Below are positions 1 to 64,000 of a stretch of DNA of 64,000 bases, in pieces. A program made the position numbers and the translations under genes. This DNA comes from Sulfurospirillum sp. 1612 (lineage in GTDB: Bacteria; Campylobacterota; Campylobacteria; Campylobacterales; Sulfurospirillaceae), in the NCBI RefSeq assembly GCF_036556685.1, contig NZ_CP140614.1, forward strand, positions 62,001-126,000, read 5' to 3'. Each line of letters opens with the position of its first letter. Position 1 is the stretch's first letter. The notes under the pieces are model-generated. The model saw only the letters and a program-made list of their open reading frames with translations. It was not told where the DNA came from and searched no databases.

Positions 1-1
1 G

Positions 2-1768
2 ATAGGTGGCAATGACAAATGGCAACTTGATATCAAAAAATCAATAGATCTCAATCATAAAATGCACAAAGAGCGACTTGAGCGATTTCATCATTTTGAT
101 TTGAATACAAAGGCGAAAGTCAAAATCACACCATTAGGTGGATTGGGTGAGATTGGTGGAAATATCACGGTGATTGAGACAGATATGAGTGCTATTATCG
201 TGGATGTAGGGATGAGTTTCCCAAGCGAAGATATGCATGGTGTAGATATTTTAATACCCGATTTTACCTATTTGCGACAAATTCGTAAAAAGATCAAAGG
301 GGTAGTGATTACTCATGCTCATGAAGATCATATTGGTGCTGTGCCGTATCTTTTTAAAGAGATGCAATTTCCAATCTATGCCACACCTCTGCCACTGGGT
401 ATGATATCCAATAAATTTGAAGAGCATGGACTGAAAGAGTACCGAAAATATTTCAGACCAATTCAAAAAAGACAAAAGATCAAAATCGGAGATATTCAAG
501 TCGAATGGATGCATATTACCCACTCTATTATCGATGCCTCTTCTTTGGCGATTACTACAGAAGCAGGTACCATCATCCATACCGGAGATTTCAAGATTGA
601 TCATACGCCAATTGATGGGTATCCTACGGATCTTCATCGTTTTGCTGCCTATGGTGAAAAAGGCGTGCTTTGCTTGCTCAGTGATAGTACTAATTCCCAT
701 AAAGAAGGGATTACTAGAAGTGAAAATACCGTCGGCAAAACGTTTGATTATATATTCTCAAAAGCCAAGGGACGGGTGATTATGTCCACGTTCTCTTCAA
801 ATATCCATAGAGTGTATCAAGCGATTGAATATGGTATCAAACATGGAAGAAAAGTGTGTGTCATCGGAAGATCAATGGAACGCAACCTCTTTACGGCGAT
901 TGATTTTGGCTATATTAACTTAGAAAAAAGTATTTTTATTGATCCTCATGAAGTCAATAAACACCCAGATAAGAGTGTTTTGATTGTCACAACAGGGAGT
1001 CAAGGTGAGACAATGGCCGCGCTTTATAGAATGGCGACAGATGAACATCGCCATATCAAGATTAAGCCAAGTGACCAGATTATCATCTCAGCTAAAGCCA
1101 TTCCTGGCAATGAGGCCAGCGTCTCAAAAGTGCTAAACTTTTTGATTAAAAGTGGGGCAAGTGTTGCTTATCAGGATTTTAGTGAGATTCATGTCAGTGG
1201 TCACGCCGCACAAGAAGAACAAAAACTGATGTTGCGTTTGGTGAAACCAAAATTTTTCTTACCGGTTCATGGTGAATATAATCATATTGCCAAACATCGT
1301 GATACCGCAATAAGCTGTGGCGTTTCATCTAAAAATATATTATTAATGAGCGATGGCGATCAAATCGAAGTGTGTCCAAAATACATGAAAAAGGTCAAGA
1401 CGGTCAAAACGGGTAAAGTCTTTGTTGATAATCAATTAAACGAAAAAATAGCCAATGATGTCGTGATGGATCGACAAAAGATGGCCGATTCTGGTTTGGT
1501 GATGATTATCGCACAGGTGGATGGAAAAGAGTTTAAATTGAGCAGTAGACCAAAAGTAGCCAGTTATGGATTGGTTTCGGATAAAGATGATAGAAAATTT
1601 TCACTCGAGATGGAAGGGGTGATTGACCAGTTTACTATCAATGCTAAAAAAGAACTTTTTGAAAATAAAAGAGCACTTGAGAATGAGTTACGACAAGTAG
1701 TGAGAAAACATATTTATAGAAAAATGAAAAAATATCCTACAATCGTTCCGACCATATTTGTAATGTAA
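2..1768 (+). CDS. rnj: Ribonuclease J, 5' partial
   Basis: RNase J is a metallo-beta-lactamase/beta-CASP ribonuclease (endo- and 5'-exonuclease) of the RNA degradosome. The metal-binding motif THAHEDH lies about 90 residues after the internal ATG at 62, followed by HTGDF and the beta-CASP signatures, with SGHAAQEEQ and PVHGEYNH near the C-terminal third. The frame stays open from ATG 62 back to the window edge, and Helicobacter RNase J has a long N-terminal extension, so the true start is probably outside the window and this CDS is 5'-incomplete. The body follows the Helicobacter protein closely from memory of the family. The next gene starts 11 bp after the stop. Confidence 0.93.
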   Translation: MGGNDKWQLDIKKSIDLNHKMHKERLERFHHFDLNTKAKVKITPLGGLGEIGGNITVIETDMSAIIVDVGMSFPSEDMHGVDILIPDFTYLRQIRKKIKGVVITHAHEDHIGAVPYLFKEMQFPIYATPLPLGMISNKFEEHGLKEYRKYFRPIQKRQKIKIGDIQVEWMHITHSIIDASSLAITTEAGTIIHTGDFKIDHTPIDGYPTDLHRFAAYGEKGVLCLLSDSTNSHKEGITRSENTVGKTFDYIFSKAKGRVIMSTFSSNIHRVYQAIEYGIKHGRKVCVIGRSMERNLFTAIDFGYINLEKSIFIDPHEVNKHPDKSVLIVTTGSQGETMAALYRMATDEHRHIKIKPSDQIIISAKAIPGNEASVSKVLNFLIKSGASVAYQDFSEIHVSGHAAQEEQKLMLRLVKPKFFLPVHGEYNHIAKHRDTAISCGVSSKNILLMSDGDQIEVCPKYMKKVKTVKTGKVFVDNQLNEKIANDVVMDRQKMADSGLVMIIAQVDGKEFKLSSRPKVASYGLVSDKDDRKFSLEMEGVIDQFTINAKKELFENKRALENELRQVVRKHIYRKMKKYPTIVPTIFVM

Positions 1769-1779
1769 GGCAGAGTATC

Positions 1780-2742
1780 ATGAACTTTATAGAGATTGCA
1801 CAAGATGTCTTGAAATTGGAAGCAAAAGAGTTGTTAGATGCCGCCGTCAAAATTGATGCGGAGATGGAAAAAGCGGTCGAGCTAATTAGTCATATTAAAG
1901 GCAAACTCATCGTAACCGGTGTGGGTAAAAGTGGGTTGATTGGCGCGAAAATCGCTGCAACATTTGCCAGTACTGGAACCAGCAGCTTTTTTATTCATCC
2001 TACTGAGGCTTTGCATGGTGATTTGGGAATGATTGATAAAAATGATGCGGTATTGGCGATTAGTTACAGTGGTGAGAGTGATGAATTGATCAAAATATTG
2101 CCGCATGTCAAACGATTTGATGTCCCTTTAATCGCTATGGCACGAACAAAAAATTCTTCTTTAGGCAAATATGGTGATATATTTTTGTCCATCGATGTCT
2201 CTAAAGAGGCGTGTCCTCTTGGGGCTGCCCCTACTACGTCTACTACATTGACTTTAGCGATGGGAGATGCCCTTGCGGTGTGTCTCATGAAGAAGAAAAA
2301 TTTTCAAAAAGAAGATTTCGCATCGTTTCATCCCGGGGGTAGTTTAGGCAAGCAACTTTTTATTAAAGTCAAAGATTTGATGAAAAAGGATGAACTCCCT
2401 ATTGTCAATGCCAAAACCAGTCTCAAAGAGGCTATTGTCGTGATGAGTGAGGGACGATTGGGTAATGTCATGATTGTTGATGACCAACAACGCCTACTTG
2501 CTATATTGAGTGATGGGGATTTAAGACGGGCATTGATGCGTGATGATTTTTCGATTGAAGCCCTCGCCCTCTCGTATGCAACCAAAAATCCAAAAACACT
2601 CCAAGGGGACAATTTACTAGCTAGTGATGCGCTTGCCCTTGTTGAGTCGTATAAAATTCAATTGCTCGCGATTGTCGATGATGACAATAGACTCATCGGG
2701 ACCTTACATATTCATGACCTTATCGAAGCAGGTATCAAATGA
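1780..2742 (+). CDS. kpsF: KpsF/GutQ-family D-arabinose-5-phosphate isomerase
   Basis: This 320-residue enzyme interconverts D-ribulose 5-phosphate and D-arabinose 5-phosphate, the first step toward KDO for lipopolysaccharide. An N-terminal SIS sugar-isomerase domain (residues about 30-180) contains VTGVGKSGLIG and SYSGESDE. Two CBS domains follow (about 200-320) with LAILSDGDLRRA. It starts 11 bp after rnj and ends in an ATGA overlap with the downstream pseudouridine synthase, so the four genes from rnj to rarA look like one transcript. Length and domain order are normal for the family. Confidence 0.92.
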   Translation: MNFIEIAQDVLKLEAKELLDAAVKIDAEMEKAVELISHIKGKLIVTGVGKSGLIGAKIAATFASTGTSSFFIHPTEALHGDLGMIDKNDAVLAISYSGESDELIKILPHVKRFDVPLIAMARTKNSSLGKYGDIFLSIDVSKEACPLGAAPTTSTTLTLAMGDALAVCLMKKKNFQKEDFASFHPGGSLGKQLFIKVKDLMKKDELPIVNAKTSLKEAIVVMSEGRLGNVMIVDDQQRLLAILSDGDLRRALMRDDFSIEALALSYATKNPKTLQGDNLLASDALALVESYKIQLLAIVDDDNRLIGTLHIHDLIEAGIK

Positions 2743-3524
2743 TGAAGCCTATCCGACTCAATAAAATGATATCCCACAATACGAAGTATTCCAGGAGAGA
2801 GGCGGACAAACTGATACAAGAAGGTGCGGTGAGTGTTGATGGTGTTGTTGTCACAGACTTGTCAACAAAAGTGACCTTTGATAATAAAATCAAACTCAAA
2901 GGCAGAAGTCTCTACCAAAAAACCAAATACTCAGTGATTGTCTATCATAAACAAAAAGGCGAATTGGTGAGTAAAAAAGATGATAGAGGAAGAAAAACGA
3001 TTTATGATACCCTCCCCTCAAAATTTGCACACTTTATGAGCGTAGGACGATTGGATTTTACCAGTGAGGGGTTATTGCTGCTCAGTGATGCTCCTGATAT
3101 CGTCTCTGCGTTGATGCATGGAGATTTAGAGCGTATCTATTATGTCAAGATTAAAGGCCCGGTTACTGAGCACATGCAAACGGCCATGAAAGAAGGATTA
3201 TTTCTCGAAGATGCCAGCAAGGGCGGTCATGAGATGAGTAAAGTGCATTCGATGGAGTTTGCCCCATTTGTGGGGTATCGTATCATAAAAAACACCCCAA
3301 CCTACTCTACCATCAAAGTCGTTATCAATGAAGGGAAAAACCGAGAATTACGACGTTTCTTTGGATATTTTGATGCCGAAGTTGTTGGATTAAAAAGAGT
3401 GAGTTATGGCAAGATAGACCTTGATGCCCTCAAACCGGGAAAACACCGATTTTTAACGGCTAGTGAATATGATAATCTCAGGGATTATTTGGCCTATTCC
3501 AAAAGTGAAAAGCGTGATCAATAA
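2739..3524 (+). CDS. RluB/RsuA-family rRNA pseudouridine synthase
   Basis: A 261-residue pseudouridine synthase with an N-terminal S4 RNA-binding domain (residues about 4-50: RLNKMISHN, then SRREADKLI) and a catalytic domain carrying the Asp motif VGRLDFTSEGLLLLS. It isomerises uridine in rRNA; RluB (23S) is the likeliest subgroup, but RsuA or RluE specificity cannot be excluded by eye. The start ATG overlaps the kpsF stop (ATGATGA), implying translational coupling. Its 3' end overlaps the start of rarA. Confidence 0.88.
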   Translation: MMKPIRLNKMISHNTKYSRREADKLIQEGAVSVDGVVVTDLSTKVTFDNKIKLKGRSLYQKTKYSVIVYHKQKGELVSKKDDRGRKTIYDTLPSKFAHFMSVGRLDFTSEGLLLLSDAPDIVSALMHGDLERIYYVKIKGPVTEHMQTAMKEGLFLEDASKGGHEMSKVHSMEFAPFVGYRIIKNTPTYSTIKVVINEGKNRELRRFFGYFDAEVVGLKRVSYGKIDLDALKPGKHRFLTASEYDNLRDYLAYSKSEKRDQ

Positions 3525-4710
3525 CTTTTCTTTAGCATATCGTCCCTCTCATATAGAAGAGATGTGTGGACAGCAGCATCTCTGTGCTCCTGATGCGCCA
3601 TTTCGAAAACTGTTGGAAAAAAAGAGTCTGTCCCATTCTATATTTTTTGGTCCCGCAGGCGTGGGAAAAACAACGCTAGCAAAGATTGTTGCCAAGAGTA
3701 TGGAACTCCCCTTTTTTGAGTTGGATGCGACCAATTTCAAGCTGGAAGATATTCGGAAAATTTTGGCAAATCATCGCAATGCTTTATTGAAGCCTTTGAT
3801 TTTTATTGATGAGGTACACCGCCTTTCAAAAACACAACAAGAAGCCCTACTTCTGCCTATGGAAAATCACGAGGCTATTATCATCGGGGCTTCTACTGAA
3901 AACCCCTATTTTACATTGACCAGTGGTATCCGGTCGCGATCTTCTTTGTTTGAATTTTTCTCTCTGGAAGCGAAGGATTTAGAACGCGTATTGGAGATGA
4001 TTCATCAAAAGATTGATTTTGAAATCAAACCCGATGCCAAAGCCTATTTGATTGATTCATCTGCTGGAGATGTGCGTTCTATGCTGAATCTATTAGAATT
4101 CGCTCTCAAAGTGGATAGGTGTGTGGATCTAAAAACCCTAAAAGCGCTCCGACCTAATGCCCTCAAAGATGGTGTGAGTTCGAGTAATACCCATTATGAC
4201 CTTATTAGCGCTATGATTAAGAGTGTCAGAGGCAGTGATGTGGATGCGAGTATTTACTATCTCGCCCGCTTGATTGATGGCGGAGAAAGTGCTGATTTTA
4301 TCGCAAGGCGTTTGGTGATATTGGCCAGTGAAGATATTGGAAATGCCAATCCTAATGCGCTCAATCTTGCCAATAGTTGCTTGCAAAGTGTGAGTAAAAT
4401 CGGTTTCCCTGAAGCCCGGATTATTTTGGCGCAAACCATTGTCTATCTTGCTGCTTCTCCAAAATCAAACAGTGCCTATTTGGCGATTAATCAAGCTTTG
4501 GATTATGTAAAAAATGAAAAAAGGCTGGAGGTTCCCAAGCACTTGACAAAACTAGGCTCCAAAGCATATCAATATCCTCATGATTTTGGCGGATGGGTCG
4601 CACAATCTTATCTACCCAAGCCACTACATTTTTATGAAACATCAGGGATAGGGTTTGAAAAAACATTACAAGAATGGCTTGAAAAAATTAAGCAAAATAA
4701 GAAAAAATAG
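3514..4710 (+). CDS. rarA: Replication-associated recombination AAA ATPase RarA/MgsA
   Basis: A clamp-loader-like AAA+ ATPase acting at stalled replication forks. Walker A is FFGPAGVGKTTLAK, Walker B is FIDEVHR, and sensor 1 lies in IIIGASTENPYF, followed by the MgsA C-terminal domains (DFIARRLVILASEDIGNA). Family members begin right before the LAYRP motif, so I place the start at GTG 3514 (398 residues). GTG 3505 is an alternative, and an open frame extends to an ATG at 3463 inside the preceding gene. No strong ribosome-binding site decides among these. It overlaps the pseudouridine synthase stop by about 11 nt. Confidence 0.9.
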   Translation: MINNFSLAYRPSHIEEMCGQQHLCAPDAPFRKLLEKKSLSHSIFFGPAGVGKTTLAKIVAKSMELPFFELDATNFKLEDIRKILANHRNALLKPLIFIDEVHRLSKTQQEALLLPMENHEAIIIGASTENPYFTLTSGIRSRSSLFEFFSLEAKDLERVLEMIHQKIDFEIKPDAKAYLIDSSAGDVRSMLNLLEFALKVDRCVDLKTLKALRPNALKDGVSSSNTHYDLISAMIKSVRGSDVDASIYYLARLIDGGESADFIARRLVILASEDIGNANPNALNLANSCLQSVSKIGFPEARIILAQTIVYLAASPKSNSAYLAINQALDYVKNEKRLEVPKHLTKLGSKAYQYPHDFGGWVAQSYLPKPLHFYETSGIGFEKTLQEWLEKIKQNKKK

Positions 4711-4854
4711 CAATTTTTGGTAGCAAAAAGAGTCCGTTTTAAAACTTCGAAGCGCGAGATGGTATCTGTTTTGTTATCGACGTCATGAGTGTGATTATAA
4801 GACGATGTAGCATCATCTTGATACTCAGGTCTCTTTTGTGGGGGTTCGTTCAAA

Positions 4855-4891
4855 AAAAAGGTGCTAGCATACTTTAGCGGCGCACCTTTTT
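4855..4891. terminator. Bidirectional intrinsic terminator between rarA and the glutaredoxin gene
   Basis: Inverted repeat with arms AAAAAGGTGC (4855-4864) and GCACCTTTTT (4882-4891), giving a GC stem with a T tract in both directions. It sits between convergent genes. The preceding 140 bp (4711-4854) hold no convincing gene; a TTG-started 73-codon minus-strand frame there runs into rarA and lacks a ribosome-binding site. Confidence 0.8.
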
Positions 4892-4940
4892 ATTTATCAA
4901 AATATCACAAGAGCAGAATATCTCTTGTATCATGATAGCG

Positions 4941-5189
4941 TTATTTTTTTAATTCTTGATCGATCTTTGCTTTATCAAATCCACAGATCCAACGCGATCC
5001 GATCAATAAAACCGGTACTCCGGTGCAGCCATGTCGTTTGCAATCTTTGGCGGCATCGGGGTCTTTACTGATATCGATTGTTTTAAATTTAATCTCTTTC
5101 TTTTTAAGATATTGTTTTGCGGTGCTGCACCAGCTACATCCTGGAGCTGTAAAAATGACAACACGTTTTTGTTTTTTAATTTCTGCCAT
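4941..5189 (-). CDS. Glutaredoxin-like thiol-disulfide oxidoreductase
   Basis: An 82-residue thioredoxin-fold protein with a CxxC active site (C18-S-W-C21 in FTAPGCSWC), the cis-proline motif GVPVLL and the family's beta-alpha order. It probably reduces disulfides or mixed glutathione-type disulfides in the cytoplasm. The sequence resembles glutaredoxin/NrdH-type proteins, but I cannot assign one substrate. It is the last gene of a minus-strand set with the YdcF-like and purM genes, 14 bp after the YdcF-like gene. Confidence 0.85.
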   Translation of the reverse strand: MAEIKKQKRVVIFTAPGCSWCSTAKQYLKKKEIKFKTIDISKDPDAAKDCKRHGCTGVPVLLIGSRWICGFDKAKIDQELKK

Positions 5190-5203
5190 TAGTAGGTCCT
5201 CCT

Positions 5204-5995
5204 TTATATTTCATTTCTCAGTGCGAGACTTAAGATTCCAAAGTATTCATGCAGGGCAAGATAACTGTGTCTCAATGCGCTCATATTCGGAAAATAATCC
5301 CAAACAGTTCTAGGGGAATCTCCTATTTTGATATCTGTGGCTGCTGGAATCACGCGAAAGCCAACATGGTGATACAGTATCATCGCGCGCCTCATGTGAT
5401 AAGCCGAAGTCACCAGATAAATCAGTGGTTTCTGAATACCGGCTTTATCAAAGATTGCTTTGGAGAAGCGTGCATTTTGCATCGTATCGAGACTTTTATC
5501 TTCAACACTAACATTAAAATATCCTGGAATAAGCCTATCTGAGATTGGAATGGTAAGATCAAGAGAGTGATTCAATTCTTGGACACTTTGTAAAAAAGCT
5601 TTTGATTCGCTATTGTTGTGGTCCAATCCGCCCCCACTAAAGAGTAAGGGGAGATTTTGTGCTTTAGCAAGAGACAGCCCCCACAGTGCTCTTTTAAAAG
5701 CATCAGTGCCGAGTGGAAAATTAGTACTATTGCTCACACTTCCCCCAGCAAGTACGACAACCGCATCGATGTTTTTTGCTTTCATGGGTGCCTTATTGTA
5801 CGGAGCTTCTAAGGATTTCAACATCGCATCAGCGACAAAGGAATTGCTTAACAAATAGAAGGTTAATGCCAATGATAAAAGAAGCGTTTGAAATCTTTTA
5901 GCATACCATGCTGCTACAAAGAGTGCGATGATAAAGATGCCCGGTGGCAACAAAAGATAGGTGAAAAGCTTGGAGAAAATATAGATGATTGACAT
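5204..5995 (-). CDS. YdcF/SanA-like DUF218 membrane protein
   Basis: A 263-residue protein with two N-terminal membrane segments (residues about 5-26 and 34-52) followed by a DUF218 domain: VVLAGGSVSN, then LPLLFSGGGLDHNNSE, and YLVTSAYHMRRA near the end. This matches the ElyC/SanA/YdcF class, linked to envelope polymer or lipid-carrier metabolism, with the catalytic domain probably periplasmic. The biochemical activity is not established for this subgroup. Its ATG overlaps the purM stop by one base (TAATG), so translation is coupled. Confidence 0.85.
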   Translation of the reverse strand: MSIIYIFSKLFTYLLLPPGIFIIALFVAAWYAKRFQTLLLSLALTFYLLSNSFVADAMLKSLEAPYNKAPMKAKNIDAVVVLAGGSVSNSTNFPLGTDAFKRALWGLSLAKAQNLPLLFSGGGLDHNNSESKAFLQSVQELNHSLDLTIPISDRLIPGYFNVSVEDKSLDTMQNARFSKAIFDKAGIQKPLIYLVTSAYHMRRAMILYHHVGFRVIPAATDIKIGDSPRTVWDYFPNMSALRHSYLALHEYFGILSLALRNEI

Positions 5996-6990
5996 TAGAT
6001 AATCTTCGCTTCTTTTGGCCCCTCTTGTAACTCTCCGATGACATAACCATCACTATTTTGCAATATAAAATCAACATTTTTAGGATCAACGACTAAAATC
6101 ATGCCAACCCCCATATTAAAGGTGCGGTACATTTCAGCCTCTTCTATATGTTGCGACATAAGCTCAAATATAGGCAAGAGTTTAATCTTATCTTTGTGTA
6201 CGATAGCCTGTAGATTTTCTGGCAAAACCCGTGGAAGGTTCTCCACAATACCACCGCCGGTGATGTGCGCAAGGGCATTGATTTTATCTTTTAGCTTTTT
6301 AAAGAGTTTGACATAAATACGGGTTGGTTCTAAAAGGATATCAATCAGTGGTTTGCCATCAACTAAAGTATCAAAATGATAGTCAAGTTTTTCAAAAAAC
6401 AGTTTTCTTACAAGAGAAAAACCGTTTGAGTGAATACCCGAACTTGGTAGGGCGATTAAGATATCACCGCTTTTTACATGAGGAAGTCTGTTGAGTTCAT
6501 CTTTCTCTGCCATACCCACAGCAAATCCGGCAAGATCAAAATCTTTTGGTGTATACATCCCTGGCATTTCAGCTGTTTCACCACCAATGAGCGCAGATTC
6601 TGATTGGATGCACCCTTGAGAAATACCCGCTACCACTGCGGTGGATTCTTCGATATTTAATTGACTCGTAGCATAATAGTCCAAAAAGAACATCGGGGTA
6701 CCAAAGTTGCAGATGAGATCATTCACACACATGGCAACGAGGTCGATGCCAACCGTATCAAATTTCCCTGAGTCTATGGCGAGTTTTAATTTTGTTCCGA
6801 CGCCATCGGTAGCTCCGAGCAAGACAGGTTTTTTATATCCTGTTGGCAATTCGTATGCCCCTGCAAATGAACCGATTCCGCCCAAAACATTGCGATCAAA
6901 CGTGGCTTTTACCAAAGGTTTGATATTTTCTACAAATGCCGCTCCGGCATCAATATCGACTCCGGCCTCTTTATAGCTGATGGTACTCAT
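5995..6990 (-). CDS. purM: Phosphoribosylformylglycinamidine cyclo-ligase (AIR synthetase)
   Basis: PurM converts FGAM and ATP to aminoimidazole ribonucleotide in purine synthesis. Visible signatures are YKEAGVDIDAG at the N-terminus, LLGATDGVGTKLKLA, ALIGGETAEMPG and AHITGGGIVENLPR. I take the ATG at 6990 (331 residues) because GAGGA lies six bases upstream; an in-frame ATG at 7002 adds four residues. The gene heads a minus-strand operon with the YdcF-like and glutaredoxin genes and is divergent from coaE. Confidence 0.95.
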   Translation of the reverse strand: MSTISYKEAGVDIDAGAAFVENIKPLVKATFDRNVLGGIGSFAGAYELPTGYKKPVLLGATDGVGTKLKLAIDSGKFDTVGIDLVAMCVNDLICNFGTPMFFLDYYATSQLNIEESTAVVAGISQGCIQSESALIGGETAEMPGMYTPKDFDLAGFAVGMAEKDELNRLPHVKSGDILIALPSSGIHSNGFSLVRKLFFEKLDYHFDTLVDGKPLIDILLEPTRIYVKLFKKLKDKINALAHITGGGIVENLPRVLPENLQAIVHKDKIKLLPIFELMSQHIEEAEMYRTFNMGVGMILVVDPKNVDFILQNSDGYVIGELQEGPKEAKII

Positions 6991-7059
6991 GTGAATCCTC
7001 ATGTTATATTTTAAATAATTTTAGCAAAACTATGTTAAAATGACTATAAAGGTGATGAA

Positions 7060-7629
7060 ATGATTGTGATAACGGGCTCGATTGCCTCTGGAAAATCTAC
7101 GGTTTGTAAAATACTCAAAGAAAATGGTTATTTGATTGTAGATGCAGATCGTATTGCAAGAAATCTTATTAATCCTGAAGTGATTGGCGATATTTTCGGC
7201 AGCGCTTATATTAAAAATGGCACGGTGGATCGCAAAGCTTTGGGTGCATTGATATTTGCTAATCCAAAAGAAAAAGAGAAGCTCAATGCCTACATTCATC
7301 CTTTGATTCGTCAACAAATCTATCATGATGTAGAAAAACTCGAAGAGAAAAAGGCGAAGTATCTCGTCGATATTCCTCTCTATTTTGAAAGTGGACATTA
7401 TGATGCTGAGATTGTGGCGGTGGTGTTTTGTCCTAAGTCATTGCAGATTAAGAGATTAATGGCACGAGATGGAATGTGTGAAGACGATGCACTGATGCGT
7501 ATCGAGAGTCAAATCGACATTGAAGAAAAAAAGAAAAGAGCAGATTTTGTGATTGATAATTCGCTTGATTTTGCACATGTAACAAAAGAAACAAAAAAAT
7601 TTATGGAGTTTTTAGATGCACGTATCTAA
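7060..7629 (+). CDS. coaE: Dephospho-CoA kinase
   Basis: CoaE phosphorylates dephospho-CoA in the last step of CoA synthesis. The 189-residue protein starts with a P-loop (ITGSIASGKST) and has VDADRIAR and the LID-type region LMARDGMCEDDAL-MRIESQ. Its 3' end overlaps dapF by 14 bases, so the two are co-translated. The short gap before it holds a TATAAA-like sequence that could be its promoter. Confidence 0.94.
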   Translation: MIVITGSIASGKSTVCKILKENGYLIVDADRIARNLINPEVIGDIFGSAYIKNGTVDRKALGALIFANPKEKEKLNAYIHPLIRQQIYHDVEKLEEKKAKYLVDIPLYFESGHYDAEIVAVVFCPKSLQIKRLMARDGMCEDDALMRIESQIDIEEKKKRADFVIDNSLDFAHVTKETKKFMEFLDARI

Positions 7630-8362
7630 ATATAATGCCAGTGGCAATGATTTTGTGATATTTCATACCTTCAAGCAAGAAGACCGTAGTGCCCTTGCTA
7701 GGAGATTGTGTCACCGACAAAGTGGCGTAGGCGCCGATGGCTTGATTGTGGTGCTCCCTCATGAAACGTATGATTTCCAATGGCAGTTTTACAATAGTGA
7801 TGGCAGTATGGCCGCCATGTGTGGGAATGGAACCCGTGCGTGTGCGCATTATGCGTTTCAAAATGGTCTAGCTCCTGCTAATATGAGCTTTTTGACACAA
7901 GCGGGAGTGATTCGCTCATCCGTTGAAGGGGATATCGTAGAGACTCAATTGAGTGCGAGTAAAAAACTGCGTGAGCCCTTTGTGTATGAGGGGAAAACGT
8001 GGTATTTTTATGATACGGGTGTTCCTCATCTTGTGACTTTTACTGAAAATCTTGATGATTTTGATCTGACCTTGGCATCAAAGCTACGTTATGAACATAA
8101 TGCCAATGTGAATTTTGCTTCCATTACGCCAAAAGGCCTGTTGGTGCGCACTTATGAACGAGGAGTAGAGGGGGAGACTTTGGCTTGTGGTACAGGGATG
8201 GCCGCGTGTTTTCGTAGCGCTTATGATCAAGGAAATATCCCAGATAAAATCAAAGTATATCCTCGTAGCAACGAAGAGTTAGCACTCAGAATCGAAGAGG
8301 GGCAACTCTATTTCAAAGGAAAGGTGTCAAAAGTGTTTGACACGAGTATTGATGCACTTTAA
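7616..8362 (+). CDS. dapF: Diaminopimelate epimerase
   Basis: DapF epimerises LL- to meso-diaminopimelate for peptidoglycan and lysine. Both catalytic cysteines are present: C69 in MCGNGTRAC and C191 in LACGTGMAAC. KYNASGNDFV is the usual N-terminus. The 248-residue length is normal. It overlaps coaE upstream and the glucosaminidase gene downstream (11 nt), so precursor synthesis and wall turnover are coupled in one transcript. Confidence 0.95.
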   Translation: MHVSKYNASGNDFVIFHTFKQEDRSALARRLCHRQSGVGADGLIVVLPHETYDFQWQFYNSDGSMAAMCGNGTRACAHYAFQNGLAPANMSFLTQAGVIRSSVEGDIVETQLSASKKLREPFVYEGKTWYFYDTGVPHLVTFTENLDDFDLTLASKLRYEHNANVNFASITPKGLLVRTYERGVEGETLACGTGMAACFRSAYDQGNIPDKIKVYPRSNEELALRIEEGQLYFKGKVSKVFDTSIDAL

Positions 8363-9089
8363 AATTTTGATTGTTGGACTTTTTGTTCTCAAATCCTTTG
8401 GTTCTGGATTGCCAGATTATTATTATAAAATGAAGAGTGGTGAGCGACAAAAAAGAGAATTTATCAAAATTATGTTACCCCTGATTAAGAAAAGTAACCA
8501 TCTCATCGTGGTGGAGCGACAGTTTGTTAAGAAATTTTTTGATGAGGCCATTAAGACGGGATTTCGAGATTTACCATCTAAAAATCTTAGCAAACTGTTG
8601 CGTCTCTCTCGTAAATATCGTATTAAAAATTTATTTGATAGACGCCAATATCTAAAACGCATTGATGTTGTTCCTGTCTCATTGGCGCTAGCACAAGCCT
8701 CAGTTGAGAGTGGGTGGGGCAAGAGTCGGTTTGTCCGAGAAGCGAATAATATCTTTGGACACTGGACGTACACCGGAGTGGGATTAATTCCAGCGGGCAG
8801 AGAAGAGGGCAAAACCCATCGCATCAGAATTTTTGCTAGTTTGCAACGTTCTGTTAATGCTTACATGCTCAATCTAAATCGCAATCTTGCGTATCAGTCT
8901 TTTCGTGATAAGCGTCTTAAGTATCGACAAGAGCATAAAGATTTCAATGGTATTGCAGCAGCCAAAACGATGCTGATGTATTCACAATTGCGAGAAAAAT
9001 ATATTAAGATTTTAGTAGGATTGATTCGAGATGAAAATTTATTGTATTATGATGCTTATAAGCCAGCGGCTTTGATGGATTCTGCTTGA
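8352..9089 (+). CDS. Bax-like glucosaminidase-domain protein
   Basis: A 245-residue exported or membrane-anchored protein with an N-terminal hydrophobic segment (about residues 3-18) and a mannosyl-glycoprotein endo-beta-N-acetylglucosaminidase domain: [18 protein letters not shown] carries the conserved Glu, followed by NNIFGHWTY. It probably trims peptidoglycan. I chose ATG 8352, which begins the hydrophobic leader; an open frame starts at 8337. It overlaps dapF, and its last 34 bp overlap prfA tail to tail. Confidence 0.87.
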
Positions 9090-10123
9090 TAGTGGGTAAT
9101 GAGCACGTCGATAATTTCATCAAAAAGACCCCCTTCCATAATCGCATCTAATCGGTACAGTGTTAAGCCCACACGATGGTCAGTAATACGGTTTTGTGGA
9201 TAGTTGTAGGTTCGGATTCTAGCACTTCGATCACCAGATCCTACTTGAAGTTTTCTTTTCTCACTCTCGGTACTGTTTTGTTCTTGTAGCGTCAAATCGT
9301 ATAATCTGGCTTTGAGAATCTTCATCGCGGCATCTTTGTTTTTGTGCTGAGATTTTCCATCTTGATTGACCACAACCAAACCGCTTGGCAGGTGAGTAAT
9401 TCTCACGGCACTATCGGTAGTATTGACAGATTGTCCGCCGTTTCCAGAAGATCTCATGACATCAATTTTAAGATCATTAGGATTAATTTCGATTTCAACA
9501 TCATCGACTTCAGGCATCACCGCTACGGTGATAGCAGAGGTATGAACCCGTCCTTGCGATTCCGTAAGCGGAACACGTTGGACTCTATGAACGCCCCCTT
9601 CAAACTTCAATTTGGAATATACATTATCGCCTTTAATCAGGGCGATAATCTCCTTGTATCCGTTCAAAACACCCTCGCTAGAACTGACAATTTCTGTTTT
9701 CCAGCCCTTGAGTTCAGCATATCTCATGTAAGATTTAAAAAGATCTGCCACAAAGATTGCAGCTTCATCGCCACCCGTTCCGGCACGAATCTCAAGAAAT
9801 ATATTTTTATCATCATTGGGATCAACCGGGAGTAGCGCGACTTTAATGTCTTCTTCTAATTTTTCTTTGGTTATTTCTAATTCTTTCAGTTCCTCTTTTG
9901 CCAATTCTGCTAATTCACTATCTTCAAGCAATTGTTTATTCTCTTCGATACCATCGATTGTGCTGATATAATTCTCAGCCAATCCTTTGATCTCTTCAAG
10001 TCTAGATTGTTCTTTTGAAAGTGCCGTCATCTTTTTGATATCTTGAGAAATATCAGGCTCACTGAGGAGTTTGGTTATTTCATCATAACGGTCGAGAAAT
10101 GGTTGTAATTTATCTTTTAGCAT
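9056..10123 (-). CDS. prfA: Peptide chain release factor 1
   Basis: RF1 ends translation at UAA and UAG. The 355-residue protein has the universal GGQ loop ([12 protein letters not shown]) with the flanking [13 protein letters not shown], and the codon-recognition region after [15 protein letters not shown]. Length matches RF1 rather than RF2, and no frameshift site is seen. It is 27 bp downstream of rpsT in a two-gene minus-strand operon. Confidence 0.96.
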
Positions 10124-10150
10124 ATGAAACTGAGAGAGGTAGGCCGCAAT

Positions 10151-10423
10151 TTAAGCGGCACTATTGAGCGTATTGACTAGTTTGGATAATCTACTTACAC
10201 GTCGTGCTGCAGTATTTTGTTTTAAAATACCTTTTGATGCATAAGAATGGAAGCTTTTGTTAACATTTTTCAATGCTTCTGTAGCTGCTGCTTTATCGCC
10301 TGCTTCTACTGCTTCTCTAAGAGCTCTAGTAAGATTTTTAATTCTAGTTTTATAAAATCTATTTCTTTCTGTTCTCTTCTTAGTCTGTCTAATACGCTTT
10401 TCCGCTGACTTATGATCTGCCAT
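10151..10423 (-). CDS. rpsT: 30S ribosomal protein S20
   Basis: A 90-residue, very basic, helical protein beginning [13 protein letters not shown], the standard S20 N-terminus, and ending in the usual Ala/Ser-rich helix. It binds 16S rRNA early in 30S assembly. An AAAGG ribosome-binding site precedes the ATG. It is divergent from glmM and heads the rpsT-prfA pair. Confidence 0.96.
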
Positions 10424-10618
10424 GTATTAGCCTTTCATTTAAAATTTAGGCACAGATTATACACAATTTAAAATTAAAGCTAACTTATTTTAAGCGTATT
10501 TTTATGAAGTATTTGGGATAAAAGAGTGAAAAGCGACAAGAAAAGCAAAAAAAATCGATTATTATTTATAATTATTTATTTTGTGATACAATTTTATAAA
10601 AATTTAGGATATGAAAAT

Positions 10619-11959
10619 ATGAAACTTTTTGGAACGGATGGCGTCAGAGGAAGAGCGGGAAAAAAACTCAATGCACAAATGGCGATGCGATTGGCGATGG
10701 CCGCAGGTATTTACTTTAGAGAAAACTCAATCACCAATCGATTTTTAATCGGAAAAGATACAAGACGAAGTGGTTATATGATTGAAAATGCTATCGTTTC
10801 AGGACTTACGGCGGTAGGATATGATGTCAGACAAATCGGCCCGATGCCGACTCCTGCGATATCATTTTTGACAGAAGACATGCGTTGTGATGCTGGTATT
10901 ATGATCAGTGCCTCGCATAATCCTTATTTTGATAATGGCATCAAATTTTTTGATTCCTTTGGCAATAAACTGGACGAAAAAGCAGAAGCGGCTATTGAGA
11001 AAATTTATTTTGATGAAGCATTGATTGAAGAAAATCAAAAAACAGAATTTGAAATCGGACGCTCAAAGCGTGTTGATGATGTGATTGGTCGATACATTGT
11101 GCATATCAAAAACTCTTTTCCTAAAAATCTCACTCTGCAAGGGATTCGGGTAGTCTTAGATACTGCCAATGGCGCGGCTTATAAAGTTGCTCCGACTATC
11201 TTTTCTGAATTGGGTGCAGATGTCGTGGTCATCAATAATACTCCAAGCGGTAGCAATATCAACCTAAACTGTGGTGCGATGCATCCAGAGACGCTAGGAG
11301 AAGAGGTGCGTAAACTTCGCGCTGATATTGGATTTGCTTTTGATGGTGATGCTGATCGTTTAGTCGTGGTCGATGAAAATGGTGATATTGTGGATGGCGA
11401 CAAATTATTGGGTAAATTAGCCACGTATCTTGATTCTCAAGATTTATTGAAACATTCTTGTATGTGTGCGACTGTGATGAGCAATAAAGCGTTGGAGGAT
11501 TACCTAAAAGCGCATGAGATTGAATTGAAGCGCTCTAGTGTGGGTGATAAATATGTGCTTGAAATCCTCAATCAAGAGGGGTTGAATTTTGGTGGTGAGC
11601 AAAGCGGTCATATCATCTTGTCAGATTTTGTTAAAACCGGAGATGCCCTCATCTCTTCTTTGGCGGTGATGGCTTGCTATTTGCGCGATAAAGAACCGAT
11701 TAGTAAACTCTTTAACCCTTTTACGCTGTATCCACAATTGCAACGCAATCTAATTGTCAGTGAAAAAATTCCACTTGCTAAAATCAGTGGTTATAGTGCT
11801 ATGATTAAAACAATAGAAGCTGATGGTATTCGTGTTTTAGTACGCTATTCTGGTACAGAGAATTTGCTGCGTATCTTGCTTGAAGGTAAAGACCAAAAGG
11901 TGCTTGAGTCTCACATGGAAACACTTTATGGATTTTTGAAAAATGTCCTCAATGGCTAA
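10619..11959 (+). CDS. glmM: Phosphoglucosamine mutase
   Basis: GlmM converts glucosamine 6-phosphate to glucosamine 1-phosphate for UDP-GlcNAc. The start [11 protein letters not shown] is diagnostic; the frame is open 31 codons upstream but conserved sequence begins at ATG 10619 (446 residues). The phosphoserine is S99 in ISASHNP, the metal loop is FDGDADR, the sugar loop is GGEQSGH and the phosphate loop is VRYSGTEN. The 3' end overlaps lspA. Confidence 0.96.
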
Positions 11960-12413
11960 GCGCCTCTTTATTTTCTTTTTAGTCTTTATCGCAATTTTTG
12001 TGATAGACCAATACATCAAATCCCTTTTTATCGATGGTTTTAGGTGGGAGGGGTCGTATTTTTCTTTGATATTGGTTTATAATAAAGGGGTGGCATTTTC
12101 GATGTTGGCCTTTTTGGAAGAGTATCTAAAGTATTTGCAGATTGTTTTATTTATAGGGTTGAGTCTCTACCTGTGGTTTGAGAAAGAATTGTTTGCGAAG
12201 TTTTTTCTCCCCATCGGTATTATCTATGGTGCTGGATGCAGTAATCTTTATGACCGGTTTATCCATCAAGGGGTGGTGGATTATGTTTTTTGGCATCAAT
12301 GGTTTGAGTTTGCTGTCTTTAATTTTGCTGATGTCATGATAGATGTGGCGATTGTTTTAATCCTTTTTATAATGTATAAAGAGAGAAAACTTCAAAAAAC
12401 AAACAAAGTATGA
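11952..12413 (+). CDS. lspA: Lipoprotein signal peptidase (SPase II)
   Basis: LspA cleaves prolipoprotein signal peptides in the inner membrane. Four hydrophobic segments are visible. The catalytic aspartates lie in NLYDRF and FNFADVMID, with YNKGVAFS as the third conserved patch. The usual GGxxGN motif reads GAGCSN, a mild deviation. ATG 11952 and ATG 11943 are both possible starts (153 or 156 residues); both overlap the end of glmM. Confidence 0.93.
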
Positions 12414-12463
12414 TTTTTATGGTAGAATTTAAGCTCTAAAAATATTAAGTAAAAGGATAACGG

Positions 12464-13423
12464 ATGAAAAAAACTTTCTATAAAATTGCATTGTTATGTC
12501 TCTTGCCTGTTGGCGTGTTTGCCAAAGGCTATGTTGTCAATCTTGGTATCGTAACGACACCCAACTCTTTTCATTATAAAGCTGCGGAGAAATTTAAACA
12601 AATCGTAGAAAAAAGAAGTGGTGGAGATATTCAGGTCAAAATCCATCATTCTAGTTCGGTCGGAAATGAGACGAGTATTTTGCAACAATTACAACTCAAT
12701 GCATTGCAGATGGGTGTTATCACCGCCGGTCCTATGGATAAATTTATCCCCGCAATCAAAGCGATTGGATTTCCTTTTATCTTCGATAGCTATGCTAAAG
12801 TCGATAAGATATTGGATGGAAAAATTGGACAAGACATCCTTGGACAATTTCAATCTGCTAATTTGATTGGATACCATTTCTTAGAAAATGGATTCCGTAA
12901 CATCACAAATTCTAAGCGTCCTATCCATACAGCAGCCGATGTGAAAGGTTTGAAAATCCGTGTCATGAACTCACAACTTCATATCGCAATATGGAAAGAT
13001 ATCGGTGCGAATCCAACCCCTATGCCTTGGCCAATTTATACCCAACTCTCTCAACATGTGATTGATGGACAAGAAAATCCTCTTGCGGTAATTGATCAGT
13101 ATAAATTATATGAAGTACAAAAATACCTCACCTTGACACGACATGTCTATTCTGCACTTGTCTTTGTGGGAAGTAAACAATTTTACGATGCGTTACCGAA
13201 AAAATACCAAACTCTCTTTTTTGAAGCCACCAAAGAAGCTTCAATTTATGAGCGAAAATTGAATCGTGACAAGGCCAACTACTTTTTGGCTGATCTTAAA
13301 AAGAATGGCATGATTGTTGATGAACATCCTGATCTTGCATCTTTTAAAGAAAAAGTCATGCCTTTGAAAAAACAGTATCGAGGCGATGCAAAAAAATATT
13401 TGGATATGATTTTAGCGCAATAA
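12464..13423 (+). CDS. dctP: TRAP transporter periplasmic solute-binding protein
   Basis: A 319-residue DctP-family binding protein with a signal peptide (MKKTFYKIALLCLLPVGVFA, cleavage near residue 20). Typical motifs are HYKAAEKFKQIVEKRSGGDIQV, LKIRVMNSQ and VIDGQENP. It captures a C4-dicarboxylate or similar organic acid and hands it to DctQM. AAAGGATAA lies just before the ATG, and TAGAAT about 40 bp upstream may be its -10 box. First gene of dctPQM. Confidence 0.92.
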   Translation: MKKTFYKIALLCLLPVGVFAKGYVVNLGIVTTPNSFHYKAAEKFKQIVEKRSGGDIQVKIHHSSSVGNETSILQQLQLNALQMGVITAGPMDKFIPAIKAIGFPFIFDSYAKVDKILDGKIGQDILGQFQSANLIGYHFLENGFRNITNSKRPIHTAADVKGLKIRVMNSQLHIAIWKDIGANPTPMPWPIYTQLSQHVIDGQENPLAVIDQYKLYEVQKYLTLTRHVYSALVFVGSKQFYDALPKKYQTLFFEATKEASIYERKLNRDKANYFLADLKKNGMIVDEHPDLASFKEKVMPLKKQYRGDAKKYLDMILAQ

Positions 13424-13424
13424 T

Positions 13425-13910
13425 ATGTTGAAAATTTCTCAGATAATCTCACGCATCAATACGATCATAGACAAGCAGATTAGTCTGCTTGTCGTGGCGT
13501 TGATGATTTTATTGTCGATACTTTTGAGCGTGAGTGTTTTTTATCGCTATGTTTTAAATGATTCGATTTATTGGTCCAATGAAGTGGCTCGGTATATGTT
13601 GGTTTATATCGTGTTTTTGGGTGCGACGATGGCACACAAACACAAATCTCACATTCGCATTGATATTATCTTAGGGGCGCTCTCCCATAAAAATAAAAAA
13701 TATATTGAGATGCTTATTGGAGGATTATTTATCTTCTTCTGGATTTTGGTTTTGATGGGGTCACTAAAGCTTTTGCCACTTTTCTTGATGCAAAAAACAG
13801 CAACACTAGAGATTCCTTTTGCTTATCCTTTTGCGGCATTGCCCCTCTCTGCTTGCATATGGATTTTATACTGCATCGATGACATCATCCGGGAGTGTGT
13901 GAAAAAATAA
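13425..13910 (+). CDS. dctQ: TRAP transporter small membrane subunit
   Basis: A 161-residue protein with four predicted membrane helices, of the DctQ family (SVFYRYVLNDSIYWSNEVARYMLVYIVF carries the family signature of Trp-Ser/Asn-Glu-Glu/Val). It joins DctM to form the sodium-driven transporter. It starts 1 bp after the dctP stop, and its end overlaps dctM. Confidence 0.9.
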   Translation: MLKISQIISRINTIIDKQISLLVVALMILLSILLSVSVFYRYVLNDSIYWSNEVARYMLVYIVFLGATMAHKHKSHIRIDIILGALSHKNKKYIEMLIGGLFIFFWILVLMGSLKLLPLFLMQKTATLEIPFAYPFAALPLSACIWILYCIDDIIRECVKK

Positions 13911-15178
13911 TGCTTTTATTAATCTTGTTGCTTATCGTATTGATTGTGCTATCGATACCGGTATTTTTGTCGATAGGTCTTGCCACTACGGCAGCCTTTT
14001 TCTCTTCTAATCAGCCTCTTTTTATGATTGCACAAAAGATGTTCGATGGGGTGAATTCATATGTACTCCTCGCGGTACCTTTGTTCATGTTAGCAGGCAG
14101 TTTTATGGACCAAGGGGGTATGTCCAAAAGATTGGTCGATTTTTCTGAATCTTTAGTAGGACATTTTAGGGGAGGGCTGGCGATTACTTCCATCCTCTCA
14201 AGCATGCTTTTTGCTGGAGTCTCAGGCTCAGCTGCTGCTGATACCGCTGCTGTGGGTTCGGTCTTGATTCCTCCGATGAAGAAAAAAGGATACAACAAAA
14301 ATTTTGCCGCTTCGATTATCGCAACAGGAGGCTCCATCGGGGTGATTATTCCGCCGAGTATTCCGATGATTATTTTCGCTTTTATTGCTAATGTGTCTGT
14401 TGGAAAACTGTTCTTAGCTGGAATCTTACCGGGTGTTTTAATCGGTGTGTCTTTGATTTTATTAGTGGTTTTTAAAACACGACATCTTGATATTGACAAT
14501 GATCATAAAAGCTTTGATGTACTCAAGTTCAAATCCGCTTTTAAAGATGCCCTTTTAGCGCTAGGCATCCCTTTTATCGTCGTCGGTGGTATTTTGGGTG
14601 GTTTGTTCACCGCGACAGAATCTGCGGCCGTTGCGGTTGTGTATGCATTTGTTGTGAGCAAATTTATCTATAAAGAGCTCAGCTGGAAAAAAGTCTATAA
14701 ATCTACCGTCTATGCGATCAACACCAGTGCTATTATTCTCATCATCATCTCTATTGCGACAGTTTTTTCCTGGTACTTGTCGATGAACAATATCCAAGAG
14801 TTACTCAGCGATACCTTCATGATGATCAGCCATAATAAATACATTTTATTGATTTTTATCAATCTTTTCTTGTTGGTGATGGGTACCTTTGTCGAGACAA
14901 CCGCTGCATTGATTTTGTTTGTCCCGGTTATCACCCCTCTATTAAATAGTTTAGGAATCGATCCGTTGACTTATGGCGTCATGATTGTTACAAACCTAGC
15001 TATTGGTATGCTCACACCACCACTGGGTATTTGTTTGATAGTCTCTGGTACCATTGCGCAGAGTAAAATCTTGGAAATCTCCAAAGCGATCGTTCCGTTT
15101 TTGCTCGTCATGATCGTTGATTTGTTGTTGATTACATTTATTCCATTTTTGACACGTTATTTACCTTCAATTTATTGA
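13895..15178 (+). CDS. dctM: TRAP transporter large permease subunit
   Basis: A 427-residue, 11- to 12-helix permease of the DctM family. It has the conserved FAGVSGSAAADTAAVGS stretch, GGSIGVIIPPSIPMI, and the C-terminal copy TPPLGICL. The coding frame starts within dctQ (about 16 bp overlap); an internal ATG at 13910 is an alternative that removes five residues. Substrate is likely a C4-dicarboxylate but cannot be fixed from sequence. Confidence 0.92.
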   Translation: MCEKIMLLLILLLIVLIVLSIPVFLSIGLATTAAFFSSNQPLFMIAQKMFDGVNSYVLLAVPLFMLAGSFMDQGGMSKRLVDFSESLVGHFRGGLAITSILSSMLFAGVSGSAAADTAAVGSVLIPPMKKKGYNKNFAASIIATGGSIGVIIPPSIPMIIFAFIANVSVGKLFLAGILPGVLIGVSLILLVVFKTRHLDIDNDHKSFDVLKFKSAFKDALLALGIPFIVVGGILGGLFTATESAAVAVVYAFVVSKFIYKELSWKKVYKSTVYAINTSAIILIIISIATVFSWYLSMNNIQELLSDTFMMISHNKYILLIFINLFLLVMGTFVETTAALILFVPVITPLLNSLGIDPLTYGVMIVTNLAIGMLTPPLGICLIVSGTIAQSKILEISKAIVPFLLVMIVDLLLITFIPFLTRYLPSIY

Positions 15179-15235
15179 TGCTTTAAGAAGAATTTATGCC
15201 ATTTTTGAGTATTATTCTATCCACCCAAAAAAAAT

Positions 15236-15311
15236 GGTCGCGTAGCTCAGCTGGTAGAGCACTACCTTGACATGGTAGTGGTCGGAGGTTCAAGTCCTCT
15301 CGTGGCCACCA
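15236..15311 (+). tRNA. tRNA-Val (anticodon GAC)
   Basis: Seventy-six bases with a full cloverleaf. The acceptor stem GGTCGCG pairs with CGTGGCC, the anticodon stem CTACC with GGTAG around loop TTGACAT, and the T arm GGAGG-TTCAAGT-CCTCT. A is at position 73 and the CCA end is encoded. It stands alone between dctM and thrS. Confidence 0.96.
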
Positions 15312-15546
15312 TACTTATAATATAAAACTACTTTTAAATAGATGCAATAAAAATAAAAAACACCAAAATACTCTTTTTTATGTTATCAAGATTATTATAA
15401 GTTATATTTCTATATAATGGCAATTTAATTGGTTTTCTCATAAATTCACAATATGATGTTTTGAAGTGATGACACCCAATAAAAATTCATTTAATTGAAA
15501 ATTTTGTTCTTCCACTGTATGGGAGTTCTATTAGTAAAGGATAACA

Positions 15547-17364
15547 ATGCAAAATGAGGTTATTGCCTACAAAAAAGGGCAAAATCTAGTCGATACTCAG
15601 AGTATCAATCCCCAAGAAATACCCAATTCCAAAGAAATTTTATTTGACAATTCGGATGATTCTTTAGAGGTAATCCGCCACTCTTGTGCCCATTTGATGG
15701 CGCAAGCAATAAAAGAGATATACAAAGATGCACAATTTTTTGTAGGTCCTGTTATTGAGGATGGATTTTATTATGATTTTCGTATTCAAGAAAAAATTAG
15801 CGACGCTGATTTAAAAGCGATTGAAAAAAAGATGCAAGAACTTGCCAAGAAAAATATGAAAATCGAAAAAATCAACAGCACCAAGGCTGAAGTTGCTGCT
15901 AGATTTGCTGATGATGACTTGAAACAAGAGGTATTGCTTCGCATTCCTGATGGCGAAGTTTCTATCTATAAACAAGGTGACTTTGAAGATTTATGCCGCG
16001 GGCCACATCTACCAGATACAAGATATTTGAGATTTTTTAAACTCACTCGTGTAGCGGGTGCTTATTTGGGTGGTGATGAAAACAGAGAGATGCTGACTCG
16101 AATTTACGGGACGGCTTTTGCTGACAAAGAGAGCCTTAAAGCGTATATGACGATGATTGAAGAGGCCAAGAAACGCGACCATAGGAAACTTGGAACCGAA
16201 CTCAAACTTTTCACTTTTGATGAAGAGGTGGGGGCAGGGCTTCCGATTTGGTTACCCAATGGAAGTCGCTTGCGTAGTAAAATTGAACAAAGACTTTTTA
16301 AAGCGCATCGTGTACGAGGGTATCAGCCCGTACGTGGTCCGGAGATATTAAAAGCAGATGCCTGGAAGACCAGTGGACACTATGATAATTATGGTGAAAA
16401 TATGTACTTTACCGAGATTGACGGCTCTGAATATGGACTCAAACCGATGAACTGCGTGGGACACATCAAAGTGTTTCAAAATGATGTGAGAAGCTATCGT
16501 GATTTACCACTGAAGTTTTTTGAATACGGTGTCGTGCATCGCCACGAGATGAGCGGTGTCATGCACGGACTTTTTAGAGTTCGAGAATTCACGCAAGATG
16601 ATGCGCATGTCTTTTGTACGCCTGAGCAAATCAAAGATAGCGTTATTGAAATGTTAGGCTTTGTTGATGATATCATGAAGAGCTTTGGATTTGAGTATGA
16701 GATCGAAATCTCCACAAAACCGGAGAAAGCAATCGGAGATGATGCTTTTTGGGAAGCTGCGACTCAAGGGCTCAAAGATGCACTTGATGAACATAATATC
16801 GCGTATGGCATTGATGAGGGTGGTGGAGCATTTTATGGTCCGAAAATTGACGTAAAAATCTTAGATGCACTAAAGCGAAAATGGCAATGTTCTACGATAC
16901 AAGTAGATTACAATCTGCCAGATCGTTTTGACCTCTCGTATATTGATGCAAATAATGAACACAAAAGACCGGTCATGTTACACCGTGCGATTTTGGGATC
17001 ATTTGAGCGATTTATTGGTATTTTGATTGAACATACAGCCGGTGAGTTACCATTTTTCGTAGCACCGACACAGGCGGTCATCATTCCAATATCAGAAAAC
17101 CACGTCGCCTATGCGAAAGAAATTTCGAAAAAAATGTTGGAAATTGATATTGATACAGAAATTTTGTCGAAAAATGAGAGCTTAAATAAACGGATTCGAA
17201 ACGCTGAAAAAATGCGTGTTCCGATGATTTTAGTAATCGGTGATGAAGAAATTGCCAACAATAGTGTGGCTTTAAGAGATAGAAGAGATAGAAAACAGTA
17301 TAATTTAACAATAGAGGAACTAATATCAACAATGAAGGAGAAACTGAGTGAGGTACACTTTTGA
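15547..17364 (+). CDS. thrS: Threonyl-tRNA synthetase
   Basis: Class II synthetase charging tRNA-Thr, 605 residues. A TGS-like short N-terminus is followed by the editing domain ([13 protein letters not shown] with the HxxxH motif; [11 protein letters not shown]), the catalytic core ([47 protein letters not shown]) and the anticodon-binding domain. AAAGGATAAC precedes the ATG. The 235 bp before it contain no gene and no clear T-box. Its stop overlaps the infC start. Confidence 0.95.
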
Positions 17365-17876
17365 GTAAAGACAAAGATATAATGCTCAACCATGAGATTC
17401 GGGCCAGCGAGGTAAGGTGCATCGGTGATGATGGAACGCAATACGGAATCATCTCAAGACAAGATGCATTGCGCAAATCCGAAGAATTAGGTTTAGACTT
17501 AGTTCTGATAGCTCCGGATGCAAAGCCCCCTGTCTGCAAGATCATGGACTACGGAAAGTTCAGATATCAAGAAGAGAAGAAGAAAAAAGAGGCCAAGAAA
17601 AAGCAAAAAACTATAGAAGTCAAAGAAATTAAACTCTCTATAAAAATAGCTCAAAATGACATTAATTACAAAATAAAACATGCAAGAGAATTCTTAGAAG
17701 AGGGCAAGCATGTGAAATTTCGAGTATTTTTGCGTGGCCGAGAGATCTCAAATCCTGATGCCGGTAAAGCAGTTTTAGAAAAAGTATGGCCGATGGTAGA
17801 AGATATCGGCATGAGAGAGAAAGCTCCGATGTTAGAAGGACGCTATATTAATATGATGGTCGTCCCTAAAAAATAA
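17361..17876 (+). CDS. infC: Translation initiation factor IF-3
   Basis: IF3 (171 residues) has both domains: N-terminal [18 protein letters not shown], a Lys-rich linker, and the C-terminal [17 protein letters not shown] and [10 protein letters not shown]. The likely start is TTG 17361, which overlaps the thrS TGA stop (TTTTGA); a weak start codon on infC is a known means of autoregulation in other bacteria. ATG 17382 is an alternative. It belongs to a thrS-infC-rpmI-rplT cluster. Confidence 0.94.
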
Positions 17877-17977
17877 AGTTTTATTTCTCTTTTACGGTTT
17901 CTTAAGATACTTTAAGGTAAAATCTTCGACTTACACCATAGGCATTTGATATGCCTGAAATTTTTCAAGGAGTTTGC

Positions 17978-18172
17978 ATGCCGAAAATGAAAACGGTACG
18001 CGGTGCAGCTAAACGTTTCAAGTCTAGTAAGAATAAGATCAAACGAGGCGCAGCTTATAGAAGTCATATCTTGACTAAAAAAGCTACGAAAAGAATGCGT
18101 GGTCTTAAAGAAGCGAAAACTGTAGATAGCCGTGATGTATCAGCAGTAAAATTGATGCTAGGAAAAAAATAA
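17978..18172 (+). CDS. rpmI: 50S ribosomal protein L35
   Basis: A 64-residue basic protein beginning [15 protein letters not shown], the standard L35 N-terminus. AAGGAG lies eight bases before ATG 17978, so the upstream in-frame ATG at 17951 is rejected. It sits between infC and rplT as in most bacteria. Confidence 0.95.
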
Positions 18173-18188
18173 CAGAGTTTTTGACTTG

Positions 18189-18218
18189 ATGAGATTATCT
18201 CATGAGTTGATTTATAAT
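18189..18218 (+). promoter_or_regulatory. Dyad and TATAAT box in the rpmI-rplT spacer
   Basis: The 116-bp gap between rpmI and rplT has a 7+1+7 palindrome ATGAGATTATCTCAT (18189-18203) followed by TATAAT (18213-18218). This may be a separate rplT promoter or part of an L20-type autoregulatory leader. Which one is not decidable from the sequence. Confidence 0.35.
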
Positions 18219-18288
18219 TGCACGTTCCCCTCATGAAAGAGGGCAAGTTCCCAAATGGGACACCAATGAATAAGGTCAAGGAGACAAA

Positions 18289-18642
18289 ATGGCAAGAGTG
18301 AAGACTGGCGTAGTCAGAAGAAGAAGACACAAAAAAATACTCAAACTGGCAAAAGGTTTCTACAGCGGTAGAAGAAAACATTTTAGAAAAGCGAAAGAGC
18401 AGCTTGAGAGAAGTCTCGTATATGCATACAGAGATAGAAAAAACAAGAAAAGAGATTTCAGAAGACTCTGGATTACCAGAATCAATGCAGCTTGTAGATT
18501 AAATGATATTAGTTATTCTCGCTTTATCAATGCTTTGAACAAAGCAAACATCCAACTTGATAGAAAAATTTTAGCAAATATGGCAGTCAGTGATCCTGAG
18601 GGATTCGCAAGCGTCGTAAAGCAAGCTAAAGCAGCACTTTAA
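18289..18642 (+). CDS. rplT: 50S ribosomal protein L20
   Basis: A 117-residue basic RNA-binding protein with the L20 signatures [20 protein letters not shown]-type helix [16 protein letters not shown] and [11 protein letters not shown]. It is a 23S rRNA assembly protein. AAGGAGACAAA precedes the ATG. Last gene of its cluster, followed at once by a strong terminator. Confidence 0.96.
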
Positions 18643-18668
18643 TTTTAGAGGCTTTTAAGCCTCTAAAA
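18643..18668. terminator. Bidirectional terminator after rplT
   Basis: Perfect 10-bp inverted repeat TTTTAGAGGC / GCCTCTAAAA (18643-18652 and 18659-18668) with a 6-base loop, directly between the convergent rplT and TDT-transporter genes. Confidence 0.85.
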
Positions 18669-18688
18669 TCTGATAATATTCAAACTCC

Positions 18689-19642
18689 CTACTCAATAAC
18701 ACAAATTTCTTTTTTTAACATATGACAGATGGTCTTATACGCTACAAATGAGACAACTATCGTCGATACGATGAGTAACCCGATGGCTAAATAATAGCAA
18801 AAAGGCGACTTCGTGGTGTGATAGGAGAGAATCGTAGCAATGGTCATGGCGGTGAGAGGAAAGGTGAAAGCCCACCATGATATGAAGAATTCTAATTTCA
18901 TAAAATTCTTATACATAAATACAAGTAAAAATGTAAAAAATAACCCTATATTAAATAAAAAACTAGCAAATAGATCAAAGTGACCGGTCAATTTAACATA
19001 CGAGATGACTCCAACTGCAGGAGGCGCTATGAAGATAAAAAGTGTCGGCATAAACTTTTTGGCTAACTGATTATGAAAGATAATGCGATTCAAAATAATG
19101 GTAAAAAGAATAATCCAAAATAAAATACCTATGGAGAAAAAGTACATTAAAAAATTATGATTGACAATACCGATGCCCCCAATAGGCACGACGACATTAC
19201 CAACAATAGGAATAAACCATGCTGGGTTTGAGTGTTGAATCTCTAATGAATGGTTAATCCAGAAACTAATCGTATAGAATGTCAAAAATGCTTGTAGTAC
19301 CATTCCTACCCACCAAAGGGCGACAGAGGCTGTTGTGTTTAACTCTTGATACATGATAGACATCAACAGTAGCGTGATAGAAAAAGCAGCAAAGAAGTTG
19401 ACCCTAACAGGGTGGGTAAATTCTTTTTTAACCTCTTGGCGATACATGATGAATTTTGTAGCATATGTTAAAGATATGGCTATAAACGTAATCGTAGTCA
19501 AAGCGACTAGTATACTTGGTATCAATGAGGAACAGTGAAATAGATGAGCAGCTTTTTGATAGGCAATGCTCAAACCGGATAAGCCCATCGTGATGGCAAA
19601 CATCATGATAGGAAAATTTTCTAATCTAGCAGAAGTTTTCAT
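18689..19642 (-). CDS. TDT/SLAC1-family membrane transporter
   Basis: A 317-residue protein with about ten hydrophobic helices, starting with the family motif FPIMMFAITMGLSGL. The TehA/SLAC1/Mae1 family includes tellurite-resistance proteins, malate permeases and anion channels; the substrate here is unknown. AAAGGAC precedes the ATG. A 15-bp perfect inverted repeat lies just upstream (19661-19693). Confidence 0.82.
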   Translation of the reverse strand: MKTSARLENFPIMMFAITMGLSGLSIAYQKAAHLFHCSSLIPSILVALTTITFIAISLTYATKFIMYRQEVKKEFTHPVRVNFFAAFSITLLLMSIMYQELNTTASVALWWVGMVLQAFLTFYTISFWINHSLEIQHSNPAWFIPIVGNVVVPIGGIGIVNHNFLMYFFSIGILFWIILFTIILNRIIFHNQLAKKFMPTLFIFIAPPAVGVISYVKLTGHFDLFASFLFNIGLFFTFLLVFMYKNFMKLEFFISWWAFTFPLTAMTIATILSYHTTKSPFCYYLAIGLLIVSTIVVSFVAYKTICHMLKKEICVIE

Positions 19643-19660
19643 GAGTAGTAAGTCCTTTAT

Positions 19661-19693
19661 AAGTGAAAATGATATTATATATCATTTTCACTT
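19661..19693. repeat. 15-bp perfect inverted repeat before the TDT transporter gene
   Basis: Arms AAGTGAAAATGATAT (19661-19675) and its exact complement (19679-19693) around a 3-base centre. It lies in the 59-bp gap between ccoG and the downstream minus-strand transporter, ending about 19 bases before that start codon. No T tract follows, so an operator or leader hairpin is as likely as a terminator. Confidence 0.7.
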
Positions 19694-19701
19694 AATATTA
19701 G

Positions 19702-21081
19702 CTAATGTCTGTGTTGCTCCAGCACGCTAATTTTAGGGAAGAAGAAGACCGTTTCTCGGAATACGGTAATCTTTTTAGGGTCATCTTGTGCATAAGCTCT
19801 GACCTTGATAGTAATCGGGGTATCTTTTGCATCAGTTTTTACCAATTCTTTGGTTGTTTGCAAAATAACCACTTTTTTGATTTTCTTACCTGCTTTTAAC
19901 AAGAAGGCTTCTTTTGGTCTTTGTACTGTTATATCAGGATTTTCAACATCAAAATAGTATTTGTGATCTTTGGAATCGGTATTTTGGAATAAAAAGGTAT
20001 AAACATTTTCTACCACTTTTCCGTGATCCACAATCTTATAAAGCTCACTGGTTCGATTGATATTTAACAACATATGCTCTTTGGTGCTTCCCATCAGCAT
20101 CAAACCAACAAAAGCGATGGTGAGAGCGATACCATAAGCGACGGTTCGGAATCGGATATATTTTGTTTTGATACCTTTTTCTTCTGCATTCGCACTGATC
20201 CATGAGATGAGTGAAGGTTTGCCAAATTTCTCCATGACCGGGACACAAGCATCGGCACACTCAAGACAGTTGATACACTCTAATTGCATCCCTTTTCTGA
20301 TATCGATATGCGTAGGACAGACGCGTACACAGGCTTCACATCCCGTACACTCATCCGCTTCTCCTGGAGGTTTGCTCCACAATTTGACACCGTGTTCGTC
20401 ATAGATTTGACCCCCACGTTTTTCACTATACACAGGCTGTATCGTATCTTCATCAAACATTACGGACTGTACTCTGGCATAAGGACAGATATAGATACAG
20501 AAGTTTTCTTTCAACATCACAACATCATAAATCAAAAACAATGTGACACTAGCAAGAAAACCATATAAAACAGGATGGTTGACAGGGTCTTGTATATAAA
20601 CAAAAAAGGTTTCAGGTGGAATAAAATACCAGATAAAATCAGCCGCTGCGATTAAGGCTAAAAGTGACCATATCAATAGGGCTGCGGTTTTTTTGATGTA
20701 TTGTCCCTCTTTGGGATCTTTTTGTTTGTTGCTGATTGAACGTCTAAGTTTTAAGAGTTTTGTCTGAATCAAATCTCTATATATCGTTCGAAATATCGTT
20801 TGTGGACACGACCATCCACACCAAACACGACCCCCGAGGGTTGTCATAAAAAAGATGCTCAAAAATAGCATAATCAATAAAAATGGCATCAAGTAGAGTT
20901 CTTGCATATCAAAAGAGGTAAATAATAGATTTAACTTCTTTTGATCAAAGTTCAGCAAAAATAGATGATTGCCATTGATTCTGATAAAAGGTAATACCAA
21001 TGCAATAACCGTGATAATTGCAAAGGATAGATACCTTTTCTTTCTGTAGATGGGTGATTGTGAATTAATATCGCACGCCAT
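19702..21081 (-). CDS. ccoG: Cytochrome c oxidase accessory protein CcoG (FixG/RdxA)
   Basis: A 459-residue polyferredoxin-type membrane protein needed for copper delivery to cbb3 oxidase. It has four to five membrane helices, the NapH-like CGWSCPQTIFR, ENFCIYICPYARVQ, and a 2x[4Fe-4S] domain (ECTGCEACVRVCPTHID, then LECINCLECADACVPVM). A C-terminal periplasmic FixG_C immunoglobulin-like domain follows. No ccoNOP genes are in the window. A recombinase-like gene ends 9 bp upstream on the same strand. Confidence 0.93.
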   Translation of the reverse strand: MACDINSQSPIYRKKRYLSFAIITVIALVLPFIRINGNHLFLLNFDQKKLNLLFTSFDMQELYLMPFLLIMLFLSIFFMTTLGGRVWCGWSCPQTIFRTIYRDLIQTKLLKLRRSISNKQKDPKEGQYIKKTAALLIWSLLALIAAADFIWYFIPPETFFVYIQDPVNHPVLYGFLASVTLFLIYDVVMLKENFCIYICPYARVQSVMFDEDTIQPVYSEKRGGQIYDEHGVKLWSKPPGEADECTGCEACVRVCPTHIDIRKGMQLECINCLECADACVPVMEKFGKPSLISWISANAEEKGIKTKYIRFRTVAYGIALTIAFVGLMLMGSTKEHMLLNINRTSELYKIVDHGKVVENVYTFLFQNTDSKDHKYYFDVENPDITVQRPKEAFLLKAGKKIKKVVILQTTKELVKTDAKDTPITIKVRAYAQDDPKKITVFRETVFFFPKISVLEQHRH

Positions 21082-21090
21082 GGTTGTTCC

Positions 21091-21741
21091 TTACTTTTTT
21101 ATAATCTTACATTTCGAAAAAATTTTTTTATTTTTTACAAAATCTTTTTCCCCTAATAGGGTTTTCCTAGTCTCTACTAGGTCCTTAAGCCCTCGTGAGT
21201 TTATGTAGTCTTTTAGTGAACTTCTACTGATTCCCAAGATTTTTGATATTTCATTGACTGAATGTTTCTTTTCAAGAAGCTCGATAATTTTCAGCCGATG
21301 TACATCAAATTTTGATTTTGACATCCTACCTTTTGGTCTTCCGTGCGTAGAAGTTTTATGGCTAAAAGAGTTTTTTTCTTGTTCTTTTAATAACAAACCA
21401 AAAATCATACCGATTGGAGTATCTCGTGTTATTTTAAGATCAAGACTTGTGACATGAGCACTGATAGAACGCTCAAACAGACAATTAAATATCTTTACTA
21501 ACTCTTCGACATTGTACGAGAAAGTAGATAAACTATAGATTAAAATATTGTCTCCGACGTCCAATGATCTTAAAAAACCTTTTAATTCATTTCGTGACGA
21601 GAGATCCTCATTGATATCAAATGAATCAATTTCAGTAGAATCAATATTTAAATTATTTTGATGCGCATATCTGAAGATATGTTTTTGCTGTGAGATTACG
21701 TCAACTTTGTCATATTTTGCTTGCAATAATACAATATTCAT
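21091..21741 (-). CDS. Degenerate serine-recombinase-like DNA-binding protein
   Basis: A 216-residue protein with the fold order of a small resolvase/invertase: an N-terminal resolvase-like domain (about 1-120) and a C-terminal Hin-type HTH (GRPKGRMSKSKFD, then ELLEKKHSVNEISKILGISRSS). The catalytic serine motif (normally YxRVS) reads LLQAKYD, and the LxRLGR arginine motif reads LSTFSYN, so the active site appears lost. It probably binds DNA as a regulator. AAGGTG six bases before ATG 21741 sets the start. It lies 9 bp before ccoG and divergent from rpsU. Confidence 0.75.
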   Translation of the reverse strand: MNIVLLQAKYDKVDVISQQKHIFRYAHQNNLNIDSTEIDSFDINEDLSSRNELKGFLRSLDVGDNILIYSLSTFSYNVEELVKIFNCLFERSISAHVTSLDLKITRDTPIGMIFGLLLKEQEKNSFSHKTSTHGRPKGRMSKSKFDVHRLKIIELLEKKHSVNEISKILGISRSSLKDYINSRGLKDLVETRKTLLGEKDFVKNKKIFSKCKIIKK

Positions 21742-21882
21742 GTTTGTCACCTTTTTGTCACACGAAGTATACTGTTATTGGCGTAAAAAGTCAAGAAAGA
21801 GATATATATTGCGTCAAAGGTCTTTTTCAATAATTTCTGCTATAATAGACCTCCAAATTTTAAAGAGAGGTGGTGGTAGAGT

Positions 21883-22095
21883 ATGCCTGGGATTAAAGTT
21901 CACCCAAACGATTCATTTGAAGAAGCCTATAGAAAATTTAAAAAGCAAATTGACCGTAACTTAGTAGTTACAGAAACGAGAGCAAGAAGATTTTTCGAAA
22001 CTGCGACTGAAAAGCGTAAAAAACAAAAAATTAGCGCTCGTAAAAAAATGCTTAAGAGACTTTATATGCTTCGACGCTATGAATCCAAACTCTAA
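21883..22095 (+). CDS. rpsU: 30S ribosomal protein S21
   Basis: A 70-residue basic protein, [22 protein letters not shown], with the S21 motif [18 protein letters not shown]. It takes part in base pairing of mRNA with 16S rRNA during initiation. GAGAGGTGG lies upstream of the ATG. Single gene. Confidence 0.95.
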
Positions 22096-22227
22096 AACAC
22101 TATAGTGGCTGAGGATAACTCCTCAGTCCTATCTTCACTAACAAACTTCATCACGTTTTCATCTTTTAACTAACATTTAGCAAAAAACCGTATAATACTT
22201 CTTATTAGAGATTCATAAGGAAGGGCT

Positions 22228-22917
22228 ATGGAAAAAAAACTAACTGTTATAGAAACTGCAGAACTTTTAGGCGTGAGCAAAGAGGCAATATATAATAGAA
22301 TTAGAAGAGGTTCCTTAGACTCTGTCATAGAAAATGGCGTCAAGTATGTTATTTTAACCGAAGATATCAAAAAGACTTCACGAACAAAAAAAATCAATAA
22401 CATGGTCAATGATGCGTACATTCAACTGTTGAAAGATGAATTGCAAGAATTAAAAGAAAAAGTGAAAAATCTAGAAGCCGATAAAGACAGATTGACGAAA
22501 GAAAAGGAAGAGTTGCTTATCGAGTCAACGGCTAAAATGGAACAAATCTATAAACAGCGAGATGAACAGCTCAAAAGTATTTTGGCTCTTGCCTCACGAC
22601 CGGCACTAGAAAAAAAAGAGCCAGTCTATGAAAATGCCACCAATGACAAAGTGGAAGAAGATATTGATACGATTGAAATAGAAGTAGATAAAGATAAAAA
22701 CGATGCAGATGAAATACTAGATTCTTATGATAATTGGCAAGATTTGCGAGATTATCTCAAAAATAAAGGCTATTCCAAAAAAGAGAAGAAGGTCATCAAA
22801 GAAGAGATTAGTAAAAAAGTCGGTCTTGATGACAGTGTGAAATACAGCAACGGCAAAATATTTATTAAAAAAATCAAAAAAAATATGCAACTCAAAGATA
22901 TGTTGAGTTGGAGCTAA
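22228..22917 (+). CDS. HTH/coiled-coil protein of unknown function
   Basis: A 229-residue protein with an N-terminal MerR/excisionase-like helix-turn-helix (LTVIETAELLGVSKEAIYNRI), a long Lys/Glu coiled coil (about residues 65-125), an acidic linker, and a C-terminal basic region ending in LKDMLSWS. I do not recognise a named family. The architecture suggests a DNA-binding structural or regulatory protein. AAGGAAGG precedes the ATG. The downstream dehydrogenase begins 1 to 19 bp after its stop. Confidence 0.75.
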   Translation: MEKKLTVIETAELLGVSKEAIYNRIRRGSLDSVIENGVKYVILTEDIKKTSRTKKINNMVNDAYIQLLKDELQELKEKVKNLEADKDRLTKEKEELLIESTAKMEQIYKQRDEQLKSILALASRPALEKKEPVYENATNDKVEEDIDTIEIEVDKDKNDADEILDSYDNWQDLRDYLKNKGYSKKEKKVIKEEISKKVGLDDSVKYSNGKIFIKKIKKNMQLKDMLSWS

Positions 22918-22933
22918 AATGAATGCAGGAGAG

Positions 22934-23884
22934 ATGATGACTTTATCTTTGTTAGATCGCGCGACATTAGGTCGGGTTGATTTGAGTATTTTTGATCGTT
23001 TTGGCGTGATGAAAATATACGAATCAACACGTTTAGAAGAGCGAATTGAGCATATTGGTGACAGTGAGATTGTATTGACTAATAAAGTCGTAATCGATAA
23101 AGAGGTGATGGCGCAATGCCCCAATCTCAAGCTGATCTGTATCACCGCTACCGGTACTAATAATGTCGATTTAGAGTATGCCAAAGAGCATCATATCGTC
23201 GTTAAAAATGTCGCTGGATATTCGACTGCCTCTGTGGCTCAAGCAACCTTTACGATGGCACTTTCTATTATCGGAAACAGCGCTTATTATGATGCGTATG
23301 TGAAATCAAAAGCATGGTCTAAGAGTGAAATTTTTACTAATTTTGATCGTGAATTTTTTGAGATCAAAGGAAAGGTATGGGGTATTATTGGTTTGGGGAA
23401 TATCGGCAAAGAAGTCGCCAAAATCGCTAGCGCTTTTGGTGCTCATGTGCAGTATTATTCGACGTCTGGAAAAAATCATGATAGTGACTATCCCTCTGTT
23501 GACTTAAACGGGTTGCTTACAAGTAGTGATGTTATTTCGATTCATGCACCGCTGAATCCACAAACAGAAAATCTCATCCAAAAAGCAGAACTTTTGAAGA
23601 TGAAAGAGGGTGCTATTATCTTAAATATGGGACGTGGCGGCATCATCAATGAGCAAGACCTCGCCGAAGTAATCGATACGCGTGATATTTTTGCAGGATT
23701 GGATGTGGTGAAAACCGAACCGATAGAAGAGGATAATCCCCTCCTTCATATTCGCAAGCAAGACCATATTAGATTTGCGCCACATACGGCGTGGGCGAGT
23801 AAAGAAGCGCGCGCTACTTTAATTAAAATGGTAGCCAAAAACATAGAAAATTTTTTAGGAGAGAACCATGGCAAAAGAGCATAG
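22934..23884 (+). CDS. D-2-hydroxyacid dehydrogenase (glycerate/hydroxypyruvate type)
   Basis: An NAD-dependent dehydrogenase of about 316 residues. The Rossmann motif is WGIIGLGNIGKEVAKIA, and the catalytic residues lie in LNMGRGGIINEQDL (Arg), GLDVVKTEPIEEDNPLL (Glu) and RFAPHTAWASKEAR (His). Exact substrate unknown. GCAGGAGAG favours ATG 22934 or 22937 over the upstream ATG 22919. It overlaps yajQ by 17 bases. Confidence 0.88.
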   Translation: MMTLSLLDRATLGRVDLSIFDRFGVMKIYESTRLEERIEHIGDSEIVLTNKVVIDKEVMAQCPNLKLICITATGTNNVDLEYAKEHHIVVKNVAGYSTASVAQATFTMALSIIGNSAYYDAYVKSKAWSKSEIFTNFDREFFEIKGKVWGIIGLGNIGKEVAKIASAFGAHVQYYSTSGKNHDSDYPSVDLNGLLTSSDVISIHAPLNPQTENLIQKAELLKMKEGAIILNMGRGGIINEQDLAEVIDTRDIFAGLDVVKTEPIEEDNPLLHIRKQDHIRFAPHTAWASKEARATLIKMVAKNIENFLGENHGKRA

Positions 23885-24365
23885 TTTTGATATATCAGCA
23901 GAAATCGATAAGCAAGAGTTAAAAAATGCGATTGAACAAGCAAAGAAAGAGATTGTCAATCGCTACGATTTTAGAGGACTGAAGGCAGACGTTGATTATC
24001 ATGAAGATGCGAAAACAATCACCTTGCTAACGACGACAGATAACAAGGCTGAGGCGATGTTTGATATCCTCATCTCTAAGGCCATCAAACGCGGCATTTC
24101 TCCAAAAGCACTCAAAGAAGCCAGACGAGAGAGTGTCGGTGGGGGCAATACAAAGCTAACCGTTAGCATTAATGATACTATTTCTTCTGATGAGGCCAAG
24201 AAAATTGTCAAAGAAATCAAAGCATTAAAACTCAAAGTACAGGTCTCTATTCGGGGCGAAGAAGTTCGTGTTGTGGGAAAATCCATCGATGATTTACAAG
24301 AAGCCATCCAAGCCATAAAAGCCAAGGATATGGAAATCCCACTTCGTTTTATCAATTTGAAATAA
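23868..24365 (+). CDS. yajQ: YajQ-family nucleotide-binding protein
   Basis: A 165-residue protein of the UPF0234/YajQ family (EHSFDISAEIDKQELKNA, VNRYDFRGLKADV, RGEEVRVVGKSIDDLQ). Family members bind nucleic acids or nucleotides, and some bind cyclic di-GMP; the role here is unproven. AGGAGAG precedes the ATG, which lies inside the dehydrogenase gene. Confidence 0.93.
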   Translation: MAKEHSFDISAEIDKQELKNAIEQAKKEIVNRYDFRGLKADVDYHEDAKTITLLTTTDNKAEAMFDILISKAIKRGISPKALKEARRESVGGGNTKLTVSINDTISSDEAKKIVKEIKALKLKVQVSIRGEEVRVVGKSIDDLQEAIQAIKAKDMEIPLRFINLK

Positions 24366-24367
24366 GT

Positions 24368-24688
24368 ATGGAAGAATTGGTACCTGAATTTATAGAGCCT
24401 ACTCCGATTATCAAAGGTAAAAAATGTCGGGTACTTCTTTATCTTCTGTATTATTTTATGACCTATACTCCGCTGTTATGTGCTTTGGTTATTGGGTACT
24501 ATTATGATTTTTTATTTGCTATTGCGGCATTTCTTTTTGGGACGTTAGCGATGAGTGTGCTGATTTCCAAGATGCGGTTGGTATCCCTGCCTCCTTCGCA
24601 ACGCGAGATGTCATATACCAATAGAGAGATAGCAAGATGGTACCTGGGTAAAAATATCTGTTTTGATGATGAGACAAAGGAGCTCTAA
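24368..24688 (+). CDS. Small two-helix membrane protein, unknown function
   Basis: A 106-residue protein with two adjacent membrane segments (about residues 24-44 and 49-66) and a charged C-terminus. It starts 2 bp after yajQ and ends just before marC, so it is likely co-transcribed. I do not recognise the family. Confidence 0.72.
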   Translation: MEELVPEFIEPTPIIKGKKCRVLLYLLYYFMTYTPLLCALVIGYYYDFLFAIAAFLFGTLAMSVLISKMRLVSLPPSQREMSYTNREIARWYLGKNICFDDETKEL

Positions 24689-24692
24689 TTTT

Positions 24693-25304
24693 ATGGTTGA
24701 AAACTCTTCTATTCTCTCGACCGCGATTTTATTCATGTTTATACTCGACCCTTTTGGCAACGTCCCTTTGTTGCTTAGTATTCTAAAAAATGTCGATGAA
24801 AAAAGGAAAAAAATCATTATCATGAGGGAGAGCCTTTTTGGCTTGGTGGTTTTACTCTTCTTCTTCTTTTTTGGAAAATCTTTTTTGAGTATTTTCCATC
24901 TTGAAACCGCCGCTGTGACCATCGCCGGGGCTATCATCTTTTTTGTTATTGCCTTAAAAATGATTTTTCCAGGAGATAATGGCAACAGCACCCTCTTTGG
25001 GGCCAATGAAGAACCCTTTGTCGTACCGATTGCGATCCCGATGATTGCAGGGCCATCAGCGCTTGCGACATTGTTGTTGATGACCAAGACTCATGCGGCG
25101 ATGTCAAGTTCTAAACTCCTCTTAGCGGTGCTATTGGCGTGGTTTATCTCTTCTTGTATTTTGTATGTCTCGCCTTTTTTGTATAAAATCTTAAGGCGCA
25201 AAGGGCTCAATGCCTTAGAAAAATTGATGGGGATGTTACTATTGATGATGGCGGTACAAATGTTTATCGATGGCATACGAAATCTGTTTCACTTGCCCTT
25301 TTAG
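24693..25304 (+). CDS. MarC-family integral membrane protein
   Basis: A 203-residue protein with six membrane helices and the MarC signatures FMFILDPFGNVPLLL and VPIAIPMIAGPSALATLLL. Function of the family is not established despite its old name. I take ATG 24693 (VENSSIL follows) with AAAGGAG about 10 bases before; an in-frame ATG at 24663 lies within the preceding gene. Confidence 0.85.
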   Translation: MVENSSILSTAILFMFILDPFGNVPLLLSILKNVDEKRKKIIIMRESLFGLVVLLFFFFFGKSFLSIFHLETAAVTIAGAIIFFVIALKMIFPGDNGNSTLFGANEEPFVVPIAIPMIAGPSALATLLLMTKTHAAMSSSKLLLAVLLAWFISSCILYVSPFLYKILRRKGLNALEKLMGMLLLMMAVQMFIDGIRNLFHLPF

Positions 25305-25360
25305 AGACAAATAATGCGCTATACTATCATGATAGATTATTTTATAGTAAAGCGAACATC

Positions 25361-26284
25361 ATGACGATATTTTTAACACTTTTGGGCAAAATCGTCCCAC
25401 TCTATTTTAGTATTGTTTTGGGCTTATTGAGCACGTTGGTGTTCAAATGTCATAAAGATACGATTGCCAAGATATTGCTCTATCTCTTGGCGCCTTTGAT
25501 TGTGTTTAATGCTACATTGAGTGTCAAACTGGATGCTTCTGTGCTTTTTTTACCGCTCTTTTTCTTTCTGCTGAGTACGATTTTGGCTTTTTCACTTTTG
25601 TATATTTTTAAAAAGATCTGGCATGATAATACGGCCAACCTTTTAGCCTTCAGTACTGCGACGGGAAATACCGGTAATATTGGAATTCCTCTGGCTATTT
25701 TATTCTTAGAGCCTCATTTGGTGCATGTGTTTATTTTCACCGTGCTGGCATCGATTTTGTATCAAAACTCAGTGGGATATTATATCACGGCAAAAGGGGA
25801 TTTTTCTGCTCGGGAGAGCATCAAAAAAGTGTTACGTTTACCCGTCATCTATGCTTTTATTTTGGGGATTATTTTCAATCTCTTGGGCCTCAAACTTCCA
25901 GAAGTCTTTGCCTCTTATGCGACCTATCTCAAGGGTGCGTATTCGATTTTTGGGATGATGCTATTAGGTATGGGGATGGAGCATGTACACCGCAATAAGC
26001 TGATTGATTTCAAATTTATCTCCATCGCACTGAGTATCAAATTTTTATTATGGCCGGGCATCATATTGGGTTATATTTTTTTAGATAAGCATTACTGGCA
26101 TTTTTTAAATGATGGTTTTTATATGATTATGTTCTTGTTTTCAATTGTGCCCTTAGCGGGTAATACCGTGACGATTGCGACACTGCTGGATGTCAAACCA
26201 GAAAAAATGTCAGTAGCCGTACTCATCTCCACACTGATTTCTTTAGTCTATATTCCCTTTGCCTTATATCTATATACGCGCTAG
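25361..26284 (+). CDS. AEC-family permease
   Basis: A 307-residue membrane protein with ten hydrophobic segments, of the auxin efflux carrier family: LLYLLAPLIVFNATL, FSTATGNTGNIGIPLAILF and the C-terminal IVPLAGNTVTIATLL. Bacterial members move dicarboxylates or malonate; the substrate is unknown here. Last gene of the plus-strand set, followed by a hairpin terminator. Confidence 0.85.
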   Translation: MTIFLTLLGKIVPLYFSIVLGLLSTLVFKCHKDTIAKILLYLLAPLIVFNATLSVKLDASVLFLPLFFFLLSTILAFSLLYIFKKIWHDNTANLLAFSTATGNTGNIGIPLAILFLEPHLVHVFIFTVLASILYQNSVGYYITAKGDFSARESIKKVLRLPVIYAFILGIIFNLLGLKLPEVFASYATYLKGAYSIFGMMLLGMGMEHVHRNKLIDFKFISIALSIKFLLWPGIILGYIFLDKHYWHFLNDGFYMIMFLFSIVPLAGNTVTIATLLDVKPEKMSVAVLISTLISLVYIPFALYLYTR

Positions 26285-26294
26285 AAAGGAGAAG

Positions 26295-26324
26295 ATGAAA
26301 GCCTATTATGAGACAGGCTTTCAT
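26295..26324. terminator. Hairpin between convergent AEC permease and nifU
   Basis: Perfect 10-bp inverted repeat ATGAAAGCCT / AGGCTTTCAT (26295-26304 and 26315-26324) with a 10-base loop, placed in the 48-bp gap between converging genes. No long T tract follows on either strand. Confidence 0.6.
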
Positions 26325-26332
26325 GGGTGGGT

Positions 26333-27322
26333 TTAGATTGGAAACACACGAATTTTAGTGCTGAGTTTCTCTTTTAATACTTCTTCTATCGCATAAAGCG
26401 TTCCCGTTGCACTACTGGCACAACCACTACAAGCCCCTAAATATCGGATAAAAATATCAGTAAAGCCCTCGTCGGTTTCTCTTAAATCAACGATTTCTAG
26501 ATTGCCGCCATCCATGAGTAGCATTTCGCGAATATTTTCATCAATGACAGCTTCGACATCTTTGAGCTTTTGTACGATAGTCATCTCTTCAAAGGCTACG
26601 TTCTCACTGTTATGTGCTTTGGCCGTCGCTAAAGCTGCTAGTGCATCATGATCCATCTCTGCACGGGTCTCTTTGAGAATATCCACCAGATAAAAGTCAC
26701 GTTCTTCATGACCGCCTGGTTTGATACACGATTTACAAAATGCTCCCGCTTTCGTAAATGCGGTAATCTCTTCAACTGTTTTCAGATCATTGAGCTTAAT
26801 GACCTCTTTGATCGTACCAAGACTGACGCGAGCACATTCACAGACGATGATTTGGTCTTCAAAACTGGCGGCATCGACACCTTTGTAAGAAGCAGCTGCG
26901 GCTTTGATAACATCATAGGCCATAACAGAACAATGCATTTTTTGAGGCGGAACCGCTGGGGTATCTGCTGTATCCCGCATCGCTTTTTCGACATCGATAT
27001 TGGTGATTTTTACAGCCTCATCGACCGTTTTACCAATGCAGAGTTCCGCCATGGTATCAGAACTCGCAATCGCAGTACCGCAACCAAAACTTTTAAATTT
27101 CGCATCGACGATTTTGTCATTACTTTCATCAACCGCCCAATACAATCTGACCGCATCACCACAGCTCTCTGCTCCAAAATCTGCTACGATGAGTTTGGCA
27201 TTCATAGCTTTGGCTTGTTCTTCTGTGATTTCACCCATATTTTGTGGATTGTTCATTAAATCTTGTACTTTCTGGCTATATTCTTCCCAGATAGAGCCAC
27301 CTATTAGGCTATTTTTCCCCAT
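26333..27322 (-). CDS. nifU: NifU-type Fe-S cluster scaffold protein
   Basis: A 329-residue three-domain NifU. The N-terminal IscU-like domain has Cys ligands in DFGAESCGDA, FGCGTAIASSD and MHCSVMAYD. The central BFD-type [2Fe-2S] domain is seen in IIVCECARVSLGTI and AGAFCKSCIKPGG, and the C-terminal Nfu domain has GACSGCASSATG. In Campylobacterota this NIF pair serves general Fe-S assembly, not only nitrogenase. It follows nifS by 12 bp. Confidence 0.95.
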   Translation of the reverse strand: MGKNSLIGGSIWEEYSQKVQDLMNNPQNMGEITEEQAKAMNAKLIVADFGAESCGDAVRLYWAVDESNDKIVDAKFKSFGCGTAIASSDTMAELCIGKTVDEAVKITNIDVEKAMRDTADTPAVPPQKMHCSVMAYDVIKAAAASYKGVDAASFEDQIIVCECARVSLGTIKEVIKLNDLKTVEEITAFTKAGAFCKSCIKPGGHEERDFYLVDILKETRAEMDHDALAALATAKAHNSENVAFEEMTIVQKLKDVEAVIDENIREMLLMDGGNLEIVDLRETDEGFTDIFIRYLGACSGCASSATGTLYAIEEVLKEKLSTKIRVFPI

Positions 27323-27334
27323 AATTTTTTCCTT

Positions 27335-28572
<1,238 letters not shown>

Positions 28573-28637
28573 TGTTTCTGAATATTATTATTTTAAATGT
28601 TAAAATTTCATTAAAGTGTGACAACAAGGCGGGGTTA

Positions 28638-29936
28638 CTAGGTGATTATTTCTTTGAGCATCTTTTGAGTCTCTTCAAAATTTATAATTTCATTAGGTTG
28701 TTGAAGTAAAAATTCATTCATCTGTTCTTTTTTCTGAATCGCAAGATCGAGTTCTCTGTCGTTACCTTTTTCATAGGCTCCGATTCGCACCAATACTTCA
28801 TTCTCTTTTAGTATGGAACTGAGTTTTTTGAATTCCATCGCATATTTTTTATGCTCTTCGCTGATGACATCTCCCATCACTCTGGAAGCACTGGTTTGGA
28901 TATTGATGGGTGGGAAGATACCATAATCTGTGAGTTCCCGACTCAGTACAATATGCCCATCAAGAATACTTCTAGATTGATCAGCAATAGGGTCACTCAG
29001 ATCATCACCTTCTACTAAAACTGTGAAAAATGCGGTAATCGATCCCTTGCCATCTTCTTTTCCTGCTCGCTCCATCAATTGGGGTAAGAGGGTCAATACA
29101 GAAGGGGGATACCCTTTTGAAGTCGGAGGTTCTCCCAGCGCGAGTCCAATCTCTCTTTGGGCCATGGCAAATCGTGTGATGGAATCCATGATAAAAAGGA
29201 CATCATGTCCTTGGTCTTTGAAATATTCTGCGACACTCATCGCACAAAAAGCTCCATATTTTCGCATCAAAGGAGAGTCATCGCTTGTGGCGACGATGAT
29301 GACGGTATTGCTTAAATCCCCACCAAGATTTTTTTGGATAAATTCAGGTACTTCTCTGCCCCGCTCTCCGATGAGTGCGACGACTTTGATGGTCGCGCTA
29401 GAGCCTTTGACAATCATCCCCATCAAGGTAGATTTTCCGACACCACTGCCTGCGAAAATACCTAGTTTCTGACCTTTTCCGCAGGTGAGTAATCCATCGA
29501 TTGTTTTCACTCCCACAAAAAATGGCTCGCTGATTAAGCCACGTTTCATGGCATCAAGTGGCGGTTTCATGATTGGTGTCGTGGTGCAATCTTCAATCTC
29601 GCCTTTGCCATCTTTTGGCTTCATAAAGGGATCAACAACTCTTCCGAGTAGATGATCGCCCACAGAGATCATCATGCCTTGTTCACTGATAAATATCTTG
29701 TCCCCGATTTTAAAGCCCTCGACAAACCCAAAAGGTGCAACAAAAAAAGAGCGTTGATTGAGTTCTGTCACCATACCAAGCTCACTTTTGTCGTTGGAGA
29801 CAATTTTGACAATATCTCCAATACTCGGATTGAGCCCCTCAGCCTCGATTGTCGAAGAGCTAATTTTTTTAATCGTACCAAAAAGAGGGGAGAGTCCCTC
29901 ATTGGCAAGGCGTTGTTTGAGTTTGTGCAGTGGCAT
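28638..29936 (-). CDS. fliI: Flagellar export ATPase FliI
   Basis: A 432-residue F1-beta-like ATPase energising flagellar type III export. Walker A is GIFAGSGVGKSTLMGMI, Walker B is DVLFIMDSITRFAMAQREIGLALGEPP, with TKGYPPSVL-type loop SKGYPPSVLTLLPQLMERAG. The flagellar assignment, not F1 or injectisome, rests on overall similarity. Its ATG overlaps the folE stop by one base (TAATG). Confidence 0.94.
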   Translation of the reverse strand: MPLHKLKQRLANEGLSPLFGTIKKISSSTIEAEGLNPSIGDIVKIVSNDKSELGMVTELNQRSFFVAPFGFVEGFKIGDKIFISEQGMMISVGDHLLGRVVDPFMKPKDGKGEIEDCTTTPIMKPPLDAMKRGLISEPFFVGVKTIDGLLTCGKGQKLGIFAGSGVGKSTLMGMIVKGSSATIKVVALIGERGREVPEFIQKNLGGDLSNTVIIVATSDDSPLMRKYGAFCAMSVAEYFKDQGHDVLFIMDSITRFAMAQREIGLALGEPPTSKGYPPSVLTLLPQLMERAGKEDGKGSITAFFTVLVEGDDLSDPIADQSRSILDGHIVLSRELTDYGIFPPINIQTSASRVMGDVISEEHKKYAMEFKKLSSILKENEVLVRIGAYEKGNDRELDLAIQKKEQMNEFLLQQPNEIINFEETQKMLKEIIT

Positions 29937-30511
29937 TAGAATCTTGTTGCTTGTGGGGCATTGATGATATCAAAAAACTCTTTTCGAGTATTTGATTTCA
30001 AGAAAATTCCCTTGAGCGATGAGGTGGTCGTGTTTGAATGTGTCTTTTCAACACCGCGCATCTCCATACACATATGACGTGCTTGTATCACAACTCCCAC
30101 TCCTTGGGGCGCAATGACTTCATTGATGGCATTGGCGATTTGTTCGGTGAGTTGTTCTTGGATTTGTAATCTTCGGGCAAAAATATCTACCATTCGAGGT
30201 ATTTTTGATAACCCCACGACTTTGCCGTTGGGAATATAGGCTACATGAGCGCGTCCGATTATCGGCAAGAGGTGATGTTCGCATAATGAATAAAACTCGA
30301 TATCTTTAATCAGTACCATTTGACTGTTGTCGCTTTGAAAAAGGGCATCATTCAAGACTTTTTTAGGATCTTGTCCGTATCCTTGGGTCATAAACTCAAA
30401 AGCTTTTTGTACCCTTTTGGGTGTTTTAATTAAACCCTCTCGGTCGGTATCTTCGCCCAAAAGTGTTAGCATTCGTTTGACCAAACTTTCAAATTCTTGT
30501 TCTTTTTCCAT
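29936..30511 (-). CDS. folE: GTP cyclohydrolase I
   Basis: A 191-residue enzyme starting folate/pterin synthesis. Zinc and catalytic residues are in [22 protein letters not shown] and [12 protein letters not shown]. It sits directly upstream of fliI with overlapping codons, an arrangement without obvious functional link. Divergent from tig. Confidence 0.95.
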
Positions 30512-30653
30512 AAAAAATCCTATTCTAATTTGAGATATTGTACCCTTTTTTAGCTTTTTGAGAGTTAAAGAATCTCGGTTGAACGTTTCTTATATAATAC
30601 ATAAAGTTAAAATTTGCTATATTAATAAAAATTTTTATTTTAAAAGGGAATAT

Positions 30654-31973
30654 ATGCAAATCAATGCTAAAAGAATTAATAGTGCAAACGCACAAATAGA
30701 TGCGAAGATATCTAATACTCTATTAGCTTCGAAAGAAGACAAGATTGCAGCAAAAGCTGCTAAAACTATGAAAGTGGATGGTTTTAGACAAGGTAAAGTA
30801 CCGGTAAATGTTGTGAAATCAAGACATGGTGAACAAATTAAACAAGATGCAGAACAAGAAGCTTTAAAAGAGTTGTTTGACAAAGGCTTAAAAGAATTAG
30901 ACGCACAAGCAGATATGGTGGTTGGTGAACCAATTATATCAAAATTTGATAAAACCGATGATGGCATTGATGTTGAGGTAAAAGTCTCTTTTAGACCAGT
31001 CATTAAACTTGATGGTTATGAAGAATTGGTCCCTGAGTATAAATCTCCAAGAGTGACACAAAAAGAGATTGATCAAAGAATTGTAGAGATGATGAGTTCA
31101 ATCGCCGGCATGAAAAAAGTCGAAGAAGAGCGACCATTGCAAAGTGGCGATTTTGCCTTGATTGATTTCGAAGGTTTTGTTGATGGGGTAGCTTTTGAAG
31201 GCGGTAAAGCTGAAAAATATCTACTTGAAATCGGCAGTGGTTCTTTTATCCCGGGATTTGAAGGGGAATTAATCGGTATGAAATTGGGTGAAGAAAAAGA
31301 TATCAATGTGACGTTTCCTGATAATTACAAAGAAGATTTGGCCGGAAAACCAGCGGTATTCAAAGTAAAACTTCACGAAATGCAAGTGAAAGATATTAAA
31401 CCAACTCCAAGTGAAGAAGATCTCAAAAAATTGCTTCCAGGTGAAGAAAACCCAACAAAAGAAATGCTTGAAGCACAAGTGAAAGATCAATTGAAAAATG
31501 AAAAATTACACAAATTGTTCAGTGAAGAGATTCGACCAAAATTCATCGATGCTGTTTTAGAAAAATTTGAATTTGATATTCCTGAAAATATTGTGGATCA
31601 AGAGATTGATTTACAAGTGAGAAATGTCTTCTCTAGTCTTAGCGAAGATGAAATCAAAGAATACTCAGAAAATCCAAGTAAAATCGAAGAAAAAAGAGGC
31701 GAATTTGCAGATGAAGCTAGAAATAGTGTCAAATTAACTTTTGTTGTGGATGAGTTGGCAAAACGTGAAGAGATTAACGTAAGCGACCAAGAAGTCACAC
31801 AAATGATTTATTTTGAAGCCATGCAACAAGGACAAGAACCACAAAAATACCTCGAGTATTATCAAAAACAAGGACTTCTTCCGGCTGTGAAGATGGCAAT
31901 CGTCGAAGATAGACTGTTTAATAAGATTTTTACAAACAATAAAAAAACAGCAGCAAAAACAGAGGCGAAATAA
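30654..31973 (+). CDS. tig: Trigger factor
   Basis: A 439-residue ribosome-bound chaperone and prolyl isomerase. The ribosome-binding signature is DGFRQGKVP, the FKBP domain is at about 155-240 ([34 protein letters not shown]) and a helical C-terminal domain follows. AAAGGGAA precedes ATG 30654; the open frame upstream is rejected. Stop and clpP start overlap (TAATG). Confidence 0.95.
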
Positions 31974-32560
31974 TGAGCTATGTTCCCGTAGTCGTTGAAA
32001 AAACAGGTAGAGGAGAGCGAAGTTACGATATCTATTCACGATTGTTAAAAGATAGAATCATCATGCTAAGTGGTGAAATCAATGATGCGGTGGCCTCTTC
32101 GATTGTCGCACAACTTTTGTTTTTGGAAGCAGAAGATCCTGAAAAAGATATTTATTTGTATATTAACTCTCCCGGTGGTGTGATTACCAGTGGATTTAGT
32201 ATTTATGATACGATGAATTATATCCGACCTGATATCAGTACGATTTGTATTGGTCAGGCGGCTTCTATGGGAGCATTTTTACTCAGTTGTGGTGCTCAGG
32301 GCAAACGTTATGCCCTCCCCAATTCTCGTATCATGATACATCAACCACTTGGTGGTGCACAAGGACAGGCAACGGATATTGAGATTCAAGCCAAAGAGAT
32401 TATGAGATTAAAACAAACACTCAATGAAATTCTTGCAAAAAACAGCGGTCAAAAAATATCAAAGATAATCAAAGATACCGAGCGTGATTTTTTCATGAGT
32501 GCAAAAGAATCTATGGAATATGGACTGATTGACAAAGTTTTAGAAAAAAGCTTTAAGTAA
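31973..32560 (+). CDS. clpP: ATP-dependent Clp protease proteolytic subunit
   Basis: A 195-residue serine protease. The nucleophile is S98 in [11 protein letters not shown], His is H123 in [10 protein letters not shown], and the Asp lies in DTERDFFMS. Translationally coupled to tig, the usual tig-clpP order. No clpX in view. Confidence 0.96.
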
Positions 32561-32600
32561 GGTCGTGATATTGTTTTACAATGGGTAAAAAGGTAGGGCT

Positions 32601-33608
32601 ATGTTAAATGCTGAAACATCAAAGGCACAAAATGCTAACAGTGAGTTGGAAAAATTTTCTCTTTTTGTTTTAAAAACAATCAGTGATGAGAATTTGCTTC
32701 CGACTCCGGCGAATTTTAAGATATATTTTGAAAAATTGCTAGAGAATAAACCTGCGGCGTTTAAAAAAAGAGCAATCGAGTATATCGAGACAGATGAAGT
32801 GATATTGGATGAATCTCGAATCGATTTAGAGAGTAAAATCAAAGATGGCTTTTCGGAGATTAAAAGTATTGCGAAAATTGCTTCTGTTATCTATAAAAAT
32901 TTAAGTGTCATGGATAAAATTATCAAGAAAAGAGTGACCGAGATTAATGTCGATGTCGATAAATTTATGTTGCAAAATATCATGAGCGCATTAAATGCTG
33001 ATCTTGATAAGTTGTCAAATGTCACCGAAAAACAGATGTACAATCTCAAAAAACATTATGATAAAACGGTAGAGATTATAAAAGAAGTAGAAGACAAGGC
33101 AATCTTTGATCCCAAATATGAAGTTTTTAACAGGAACTATTTTTTACTCGCGTTGAATAAAGAGATTAGTTCAGTCAAAGAGTACAAGCATCACAGCTCC
33201 ATCGTGCTAACGCGAGTCAAAGAATCTGTGCTAGAAAAAATTGCAAATCAAAAAGAACGTGAATTGTTCCAAAAAAATATCGCAAAATTGATTTTGAAGA
33301 CGTCACGACGAAGCGATATTATCTCGTACTATGGCGAGGGTGTTTTTTCTATTATAATGCGCCATACTGATCTTGCCAATGCAAAAAAAGCATGCGAGCG
33401 CATTGGTGAGCTGATTGACCGTTCGAGCTTTTTCATGGATTCAAAAGAGTTGGATGTGGACATAGAGTTGGCTATTATGCCTGTTATTGCCGATATGAGT
33501 GCAGAAGAGCATATTGTCTCTGCTCTTGAAGCGATGCCAGAGACGGGCAAAAATTTGCAACCTTATTTAGTGGGAGCGTATGAAGACAAGGTGAAACATG
33601 ATTCGTGA
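32601..33608 (+). CDS. GGDEF-like domain protein with degenerate active site
   Basis: A 335-residue protein with a helical N-terminal half (about 1-170) and a C-terminal GGDEF-fold half ([21 protein letters not shown]). The signature that should read GG(D/E)EF reads [10 protein letters not shown], so diguanylate cyclase activity is doubtful. It may act as a cyclic di-GMP or protein-interaction receptor. It lies between clpP and def and overlaps def by 11 bases. Confidence 0.78.
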
Positions 33609-34113
33609 GATATTGGTTTATCCAGATAAAAGATTAAGATTAAAATCTAAAGATGTGACAGCATTTGATGCGCAATTGCACACACTTTTAGATGATATGT
33701 ATGAAACGATGATAGCCAAGGAAGGTATTGGCCTTGCGGCTATTCAAATAGGTATTGCTAAAAATATTTTGATTATCAACCTTGTTGATGAAGAAGGGAT
33801 GCAGCAAAAAGAGGACTTAATTGAAGTCATTAACCCAAAAATCACCCATAAAGAAGGCGAAGAAGTCTATCAAGAAGGGTGTTTGAGTGTACCGGGTTAT
33901 TATGATGATGTGAAACGCGCTGAGAAAATAAAAGTCGAATACTATAATCGCTTTGGAGAAAAAATTGTCCAGGAGTTAGATGGACTTTTGGCTATCGCGA
34001 TGCAACATGAGATGGATCATCTCTTAGGACATTTATTTATAGAAAAACTTTCGTACCTAAAACGTAAAAAATTTGAAAAAGAGTGGAAAAAGAAAATTAA
34101 AGTGGACAAGTAA
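33598..34113 (+). CDS. def: Peptide deformylase
   Basis: A 171-residue metalloenzyme removing N-formyl groups. All three motifs are present: [20 protein letters not shown] and QHEMDHLLG. The tig-clpP-(GGDEF)-def-comM order is compact; the next start is one base after the def stop. Confidence 0.96.
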
Positions 34114-34114
34114 C

Positions 34115-35641
34115 GTGCCAAGTAAAAAAGTCAAAAAAGCATTTTGCGCCACTCTTGAATTTAACATAGCAAAAAAAATATTTGTTGAATCTACTTTTAT
34201 CCGGGCACTGCCCGGATTTTCAATCGTCGGCATGGCCAATCAAAGCATCCAAGAATCAAAAGACCGGATTAAATCTTCACTTTTGAGTATAGGATTTAAA
34301 TTTCCCGCCCAAAAGATTACGGTCAATCTCTCCCCCTCTGATATCAAAAAAGAAGGCAGTCATTTTGATTTGGTGATTGCTCTGTTGATTGCTTTTCAAA
34401 ATAGTGATATTTCGTGTCGAGATTTTTTTATTTTTGGAGAGTTGGGACTCGATGGCAAAGTCAAATCCACTTCGGCAATTTTCCCTTTATTATTATCCCT
34501 TGCCCGACAATATGAAACCCTCAATGTCTTGCTGCCTCATGATATGATGGAGAAAGCCTCACAAATCAAAGGGCTCAAAATTTATGGTGTAGAGACGCTT
34601 CATGATGCGATGGAATTCTTTGCCCAAAAGCGATATGAAGCACCCTATATTCCGATAAAAGTCCGTGAATTTTTTGATGAAAAATTAACAATTGGGGGCA
34701 AAGAGTATTTTTATGATAATCCCAAAGTGCTTGATTTTAAAGAGGTGCACGGGCATCGATTTTTAAAGCGCGCCTTAGTCATATGTGCTGCTGGGATGCA
34801 CAATATCTTGCTCGAAGGAAGTCCAGGCAGTGGCAAGAGTATGAGTATCAAAAGGTTGCGTGATATTTTACCGCCTGTGACGATAGAAGAGGTACTTGAG
34901 ACACAAGCGTATCATGCTATTAATTATGAAGATGATAATCTCTCCGCCAAACGTGCCTTTAGAAGTCCCCACCATAGTTCTTCAAAACCCAGTATTTTTG
35001 GGGGAGGCAGTGCCAAAGCGATGGCAGGTGAAGCGGCATTGGCACATAATGGGATTTTGTTTTTTGATGAATTACCGCATTTTTCAAAGCAAATTTTAGA
35101 GAGTTTACGCGAGCCTTTGGAAAACCATAAAGTATTGATTTCACGCGTTCAAAATAAAATAGAATATGACACCAAGTTTTTATTTGCGGCCGCTCAAAAT
35201 CCCTGTCCGTGCGGAAATTTGCTCAGTAAAGTGAGAGAATGTCGGTGTTCTGATTTGGAAGTGGCACGGTATAAATCGCGAATATCTGATCCCATTTTAG
35301 ATCGTATTGATTTGTATATTCAAGTGGATGAAGAATTTTCCAAAGAAGAGACTGAGAGTTCTCATGAGATGTTTCAAAAGGTGTTACGTGCTTTTATATT
35401 TCAAAAAAATAGAGGGCAGCGCAGTCTCAACGCACATTTGGATGAACAAGAAATCAAACGCTATTGCACGCTCTCAGCCACAGCACAAGAGACACTAGAT
35501 ATGGCAATCGGTCGCTATGGATTAAACCAAAGAAGTGTGAGTAAAGTATTGAAAATCAGCCGAACAATCGCAGATATAGATGAAAAAGAATCGATAGAGA
35601 GAACGCATCTTTTAGAAGCACTCAGCTTTAGGAAAAGGTAA
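34115..35641 (+). CDS. comM: ComM/YifB-family Mg-chelatase-like AAA+ helicase
   Basis: A 508-residue AAA+ protein acting in branch migration during natural transformation in other bacteria. The N-terminal Lon-substrate-like domain is followed by Walker A LLEGSPGSGKSMSI, Walker B GILFFDELPHF, and a zinc-type cluster NPCPCGNLLSKVRECRC. GTG 34115, one base after def, is the likely start; the open frame upstream lies within def. Confidence 0.92.
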   Translation: MPSKKVKKAFCATLEFNIAKKIFVESTFIRALPGFSIVGMANQSIQESKDRIKSSLLSIGFKFPAQKITVNLSPSDIKKEGSHFDLVIALLIAFQNSDISCRDFFIFGELGLDGKVKSTSAIFPLLLSLARQYETLNVLLPHDMMEKASQIKGLKIYGVETLHDAMEFFAQKRYEAPYIPIKVREFFDEKLTIGGKEYFYDNPKVLDFKEVHGHRFLKRALVICAAGMHNILLEGSPGSGKSMSIKRLRDILPPVTIEEVLETQAYHAINYEDDNLSAKRAFRSPHHSSSKPSIFGGGSAKAMAGEAALAHNGILFFDELPHFSKQILESLREPLENHKVLISRVQNKIEYDTKFLFAAAQNPCPCGNLLSKVRECRCSDLEVARYKSRISDPILDRIDLYIQVDEEFSKEETESSHEMFQKVLRAFIFQKNRGQRSLNAHLDEQEIKRYCTLSATAQETLDMAIGRYGLNQRSVSKVLKISRTIADIDEKESIERTHLLEALSFRKR

Positions 35642-35645
35642 GAAT

Positions 35646-37031
35646 ATGAAAAAAATATTTGATGAAGTCACGTCATTGGATCAAAAATGCTATGAAGCCT
35701 ACGCTTTGAGTGAAGATATACTCATGGAACATGCTGCGAGTGCATTGTGTGATGCAGTGAAACAGCGTGCGAGTGAAGGAGCACGTGTGTTGGTTCTGTG
35801 TGGCCCGGGCAATAACGGTGGCGATGGATTGGCTGCGGCTAGGATGTTGCATACAGATTATGACGTCAGCGTCGTGCTGCCTTATGGTGCCAAATCCAAG
35901 ATGGCGCGTCTGCAAGAGAAGCGATTTCTTGCTGTTGGTGGAGCGATTGTTCATGATATTTTGGAAGCGGATGTTTATGTGGATGCTCTGTTTGGTTCGG
36001 GGCTTAGCAAAGCATTAGATGCAAAAGCGTGTGAGATTTTTAAAAATATCAATGCCAAAGATGGCGTTAAAATATCGTGTGATATTCCGAGCGGTTTGGG
36101 TGATGCAATCTGCAGCGCTGAAGTGTTTCGTGCGGATATTTCTGTGAGTATGGGTGCTTATAAGTTGGCTTTTTTTGAAGACTTTGCCAAAGACTTTATT
36201 GGTGAGATTGTCGTAGCAAATCTTGGCATCTCACGCATGCTTTATGAGGGAAGTGCAAAGACATATTTATTGGACGCAGATGATATGAGATTGCCTTATC
36301 GTGAATCAAAAAATAGCAACAAAGGCAATTTTGGACACACGTGTGTGGTGATGGGAGAAAAAGAGGGTGCGGCTATCTTAGCTTCTACCGCTGCATTGCA
36401 CTTTGGCTCAGGGTTAGTGAGCGTGATGACTCACGCGAAGACGAGCATTCCTCCTTATATCATGAGCACGACTTCACTGCCTAAGAATACTTCGGCTCTT
36501 GTTGTAGGTATGGGGCTTGGGTCTCATGATGAGATTGAATCTTTATTGCTCTCTTATGAAGGTCCCATGGTAATCGATGCGGATCTTTTTTACAAACCTT
36601 TAATCAAACGTTTGATAAAACAAAAAGATAACTTAGTACTAACTCCACACCCCAAAGAGTTTGCCTCACTTTTGAAAATCTGTGATGTTGCAGATGTCGA
36701 TGTCCATGAGATACAAAGCAATAGATTTCATTATGTTCGTGCTTTTATAACACGATTTCCTAATATCACGTTACTACTCAAAGGTGCTAACAGTATCATC
36801 GCTCATGATGGAATACTTTATGTTAATACACAAGGGAGCAATGTCTTGTCAAAAGGCGGTAGTGGCGATGTCTTGTCAGGTATGATTGGGGCATTACTCG
36901 CACAAAATTATAGTCCAACAAACGCGGCGATTAGTGCGTCGTTAGCTCATGCATTAGCGGGAAATAATATCAAATCAAACAATTACGCACTCAATCCTTT
37001 GGACCTATGTGAGGGAATCAAATGCTTGTAA
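35646..37031 (+). CDS. nnr: Bifunctional NAD(P)HX epimerase/dehydratase
   Basis: A 461-residue fusion that repairs hydrated NAD(P)H. The N-terminal YjeF_N epimerase domain has LCGPGNNGGDGLAAARML, and the C-terminal ribokinase-like dehydratase has LTPHPKEFASLL, LLLKGANSII and GGSGDVLSGMIGALLAQ. It overlaps purN by 10 bases. Confidence 0.93.
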   Translation: MKKIFDEVTSLDQKCYEAYALSEDILMEHAASALCDAVKQRASEGARVLVLCGPGNNGGDGLAAARMLHTDYDVSVVLPYGAKSKMARLQEKRFLAVGGAIVHDILEADVYVDALFGSGLSKALDAKACEIFKNINAKDGVKISCDIPSGLGDAICSAEVFRADISVSMGAYKLAFFEDFAKDFIGEIVVANLGISRMLYEGSAKTYLLDADDMRLPYRESKNSNKGNFGHTCVVMGEKEGAAILASTAALHFGSGLVSVMTHAKTSIPPYIMSTTSLPKNTSALVVGMGLGSHDEIESLLLSYEGPMVIDADLFYKPLIKRLIKQKDNLVLTPHPKEFASLLKICDVADVDVHEIQSNRFHYVRAFITRFPNITLLLKGANSIIAHDGILYVNTQGSNVLSKGGSGDVLSGMIGALLAQNYSPTNAAISASLAHALAGNNIKSNNYALNPLDLCEGIKCL

Positions 37032-37600
37032 AAAAAATAGCCATACTGTTTAGTGGCACGGGAAGTAATCTAGAAAATCTACTTGAAAAATTGCATCAAA
37101 AAGAGTTTGATGGCTTTAGGATTGAAGTGGTCTTGACGCTATGCAATAAACCAGGAGCCTTGGGTATTGAAAAATCTCGAAAGTTTGGGATTGAGCCGGT
37201 ATTGCTAGATCATACAAAATTCCCCGACCGTGAAGCTTTTGATAGAAGGTTGGTACAAGAGATACAAAATAGCGGTGCGGAACTGTGTGTATTGGCAGGG
37301 TTTATGAGGTTTCTAACGCCTTATTTTACTCAAAATATCAAAGCGATTAATTTGCATCCTTCTTTGTTGCCATTATTTAAAGGCGGTCATGCGATTGAAG
37401 AGAGTTATGCCTCTGCTATGAAAGTAGGAGGTATCAGCGTGCATTATGTCAGTGAAGAGTTAGATGGAGGTGAGATTATTGCTCAAAAATGCTTTGAAAA
37501 AAAAGCCGATATGAGCTTGGAATCCTTTGAAAATTGCATTCACCAGTTAGAACATGACCTTCTTCCTGAGGTTATTGTCGATATATTGTCTAAAAAGTGA
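37022..37600 (+). CDS. purN: Phosphoribosylglycinamide formyltransferase
   Basis: A 192-residue GAR transformylase of purine synthesis. Signatures are FSGTGSNLENLL at the N-terminus, the catalytic AINLHPSLLPLFKGGHAI and SVHYVSEELDGGEII. Last protein gene before the tRNA array. Confidence 0.94.
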   Translation: MLVKKIAILFSGTGSNLENLLEKLHQKEFDGFRIEVVLTLCNKPGALGIEKSRKFGIEPVLLDHTKFPDREAFDRRLVQEIQNSGAELCVLAGFMRFLTPYFTQNIKAINLHPSLLPLFKGGHAIEESYASAMKVGGISVHYVSEELDGGEIIAQKCFEKKADMSLESFENCIHQLEHDLLPEVIVDILSKK

Positions 37601-37678
37601 AATTCTTCTTGACAAAACAGTAAAATTGAGGTAAAATTTCACCCTTAAAATAGCACATCAAATGATATTTTATGTTGT

Positions 37679-37756
37679 CGGGGCGTAGCGCAGTCTGGTT
37701 AGCGCACCTGGTTTGGGACCAGGGGGCCGAAGGTTCGAATCCTTTCGCCCCGACCA
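37679..37756 (+). tRNA. tRNA-Pro (anticodon TGG)
   Basis: Acceptor stem CGGGGCG pairs with CGCCCCG; the anticodon loop TTTGGGA-type carries TGG; T arm GAAGG-TTCGAAT-CCTTT; CCA encoded. First of five tRNAs on the plus strand. Confidence 0.95.
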
Positions 37757-37772
37757 TTTTTAATTTTGACAT

Positions 37773-37850
37773 GGTGGGTGTAGCTCAGTTGGTTAGAGCA
37801 TCAGGTTGTGGTTCTGAGGGTCGTGGGTTCGATTCCCATCACTCACCCCA
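37773..37850 (+). tRNA. tRNA-His (anticodon GTG)
   Basis: Acceptor GTGGGTG pairs with CACTCAC, with the extra G at -1 opposite C73 that is specific to tRNA-His. Anticodon GTG in loop TTGTGGT. CCA encoded. Confidence 0.95.
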
Positions 37851-37859
37851 TCGAGTTAT

Positions 37860-37936
37860 GCGCTCGTAGCTCAATTGGATAGAGCAACGGACTTCGGATC
37901 CGTAGGTTGTAGGTTCGACTCCTGTCGAGCGCACCA
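37860..37936 (+). tRNA. tRNA-Arg (anticodon TCG)
   Basis: Acceptor GCGCTCG pairs with CGAGCGC; anticodon stem ACGGA/TCCGT around loop CTTCGGA, giving TCG; CCA encoded. Confidence 0.94.
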
Positions 37937-37954
37937 CCTTGAAATAACACAGAG

Positions 37955-38031
<77 letters not shown>

Positions 38032-38047
38032 CTTATTATTGTCGTGT

Positions 38048-38132
38048 GCGGATGTGGTGAAATTGGTAGACACGCCAGACTTAGGATCTGGTGCCGCAAG
38101 GCATGGGAGTTCGAGTCTCTTCATCCGCACCA
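38048..38132 (+). tRNA. tRNA-Leu (anticodon TAG), likely attachment site of the element
   Basis: An 85-base class II tRNA with a long variable arm. Acceptor GCGGATG pairs with CATCCGC; anticodon stem CCAGA/TCTGG around CTTAGGA. It is the last tRNA of the array, and foreign element genes begin 36 bp after its CCA end, which suggests integration at its 3' end. No second copy of the tRNA end is present in the window. Confidence 0.95.
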
Positions 38133-38167
38133 TCACCTGAAATAGGTACTTTATTGACAAAATCAAC

Positions 38168-38467
38168 TCAACCTACTTTTTTAAAGGTAGCGGTTTGGGT
38201 AGCGGTTGATTTACACTTTTTATCGTATTCATCCAAATCTTTTTTTGAAAACACTACTCTTCCATCAATTTTTGAAAAAATAACAATTCCTTGATCTTTT
38301 TTACGATTTAGATTTGGAACTGAAATTCCAAGATATTCTGCTGCTTCTTTAATGTTCATTTTTTCTTTCACTTTTTTTTCTTTTTCCAATTCTTGAATAG
38401 CAGAACATACGGCACTTTTAATAATTTCTTGAAGTTCCATTTTTTGTATAACAACTAATTCACTCAT
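38168..38467 (-). CDS. Excisionase/AlpA-like HTH protein
   Basis: A 99-residue protein whose C-terminal half is a winged-helix DNA-binding domain of the HTH_17 type (MNIKEAAEYLGISVPNLNRK, then VVFSKKDLDEY). Such proteins act as directionality factors or regulators of integrated elements. Its stop lies 36 bp from the tRNA-Leu end, as expected for a xis gene beside att. Its start overlaps the RepA-like stop by 8 bases, with GGAGG upstream. No integrase accompanies it in the window. Confidence 0.75.
   Translation of the reverse strand: MSELVVIQKMELQEIIKSAVCSAIQELEKEKKVKEKMNIKEAAEYLGISVPNLNRKKDQGIVIFSKIDGRVVFSKKDLDEYDKKCKSTATQTATFKKVG
38186..38207. repeat. Tandem 10-bp repeat near the element's left edge
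   Basis: GGTAGCGGTT occurs twice, at 38186-38195 and 38198-38207, separated by TG. It lies in the 3' coding part of the excisionase-like gene, about 55 bp from the tRNA-Leu end. It could be arm-type recombinase sites or simply a coding repeat (Ala-Thr repeats). Confidence 0.4.
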
Positions 38468-39224
38468 CTCCCACCTCCTTTAAATCCATACTAATATTCA
38501 TATTTTCAACTGGTTCAAACACTATTTTTATGGGCTTTTTTGGAAAAACAACCCTTTCAAATTCCGTACAATCCAATATGTTTTTAACTCCATAGTTGTC
38601 TTTTGCGATTGTAAATTTTCTTTTTGTATCACTTTTGTCTATTTTCTCAATTTGATACACAAGTCTTACAGCATCCACTAGAGCCGATGCTCCACGGCTT
38701 TTTCCACTACCTTTTGCTGCGTGATGTATAAAAAGAATTGTTTTGTTCTCTTCTGATGCCCATTTTGTAAAATGTTGCATAAAAATTCGTGCATCTGCGT
38801 TGCTGTTTTCATCACCTCCATAAAAGCCAATAAGGGGATCAAGTAGGATTAGATTGAAATCTTTTAGCTGCTCTTTTAGTTTTTGAATGTTGTTAAGATT
38901 AATTGGGAATGTAGGAGAGTCACTTATAAATAATTTTTCCTCGATTTTTTCTCGCTCCAAGCCCAAAATTTTAGAACATATTAAATTTGCTCGAAATTTT
39001 GATAAACCTTTAGGATCTTCACTTAACCAAGCAAATACTTTTTCATCTGGATTTTTAATTAGATGCCTTAGAGCTAACTGTATAATTATCCAACTTTTAC
39101 CAACTCCTCCATTTGCAACAATCATTGATACTGTTTTTTTAGGAACTGGAAGCCAGTCCTCACAAATATACTCTGTTTGCTCTTCTTCAATTTCTTTTAA
39201 GCTTGAAATTTGAATATTAAACAT
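38460..39224 (-). CDS. RepA-like hexameric replicative helicase (AAA_25)
   Basis: A 254-residue RecA-fold ATPase like RSF1010 RepA. Walker A is MIVANGGVGKSW (about 35-45), Walker B FNLILLDPLIGF, followed by TILFIHHAAKGSGKSRGASALVDAVR. It probably unwinds plasmid DNA during replication. GGAGG six bases before ATG 39224 sets the start; the alternative TTG 39230 is too close. Overlaps both neighbours. Confidence 0.85.
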   Translation of the reverse strand: MFNIQISSLKEIEEEQTEYICEDWLPVPKKTVSMIVANGGVGKSWIIIQLALRHLIKNPDEKVFAWLSEDPKGLSKFRANLICSKILGLEREKIEEKLFISDSPTFPINLNNIQKLKEQLKDFNLILLDPLIGFYGGDENSNADARIFMQHFTKWASEENKTILFIHHAAKGSGKSRGASALVDAVRLVYQIEKIDKSDTKRKFTIAKDNYGVKNILDCTEFERVVFPKKPIKIVFEPVENMNISMDLKEVGDE

Positions 39225-39834
39225 TTGCAACCTCCAGTAAACTTTCTAAATCTTCTTTTTTTAGTTCTGCTTTCAATTTTTTATTTGTCTTTTTACTTGT
39301 TGTTAAAATTTCTAATTTTTGGTTTTTTAGGGAAGAGATTTTTTCAATTTTTAAGAGATCTTTGGCCACTTTTATCTCTCTCCCTAAATAACCAGAAAAG
39401 GATGTTTTGAGTACATCCTTTTCTCTATTAACTCTCTTTAGAGAGTTAATATGTGTTTTGTGTACACCAATTTTTGTAGGTGCCTCCTTTTTTGGGGTAC
39501 CCCTTTTTTTGGTGTGGGTTGTTTTATCCAATTTAAAGTCTTGTTTTTTATAAACAGTTACAACTTTATAGAAAGTTGGATGTCCTATTTTGCTTATTCT
39601 TTCAAGCAGTTCCATTTCTTCAAGCTCTTTTAGTGCTTTAAAAACTGTATTGTCTTTCTTAATTCCAGTGAATTTACAAAATTGACTAGCACTTATTGCA
39701 TCGTATTCCTTTGCCCATCCTATTGTTTTCCTGACTATTAAAAGGTAGCATTTCAAAGCGTTTGGACTCATTTTTGGCATTAATTCATCAACTAAAAAAT
39801 TTGGAACTTGAAAACTATTTACTATATAATTCAA
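39217..39834 (-). CDS. RepO-like winged-helix replication protein
   Basis: A 205-residue protein whose N-terminal half resembles phage replication protein O/plasmid RepA winged helix (FQVPNFLVDELMPKMSPNALKCYLLIVRKTIGW, then SASQFCKFTGIKKDNTVFKALKELEEMELL); I cite the motif in two parts because of its length. The C-terminal half is Lys/Thr-rich and poorly conserved. TTG 39834 with GGAGG five bases upstream is the start. It probably recognises the origin and loads the downstream helicase. Confidence 0.72.
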   Translation of the reverse strand: MNYIVNSFQVPNFLVDELMPKMSPNALKCYLLIVRKTIGWAKEYDAISASQFCKFTGIKKDNTVFKALKELEEMELLERISKIGHPTFYKVVTVYKKQDFKLDKTTHTKKRGTPKKEAPTKIGVHKTHINSLKRVNREKDVLKTSFSGYLGREIKVAKDLLKIEKISSLKNQKLEILTTSKKTNKKLKAELKKEDLESLLEVANV

Positions 39835-39848
39835 CTTTGCCTCCTAAT

Positions 39849-40469
39849 TTATGCAAACTCGAAAAAAAGTTGATTTTTTTCATTTTTTCTCATAAATTTT
39901 CGATCCTCAAAATCCCCAAAAATGGCACTTTTTGCGATCTTAAATCGAGCACAAAGATGCTCGATATCGTCAATTTTAAAATCTTCGCTCCACATTTTTT
40001 TTAAGCCAAAAATGAGCTCTTTTTTGTCAATTTTTTTAAGTTCCTCAAAAAAATTATTTTTTGAGCAAATATCGATATCATCGATGTTTCGAGGCGATGC
40101 CGCATCCGCCTGGACGGAACTTTTGACCCGTCGATCAAAGAAATTTTTGACCTCATTTGCGATCCGCGCGATTAGCCATTTTAAGGCGTCCCGAGGCGTT
40201 TTACACTTTAAAAAAGCTCCGTTTTTTATTTTTTCGATTTTCTGCAAAATCGACGTGCACGCGTTGCGATAAAATTGATAATAGTTATCACTTTTTGCGA
40301 TCCACGCATAATTTGTTGTAAACAAAATTTTTTGCACATCGACATCGGCCAGATCGATAATTGTTTCAAATTTTTGTAAAACATCGAGTGGGCTTCGACA
40401 TTTTTTAAGCAGGGCTTTTTGCCAGCTCCAAGCTCCGGCAGAGGGTAGGTTTAAGGGTGTTGCGCTCAT
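39849..40469 (-). CDS. Uncharacterised protein of the replication module
   Basis: A 206-residue protein, basic in the middle and Phe-rich at the C-terminus (NQLFFEFA). I do not recognise a family. The codon for Met at 40469 has AAGGAG six bases upstream; a further ATG at 40487 precedes that ribosome-binding site. It is the first gene of a minus-strand set followed by the RepO-like, RepA-like and excisionase-like genes, and is divergent from the CI-like repressor, so a role in replication or its control is likely. Confidence 0.65.
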   Translation of the reverse strand: MSATPLNLPSAGAWSWQKALLKKCRSPLDVLQKFETIIDLADVDVQKILFTTNYAWIAKSDNYYQFYRNACTSILQKIEKIKNGAFLKCKTPRDALKWLIARIANEVKNFFDRRVKSSVQADAASPRNIDDIDICSKNNFFEELKKIDKKELIFGLKKMWSEDFKIDDIEHLCARFKIAKSAIFGDFEDRKFMRKNEKNQLFFEFA

Positions 40470-40590
40470 TTTTTGCTCCTTGTTCATAAGCGCGTCTTAA
40501 GCTAAAATTAAGTATAATTTAAGCTAAGACGGTTTGTCTCGTACTCGTAAGCCCGGTTTAAGTTTGGCGACTCGTCGGGCTTGCAACTTT

Positions 40591-40624
40591 TGTCATTTTG
40601 ATGTATAATTATATCAAAATGACA
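40591..40624. promoter_or_regulatory. Operator-like dyad 1, enclosing a TATAAT box
   Basis: Perfect 12-bp inverted repeat TGTCATTTTGAT / ATCAAAATGACA (40591-40602, 40613-40624) with a 10-bp centre holding TATAAT (40604-40609). It covers the probable -10 region of the repressor gene. Confidence 0.75.
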
Positions 40625-40649
40625 TGTAAATGTCAAGTTGACATTTACA
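40625..40649. promoter_or_regulatory. Operator-like dyad 2, directly abutting dyad 1
   Basis: Perfect palindrome with 12-bp arms TGTAAATGTCAA / TTGACATTTACA (40625-40636, 40638-40649) around one G. It shares TGTCA/TGACA half-sites with dyad 1 and ends 22 bp before the repressor ATG. Autorepression is the obvious reading. Confidence 0.75.
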
Positions 40650-40671
40650 ATTAACAAAAAAAGGCACAAAC

Positions 40672-41217
40672 ATGAACTATAATCTTTCTATTATCAATAA
40701 ATTTAAACAATTACTTCAAGCCAAAAATAACAAAGAGTTGGCACAAAAACTTGGATTGAACGATACAGCTATATCCACATGGCTAGCCCGCGACACAATT
40801 AACTATCAAACACTTGTTACGTTTGCAGTACAAAACGATTTGGATTTAAATTTTATATTTAAAGTAGATACTAACAATAAAAAATACGGTAATGATCAGA
40901 AAATAGCAGTTAATACTAAGTTGTTTCTTTTCCCGTTAAGGGCATTAAATGCCTTCATTTTTCTGTTAAAACAAAATGAAGACATTAATACAACCCAAAG
41001 TTTAATCTTAAAAATTGATGAATTTTTTGAAGGCATCAATAATGTTGTACATGTGAATTTCAAGACAACAGATTTTACAACAAAATTAGACAAAAAAAAT
41101 CTAATCTCCTGTGCTAAATATCTACTAGAGGACCAGGATGTGCAAATTATTTTTACGAATAAAGAATATTATTTAGAATATTTAGTTTTTGTACAAAAAT
41201 CAAAAAGGTGGTTATAG
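40672..41217 (+). CDS. CI-like phage-type repressor
   Basis: A 181-residue protein with an N-terminal HTH of the bacteriophage CI repressor class (ELAQKLGLNDTAISTWLARD, then INYQTLVTFAVQNDLDLNFIF). The C-terminal part has no LexA-type Ser-Lys dyad that I can see. It faces the replication genes across two perfect dyads and probably represses itself and perhaps the divergent set. Its 3' end overlaps the opposing small gene by 6 bases. Confidence 0.78.
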   Translation: MNYNLSIINKFKQLLQAKNNKELAQKLGLNDTAISTWLARDTINYQTLVTFAVQNDLDLNFIFKVDTNNKKYGNDQKIAVNTKLFLFPLRALNAFIFLLKQNEDINTTQSLILKIDEFFEGINNVVHVNFKTTDFTTKLDKKNLISCAKYLLEDQDVQIIFTNKEYYLEYLVFVQKSKRWL

Positions 41218-41421
41218 TCCTCTTCTTTTGCAATATTTATAAAAACCATTATATGTTATATTTTTATTTTTAAGGTTTTTATTGCTTAAAATTTTCCATA
41301 TACTTGCTATTCCAACATCCATTTCAAGATACATTTTTATTTCGTCTATATAATCATCCAGAACACTTTTTTTCCCTGGCTTTTGTTTTCTTTTTGTTAT
41401 ATTGTTTTTACCTTCCATCAT
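41212..41421 (-). CDS. Small TraK-like protein following the relaxase
   Basis: A 69-residue basic protein with a C-terminal module VLDDYIDEIKMYLEMDVG, then ITYNGFYKYCKRRGL. This Y..EI..L / S...I / YxxFxxYxK pattern is that of TraK-type accessory proteins of conjugative plasmids, and recurs twice more in this element. ATG 41421 overlaps the relaxase TAA stop. A relaxosome accessory role is an inference. Confidence 0.6.
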   Translation of the reverse strand: MMEGKNNITKRKQKPGKKSVLDDYIDEIKMYLEMDVGIASIWKILSNKNLKNKNITYNGFYKYCKRRGL

Positions 41422-44400
41422 TTTCAATCCCCATATTATTTTCATTTTCTTTGCTTTCTTCTAACTCAACCATTTCTTCCCTCTCAAATCTTTCTTGCCT
41501 TTCATTGTTTTTGATAATGTTTTTGGCTTCTTTGTCAAACAGAATATTCATTTTGGCGTCTAGCTGTTCCTCAAAATAATTGTACTCGTGTTCTTCAATC
41601 AATTCTTTGTTTTCATTTAGCAGTTGACTTGCTTGGTATATGTTATCTTCTTGAAGATATTCAGAAATTTCTTCTTTAAGTGCTTCCTTCTCTAAATAAG
41701 ATTCATAATCTTCTTTTCCATCTTGTAAAGACAATAATATTTGACTGTTAACATCTAGCATCTTTTGCACTTTCTCATCACTGATCTCTAGTCCCTCTTT
41801 TTCAATAGCCTTTTCCATGCCATCATATAGCATTTTGTTTGCTTTCTCTTCTACAAGTTCAAACTTTGCTATTTCTTTTTCAACTTCATATTTACTGGTG
41901 TAATTGTTTATGAATTTTGCTATCTCATAAGGTTTGTCTCTCAAGCCGTAAGCCTCAATGTATTCTTTCTCAAAATTGTTTTCTAATGCTCTGTTCGCTA
42001 TCTCCATGCCTTTAATGTTCAAAGTATCTGCGAGCTTATCTACTTGTATCAGCTTTTCATACATGGTGACATCGTTATGATTATTGTAGTGCTGTATCTT
42101 TTCAAAAGTTTTTATAAAATCTTTTTCCTTGCTTATGTCAGTGATCAGATCGTTATAATATTTTTCTTGGTTATCAAGACTTAAGTTGTCAGGATTGATA
42201 TCAAGCAGAAAAGAGTGTCTATCGTCCATCACGTCTTTAAACTCGCTAATATGTTCGTTGATAAAGTCTTTTGCAGTTGTTTTTGTGATATGATCGGGGA
42301 TATCTATGTATAATGTATCGGCAATTTTATACATAAATTCTAATTGCTTTTCACTTACCGGTGCATTCACAATTGATTCATTGTACGAATGTAAATTATC
42401 TTTTATAAAATGTCCTACGGTTTGTTGATCTTGATTGAACTCAATGTTGAGTTGTTCTGATATTTTGTTTGCAAATTCAATCTTTTTATAGCTTCCATCG
42501 GACACGGTTGGACTTTCTTTGGACTTTTCTTGGACATTGTTAAACTTATTTTCTTTCTGCGATCTTGAAATCTTATCGTCATCTTGCTTTTGTAGTTGGT
42601 CCCAATATGTCGTCGCGTTGTACTTTAGTTGTTCAACTTCTACAAAACTCTTTAATTGCTCTTTGTTATTTGTAAAAATCATCAAATTTTCTTCTGCTCT
42701 TGTGATCGCGACATAGAAAGAGTTAAAGTTTTGATTTGTAGCATCCATATATACAATAACATTTTTAGCGGTTTGACCTTGTGCTTTCATTGTAGTAACT
42801 GCATATCCGTAATCAAGATAATTGTAATCTTTGATATTAAATGTCAATTCATTCTTCTTATCCTGAATAAAAAAAGTTAAGTTCCCTTCGCTATCTATAT
42901 TTTTTAAAACTGCATTCTCTCCGTTATTAATACCTAGCTTTTTATCATTTTTTGTAAAAACGATTTTTTCATTAATGGATAAGTTTATATCCTTTTCAAA
43001 GTATGCTTGTATATTTTTACCGTATTTTTTAAGATCAATTTCATATTCTCCATCTAGTTGAATAGTATTTTTGTCGGTGTTAACGCTTGTAATCCTTAGT
43101 TCTCTCCCCGCTTTAAGATCCCCAATGGCTGCTTGTAGAAATACATGACTGCTCTCTTCATAGCTCTCTGCGAGGAATTTCTTGCTTGGGGTTAAATTGC
43201 TAGATTGTTTTACCGTAAAACGAGTGCTTCTTTGATCTACTACGCCTGCATCTTGAAGTCTTGATCTGATCCTTTCGTTTATTGTGTCTTTTACTTTATT
43301 TGTGTTGGTTAGAATTATATTGTCTTTGTGGCTTTCTCTCCCGGCTACGACCGCCAATTTGTCTTCATCATCCTTGAAATACTCATTAATGACCGCATCA
43401 ACTCCGTCTTTCGTCTCCTGGATGATTCCTTTCTTATCAAGAATGCCAAAAGCTTTAGCACTATCGTATTGATTAAGTGCCCAAACTGCGCTTTTTAATG
43501 TTTGATCTTTTTGTCTTAATACTTCATTCATATTTACGGTTTTCATATCAGCATGATTTTTGAGTAGTACAAATGGATCTCCGGCGCCGATTGCTTTAAA
43601 CTGTTTTTCATCACCGATAAAGACCAATTGCGCTTTTGTCTCGTTTGCAATTTGAACAAGTTTTGCAGCATCCTTTGTTCCTAGCATACTTGCTTCGTCA
43701 ACAATGATTTTTAGATCTTTGTCTCCATCTAGTTCAAGATAACCTTTTTCGTATTTGTTTAGAAAGCTTGCAATGGTTGAGCTTTCAATGCCGGCACCTT
43801 TAAAAACTTCTTTAGATTTGATTGCGGTTTTTAATTCTATTTCATTTGCAGCTTTACCGGTATAGGATAAACCTATAATCTTTGTATTAGATGATTTTAA
43901 CTCGTTAAGAGCTTTCAACATTGTAGTCTTGCCTACACCGGCGTCACCCTGAATACCGATAACTTGATTTTTATTGCTTAGGATATGTACTGTTGCTTTT
44001 TGCTGCCCTATAGTCAAACTTTTGCCTGTTCTATCTTGTTGTTCGTTAGAATAATTCTCGACAAGTTCTTTAGCATCTCTTTTTAAGTACGCCTGCTTGA
44101 TCGTTTTAGTCTCCTTGACTGATTCAATTAAGTCATGCTCTGCGGATAATATTGAGGCTGTCGTGTATTTGTCTTCACCGAGAGAAATCATAGTGTGGTT
44201 TTTAGTAAAAAGAGCTTCCTCAAAGACACTTGGTGCTATATGCTCTCTCATTGCCATTTTCCCGGCAATGGTAACAATGTCATTTTGAGAAAACACGGAT
44301 GTTTCTTCGCTTAAAGCATAAGTTGCATTTTCGAGATATTCTTTTGCTTTTTCTATCTTATCATCACGGCTTAGAATTTCATTTTTGCCTGGATTAACTT

Positions 44401-45361
44401 GTAAATGTTTTCCCTTATCAAACCCTAACGCTTCGGCTCTTTTTAGGTTGTCTTGTTCTACCGCTTTTCTGTCAATTTTTCCTTTCCATTCTCTTGAGTG
44501 ATATGCAGCCATTTGCTTGATCTCGCTGTCACTTTTATTTGGATATTTTTGTTTTAACTCTTTGATGAGACTTTCTTCGTTGAGTTGCACTGAGCGTTTT
44601 GAGAATTCTTCTAATAATTTATCGTCATCTTTGGTTTTAAAATCTATTTCAAAGAATGCCTGGCTTTGATTAACAATTCTTATATCGAATCCTAACTCAG
44701 ACATTGAGTTGGCAAGTTCCATACGATACAAAGAACCCACCTTAATATATTCTTTGAAAATATCACCGGTTTCAATTGCTTTAAAAGTTCCATCTTTTGC
44801 TTGTGTCATATTCATAACGACTGCATGAGTGTGTAAGGAAGGATCTACGGTTGTTTTCCCAGTTTCTCCGTTTTTGACCGGACGCGCTACCGAGTGGGTA
44901 AATTTAGCAACCGCAATATTCCCGCTTCTGTATTTTGTGGTATTACCATCAATTGTTTCTCGTGTTTGTATCAATCTTTCAAAGTTATCAACACCTTTTT
45001 CAACGGCTTTATGGTGTGCATTCATAATTGCGGTCGCTAGTTTTTTATCCCCCGTTGCGTTTGCAAGTTCTAAAGCTACCGATACAGATTTTGGGGCATT
45101 GAATGTTAAATCAAGTGCAGCTCTTTTTCTGTCACCATCTTTATCTAGTCTTGTTCCAACGACTTGATTTCCTTCATTGCTTTTACCCCACAAAGCTTTT
45201 TCAAGTTCTTTTTCTGTAACCACCCCAACAAAACCCAGACTCTCAGCGCCTTTGCCTTGCCATTGTCCAAGATCCCCCTCTTGTTGATAGTAGTTGTCTT
45301 TGCTCTCCACATGATATTCCATCGCTGAATTAGCACCTATCCAAGCTGGTGTTGCAATCAT
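41408..45361 (-). CDS. MobF-family conjugative relaxase-helicase (TrwC/TraI-like)
   Basis: A 1317-residue protein that would nick oriT, stay bound to the 5' end and unwind the strand. The TrwC relaxase domain has tyrosines Y16 and Y24-Y25 (DNYYQQEGDLGQWQGKGAE), FNAPKSVSVALEL, and the histidine motif DPSLHTHAVVMNMT. A RecD/TraI-type helicase follows: Walker A GIQGDAGVGKTTMLKAL, Walker B IIVDEASMLGT, and FIGDEKQFKAIGAGDP. The last 350 residues are acidic and helical. ATG 45361 has AAAGGAAC upstream and box 1 behind it. Confidence 0.93.
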   Translation of the reverse strand: MIATPAWIGANSAMEYHVESKDNYYQQEGDLGQWQGKGAESLGFVGVVTEKELEKALWGKSNEGNQVVGTRLDKDGDRKRAALDLTFNAPKSVSVALELANATGDKKLATAIMNAHHKAVEKGVDNFERLIQTRETIDGNTTKYRSGNIAVAKFTHSVARPVKNGETGKTTVDPSLHTHAVVMNMTQAKDGTFKAIETGDIFKEYIKVGSLYRMELANSMSELGFDIRIVNQSQAFFEIDFKTKDDDKLLEEFSKRSVQLNEESLIKELKQKYPNKSDSEIKQMAAYHSREWKGKIDRKAVEQDNLKRAEALGFDKGKHLQVNPGKNEILSRDDKIEKAKEYLENATYALSEETSVFSQNDIVTIAGKMAMREHIAPSVFEEALFTKNHTMISLGEDKYTTASILSAEHDLIESVKETKTIKQAYLKRDAKELVENYSNEQQDRTGKSLTIGQQKATVHILSNKNQVIGIQGDAGVGKTTMLKALNELKSSNTKIIGLSYTGKAANEIELKTAIKSKEVFKGAGIESSTIASFLNKYEKGYLELDGDKDLKIIVDEASMLGTKDAAKLVQIANETKAQLVFIGDEKQFKAIGAGDPFVLLKNHADMKTVNMNEVLRQKDQTLKSAVWALNQYDSAKAFGILDKKGIIQETKDGVDAVINEYFKDDEDKLAVVAGRESHKDNIILTNTNKVKDTINERIRSRLQDAGVVDQRSTRFTVKQSSNLTPSKKFLAESYEESSHVFLQAAIGDLKAGRELRITSVNTDKNTIQLDGEYEIDLKKYGKNIQAYFEKDINLSINEKIVFTKNDKKLGINNGENAVLKNIDSEGNLTFFIQDKKNELTFNIKDYNYLDYGYAVTTMKAQGQTAKNVIVYMDATNQNFNSFYVAITRAEENLMIFTNNKEQLKSFVEVEQLKYNATTYWDQLQKQDDDKISRSQKENKFNNVQEKSKESPTVSDGSYKKIEFANKISEQLNIEFNQDQQTVGHFIKDNLHSYNESIVNAPVSEKQLEFMYKIADTLYIDIPDHITKTTAKDFINEHISEFKDVMDDRHSFLLDINPDNLSLDNQEKYYNDLITDISKEKDFIKTFEKIQHYNNHNDVTMYEKLIQVDKLADTLNIKGMEIANRALENNFEKEYIEAYGLRDKPYEIAKFINNYTSKYEVEKEIAKFELVEEKANKMLYDGMEKAIEKEGLEISDEKVQKMLDVNSQILLSLQDGKEDYESYLEKEALKEEISEYLQEDNIYQASQLLNENKELIEEHEYNYFEEQLDAKMNILFDKEAKNIIKNNERQERFEREEMVELEESKENENNMGIENDGR

Positions 45362-45385
45362 CTCTTGTTCCTTTTTCTGATTATT

Positions 45386-45405
45386 CTCTTACTTATATTC
45401 AGAAA
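45386..45405 (-). promoter_or_regulatory. Element box 1 (TTTCTGAATATA), upstream of the relaxase
   Basis: Minus-strand TTTCTGAATATAAGTAAGAG, 24 nt before the relaxase ATG. One of nine like-oriented copies. Confidence 0.7.
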
Positions 45406-45441
45406 TTAACGATAAATCAATATATTTTTTGTTACATCGCT

Positions 45442-45454
45442 GTTACATTGTAAC
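45442..45454. promoter_or_regulatory. GTTACA-N-TGTAAC palindrome, copy 1
   Basis: GTTACATTGTAAC, with an extra half-site GTTACA at 45431-45436. Located 81 bp upstream of the relaxase ATG. Binding protein unknown. Confidence 0.55.
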
Positions 45455-45765
45455 GGTTATGAAAACATCGTAGGAGTGCGGTAAAAAATGCTATAATTAA
45501 AAAAATAAAGCGTCCTTCTGTCAATCGGTTTTCGGATGATTTTGTCTGAATAAGTGGTTGATTGGTTTGAATATTTAAGGTCTCAAAATGCGACTACAAA
45601 CTGCTGCACAAAAAAGAATTTGAAGCGGAACAAAATGAAATAATCTCGATTATCGAGCAGAGAGATCCTGGAGGGAAAAAGAAAAGGAAAATTTGATTTT
45701 GCGTCGTATCATAAGGAACGTATGGCAAAGAGAAGATGAGAGCGTTACCGCTTTGTTACCTCAGT

Positions 45766-45778
45766 GTTACAATGTAAC
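45766..45778. promoter_or_regulatory. GTTACA-N-TGTAAC palindrome, copy 2
   Basis: GTTACAATGTAAC, the exact reverse complement of copy 1, 324 bp away. GTTACC half-site-like words at 45754-45759 precede it. Confidence 0.55.
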
Positions 45779-45785
45779 GCGAGAT

Positions 45786-45819
45786 AGTATTCCAGTAAGA
45801 TAGCTCTTACTGGAATATT
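45786..45819. terminator. Strong hairpin after the Sel1-like gene
   Basis: Stem TATTCCAGTAAGA / TCTTACTGGAATA (45788-45800, 45805-45817) with a 4-base loop. It is 32 bp downstream of the minus-strand Sel1-like stop and could end that long transcript, though no T tract follows. Confidence 0.5.
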
Positions 45820-45850
45820 CTAAACACAGTGAGAAGTGAATTAAGGTTGG

Positions 45851-46735
45851 TTACATTTCTGATTTTTGATGCCAATGCTTGGATTGATTTAAATCTTGTT
45901 TGACGCCATAACCTTTTTCATACATATAACTTAATGCCTCTTCTGCGGACTTATTGCCATTAAGAGCTGCTTTATGAATCCAAACGAAAGCTTCTTGATA
46001 GTTATTGCCTTCTGGAATATTACTTTGAAAATATAATTTTCCAAGTTGAAATTGGGCCTCTGGAATATTCTTTTCTGCCAAAACAGTGTAGAGCTTGAAA
46101 GCTTTTTGATATTCCTTCTGAGATAAATATTCTTTTGCTTGAAATAGTTCATTGCTAACTAGTAACTTTTGGACTTGATTAGCCTGTTTAATATGCCTAT
46201 CATAAACATTATATCCTGTCCCAAGAAAGATAAACAATATTCCACTAATGATAGCAATAATAAGTATTTTTTTAAATTCTTTACTTTTTATATAAGCAAT
46301 TATTAGTAGTATGATCTTTTTTAATACTTCAATTAAGAGTAGTGCAGGAATTGAAAATACAAATGTCAGGACACCCAAGATAACAATTTTGCCAATATTT
46401 CCAAAATAGTCCTCTGGAGTAATTCTAAATTTTTCAATGATATAATAAAAAAACTCTACTGCAGGATAGGCTGCTATTACAAATGCTAAAAAAATAAAAA
46501 ATTCATCATAAGATTTTTTCTTACCCTGTGGTTGAGAAGTGCTTTCAATATTGTTTTTGACAATTTGCTTCTTCCCTATAAAAATATAGAGTAAAGCGCT
46601 AAAAGGTAAAAAAATTAATAATATGATCCATATTAATTTATTATTATTTTGAAATTCATTGGAAATGACAGAAAATAAAGAATATATCCATATGATAATA
46701 CCTATAAGCATTATATAATAGACTGAATTATCCAT
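45851..46735 (-). CDS. Membrane protein with C-terminal Sel1-like repeats
   Basis: A 294-residue protein: N-terminal two-helix segment of the PLDc_N type (WIYSLFSVISNEFQNNNKL, IFLPFSALLYIFIGKKQ), three or more further membrane helices, then Sel1/TPR-like repeats (AQFQLGKLYF; AFVWIHKAALNGNKSAEEALSYMYEKGYGV). Sel1 repeats mediate protein contacts. Its ATG overlaps the signal peptidase stop (TAATG). Last gene of the long transfer-module transcript; function unknown. Confidence 0.72.
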   Translation of the reverse strand: MDNSVYYIMLIGIIIWIYSLFSVISNEFQNNNKLIWIILLIFLPFSALLYIFIGKKQIVKNNIESTSQPQGKKKSYDEFFIFLAFVIAAYPAVEFFYYIIEKFRITPEDYFGNIGKIVILGVLTFVFSIPALLLIEVLKKIILLIIAYIKSKEFKKILIIAIISGILFIFLGTGYNVYDRHIKQANQVQKLLVSNELFQAKEYLSQKEYQKAFKLYTVLAEKNIPEAQFQLGKLYFQSNIPEGNNYQEAFVWIHKAALNGNKSAEEALSYMYEKGYGVKQDLNQSKHWHQKSEM

Positions 46736-47835
46736 TAATTATCCTTTGAAAAAGTTTGATGATATAGATATGGTGAACATGATTCTTTATCGATTAGAAT
46801 TGTAATAAGTTCAATATTATTTTTGCTAAGAAATATCTCATGTATTTTAATGCCGGAAAGCAAATAGCTTTGTACATTATTGTTTTTGTTGCTAAAAAGT
46901 AAAGCACAGGTACCACTTTTTTCATTGTCGGAAAAGCTTTTGATAAAATCTTGTTCATCTTTGAAGTTTTTAAGAATATCGTTTTTTGTATAATATGGGT
47001 ATTTCAAATAAAGGGTTATCTCGTTTGAATTGCTACTTGTATATTTAACAGACTGCAAATTGTTATTGAGCATAAGTGGAAGATCTTTATTTTTGGCTAA
47101 CTTGGTTTGAATCAATTCTTTTCTTCTATCTCTGATATGTTGTTCAGTGCTTTCTCCATTTGCAAAATATGCATAGCCAACTATGTCTTGCGCGGGAATA
47201 CTACCCCAAAATCTACTGTCATTGGAGTGATCTCTGTTGTCACCTATCATGAAGTATTTATTTTTTGGAACTTTTGTATAAAATGCATTATAAACTAGAC
47301 CCGGTTTTTTAGGTAATTCTGCAACTAGTGCCGGTTGCATTGCCAGTTGATTGATATTCATATACAAACCCATTTGTTGAAAGATATTGACGCTTTGGTC
47401 ATAGTGAATACCGGGATATTTATAAAAATATGGATTTTTGACCCAGATTTTACCGCCAAACGTGACGATTTGATCCGCTTGGAAGTTTTTCTTCATATAA
47501 GCATCGCCTTCGCGAAATCTAATATAAAGTGTTTTATCTGCATAGAGGATTTGATCTCCACCGAAGGCTACACAACGTTTGGCGTATATGACTTTTATAT
47601 TCTGAGGATATTTAAATATTAAAATGTCACCTCTTTTGATTTGTGACAAATCGGAGAAAGGTTTTGCCATTAAAATATCACCTACTTGTAATGTAGGGCT
47701 CATACTTTTTGCAACGATTCTATAAGTTTTTTTGTGTAAAAACGCATATAAAAAACCTACTAGTATCCCTATAAATAATAAAACCAAAAAATATTTAGTC
47801 TTTTTAAATCTAATAATATTTTTGCTCACTTTCAT
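46735..47835 (-). CDS. S26 signal peptidase I with C-terminal extension
   Basis: A 366-residue membrane peptidase. One helix (about 14-33), catalytic Ser S44 in AKSMSPTLQVGD, catalytic Lys K86 in YAKRCVAFGGD, and box E MIGDNRDHSNDSRFWG. The last 130 residues have no peptidase motif and are unusual. On conjugative plasmids such enzymes (TraF type) mature pilin; that role is inferred from context. GGAGG precedes the ATG. Confidence 0.88.
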   Translation of the reverse strand: MKVSKNIIRFKKTKYFLVLLFIGILVGFLYAFLHKKTYRIVAKSMSPTLQVGDILMAKPFSDLSQIKRGDILIFKYPQNIKVIYAKRCVAFGGDQILYADKTLYIRFREGDAYMKKNFQADQIVTFGGKIWVKNPYFYKYPGIHYDQSVNIFQQMGLYMNINQLAMQPALVAELPKKPGLVYNAFYTKVPKNKYFMIGDNRDHSNDSRFWGSIPAQDIVGYAYFANGESTEQHIRDRRKELIQTKLAKNKDLPLMLNNNLQSVKYTSSNSNEITLYLKYPYYTKNDILKNFKDEQDFIKSFSDNEKSGTCALLFSNKNNNVQSYLLSGIKIHEIFLSKNNIELITILIDKESCSPYLYHQTFSKDN

Positions 47836-47921
47836 TTGCCTCCAAAATTAAATATGCTGATAATTATACCACTAAATAATGGATTTCAACAATGCTTCTT
47901 TCAATCAACGCAAGATTTCAC

Positions 47922-48179
47922 TCATTCAAGCACATTGCAGCTATTGATGTTGATTGCTTGATTTTCTTTGATGAAATAGCGATCTTTAAAGGTATACCCC
48001 ATCTTTTTTGAGAGAACTATAGTGGTACCATTTTGTTGAGTGCAGACAAACTCTTTCATACTCAAGAAATTTAGCTTTGCACTTGTTTTTGTGTAGGTAT
48101 TTACAGAATAGGTAATAAGTAATAGCGTTGGTAGCACAATAACCGAAATAATTACAAAATTCTTAATATAATCCCACAT
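47922..48179 (-). CDS. Small membrane-anchored protein, unknown function
   Basis: An 85-residue protein with one N-terminal membrane helix (about 7-27) and a short exported domain with two Cys (FVCTQQNG, NINSCNVLE) that could form a disulfide. AGGAG precedes the ATG. It lies 11 bp after the preceding exported protein in the same transcript. Confidence 0.65.
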   Translation of the reverse strand: MWDYIKNFVIISVIVLPTLLLITYSVNTYTKTSAKLNFLSMKEFVCTQQNGTTIVLSKKMGYTFKDRYFIKENQAININSCNVLE

Positions 48180-48190
48180 TGTTGCTCCTT

Positions 48191-49237
48191 TTACTGGAAT
48201 ATTTTTAAGACGGCCAAAGGCGAGCCTGAGTTAATCGCCTGAACGGTTGCACTTGCTGAATTCGTAATGTTATGCGTTAAGGATTTTTCTACAAAAGCAT
48301 TTTCAATTTTCTGTGCGATTTGTTGTTTACCTATACTCTTGAGATGGCTAGTGTATCGACGGACCATATTCGTGATACTTCGTGTTGAACTATTTTGAGA
48401 TAGTTTGGAGAGAGCATTACTTGTGCTAGTTGCATAAGCAAGTGTAAGAAGAGGCGTGGAATAACCAACTCTATCCGATGAATACAAGACTGAACCATTT
48501 TTAAATAGTATAGGTATTGAACTTGTAAGCTGTAATGTATATTCTCCGTTATTACAAGAATATGTATCATTATTTCCACCAAAATTGCATTCATAGATGT
48601 AAATTTTTTGTGGTAGAGTTTGCTGTACTGCTACTTTTAGAGCCATTGCAACCCTGATTTGGATATTATCGATAGTATTTTCTCCAGGGAAGCCGGTAAG
48701 TGTCTTGATCGTAGAATTAACTATCTGTGAAGTGTAATTTAACAATTCAACTATCTTTTTAATTTTTTTAATATTTTTATCTTCCATTCTTGCTCTTTGT
48801 TGTGCTTTTTTTTGATAATAGTTCATCGCAAGATTGTTAACTATATCTTCATCTCCATTAACGTAATAAGATGTTCCAACATCATCATTACCCAAGAAAA
48901 ATGCTTTGCGAGGCCAATTGTATTTCCTAAGCTGAATAAGAACATATGGAATCGGATTGATTTTAATATCCCATGAGCCAGTTTTTGTCTGACTCACAGT
49001 TTTTGTTGAACTTTTGATTTCACTCAAAGTTTTGGTGGTTGAGCTAGACGTACTGTGCTCATTTCCCCTTGATTTTGTTATGTTTTCACTTTTTTGAAAC
49101 TGATGACTCATTTGATGCATCTCTTTTTTTGCCTCGCTACTACTCGTGTCTTTTCGAGAGCTATTTGAAATGTCTGCAAATGATAGAACAGGCGATAAAA
49201 GTAACAAAACAAGGAAAATATTCAAACTTGTTTTCAT
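48191..49237 (-). CDS. Exported protein of the transfer module, unknown function
   Basis: A 348-residue protein with a signal peptide (MKTSLNIFLVLLLLSPVLSFA), a Ser/Thr/Lys-rich low-complexity stretch (about 22-90), and a folded region with a possible disulfide pair (YECNFGGNNDTYSCNNGEY). No family recognised. Its ATG overlaps the upstream stop (ATGA), and it is translated with the two other exported proteins. Confidence 0.68.
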   Translation of the reverse strand: MKTSLNIFLVLLLLSPVLSFADISNSSRKDTSSSEAKKEMHQMSHQFQKSENITKSRGNEHSTSSSTTKTLSEIKSSTKTVSQTKTGSWDIKINPIPYVLIQLRKYNWPRKAFFLGNDDVGTSYYVNGDEDIVNNLAMNYYQKKAQQRARMEDKNIKKIKKIVELLNYTSQIVNSTIKTLTGFPGENTIDNIQIRVAMALKVAVQQTLPQKIYIYECNFGGNNDTYSCNNGEYTLQLTSSIPILFKNGSVLYSSDRVGYSTPLLTLAYATSTSNALSKLSQNSSTRSITNMVRRYTSHLKSIGKQQIAQKIENAFVEKSLTHNITNSASATVQAINSGSPLAVLKIFQ

Positions 49238-49983
49238 TGCTCCATGCCTCTTATGTGATATCCAAAATATTCAAATTTTTTAAATATCATTTTAGTTGCC
49301 AAATTCACAGGCCTAATACTTTCTAGGTAGCTTTCTAGTTTCGGATAATTTGATAAAAGTGTTAGTATTTTAATAGCTTTTGCATTTCCCCTTAATGCAA
49401 GTTTTACAGTAGTAACGAATTCATGTTTCATTACCCCATTGGAAAAATCAGTAGAATAATATCCTTCGGAAAGAAGAAATGAAATCATAAGCAATCTCCT
49501 CTTAATCATAAAACTCTTGCTTTTTCCCGTGAAATATCTTGGAAATTGGATGAATCTAACCCAAAGTGCAGTTGTATCATAAGATACAGTTAAAGAATTT
49601 CCTTTTGTTGAAAGATCTACACTTTTAAGGTTTACCTGTGACGGGACTTGGCCACTTTGTAGTAAACCTATAATTGAACCTTTACGCGCACCTGCAAAAT
49701 CTATTAAATCATCCATCAGCTTACCGCTTGACGCAAGTCCCTTGCTTACTTTATCTGCCGTTGCAGGTATTAGGTCATTTGGATTTTTTGCTATTAATGC
49801 AGCTGTGCAATTAATAGCATCAGCAACAAACCCTGAAATATCATTTCCATAGCCGCCACTTTTTATCCTCTTGTCAAATTTAGCAATAGCTGAATTTATA
49901 CGTGCATCTATACGGCTTGTGTTGGCAGATAAAGCACTTCCTCCAAACATTATTAAAAATGCAACTATAATTACTTTTCTCAT
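49234..49983 (-). CDS. Exported protein of the transfer module, unknown function
   Basis: A 249-residue protein with a signal peptide (cleavage near SALSA, residue 19). It is helical and basic, with FPRYFTGKSKSFMIKRRLLM in the middle. No family recognised. ATGA overlaps link it with the genes on both sides, so the three exported proteins are probably made in fixed ratio and may form one envelope complex. Confidence 0.68.
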   Translation of the reverse strand: MRKVIIVAFLIMFGGSALSANTSRIDARINSAIAKFDKRIKSGGYGNDISGFVADAINCTAALIAKNPNDLIPATADKVSKGLASSGKLMDDLIDFAGARKGSIIGLLQSGQVPSQVNLKSVDLSTKGNSLTVSYDTTALWVRFIQFPRYFTGKSKSFMIKRRLLMISFLLSEGYYSTDFSNGVMKHEFVTTVKLALRGNAKAIKILTLLSNYPKLESYLESIRPVNLATKMIFKKFEYFGYHIRGMEQ

Positions 49984-50723
49984 TTCACACCTCCTTTTTT
50001 ATTTTGAGATCGCAACTTTTCAAGTAACATTCTCATTCTTTGCCAGTCTGGTTCAAATTTTGCAAAATATTTTTTTGAGAATTGATTGTTAGACAAATCA
50101 TTCAATTCGTTTCCCGCAAACAAAATGTAATTAAAAAATGCTTTTTGAACAAATCTCCTTTTACCCATACCTTCGTAAAAACCTATTACTGTCGAAGTCT
50201 CATTAAATCCTGTCCAATTTTTCTTTTTGGTTAAAGCTGTCACACACCAACTTGTAAATCCACTTTCAATTTCTCCGTGTATGTAAGTTTCTCCGTTTCG
50301 ATTAGGGCGTAAAAAAGTCCGTAATGAAATAAGTTGATACAAACGATAATAATACTCGTATGCATCTTTTGAGTGTATGAGATACATATTTGAGTTAAAA
50401 ACTAGGTTGCTCCACTGGAAGCTTCTATCTATCGTATTTGTTGGTAATCCTATCGAACTTACGGTGTCTTTAAGCGTACCATATTGAGCAGTTAGGATAC
50501 TCCCTCTCGCGTTACAAAAACTTCGCATGTATATCATCCCGTTTTTACCCATAGCAGAATTTGTTGTATTTTTCACCCATGGTTTATCTTTTTGTGTCTG
50601 TATGTTCGCAACACCTTCTTTTATGGTTGCAATTACATTTTTGTTTTCCCACCAGTTGGTCTCTGCGCAAGCGCAAGAGACCAATACTGTTATCACTGTT
50701 ATTGCCGTCAAAACTTTTTTCAT
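49980..50723 (-). CDS. Exported protein of the transfer module, unknown function
   Basis: A 247-residue protein with a signal peptide ending near CACA (cleavage around residue 20); a Cys at residue 17 to 19 leaves a lipoprotein possible but no clean lipobox is seen. It is rich in aromatic residues. Start overlaps the TraK-like gene upstream. No family recognised. Confidence 0.68.
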   Translation of the reverse strand: MKKVLTAITVITVLVSCACAETNWWENKNVIATIKEGVANIQTQKDKPWVKNTTNSAMGKNGMIYMRSFCNARGSILTAQYGTLKDTVSSIGLPTNTIDRSFQWSNLVFNSNMYLIHSKDAYEYYYRLYQLISLRTFLRPNRNGETYIHGEIESGFTSWCVTALTKKKNWTGFNETSTVIGFYEGMGKRRFVQKAFFNYILFAGNELNDLSNNQFSKKYFAKFEPDWQRMRMLLEKLRSQNKKGGVK

Positions 50724-51190
50724 TTTTTCTCCTTTAATTTTTTAGATAAGTATGTCTTCACGTAGTAAAGAAAGGTGTTATAACATATCGAAATGTCTTT
50801 ATTTTCACTAAGAAATCTCAACCACGCTTTTCTAACGCTTCTGCTTTTTTCGACGAGTAATTTGATCTGCCCGTGATACGGGCTTAATTTACTCTGTGAT
50901 ATAGGGTTAATGCCCTCTTGAAAAATAGATTTTTCTATTTCATGTTTTTCCTCCCACTTTTTTTTTAATTTTTCCCCATCCATCTTCTCCTTTTCAATTT
51001 TCTTCGCTCGATCGTCAAGAAGTTTCTTTTCCTGCTGTTTTTTAATCTCTTCGATCGTTTCTATCTCGTATCTTCTACTACCGTCCGAAAATATCGTTGG
51101 TACTATCAGCCCTTCTTTTTCCATTTTTTCAAATTTTGTGCGAGTTATAATCTTAATTTTAATAATTAAGTCTGTTTTTGTAACTAGCAT
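50720..51190 (-). CDS. TraK-like small basic protein after the coupling protein
   Basis: A 156-residue, Lys-rich protein. The N-terminus looks like a DNA-binding wing (TRTKFEKMEKEGLIVPT), a charged coiled coil follows (about 60-105), and the C-terminus carries the TraK-type module (SPYHGQIKLLVEKSRSVRKA, CYNTFLYYVKTYL). GGAGG seven bases before ATG 51190 sets the start. Box 2 overlaps the upstream coupling-protein stop. Confidence 0.65.
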   Translation of the reverse strand: MLVTKTDLIIKIKIITRTKFEKMEKEGLIVPTIFSDGSRRYEIETIEEIKKQQEKKLLDDRAKKIEKEKMDGEKLKKKWEEKHEIEKSIFQEGINPISQSKLSPYHGQIKLLVEKSRSVRKAWLRFLSENKDISICYNTFLYYVKTYLSKKLKEKK

Positions 51191-51205
51191 TTGCAATCCT
51201 CCATT

Positions 51206-51226
51206 CTTTATTACAATATTCAGAAA
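51206..51226 (-). promoter_or_regulatory. Element box 2, overlapping the coupling-protein stop
   Basis: Minus-strand TTTCTGAATATTG then TAATAAAG, 15 nt before ATG 51190. The TGA within the box is the stop codon of the upstream gene. Confidence 0.65.
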
Positions 51227-53055
51227 TTAACTTTGAGTTCAGCATTTTTTCTACCGGCCAGTTGAAAATCAATATATTTGTTTTGTATATTTTGTATATT
51301 TTTTTCCATCTCTTCGGTAAGCACTTTTACCGCCATTGTCTTAGACTCAATATATTTTTTTGTGCCATTGTTTTTTAAAAAAACCGGTGCGAACTTACCT
51401 TTTAAGATCCACTTGCACCCTTCAATTTTTGCGTAAAATTCAAACTTGTTAAGCATCGTTATTTCGCTCTCGTCAATAAGATTTTCTTTAACCATTTGTC
51501 TTTGCAATTGTGATCGGTCTGCCATATCATGCATACCGAAACTGAAGCTTTCGTTGTTGCGGATTATTGTTGTTTTACCAAATAATTTTTCGAGGAACTG
51601 GGCACCAAAATTATTTTTAAAGATCAAAAAAGAGTTCGTCGTGTCAAGCATTGATTCCGCTTCTTTCTCACCAAATTCTTTTTTGATCTGAGAATATGAT
51701 TGCATAGCCATAAGGACTTTTATGCCTTTGGATCGACCAACTGCAAGTGCTTTTTCGAGGTTTTCCCCGATGATTTTTCCAAGCCGAGGTAACTCATCCA
51801 GGATAAAATAATAGTCTCTTGTTTTTGTGTCTTCGAGATCTAAGATCGATGACAATAAATACGATGTAATGACTCCATATAGCGGAGAAAAAACTTTGCT
51901 AAGATTTTCGGTCGCGACGAGGAACAACTTTCCACCCTTGCCATCGTTAACCCACTTATCGAAATACATTTTTTCGCCGGGTATGTCATCAAGATAGGCT
52001 AGATATTGTAGTATTTTTGCTTTTCTGATCAATGACGACAGAACAGATTCCGTCGCTCTAGTCGGGGCACCGTTTGCTTCGAAGAATAGGAACTGTGCCG
52101 ATACCATTTTTGCTTCTTCATCGTCGAGAATTTTGATGAGTTCACGAGGCGAAGAAACCATTTCATAAATTTTTTTATTGCTTAAGTTTCTTTTCGAGGC
52201 ATAGATCAAAATCGCCTCCATCACACATCTTGCAGCCGCCACCCAATGTGGGTCTTGGCTTTGTTTGTCGTCGGTGATTAGAGTCTCCGCGATGATGCCC
52301 GTGTCAATCTTGGATTTTAGCAAATTTGACAAAGAAAAACGTAAAGTTCTTACATCGCTGGGACACAAGATATAGTCTGTTTCTTTGTTGTAGTGTTTTT
52401 CGAGAAATTCGCCCTTAACGTCTATTATGATTTGCTTTGATGTAGCGGGTGTTTGTTTAATAATCTGATTTATCAAAACCGATTTTCCCTGTCCTGGTGC
52501 TCCCATAATACAAAGACCAGTAGCAAGAGAGATTCTAGGGATTACAAGATCTTCCACTTCATCATAATATTGATCATCCTCTTCATTAAGGTGTGTCATC
52601 TTAATTTTAAACATTTCTAGCGACTTAGGATTATGGCTTAATGCCTGTTCTTCTTCCATGTACTGCTTTATATTTTTGTTAAAATTGACCAATGTATCAA
52701 ATTTTGCACCTTTCTGATAGACATCTTCACTTAAATCATTTGTTTCTTTTTTTAGGGCTTCCTCGACTTTCGGTTTTGCATATTTAATAGAGGCGATGCT
52801 TATCAAACCCCCTAAAAAAAATACGATAATTCCAGGGGTTTGAAAGTAGGAATAATCAATGCCATAGGGTGCAAATGCATTTTTTATAGTAATGTAAAAC
52901 CACCATCCTGCGACCAAAAATAACATAGGAGCAAAATATATCCCCTCTTGTATCATCCAGCTTTTAATCCTCATGTCTGTTTCATGTGATATTTTTTCGA
53001 TCGCTTTGTAACGTTTATTTTCTAGCGATTTTTCGATTATATTTTTTTTCTTCAT
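51220..53055 (-). CDS. Type IV coupling protein (TrwB/VirD4/TraD-like)
   Basis: A 611-residue inner-membrane ATPase that brings the relaxosome to the secretion channel. Two membrane helices (about 39-57 and 74-91), Walker A IMGAPGQGKSVLINQ (183-197), Walker B YYFILDELPRLGKII, and the VGRSKGIKVLMAMQSYSQIK sensor region. Family TrwB_AAD_bind/TraG-D fits the MobF relaxase in this element. Box 3 lies 23 nt upstream of its ATG. Confidence 0.92.
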   Translation of the reverse strand: MKKKNIIEKSLENKRYKAIEKISHETDMRIKSWMIQEGIYFAPMLFLVAGWWFYITIKNAFAPYGIDYSYFQTPGIIVFFLGGLISIASIKYAKPKVEEALKKETNDLSEDVYQKGAKFDTLVNFNKNIKQYMEEEQALSHNPKSLEMFKIKMTHLNEEDDQYYDEVEDLVIPRISLATGLCIMGAPGQGKSVLINQIIKQTPATSKQIIIDVKGEFLEKHYNKETDYILCPSDVRTLRFSLSNLLKSKIDTGIIAETLITDDKQSQDPHWVAAARCVMEAILIYASKRNLSNKKIYEMVSSPRELIKILDDEEAKMVSAQFLFFEANGAPTRATESVLSSLIRKAKILQYLAYLDDIPGEKMYFDKWVNDGKGGKLFLVATENLSKVFSPLYGVITSYLLSSILDLEDTKTRDYYFILDELPRLGKIIGENLEKALAVGRSKGIKVLMAMQSYSQIKKEFGEKEAESMLDTTNSFLIFKNNFGAQFLEKLFGKTTIIRNNESFSFGMHDMADRSQLQRQMVKENLIDESEITMLNKFEFYAKIEGCKWILKGKFAPVFLKNNGTKKYIESKTMAVKVLTEEMEKNIQNIQNKYIDFQLAGRKNAELKVNF

Positions 53056-53066
53056 TTTTCCCCTCT

Positions 53067-53648
53067 CTACTTCAAGATTTTAAGGTATTCAGAATTTAAT
53101 ACTTCTTCATCATCATCCCATGTCCCTACCGCTACCGCTTCATTCAACGCATCAATTTCTACTTTGACATCGAAATTCTTTAAAGAAATAAAAGTAAAAT
53201 CACCGTTGTATTTTTCTTCTTTTCCCTTGTTTAAAATTTTAAAATTAAGATTTTCAAATCGATCTAAAATGATAGAATTTCCACTCACTAATCTTGCGGT
53301 GTTTACAATTTGTTGTAGCAGTCTTACGACTGTCTCATCATCGCTCCAAACTCCGTCAATTTGCATAATCTTGTATTTAAGAAGATCTTTACCGATATAC
53401 ACTCGGTTTTCATCTTTCACATAAAAAAGATATTTTTTATATCTTGGATCCACAACGGTTATTACGAAACTTAAAAATTTAGCAATTGACCAAATTTTTG
53501 ATGTGATCTTTTCAAGTTGACGAGGTAAACAGAGTGAATCAATCAATTGCTCTTCTTTTTCCCGCAAACTTAGGCTCGCTGTTCTTTTCCGTTCTAGCTC
53601 TCGTTCCAACTCTGCGATACGAGCCTTTTGCAACTTCTCTTTTTGCAA
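53067..53648 (-). CDS. Coiled-coil protein upstream of the coupling protein, start uncertain
   Basis: A protein of about 193 residues if TTG 53648 is used: a Lys/Arg/Glu coiled coil (about 1-40) and an alpha/beta domain. No family recognised. The frame stays open and protein-like for about 30 codons further upstream (KARNNAFIKYKQKAQAKIAL) but has no ATG, GTG or TTG start there, so the true start, or a frameshift, is unresolved. Its last codons form box 3. Confidence 0.55.
   Translation of the reverse strand: MQKEKLQKARIAELERELERKRTASLSLREKEEQLIDSLCLPRQLEKITSKIWSIAKFLSFVITVVDPRYKKYLFYVKDENRVYIGKDLLKYKIMQIDGVWSDDETVVRLLQQIVNTARLVSGNSIILDRFENLNFKILNKGKEEKYNGDFTFISLKNFDVKVEIDALNEAVAVGTWDDDEEVLNSEYLKILK
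53079..53096 (-). promoter_or_regulatory. Element box 3, inside the preceding gene's 3' end
   Basis: Minus-strand ATTCTGAATACC then TTAAAATC, 23 nt before the coupling-protein ATG. It encodes NSEYLK of the upstream protein, so coding and regulatory constraint coincide. Confidence 0.55.
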
Positions 53649-53752
53649 CGCAATCTTTGCCTGCGCTTTTTGTTTATATTTAATAAAGGCGTTATTTCTT
53701 GCTTTGGTGCTGGTTTTTTTAATATGCCATGGTTTTTTTGTGTTGGGGGCGA

Positions 53753-54820
53753 TTAACCCCCATGCACGTTTCCCTCTTGTCGATGCTCCTTTCCCTGCTC
53801 TTGCAACCTCTCTTTTGCAGGGATGTCTTTTTGTTGCTCTTGTTTCTTGCTTTCTTGCTTTTGCTGAATTTCTTCAAGTTTTTTGTTGCCCTGTACTTTT
53901 GTTTTTTCTGCCTTTTCCTTTGCAACTTCTTTTGAAGGTTTTTGAAGTTGGACACGATTATCTTTTTTGTCAAGCACGAAGTTGTCTTTGTGCTCTTCTA
54001 GGCGATTATTTACGCCCGCCTTAAGCTCCTTAAACCCATCCTTGCCCAATCCAATTTCTTCTCCAAATTTTTTGAGATCCTGATGTAAAGATGTCGTATC
54101 TAACTTCCCGTCTTTTAAATTGTTTTTTACGAGATAATCTGTCGTTAATTTATGTAATTCAAGTTTTGCCTGTGCGGTTGGCAGTTTAAGATTATGCATC
54201 TGCTTAAGATCACCTCTAATCTCTTGTCCATCTTTCATTTTGTTTCTGGCTTCTTTTACGAACCCTTTAAACTTTTCTTCTCTTTGCTGTGCCATTTTGC
54301 TCACACCATCGAGATGTTCGGACTTTGTAGGAGAATTTGAATTATATGTTTGATATGTATGTACTAAAGATTGGGATGATTGGGATAGCATTTTGCCCGT
54401 TTGTTTAAAAGCGAAGCTTCCTGCTTTTTGTAAACCTTTGCTGATCGCCGGTGCATTTTTTGCAATTGCGATTGACGTTATCGCCCCAACTGCGGCAATA
54501 CCCGCGACACCTATTAGTGGCGCGGGTATTGCCGATATACCTAGCACCGACATACTTTTACCTATTGCCATAAGCCCCATTGATTTTACCGCCCCTGCTG
54601 CTGCAAGAGCCCCACCTCCAGACGCAATCGCTTTGTCTGTATCATTGGCTCCTCTGGAGGAGTATGAACTAGCAAGACCCTTCCCACCCCAGGCAGATAC
54701 GATCCCTCCCATATTTGCCATGCTTGAGTTACCATAGCCACCGCCACCATAACCACTCGTTCCCCAACCATTACCACCTTGATAGTATCCACCCGGAGCA
54801 TCTTGATATGCTGTTGTCAT
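53753..54820 (-). CDS. Gly-rich membrane protein with charged C-terminal tail
   Basis: A 355-residue protein in three parts: a Gly/Tyr/Ser-rich N-terminus (1-50), two Ala/Gly/Ile-rich hydrophobic segments (about 65-120), and a soluble charged region ending in a Lys/Gln/Glu-rich coil. The layout suggests a membrane-inserted scaffold or substrate of the transfer apparatus. ATG 54820 overlaps the upstream stop (TAATG). No family recognised. Confidence 0.66.
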   Translation of the reverse strand: MTTAYQDAPGGYYQGGNGWGTSGYGGGGYGNSSMANMGGIVSAWGGKGLASSYSSRGANDTDKAIASGGGALAAAGAVKSMGLMAIGKSMSVLGISAIPAPLIGVAGIAAVGAITSIAIAKNAPAISKGLQKAGSFAFKQTGKMLSQSSQSLVHTYQTYNSNSPTKSEHLDGVSKMAQQREEKFKGFVKEARNKMKDGQEIRGDLKQMHNLKLPTAQAKLELHKLTTDYLVKNNLKDGKLDTTSLHQDLKKFGEEIGLGKDGFKELKAGVNNRLEEHKDNFVLDKKDNRVQLQKPSKEVAKEKAEKTKVQGNKKLEEIQQKQESKKQEQQKDIPAKERLQEQGKEHRQEGNVHGG

Positions 54821-55050
54821 TATTTCCACCCTTCCTCAGCTTTGAATTTCTGCCAATCGTACTTTAAAAATTCCCAGTTTGTCATCTGACTTTCTTTCAC
54901 AATCTCAAATTTTTGCGCTTGTGATAAAGTTGGATATACCGTAGCATAGTAATGATGTACTAGCAATTTTGCACCTTGAATCGTTAAAAAACTTGCAAGT
55001 AAAACCGCAAAAAATCCGGTTAATTTGCCTCCTTTGGTTTCTTCGTTCAT
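54820..55050 (-). CDS. Small single-helix membrane protein
   Basis: A 76-residue protein with one membrane helix (about 11-31, FFAVLLASFLTIQGAKLLV) and a charged, Trp-containing C-terminus. AAGGA precedes the ATG, and the stop overlaps the next start. Unknown function. Confidence 0.62.
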   Translation of the reverse strand: MNEETKGGKLTGFFAVLLASFLTIQGAKLLVHHYYATVYPTLSQAQKFEIVKESQMTNWEFLKYDWQKFKAEEGWK

Positions 55051-55053
55051 TTT

Positions 55054-55383
55054 TTAATCCTTGTCATCTTGAAAAACAGTGTCATACCCGATGTCATTCG
55101 CTTCTTTGGCAATTGCTATCGCACGTTCAGGTCCATCCGAAATATCTGCATGCAACGTCATCACTTGATGTCTTACCGCATACTGATTCATTTGTAAATT
55201 CATAACCCTCGGTAGAATCTCATTTGTTAGCATCGCCTCTACGCGCGACATTTGCAAAACAGCCAAGCCGTTGTCAAAACTGTATTCGATCAGACCGTTT
55301 ACGAACTCATCAACGCTCATGTTGTTTTCTTGCGCCGCCTGCGCAACTGCTGTGCTTACTGCTTCACTTAATTTAACTTCCAT
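55054..55383 (-). CDS. Possible ribbon-helix-helix protein
   Basis: A 109-residue acidic protein. Its N-terminus (MEVKLSEAVSTAV, NNMSVDEFVNGLIEYSF) has the strand-helix-helix pattern of ribbon-helix-helix DNA-binding proteins such as TrwA, which help relaxase and coupling protein. The assignment is by pattern only. Box 4 is 14 nt upstream of its ATG. Confidence 0.55.
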   Translation of the reverse strand: MEVKLSEAVSTAVAQAAQENNMSVDEFVNGLIEYSFDNGLAVLQMSRVEAMLTNEILPRVMNLQMNQYAVRHQVMTLHADISDGPERAIAIAKEANDIGYDTVFQDDKD

Positions 55384-55397
55384 CTTTTCTCCTTTTT

Positions 55398-55418
55398 CTT
55401 TAATGTATATTCAGAAAA
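55398..55418 (-). promoter_or_regulatory. Element box 4
   Basis: Minus-strand TTTTCTGAATATACATTAAAG, split here as TTTTCTGAATATA and CATTAAAG; 14 nt before ATG 55383. Confidence 0.65.
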
Positions 55419-55432
55419 TCATCAAATTTTTT

Positions 55433-55687
55433 TTAAAAGTTCTTCCAGTCCTTGTCAAACTTCGCGTCCCAATTGTTCTCAATATTTTGCGGTTTAATAA
55501 TGACTTTAACTCTAATTTTGCTGCTGTTTGTTTCATTGCTCTCATTGTTGTCATTTACAACCGCCGTGGGCGGTTGTAAATGAAACTCTCTTGTTACGAT
55601 TTCTCGCGCAATTTTATTATTTTGTAACGCTATTGTCGAAAATAGAATCGTGAGAATAAATGTAATAATTCCTAATCCTGCTTTCAT
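55433..55687 (-). CDS. Small exported or membrane-anchored protein
   Basis: An 84-residue protein with an N-terminal hydrophobic segment (about 4-22, GIITFILTILFSTIALQ) and a polar C-terminus ending in KDWKNF. It lies 9 bp after the putative beta-barrel gene. Function unknown. Confidence 0.58.
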   Translation of the reverse strand: MKAGLGIITFILTILFSTIALQNNKIAREIVTREFHLQPPTAVVNDNNESNETNSSKIRVKVIIKPQNIENNWDAKFDKDWKNF

Positions 55688-55696
55688 TTTTTTTCC

Positions 55697-56317
55697 TTAA
55701 AATGCGAATGAATAGCCGAATCTGACGCTTACATCTTCTTGATTTTTCACCCCACTAAAGTGAAATTGATCGTATTGAGCGGTCAAATTCCATCTCTGAT
55801 AGTGTATTCCTGTACTGACGCTATACGCACCTGTCATGTCTGAGCGATCGAGTGGTATTTTAAATTTTGCAGCTGCGGTTAAAATCACCCCATTATGCAA
55901 AACGATACTACCTTGCACCCCTGGTGTCAAATAGGGTGCTTTTTGCGATTGTATTGTCTTTTGCTCATTCACTTTTGATCGACTATCATGTTGCAAAAAG
56001 CCAATCCCAAGCGTATAACTAAAAATATATGTATTCCCGTTTTGAAAATTTGAGACCGACGGCAAAATAGTTTCGATTGAAAAATTTTTGTAAGGGTCGC
56101 TAACCGTCACATCGATGACACTATTGATTTTTGTGTTGAAATATTTTAAATTTACAAAATTTTCATTTTTGCCGAGAGTTTTAAAATTCTCGACCCCTAC
56201 GCTAGTTTGTAAATAATTGTTATGCACTCCATTTTGTGCAAAATTTAATCCTTCTGCGAACAAAGGAATGCTCATCCCTAGTGCACAAATTGCACTTATT
56301 TTTATTATTTTCTTCAT
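55697..56317 (-). CDS. Probable outer-membrane beta-barrel protein
   Basis: A 206-residue protein with a signal peptide (cleavage after LFAEG region, about residue 22) and alternating hydrophobic/polar strands ending in the outer-membrane signature VSVRFGYSFAF with C-terminal Phe. Eight or so strands would fit. ATG 56317 has GGAG six bases upstream; ATG 56323 abuts the ribosome-binding site. Its role in transfer or surface exclusion is unknown. Confidence 0.66.
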   Translation of the reverse strand: MKKIIKISAICALGMSIPLFAEGLNFAQNGVHNNYLQTSVGVENFKTLGKNENFVNLKYFNTKINSVIDVTVSDPYKNFSIETILPSVSNFQNGNTYIFSYTLGIGFLQHDSRSKVNEQKTIQSQKAPYLTPGVQGSIVLHNGVILTAAAKFKIPLDRSDMTGAYSVSTGIHYQRWNLTAQYDQFHFSGVKNQEDVSVRFGYSFAF

Positions 56318-56341
56318 CTTCATCTCCTTTTAAATTTTTAT

Positions 56342-56422
56342 CTAATATAAGTCAAGCTTATACAAAACCCAAAATAGCACCGGTACACAAGCCAAAGCAA
56401 CCAAAATATGCAATGTCAACAT
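56342..56422 (-). CDS. 26-residue hydrophobic peptide
   Basis: MLTLHILVALACVPVLFWVL followed by six more residues, a single membrane helix. AAAGGAG five bases before ATG 56422 and box 5 22 nt upstream support expression. It resembles the 37-residue peptide at 59373-59486 in size, place after a box, and TLH near the start. Confidence 0.55.
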   Translation of the reverse strand: MLTLHILVALACVPVLFWVLYKLDLY

Positions 56423-56444
56423 TTTTTCTCCTTTTTGTTGATTT

Positions 56445-56464
56445 CTCTTATCTACATTCAGAAA
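56445..56464 (-). promoter_or_regulatory. Element box 5
   Basis: Minus-strand TTTCTGAATGTAGATAAGAG, 22 nt before the 26-residue peptide. The TGA is the stop codon of the 87-residue protein. The box and its downstream flank match box 6 over 24 identical bases. Confidence 0.7.
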
Positions 56465-56721
56465 TTATCAAATTTCTTCACAAAATCTAGTATGTTTTTA
56501 TCTTTCGCGATTTTCGCAATCTCTTTGATCTGTTGTTTTGTATCTTCGTCACTCAGCATTGCAAACGCGACAATCTTTAGCACAGCCATCATTTCTTTTA
56601 CCTCGCCGGCAAGACCCAAAGAGGATCTCGCCTCTTTTAGTTCTTGCGCTGCAAGTTCCATCTTTGCCGTAGCAAAATTTATCTCATCGATCATTGACAG
56701 AAGATCGCTATCATATTTCAT
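56458..56721 (-). CDS. Small helical partner of the ParA-like ATPase (TraM position)
   Basis: An 87-residue, acidic, all-helical protein. ATG 56721 lies inside the parA-like gene (11-base overlap), so the two are co-translated. No DNA-binding motif is seen. By position it corresponds to TraM in the IncP TraK-TraL-TraM order, without sequence support. Confidence 0.6.
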   Translation of the reverse strand: MKYDSDLLSMIDEINFATAKMELAAQELKEARSSLGLAGEVKEMMAVLKIVAFAMLSDEDTKQQIKEIAKIAKDKNILDFVKKFDNF

Positions 56722-57487
56722 ATTCCAACTCTTCCTTAATGGTGTCGATAAAAGAATCCAAAAAATCTTTTGATCTTTTACTTGCTCTAAATTCTCTCAA
56801 CTCTTTAAGGTATAGTTCTTTGTTGTTTTTATGCTCGTTAAAGGCGACTTTTTGAAATGTTGCAAGATCAACGGCTCTCGCCTGTTGTGCAAAATCACTT
56901 ATCGTCATCCTGCTTAACGACGCTAGCTCAAAAAATGATGATCTAGGGATGATTACGGTTTGTGGCTTACCCAATTTTTCAAAATAGCTTTCAAGACCTA
57001 GGGATTCATCTCCGAACCAAAAAAGCCAATCCTGCTTAATTTTAGAGATGTCTTCAACGGCATTTAGAGCAAAAATAATATTTTCATCTTTTAGAATTTT
57101 TGCCATGTCAACGGCATTTTTTGCTTGCACAAAAGAGTTCATGATCGGTACGATATAGGTTACTTTTGCGATTTCTTTAAGGTCCAAATCTTGTATCGCC
57201 TTAAGTACGCTCTTTGTGTCGTTACCGCCTCCGGCATCAATAATCAAAACATCTTCTGTATCTTCCAGAAGCGTAAAAGTAAGTTCTTCAAGTTTATTTT
57301 CACACTCATTGACTTTAATACTCTCAAATCTTTTAATATATCCGCTGTTTTTAAAGATATCAGATCTATTGTTATCGTCGATCTCTAAGATTTCGCAACC
57401 TGGAAAAACGGAAGACATAATGTGTGATGCAATTGTTGTTTTACCAACCCCTCCTTTTGTGCTTGCGATTACAAAAACTTTTTTCAT
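56711..57487 (-). CDS. ParA/MinD-like ATPase (TraL position)
   Basis: A 258-residue deviant-Walker ATPase. The P-loop is STKGGVGKTTIASH with signature lysine K11, and the Walker B region reads VLIIDAGGGND in place of the usual DxPP. No ParB follows. ParA-like proteins on conjugative elements (TraL, VirC1) place relaxosomes or plasmids; its setting between TraK-like and small helical genes fits TraL. AAGGAGAAAAA precedes the ATG. Confidence 0.82.
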   Translation of the reverse strand: MKKVFVIASTKGGVGKTTIASHIMSSVFPGCEILEIDDNNRSDIFKNSGYIKRFESIKVNECENKLEELTFTLLEDTEDVLIIDAGGGNDTKSVLKAIQDLDLKEIAKVTYIVPIMNSFVQAKNAVDMAKILKDENIIFALNAVEDISKIKQDWLFWFGDESLGLESYFEKLGKPQTVIIPRSSFFELASLSRMTISDFAQQARAVDLATFQKVAFNEHKNNKELYLKELREFRASKRSKDFLDSFIDTIKEELEYEI

Positions 57488-57528
57488 TTTTTCTCCTTAA
57501 AATTTATTTTTTATATTTTTTTGAAAAT

Positions 57529-57963
57529 TTAACAATCAAACCAAGCGTTTTTTAGGGCATTCCTAAATTGGGCTCTCGTGACTGAATCCGTTATTTGTAT
57601 TAATCTTTCCGCTTCTTTTACATCTCCTTCCTTGTACATTTTAAAGCAATAGCAGACTTGCTTATCGCTCGTTAGTTTCTTAAAATCTTGATCCGAAATG
57701 TGATTATCCTTCGCCTTTTTTTGTATATTCTTGGTTACGGAGTTCTTACTCTCAATATTTTGTTTAGGCTGCGTTTTTAAAAAAATACAAATTGTCGAAA
57801 TAGAAACCTTAATTTTTTTGTATTGGATCAAAAAATCTTGGATTTGAAGAAGAGAGCAGTTGTTATCTCTTAGGGCTTGGATCTCATTTCGATAGTCATT
57901 CAATTTCATCCGCCGTTTTTTTTTCTTTGGAATTTCCTCTAAGTATTTTTCAACTTCTTTCAA
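57529..57963 (-). CDS. TraK-like basic protein beside the putative oriT
   Basis: A 144-residue Lys-rich protein with the module LNDYRNEIQALRDNNCS, then ISTICIFLKTQ, near its N-terminus and a helical C-terminal domain. TraK of IncP plasmids binds oriT. TTG 57963 has GGAGG five bases upstream; a GTG overlaps that site. It is the first gene before the 58-kb intergenic region. Confidence 0.62.
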   Translation of the reverse strand: MKEVEKYLEEIPKKKKRRMKLNDYRNEIQALRDNNCSLLQIQDFLIQYKKIKVSISTICIFLKTQPKQNIESKNSVTKNIQKKAKDNHISDQDFKKLTSDKQVCYCFKMYKEGDVKEAERLIQITDSVTRAQFRNALKNAWFDC

Positions 57964-58004
57964 TTTCACCTCCTTAAAACTCTTCCTTTGTTGGTTTTTG
58001 ATTT

Positions 58005-58024
58005 CTCTTATCTACATTCAGGAA
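58005..58024 (-). promoter_or_regulatory. Element box 6
   Basis: Minus-strand TTCCTGAATGTAGATAAGAG, 41 nt before TTG 57963. Nearly identical to box 5. Confidence 0.65.
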
Positions 58025-58369
58025 TTTTTATTTATTTTTAGAATTTTCGATAAATTTCTGTTTATTTTTAATAGTTTTTATTTGTTTCGAGTTGTTTTAA
58101 TGAGTTTAGGTTAATTTCGATTTTAGTTTTAATAAGTTTCGATTTGATATTTTTAAATGCCGATTGTATCGGAGTTTCAAAGCATTGTCATTTTTTTTCT
58201 TAATTTTTTGGAATCGTAGTAAATACCCTTGTCATCGAGCCCGAAGGGCAAAACAACACCTTGCGTAAGGTGTCTAAGAAAATAGAGCGATAAATAGGGC
58301 ATTTTGTAAAAAAATATATTTGGGGAGAAAAGGGCGGTTGAGCTCGTTTATAGTCAAAATTATTCGTTA

Positions 58370-58391
58370 TTTCTGAATATATATGTTAAGG
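58370..58391 (+). promoter_or_regulatory. Element box 7, plus strand
   Basis: TTTCTGAATATATATG then TTAAGG, 48 nt before the HD-GYP ATG. The only plus-strand copy, in front of the only plus-strand gene near the transfer module, which shows the box follows gene direction. Confidence 0.7.
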
Positions 58392-58439
58392 ATAATATTC
58401 AACTATTCAATTTTTTTGAGTAGTTCAAAAAGGAGAAAT

Positions 58440-59027
58440 ATGAATAATAATCCAATTTTAGAGTTTGAAAAATTTATCAAAAATTCTAAAAATAATGAAA
58501 CATCAGAACACGTGAGAAGAGTATCCTCATACACAAAACAATTGTGTATTTTATTGGGGATTGAAAATGAGAAAACTAACATAATATCAAAGGCCTCAGT
58601 TTTTCATGATATTGGGAAAATACTGATTCCAGATGCGATACTCAACAAAGCAGACAAGTTAAATCATGAAGAATGGAAGACAGTTAAAACTCATGCTTTG
58701 CTTGGATACGAAATGCTAAAAAGATCTAATAATGATATTTTTCAAGTTGCATCTTTGATCGCATATAGTCATCATGAGAAATGGGATGGTACGGGCTATC
58801 CATTGTCTCTTAGAGGTGATGAGATTAATCTCTTTGCGAGGATAGTTGCTGTTGTCGATGTGTTTGATGCTCTCTGTAGCATAAGAAGCTATAAGAAAGA
58901 GTGGGCAGTTGAAAAAGCGCTTGACTATATAGCAGATGAAAGAAGCAAACATTTTGATCCTGGCATTACTGATATATTCTTAAAAAATTCAAAGCTTTTC
59001 ATCAAAATTAAAAATGCCCATAGATGA
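58440..59027 (+). CDS. HD-GYP domain cyclic-di-GMP phosphodiesterase
   Basis: A 195-residue stand-alone HD-GYP domain. HD is H56-D57 in VFHDIGK, and the second motif is HHEKWDGTGYP (111-121), both intact. No sensor domain is attached. It would lower cyclic di-GMP in the host, perhaps altering motility or attachment around transfer. AAAAGGAG precedes ATG 58440; an ATG at 58383 lies within box 7. Confidence 0.87.
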   Translation: MNNNPILEFEKFIKNSKNNETSEHVRRVSSYTKQLCILLGIENEKTNIISKASVFHDIGKILIPDAILNKADKLNHEEWKTVKTHALLGYEMLKRSNNDIFQVASLIAYSHHEKWDGTGYPLSLRGDEINLFARIVAVVDVFDALCSIRSYKKEWAVEKALDYIADERSKHFDPGITDIFLKNSKLFIKIKNAHR

Positions 59028-59057
59028 AAAATAGCGTCGCTGCGCTTCACGCAGAAT

Positions 59058-59083
59058 AGGCATAAAGCTTACGCATTATGCCT
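59058..59083. terminator. Hairpin after the HD-GYP gene
   Basis: Stem AGGCATAA / TTATGCCT (59058-59065, 59076-59083) with a 10-base loop, between convergent genes. A second small hairpin CTGCG-CTTCA-CGCAG precedes it. No T tract. Confidence 0.45.
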
Positions 59084-59119
59084 CTTGAAAAATGTTAGCC
59101 TATAGTAAGCCATGATTTT

Positions 59120-59356
59120 TCATTTTTTCATTTCTTTTATAAGTATCCTTATAGGATACGAAATAATAGCCCCTGTTAGATTTAGCAAAGTGGCTCCTAC
59201 CCCTGCAATATATATAATAGGATAAAGAGGTAAAATGATTATTTTTTCGATACTATTTCTTTGCTGTGCTGTTGCATTTATGTCTTTTTTCTCTTTGATA
59301 TTTCCGGCGGCGAACATTAAAGTCGTGCACAACAAAAGAGATATTAAAGTTTTCAT
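59120..59356 (-). CDS. Small exported protein, unknown function
   Basis: A 78-residue protein with a signal peptide (MKTLISLLLCTTLMFAAG), a short polar part and a second hydrophobic segment (YPIIYIAGVGATLLNLTG). ATG 59356 has GGAG upstream; the longer frame has no ribosome-binding site. It follows the 37-residue peptide by 16 bp. Confidence 0.58.
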   Translation of the reverse strand: MKTLISLLLCTTLMFAAGNIKEKKDINATAQQRNSIEKIIILPLYPIIYIAGVGATLLNLTGAIISYPIRILIKEMKK

Positions 59357-59372
59357 TCTTATTCTATCTCCT

Positions 59373-59486
59373 TCATTTTGTAAAATGATCATGCAAAAAC
59401 ATTGCAGCAGCATAATAAATAGTAGCAATTACAATTACAATTGCCGGTAGAAATTTAAATATTAAGTTGATTTCGTGTAGTGTCAT
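59373..59486 (-). CDS. 37-residue single-helix membrane peptide
   Basis: MTLHEINLIFKF then a hydrophobic helix (LPAIVIVIATIYYAAAMFL) and HDHFTK. AAAGGAAAAGAAA precedes ATG 59486, and box 8 is 21 nt upstream, so expression is likely. Function unknown. Confidence 0.55.
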   Translation of the reverse strand: MTLHEINLIFKFLPAIVIVIATIYYAAAMFLHDHFTK

Positions 59487-59507
59487 TTTCTTTTCCTTTA
59501 AATTTTT

Positions 59508-59529
59508 CTCTCTACTATATATTCAGAAA
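59508..59529 (-). promoter_or_regulatory. Element box 8
   Basis: Minus-strand TTTCTGAATATATA then GTAGAGAG, 21 nt before the 37-residue peptide. Confidence 0.65.
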
Positions 59530-59693
59530 AATTCCATGAAATTTAGATAAAAGTTTTGAGTTACAAATACATTATAATCCTTAAATAAAAGTCGAGATGG
59601 TCATTCATTTAACAAGCCTTGCATGTGTAATTGTAGTGAATTGCCTACCATTCTATTTAATTTTCTCAAATTTAATAACTAGATAGCTGAAAT

Positions 59694-59716
59694 CCCAATC
59701 GTCTTTAGCGGTTGGG
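59694..59716 (+). repeat. IS left-end hairpin
   Basis: CCCAATCG / CGGTTGGG stem with a short loop region TCTTTAG. It lacks eight bases present in the right-end copy. Confidence 0.7.
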
Positions 59717-59733
59717 CTGAAAGCTATAAGGCT

Positions 59734-60156
59734 TTAGCCTTGGTTAGCTATATAATTTCGTATTGTCTCAGGGTTGGCTTCCCCAATGCTACATACAAAA
59801 TATCCATCAGTCCAAAAAGTTTTTTCTTTCCAAAAATGCTTTTGTAAGAATTGCTGATGAATTTTCCAGATTCTTTTTGTTGATATAGATTTTATACGAT
59901 TGACAATAGCAGATATGGAAACCCTAGGGATATATTGTATCATTAAGTGTATATGGTCTTTATCTGTTTCCATCTCTATAATATCAAAATCACTGTTGCT
60001 CTCAATATCTCTAATGATATTTTTAGTATCTGTTTCTACTCCTCGCACAAGCAACTTTTTTCTATATTTGCATACTAATATTAAATGCACTTTTAGATTG
60101 TGTTTCGCCCTGTTTGTTGTTTGGTAGCCGTATAGTTTTTGATTGTTTTTCTTCAT
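59734..60156 (-). CDS. tnpA: IS200/IS605 Y1 transposase TnpA
   Basis: A 140-residue HUH single-strand transposase. HUH motif H68-I-H70 (KDHIHLMIQY) and catalytic tyrosine Y135 in RNYIANQG are intact, so the enzyme may be active. It cuts and joins the hairpin-marked ends as single-stranded DNA. AAGGAG precedes the ATG. Divergent from fic-tnpB. Confidence 0.93.
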   Translation of the reverse strand: MKKNNQKLYGYQTTNRAKHNLKVHLILVCKYRKKLLVRGVETDTKNIIRDIESNSDFDIIEMETDKDHIHLMIQYIPRVSISAIVNRIKSISTKRIWKIHQQFLQKHFWKEKTFWTDGYFVCSIGEANPETIRNYIANQG

Positions 60157-60168
60157 GCTTCTTGCTCC

Positions 60169-60203
60169 TTGACATATTTATAGATAAATACTATAATATT
60201 ATA
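60169..60203 (+). promoter_or_regulatory. Perfect consensus promoter of fic-tnpB with overlying dyads
   Basis: TTGACA (60169-60174), a 17-bp spacer, TATAAT (60192-60197). The spacer contains the perfect dyad TATTTAT-AG-ATAAATA (60175-60190), and the -10 box begins the palindrome TATAATATTATA (60192-60203). The fic ATG is 33 bp after the -10 box. Confidence 0.8.
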
Positions 60204-60229
60204 AATAAGTGAAAAATTAAGGATTGTCA

Positions 60230-60820
60230 ATGAAAAAGATAGATGAACAGAGTCTTGAAAATGCCTATCGTCTATTTGATAATGGCGACATAGAAAACAT
60301 TGAAGTAGGCACAATAAAAGGGCTACAGCAGATACATCTTTATCTTTTTGATGGACTCTATGATTTTGCAGGGCAAATAAGAGAACTAAATATCTCCAAG
60401 GGGAATTTCAGATTTGCAAACAGTTTGTACCTTAAAGATATTTTGCCAAAAATAGAGTCAATGAACGAAGATAGTTTTGAAGAGATCATTGAGAAATATG
60501 TCGAAATGAATATTGCTCATCCTTTTATGGAAGGTAATGGCAGAAGTATGAGGATATGGCTTGATCTGATCTTGAAAGAAAGGCTGCAAAGGGTTGTAAA
60601 TTGGCAGTTTGTGAACAAAGAAGCCTATCTTCAAGCTATGGAGAGAAGCCCGATTAATGATTTGGAACTTAGAACTTTACTGGGCAACAACCTAACAGAT
60701 GAGATTAACAATAGGGAGATCATCTTCAAAGGAATAGAGCAGTCTTATCACTATGAGGGCTACGAAAAAAGCGAGCCTCAAAAAGAGAGCGCAAAGAAGC
60801 AAGAGCAAAGCAGACCATAA
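60230..60820 (+). CDS. fic: Fic-domain AMP-transferase, class III (NmFic-like)
   Basis: A 196-residue Fic enzyme that transfers AMP to target proteins. The active motif HPFMEGNGR (97-105) is intact. The C-terminal inhibitory helix motif SxxxEG (S172 to G177 in [10 protein letters not shown]) marks class III, where inhibition is built in and no antitoxin gene is needed. The sequence is close to Neisseria NmFic, which modifies DNA gyrase. AAGGA precedes ATG 60230. It ends one base before tnpB. Confidence 0.9.
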
Positions 60821-60821
60821 A

Positions 60822-61958
60822 ATGCTCAAAGCCTACAAATACCGTATCTACCCGACCAAAGAGCAGATCACGCTGATCGAAAAGCATTTCGGTTCTACAC
60901 GGTTCTTGTATAACTACTTTTTGGAATACAGGCAAAAAGCCTATGCTAAGGGCAATCAGAAAGTCGGGTACATGGTCACACAGGCAGAACTTACCAAGCT
61001 GAAAAAACTCAAAGAGTATGAATGGCTTAATGAATGCGGAAGCCAGTCGTTGCAGATGGCGTTGAGGGATTTGGACTCTGCATACAGCAGGTTCTTCAAG
61101 AAACAAGGTGCTTATCCTAAATTCAAATCAAAAAAGCATACATCGCAGAGTTTCACTGCTCCACAGAACATTAAGTTAGCGAGCAACCGTGTTTATCTTC
61201 CAAAGTTTACCAAAGACGGCATCAAAGTAAAGCTGCATAGAGAGATGCCAAACAATGCCGTACTGAAACAGGCTACTGTATCAAGACAGAACAACCAATA
61301 TTTCGTATCTATTCTCATTGATGATGGAAATACTATACCTAAGCCAACCAAAGCCAAAAATGCGGTTGGTTTGGATATGGGATTAACCGATCTCATTATT
61401 ACTAGTGATGGAGTAAAGTATTCAAACAACAAATACTTTGTAAAGTCACAACAGAAACTCAAAAAACTGCAAAGACGATTATCTAAAAAAAAGAAAGGAA
61501 GCAAAAACAGACAAAAAGCAAAACTAAGAGTGCAAAAACTTCACACTAAAATTACAAATCAAAGAAAAGACAATCTTCATAAAATATCAAATGAGATAAC
61601 CAATCAATATGATATTATCTGTCTTGAAACTTTGAATGTTAAGGGTATGATTAAAAACCATAAACTAGCTAAATCAATAGCTGATGTTGCGTGGGGTGAG
61701 TTTATGCGACAATTAGAGTATAAGGCAAGCTGGAGAGGCAAAACTATTATAAAAATAGACCAATGGTTTCCATCAAGCCAAATATGCTCTTATTGTGGAG
61801 CAAGTACAGGTAAAAAACCTCTAAATGTTAGAAAATTCGATTGCCCTGAATGTCATAAAAAAGATATAGACCGTGATATAAACGCATCAATAAACATTAG
61901 AAACTACGGCTTAGGACAAATAGATAATAGAAATACGGCAGGAACTGTCGAAGTATAA
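60822..61958 (+). CDS. tnpB: TnpB RNA-guided nuclease
   Basis: A 378-residue TnpB with the RuvC triad intact: D185 (GLDMG), E269 (CLETLNVKGM), D352 (DRDINASINI), and a zinc ribbon C322/C325 and C341/C344. It is expected to cut DNA guided by an RNA read from the element's right end and so keep the IS in place. ATG 60822 follows the fic stop by one base; an open frame from 60753 overlaps fic. Confidence 0.93.
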   Translation: MLKAYKYRIYPTKEQITLIEKHFGSTRFLYNYFLEYRQKAYAKGNQKVGYMVTQAELTKLKKLKEYEWLNECGSQSLQMALRDLDSAYSRFFKKQGAYPKFKSKKHTSQSFTAPQNIKLASNRVYLPKFTKDGIKVKLHREMPNNAVLKQATVSRQNNQYFVSILIDDGNTIPKPTKAKNAVGLDMGLTDLIITSDGVKYSNNKYFVKSQQKLKKLQRRLSKKKKGSKNRQKAKLRVQKLHTKITNQRKDNLHKISNEITNQYDIICLETLNVKGMIKNHKLAKSIADVAWGEFMRQLEYKASWRGKTIIKIDQWFPSSQICSYCGASTGKKPLNVRKFDCPECHKKDIDRDINASINIRNYGLGQIDNRNTAGTVEV

Positions 61959-62060
61959 GCTTGTGGAGTGTCATAGAGTTTTTAGCACTTGCTAAAAATC
62001 ACGGCATTATGAAGCAAGAAGCCCAATCGTCTAAACTTGTTTAGCGGTTGGGTAGTTCAC
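61959..62060 (+). ncRNA. Candidate omega RNA 3' scaffold and IS right end
   Basis: Downstream of tnpB, a perfect 8-bp hairpin TTTTTAGC-ACTT-GCTAAAAA (61979-61998) and the RE hairpin (62022-62052) follow. In other TnpB systems the guide RNA spans the tnpB 3' end and RE, with the guide just beyond RE. Here the guide would start at about 62061 within the resolvase gene's 3' end. Confidence 0.5.
62022..62052 (+). repeat. IS right-end hairpin
   Basis: Arms CCCAATCG-T-CTAAAC and GTTTAGCGGTTGGG with a bulged T and TTG-type loop. The bulged T is typical of Y1 transposase end recognition. Confidence 0.8.
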
Positions 62061-62698
62061 TGGTTGACTGCCTTTTTTAGCACCGGATCATTCAAAATAA
62101 AATATCTCAAACTTGTAATCGTTATTGGCTTTGGAAGCTGTGCATTAACAATCTTTAAGATACTTGCATATGAAAGATTAAGATTAAGATATTTTAAAAT
62201 CTCATCTTTGAGTGGATCTAAAACTCTTTCCCGGTTGCGTGAACCTTTTGGTCGCCCAAGCATTTTGCCTTTTGCTTTGGCTGCAGCCAAACCTTGTTTT
62301 GTACGTTCACTTATTATTTCTCGCTCTGTCTCTGCAAAATAACTATAGATAGAAAATAAAAGTTTTGAGAGAGAATTATTTTGATTTGTACTGAGTTCTG
62401 GCTGATTCACAAAAATAAGATTCACTTTCTTCTGATTAAAAAATTCTATGAGATTTAAAATCTCTAGCATATTTCTACCAAGCCGGCTGAGCTCTGTAAC
62501 AATGAGAGTATTACCTTCTTGCAGCTTGTTTTTCAAATCATCAATGAGTCGTTTTTTTTGATCTTTTTGTGATGATATTTCTATTTCGACAAATTCATCA
62601 ACCAACATTTTATGAGATTGAGCATACTCTAATATTTTATGTTTTTGATTATTGAGGTTTTGGGTATCTGTTGATACCCTTATGTAACCGATTGTCAT
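62057..62698 (-). CDS. Serine resolvase/invertase
   Basis: A 213-residue serine recombinase with intact active site: S9 in YIRVSTDTQN, TELSRLGRNMLE, and FAETEREIISERTKQGLAAAKAKG. The C-terminus (DPLKDEILKYLNLNLSYASIL) resembles the TraK-type module. It may resolve dimers or invert DNA. Its stop codon lies inside the IS right end, so the native C-terminus is probably altered by the insertion. ATG overlaps the upstream stop (TAATG). Confidence 0.88.
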   Translation of the reverse strand: MTIGYIRVSTDTQNLNNQKHKILEYAQSHKMLVDEFVEIEISSQKDQKKRLIDDLKNKLQEGNTLIVTELSRLGRNMLEILNLIEFFNQKKVNLIFVNQPELSTNQNNSLSKLLFSIYSYFAETEREIISERTKQGLAAAKAKGKMLGRPKGSRNRERVLDPLKDEILKYLNLNLSYASILKIVNAQLPKPITITSLRYFILNDPVLKKAVNQ

Positions 62699-63330
62699 TA
62701 TTGTGAAATTCCAACAAAACCCAGAGGCCCTGGCACTAATATTGAATTTTTTGTTATAGAAACTGGTTTAGTGATATCGATTCGGTCTTCATCATAAAAA
62801 ACGATTTTAATGTTATCTTTTTCTTTTGAGTATATTTCATTTTTCAATTCAATTTCCTTTTCCTTAACTATAGCCGTTTTGGTTAAGTTGCGCATATACT
62901 TTGTTCCTTTTTGTTTGAACTTTCCAGTGATCATATAATAATCATCATTTTCCGAAAAATAACATTTTTCATTTTCAATAGGCTCATAATAAAATTCCCA
63001 AACAGTATTACGGGGCGCAGGCTTAATAATATTCATCGAGAAATTTCTTTCTTGTTGTAATTGAACAAGTTCCTCTAACAAAAAGGTTTTAAGAATATCT
63101 TGTTTTGTGCACTCTTTCCTTTGTAAAACGCCATTCTCATCTCTATAAATTTCAAAATACGCTCTTTTGTAAGCTTGTGAGATATAATATCCAGTCTCTT
63201 GAATATTAAATTCCAAGACTCCTCTTTCTTTTCCCCAGTGTCCATTCATAAAATTCAATTTTAATGATGGGTCCATAACCTTGCCAATCCATGTTTTTCT
63301 ACCTCTTTCGGCCATAAGATTAACTGTCAT
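62698..63330 (-). CDS. Uncharacterised protein upstream of the resolvase
   Basis: A 210-residue soluble protein rich in aromatic and charged residues (TVWEFYYEPIENEKCYFSEN; DNIKIVFYDEDRIDI). No family recognised. AAGGAGAAG precedes the ATG, and box 9 is 34 nt upstream. Coupled to the resolvase. Confidence 0.66.
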   Translation of the reverse strand: MTVNLMAERGRKTWIGKVMDPSLKLNFMNGHWGKERGVLEFNIQETGYYISQAYKRAYFEIYRDENGVLQRKECTKQDILKTFLLEELVQLQQERNFSMNIIKPAPRNTVWEFYYEPIENEKCYFSENDDYYMITGKFKQKGTKYMRNLTKTAIVKEKEIELKNEIYSKEKDNIKIVFYDEDRIDITKPVSITKNSILVPGPLGFVGISQ

Positions 63331-63364
63331 TTTCTTCTCCTTGAGTTTTTTTAGAGATTTTATA

Positions 63365-63385
63365 CTCTTTATATATATTCAGAAA
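63365..63385 (-). promoter_or_regulatory. Element box 9
   Basis: Minus-strand TTTCTGAATATATA then TAAAGAG, the copy closest to consensus, 34 nt before ATG 63330. Confidence 0.7.
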
Positions 63386-63489
63386 ATTATTAATTTTTGC
63401 TAAAAAATATAAAAACCTTTTTTATCGAGTATATAAAATCAAAATAGAATATCAAAAGCTGGGGTTATTATATAATTTATAAAAATTGT

Positions 63490-63503
63490 TTAACGGCCGT
63501 TAA
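63490..63503. promoter_or_regulatory. 14-bp perfect palindrome
   Basis: TTAACGGCCGTTAA, a GC-cored palindrome in very AT-rich DNA upstream of box 9; operator or origin-type site possible. Confidence 0.45.
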
Positions 63504-63578
63504 TATATATTCTATGGAATCTATTATGAAAGATGATGATTAATTAATTAGCATTATTTAATGTGAGGGTAAAAATTC

Positions 63579-63603
63579 AAATTTGAGAAAATTAAATAGA
63601 ATG
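63579..63603 (-). repeat. 25-bp inverted copy of the IS left flank
   Basis: Its reverse complement equals 59649-59673 base for base, ending exactly where the IS begins there. Contains the palindrome TCAAATTTGA at its edge. Confidence 0.7.
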
Positions 63604-63700
63604 AGCATTTTTTGAAATTATCATAAACATCTAATATTTTATATTTCAATTTAGAGTTACTGTCCTATAATTTTAAGTAATTTATAATTACTACTGCGTA

Positions 63701-63764
63701 AGTGAACTACCCAACCGCTAAACAAGTTTAGACGATTGGGATTTCAGCTATCTAGTTATTAAAT
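63701..63764 (-). mobile_element. Solitary IS end: left flank fused to right-end hairpin
   Basis: On the minus strand it reads ATTTAATAACTAGATAGC (as at the IS left end), then the full right-end hairpin (63710-63740) and TAGTTCACT (as at the right end). No transposase gene lies between. It is a deletion product or a minimal non-autonomous element. Confidence 0.72.
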
Positions 63765-63854
63765 AGAATACAAAGTATTTTATTGAATAGTGTACGGATA
63801 TCCGGATAAGTTAGATAAGTCCTACTTTAGGAGTATTAAGGGAAGAGAGCTAAA

Positions 63855-64000
63855 CTACTTAAGAATATTTATAACCTCAAGTAGCGCATCTTCACTTTTA
63901 TCTGGGAAAAGAGTTTTTAGTTTTTCTAGCTTATCATTTTTCTTTATTTTATTTTCATCAAATACATCAAAAACCTTATCTAAAGTTTCTTTTACAGCTT
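63855..64000 (-). CDS. Partial protein at the window edge
   Basis: The last 47 residues of a minus-strand gene whose 5' part is outside the window (ends SEDALLEVINILK, stop TAG at 63855-63857). Lys/Asp/Leu-rich and helical; no family can be named from this fragment. Confidence 0.55.
   Translation of the reverse strand, partial: AVKETLDKVFDVFDENKIKKNDKLEKLKTLFPDKSEDALLEVINILK

Follow-up and report, generated by a model that had tools for sequence, protein, structure and literature searches.

A candidate MobF-type transfer origin beside a Stb-like operon in an integrative mobilizable element of Campylobacterota

Results

A candidate oriT in a 27.2-kb element

In the 64-kb window (the whole stretch of DNA analysed here, positions 62001-126000 of a single 2.38-Mb contig), the intergenic gap at 57964-58439 is very probably the origin of transfer (oriT) of a 27.2-kb element that encodes a TrwC-type MobF relaxase and a coupling protein. 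I put the probability of the whole reading, namely that the gap is the transfer origin of an integrated mobilizable element and is cut at 58273^58274 on the plus strand, at about 85%. The initial annotation had proposed an oriT in this gap, and comparison with relatives and with the nick sites of R388 and F supports the proposal well. What seems to be new is a reversed layout of the predicted oriT and a palindrome that contains the predicted nick.

The nearest relatives of the window among named records are Sulfurimonas and other Campylobacterales. The element is integrated at a tRNA-Leu gene and spans 38104-65291, its far end lying past the window. Its hallmark features are as follows.

38104..38134, plus strand: attL, 31 bp at the 3′ end of tRNA-Leu, an exact repeat of attR
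65261-65291, past the window: attR, the exact 31-bp copy, adjoining the tyrosine integrase gene
63855-65087: tyrosine integrase(-like) gene, named from its own sequence and not by family search
41408..45361, minus strand: MobF relaxase-helicase, 1317 aa, 12.9 kb from the candidate oriT
51220..53055, minus strand: coupling protein of the TrwB/TraD type (TrwB_AAD_bind, 199.3 bits)
58440..59027, plus strand: HD-domain (HD_5) gene, the first gene on the predicted leading side

The relaxase had been assigned to MobF from the start, and it scores above the cut-offs of both NCBIfam MobF (194.6 bits; cut-off 100) and NCBIfam relax_trwC (166.7 bits; cut-off 145.5). It matches the TrwC structure 1omh at E 2e-43 and the F TraI structure 1p4d at E 8e-26, is nearest to TrwC and retains the YY and HUH residues. 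An S26 peptidase is also encoded in the element. Family searches of the genome found neither VirB4 (PF03135) nor TraC (PF11130); therefore, transfer of the element would need a helper. With att repeats, an integrase, a relaxase and no T4SS ATPase of its own, the element is classed as an integrative mobilizable element, and its excision is predicted from the sequence.

Some other features of the window were noted. A second basic protein (50720-51196) has a C-terminus weakly like IncP TraK (DUF5338, E 0.034, below the cut-off). From a reading of the sequence, an IS200/IS605-like TnpA gene (59734-60156, minus strand) and a TnpB gene (60753-61958, plus strand) flank a Fic-domain-like gene (60224-60820), whose end overlaps the TnpB start. 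At 15236-15401, the Rfam antisense RNA HPnc0260 (minus strand, 15273-15401; 78.5 bits, gathering 59) overlaps a tRNA-Val on the opposite strand.

Relatives of the element

Relaxase matches at E 1e-20 or better were found in 27 of 398 genomes of the order. The closest relaxases are those of G023, G044 and G096 (47-48%), and the coupling protein is also common to all three. A search with the coupling-protein alignment gave seven more loci. In L080 (Sulfurimonas sp. OB8), the left part of the element is complete and includes the HD gene, which there too adjoins the site and faces the traK-like gene. The G044 contig begins at parA. In a second, more distant set of elements, traK-like and ParA genes occur near a MobF relaxase in variable order. 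Thus, the pairing is common in the phylum and not peculiar to the window. No plasmid match to the traK-like protein was found by tblastn, and a search of viral contigs with the coupling protein found no relative. Sixteen exact pattern matches in viral contigs were rejected, their loci being non-homologous and 15 of the 16 lying inside ORFs of 50 aa or more.

A conserved core in the gap

The initial annotation had described a 7-bp hairpin followed by CTAAG and a smaller hairpin, and both were found, at the second and third positions below.

57964..58439, no strand: intergenic gap, the proposed oriT and promoter of the traK/stbA-like gene
58256..58273, plus strand: palindrome ACACCTT-GCGT-AAGGTGT, conserved core of the proposed oriT, with CTAAG next
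58239..58249, plus strand: small hairpin GCCC-GAA-GGGC, not conserved in sequence (a different hairpin is there in L080)
58248..58264, plus strand: weak hairpin GCAA...TTGC with a 4-bp stem and a 9-nt loop, directly before the GTAAGGTGT core and absent in L080 and G096
58263..58276, plus strand: MobF-type nick site GCGTAAGGTGT^CTA, predicted nick 58273^58274, aligned with R388 and F

The hairpins by themselves are weak evidence. The window has 78 seed matches for perfect 7-bp arms with loops of 3-8, and 28 of them, including this one, have at least three G/C in the arm. The local DNA fold has a z of -2.2, with 17 of 500 shuffles equally stable, and no fold signal was seen at the site in G096 (z +0.3). 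It is conservation, not the hairpin, that exceeds chance. At up to two mismatches, GCGTAWGGTGTCTA occurs once in the window, where 0.30 occurrences are expected. The core TTGCGTAAGGTGTCTAAG recurs on the plus strand before the traK-like gene in all three relatives whose gap is available (L080, G023 and G096), that is, in 4/4 gaps including that of the window. In all six pairs of homologous gaps the core is the best ungapped local match, and in five of the six it exceeds the maximum of 40 shuffles. The exact 17-mer is present in two of the 398 genomes (G000 and G023), both times in the gap before the traK-like gene; allowing one mismatch adds G096 and two matches inside genes (G218 and G031, rejected for that position), while the reversed control gives five matches.

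The shared block reads ..CAACACCTTGCGTAAGGTGTCTAAG.. in the window and L080, ..CAACACCTTGCGTATGGTGTCTAAC.. in G096 and ..ACACCTGAGCAAGCAAAGCTTGCGTAAGGTGTCTATG.. in G023. A rival explanation makes the palindrome an operator or a partition site, recognised by the stbA/traK-like protein or by another regulator, and puts the oriT elsewhere. The stbA-like gene does lie downstream of the palindrome, with a promoter motif nearby. However, one arm of the palindrome has a mismatch in G096, an inner hairpin separates the half-sites in G023, and conservation extends beyond the palindrome on the CTA side. Moreover, other MobF elements have the GTNNGGTGT core but no palindrome, and a separate phased array (described below) is a likelier place for StbA to bind. 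This rival explanation is therefore unlikely.

A strongly structured 130-bp stretch lies at the contig start of the G044 element, before parA (L055:50-185), and has a hairpin followed by CCAAGGTG. It was not counted as a site, since inverted AGCAGACTAAG repeats bound it and the contig is cut there; it is perhaps a small insertion.

Agreement with MobF nick sites

In form, the core fits the nick sites of R388 and F, each a hairpin with GTNNNGTNT^ after it. The aligned sites are GCGTATTGTCT^ATAG in R388 (with its hairpin, GCACCGAAAGGTGC-GTATTGTCT^ATAG) and GCGTGGGGTGT^GG in F (with its hairpin, GCAAAAACTTGTTTTTGC-GTGGGGTGT^GG). Public records confirm the sequence of both sites, and I take the nick positions within them to be those marked. 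Of the 11 bases of the window core, two differ from F and three from R388. The sequence GCGTNNNGTNT has four matches in the 64-kb window, and the one at 58263-58273 is that in the conserved gap. In G023 a clear 6-bp stem ends exactly before GTAAGGTGT, leaving a 9-nt spacing to the predicted nick, as in R388 and F. The corresponding stem of the window has 4 bp with its 9-nt loop, and L080 and G096 have none of at least 4 bp. Thus, the usual pre-nick stem is weak or absent in the window, L080 and G096, and the palindrome takes in the nick-proximal bases.

I searched 17 MobF loci and R388 for a stem of at least 4 bp directly before GTNN[GT]GT[GC]T. The R388 nick site was the sole match in 8 kb of R388. 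Matches outside genes were found in seven of the 17 loci (window, G023, G182, G127, G213, G231 and G348), and an eighth, in G249, lies inside the 5′ (upstream) extension of the relaxase ORF. L080, G096 and G335 have the core without a stem of at least 4 bp. In total, the motif is present in 11 of 17 loci, with the hairpin in eight, and the search found no site in the other six (G044, G180, G359, G064, G211 and G193). The rule also matched four coding places, and shuffled sequences gave 3.8 matches summed over the 17 loci. G249, G182 and G127 are near-identical and represent one lineage. Left out of the 17 were L062-L064 (no relaxase match), contigs L079 and L082-L085 (too short for the gap), R751 and Helicobacter cetorum (MobP), and relaxase matches without a retrieved neighbourhood.

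The initial annotation had named the region upstream of the relaxase, at 45.4-45.8 kb, as the place where a competing oriT might lie. Neither a GCGTNNNGTNT site nor a hairpin with GTNN[GT]GT[GC]T was found there. The gap at 45362-45850 was rejected as an oriT: it contains repeated GTTACAWTGTAAC and an inverted repeat of 11-12 bp, but the MobF core is missing. Among the relatives, no long gap precedes the relaxase in G023 and G044, which have a full relaxase gene, and that of G096 is about 100 bp. The long inverted repeat at 45362-45850 (ATTCCAGTAAGA...TCTTACTGGAAT) and the copies of GTTACATTGTAAC / GTTACAATGTAAC there are probably regulatory.

Phased repeats and a Stb-like operon

As initially described, the gap is followed by genes for a basic protein, a ParA ATPase and a small overlapping protein.

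58023..58150, minus strand: degenerate repeats with a 10-bp period (autocorrelation; TRF period 10) between the predicted nick and the stbA-like gene
58004..58021, minus strand: promoter-like motif CTGAATGTAGATAAGAGA before the stbA-like gene, recurring at other operons of the element
57529..57969, minus strand: stbA/traK-like basic HTH protein, 146 aa (family alignment)
56711..57487, minus strand: stbB/traL-like ParA ATPase with KGGVGKTT (CbiA, 29.9 bits)
56458..56721, minus strand: stbC/traM-like small protein, 87 aa, overlapping the ParA gene by 11 bp

The repeats may be the binding array of the stbA-like protein. They are found at all four clade sites and in R388. The autocorrelation z is 4.5 in the window, 4.1 in L080 and 4.4 in G096, each at lag 10, and 5.1 in G023 and 4.9 in R388, both at lag 11. 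For periodicity, the gap of the window ranks first among 12 intergenic gaps in 80 kb. In R388, the stbDRs are 9-bp units with two-nucleotide spacing and are bound by StbA (PMC3098194), which corresponds to the 11-bp spacing. A shared promoter-like motif, CTGAATRTANATAAGAGA, occurs with 0-2 mismatches on the minus strand at 45402, 55414, 56461, 58021 and 59526. It precedes the relaxase gene, the stbA-like gene and other genes or operons of the element, five in all, and no further match at up to two mismatches was found in 80 kb.

A three-gene operon with a ParA-type ATPase in the middle thus stands beside the candidate oriT, and the order is the same in L080, G023 and G096. For the first gene, a TTG start at 57964 suits the AAGGAGG better than the listed GTG. 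The family profile of its product is linked weakly to R751 TraK (hhalign P 0.003, Prob 10.6) and to R388 StbA (P 0.007, Prob 5.3), and DUF5338 matches one of 12 family members (G023) below the cut-off. Against PDB sequences the profile gave nothing meaningful. A low-confidence model (two-sequence AlphaFold, mean pLDDT 60.9) has a three-helix region at 23-65; with an E limit of 0.001, Foldseek matched nothing to it, and the matches from VIA-align 2 were all generic and HTH-like, with a top Z of 5.2 and without the StbA structure 7pc1. Because the profile link is weak, a stbA-like role is proposed from the position, the basic HTH-like character and the array. The best curated match of the ParA is NCBIfam StbB over residues 4-204 (33.6 bits, E 2.5e-8, cut-off 200), and that to TraL is weak (14.8 bits, E 0.014, cut-off 360). 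Since both scores lie under their cut-offs, the protein is called Stb-like and not a filed member. The small protein has no family match and is 46% identical to the L080 protein at the same place.

The initial annotation had seen in this gene order a mixture of MobF and IncP lineages. Such a hybrid is not required, because the Stb trio is already known beside the oriT of R388, a MobF plasmid. Guynet et al. (2011; PMC3098194) described stbABC beside the oriT in MOBF11, MOBP11, MOBP6 and MOBP13/14 plasmids, and related StbA to TraK_RP4 and StbB to TraL_RP4. The trio is therefore better read as a Stb system. The same paper distinguishes two groups of StbB, one with KGG (MOBP) and one with SGXXGK (MOBF11 and some MOBP6). 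As that division is given there, the pairing of MobF with a KGG-type ParA falls outside it, and the KGG motif is the one remaining trace of a MobF/MOBP mix.

That an IncP-type (MobP) oriT is retained beside a TraKLM operon is very improbable. Such an oriT would accord with the traK-traL-traM order running from the gap in R751, the weak profile match to R751 TraK and the KGG-type ParA. However, the core matches MobF nick sites, and the sole relaxase identified in the element is MobF. RP4/R751 has a MobP relaxase. Its TraK binds between the nick and traK (PMC3098194), and no 10-11 bp periodicity was found in the R751 traJ-traK gap. R388 resembles the window in both the core and the phased repeats; comparison with IncP (R751) reveals no shared periodicity.

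Polarity of the predicted nick

Because the core is nearly palindromic, the choice of strand rests on the consensus CGTNNGGTGT, which the plus strand matches in 4/4 clade sites and the minus strand in none. The plus strand was chosen with good confidence on this sequence match. It is rather improbable, though less so than an operator or a MobP oriT, that the gap is an oriT cut on the minus strand (CGCAAGGTGT^TG), with the Stb genes leading as in R388. Besides the near-palindrome, a TTG follows the minus-strand repeat in three of the four clade sites, and the polarity would then equal that of R388 and the other loci. Yet CGTNNGGTGT is the consensus of the other elements, and in G023 only the plus-strand equivalent has the 9-nt distance from hairpin to nick of R388 and F.

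With the strand that carries CGTNNGGTGT taken as the cut strand, the array and the traK-like gene lie 5′ of the hairpin, on the trailing side, at all four clade sites. They lie on the leading side (3′ of the nick) in R388, G249, G182, G127, G213, G231, G348 and G335. The periodicity agrees: in the clade, z is 3.7-4.6 at lag 10 or 11 on the trailing side and at most 2.8 on the leading side, the value of the window, which is thus not clean. In the seven other loci, z is 2.0-5.2 on the leading side and at most 2.3 on the trailing side, G335 being a close call on the latter. I lean, with some reserve, towards the view that the Campylobacterota MobF clade turned the oriT round relative to the Stb module and that a palindrome including the nick replaced the nick-proximal stem. 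The nick would then read away from the array, and the segregation and transfer genes would enter last. This reversal depends on the choice of strand, the core being nearly palindromic. If it is true, relaxosome opening, and not the early-entering region, could be what StbA acts on when bound on the trailing side, and the arrangement would be a natural test of whether Stb modules need to be on the leading side.

Proposed mechanism and comparison with known systems

Once the element is excised, the plus-strand core at 58256-58276 would be bound by the MobF relaxase, which would cut after GCGTAAGGTGT and stay on the 5′ end. The cut strand would then pass into the coupling protein and into a T4SS that a different element provides, the HD-gene side leading and the Stb genes coming last. 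By coating the 10-bp-phased repeats between the nick and its own gene, the stbA/traK-like protein would control the operon. Together with the ParA, it may place the DNA for segregation or transfer.

R388 (IncW, MobF) resembles this system in its TrwC-type relaxase, its hairpin/GCGTNNNGTNT^ core and its phased repeats between the nick and an operon for a DNA-binding protein, a ParA and a small protein. It differs in that trwA, trwB and trwC are on one side and stb leads, whereas the stb genes and repeats of the window are predicted to trail. The window differs further in the 12.9 kb that separate its relaxase gene from the site, in the KGG motif of its ParA and in that the searches found no T4SS. 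The F plasmid resembles the window in its nick core (GCGTGGGGTGT^ against GCGTAAGGTGT^, with the two differences given above). The relaxase is nearer to TrwC than to F TraI. The oriT of F presumably lies far from its relaxase gene, as in the window, and F is not known to have a Stb operon of this kind.

At the level of titles, literature searches on oriT and relaxase in Sulfurimonas and in integrative MobF elements of Campylobacter found no prior report of such an oriT. The candidate provides a sequence-defined, testable oriT for Campylobacterota MobF elements. The rule (hairpin, GTNNGGTGT, phased repeats and Stb operon) can find probable transfer origins kilobases away from the relaxase gene.

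Stb-like genes elsewhere in the phylum

The Helicobacter cetorum plasmid pHCD (L051, NC_017736.1), a MobP plasmid, has a small gene, a StbB-like ParA gene and a small gene at 1576-3747, divergent from mobC. Thus, the trio accompanies MobP relaxases in the phylum too.

Circularly permuted StbB/ParA-like ATPases were observed at L067:6449-7195, L071:10883-11638, L110:1486-2244 and L111:1489-2250; a literature search at the level of titles found nothing on point. The ParA of the window is normal, without permutation. In the permuted proteins, the part that normally follows Walker A (IIEIDDNNNSNVF) comes first, and Walker A itself (STKGGVGKS/T) lies about 20 residues before the C-terminus. They come from four genomes of three families (G213, G335, G114 and G216), each with a MobF relaxase within a few kb on the same contig.
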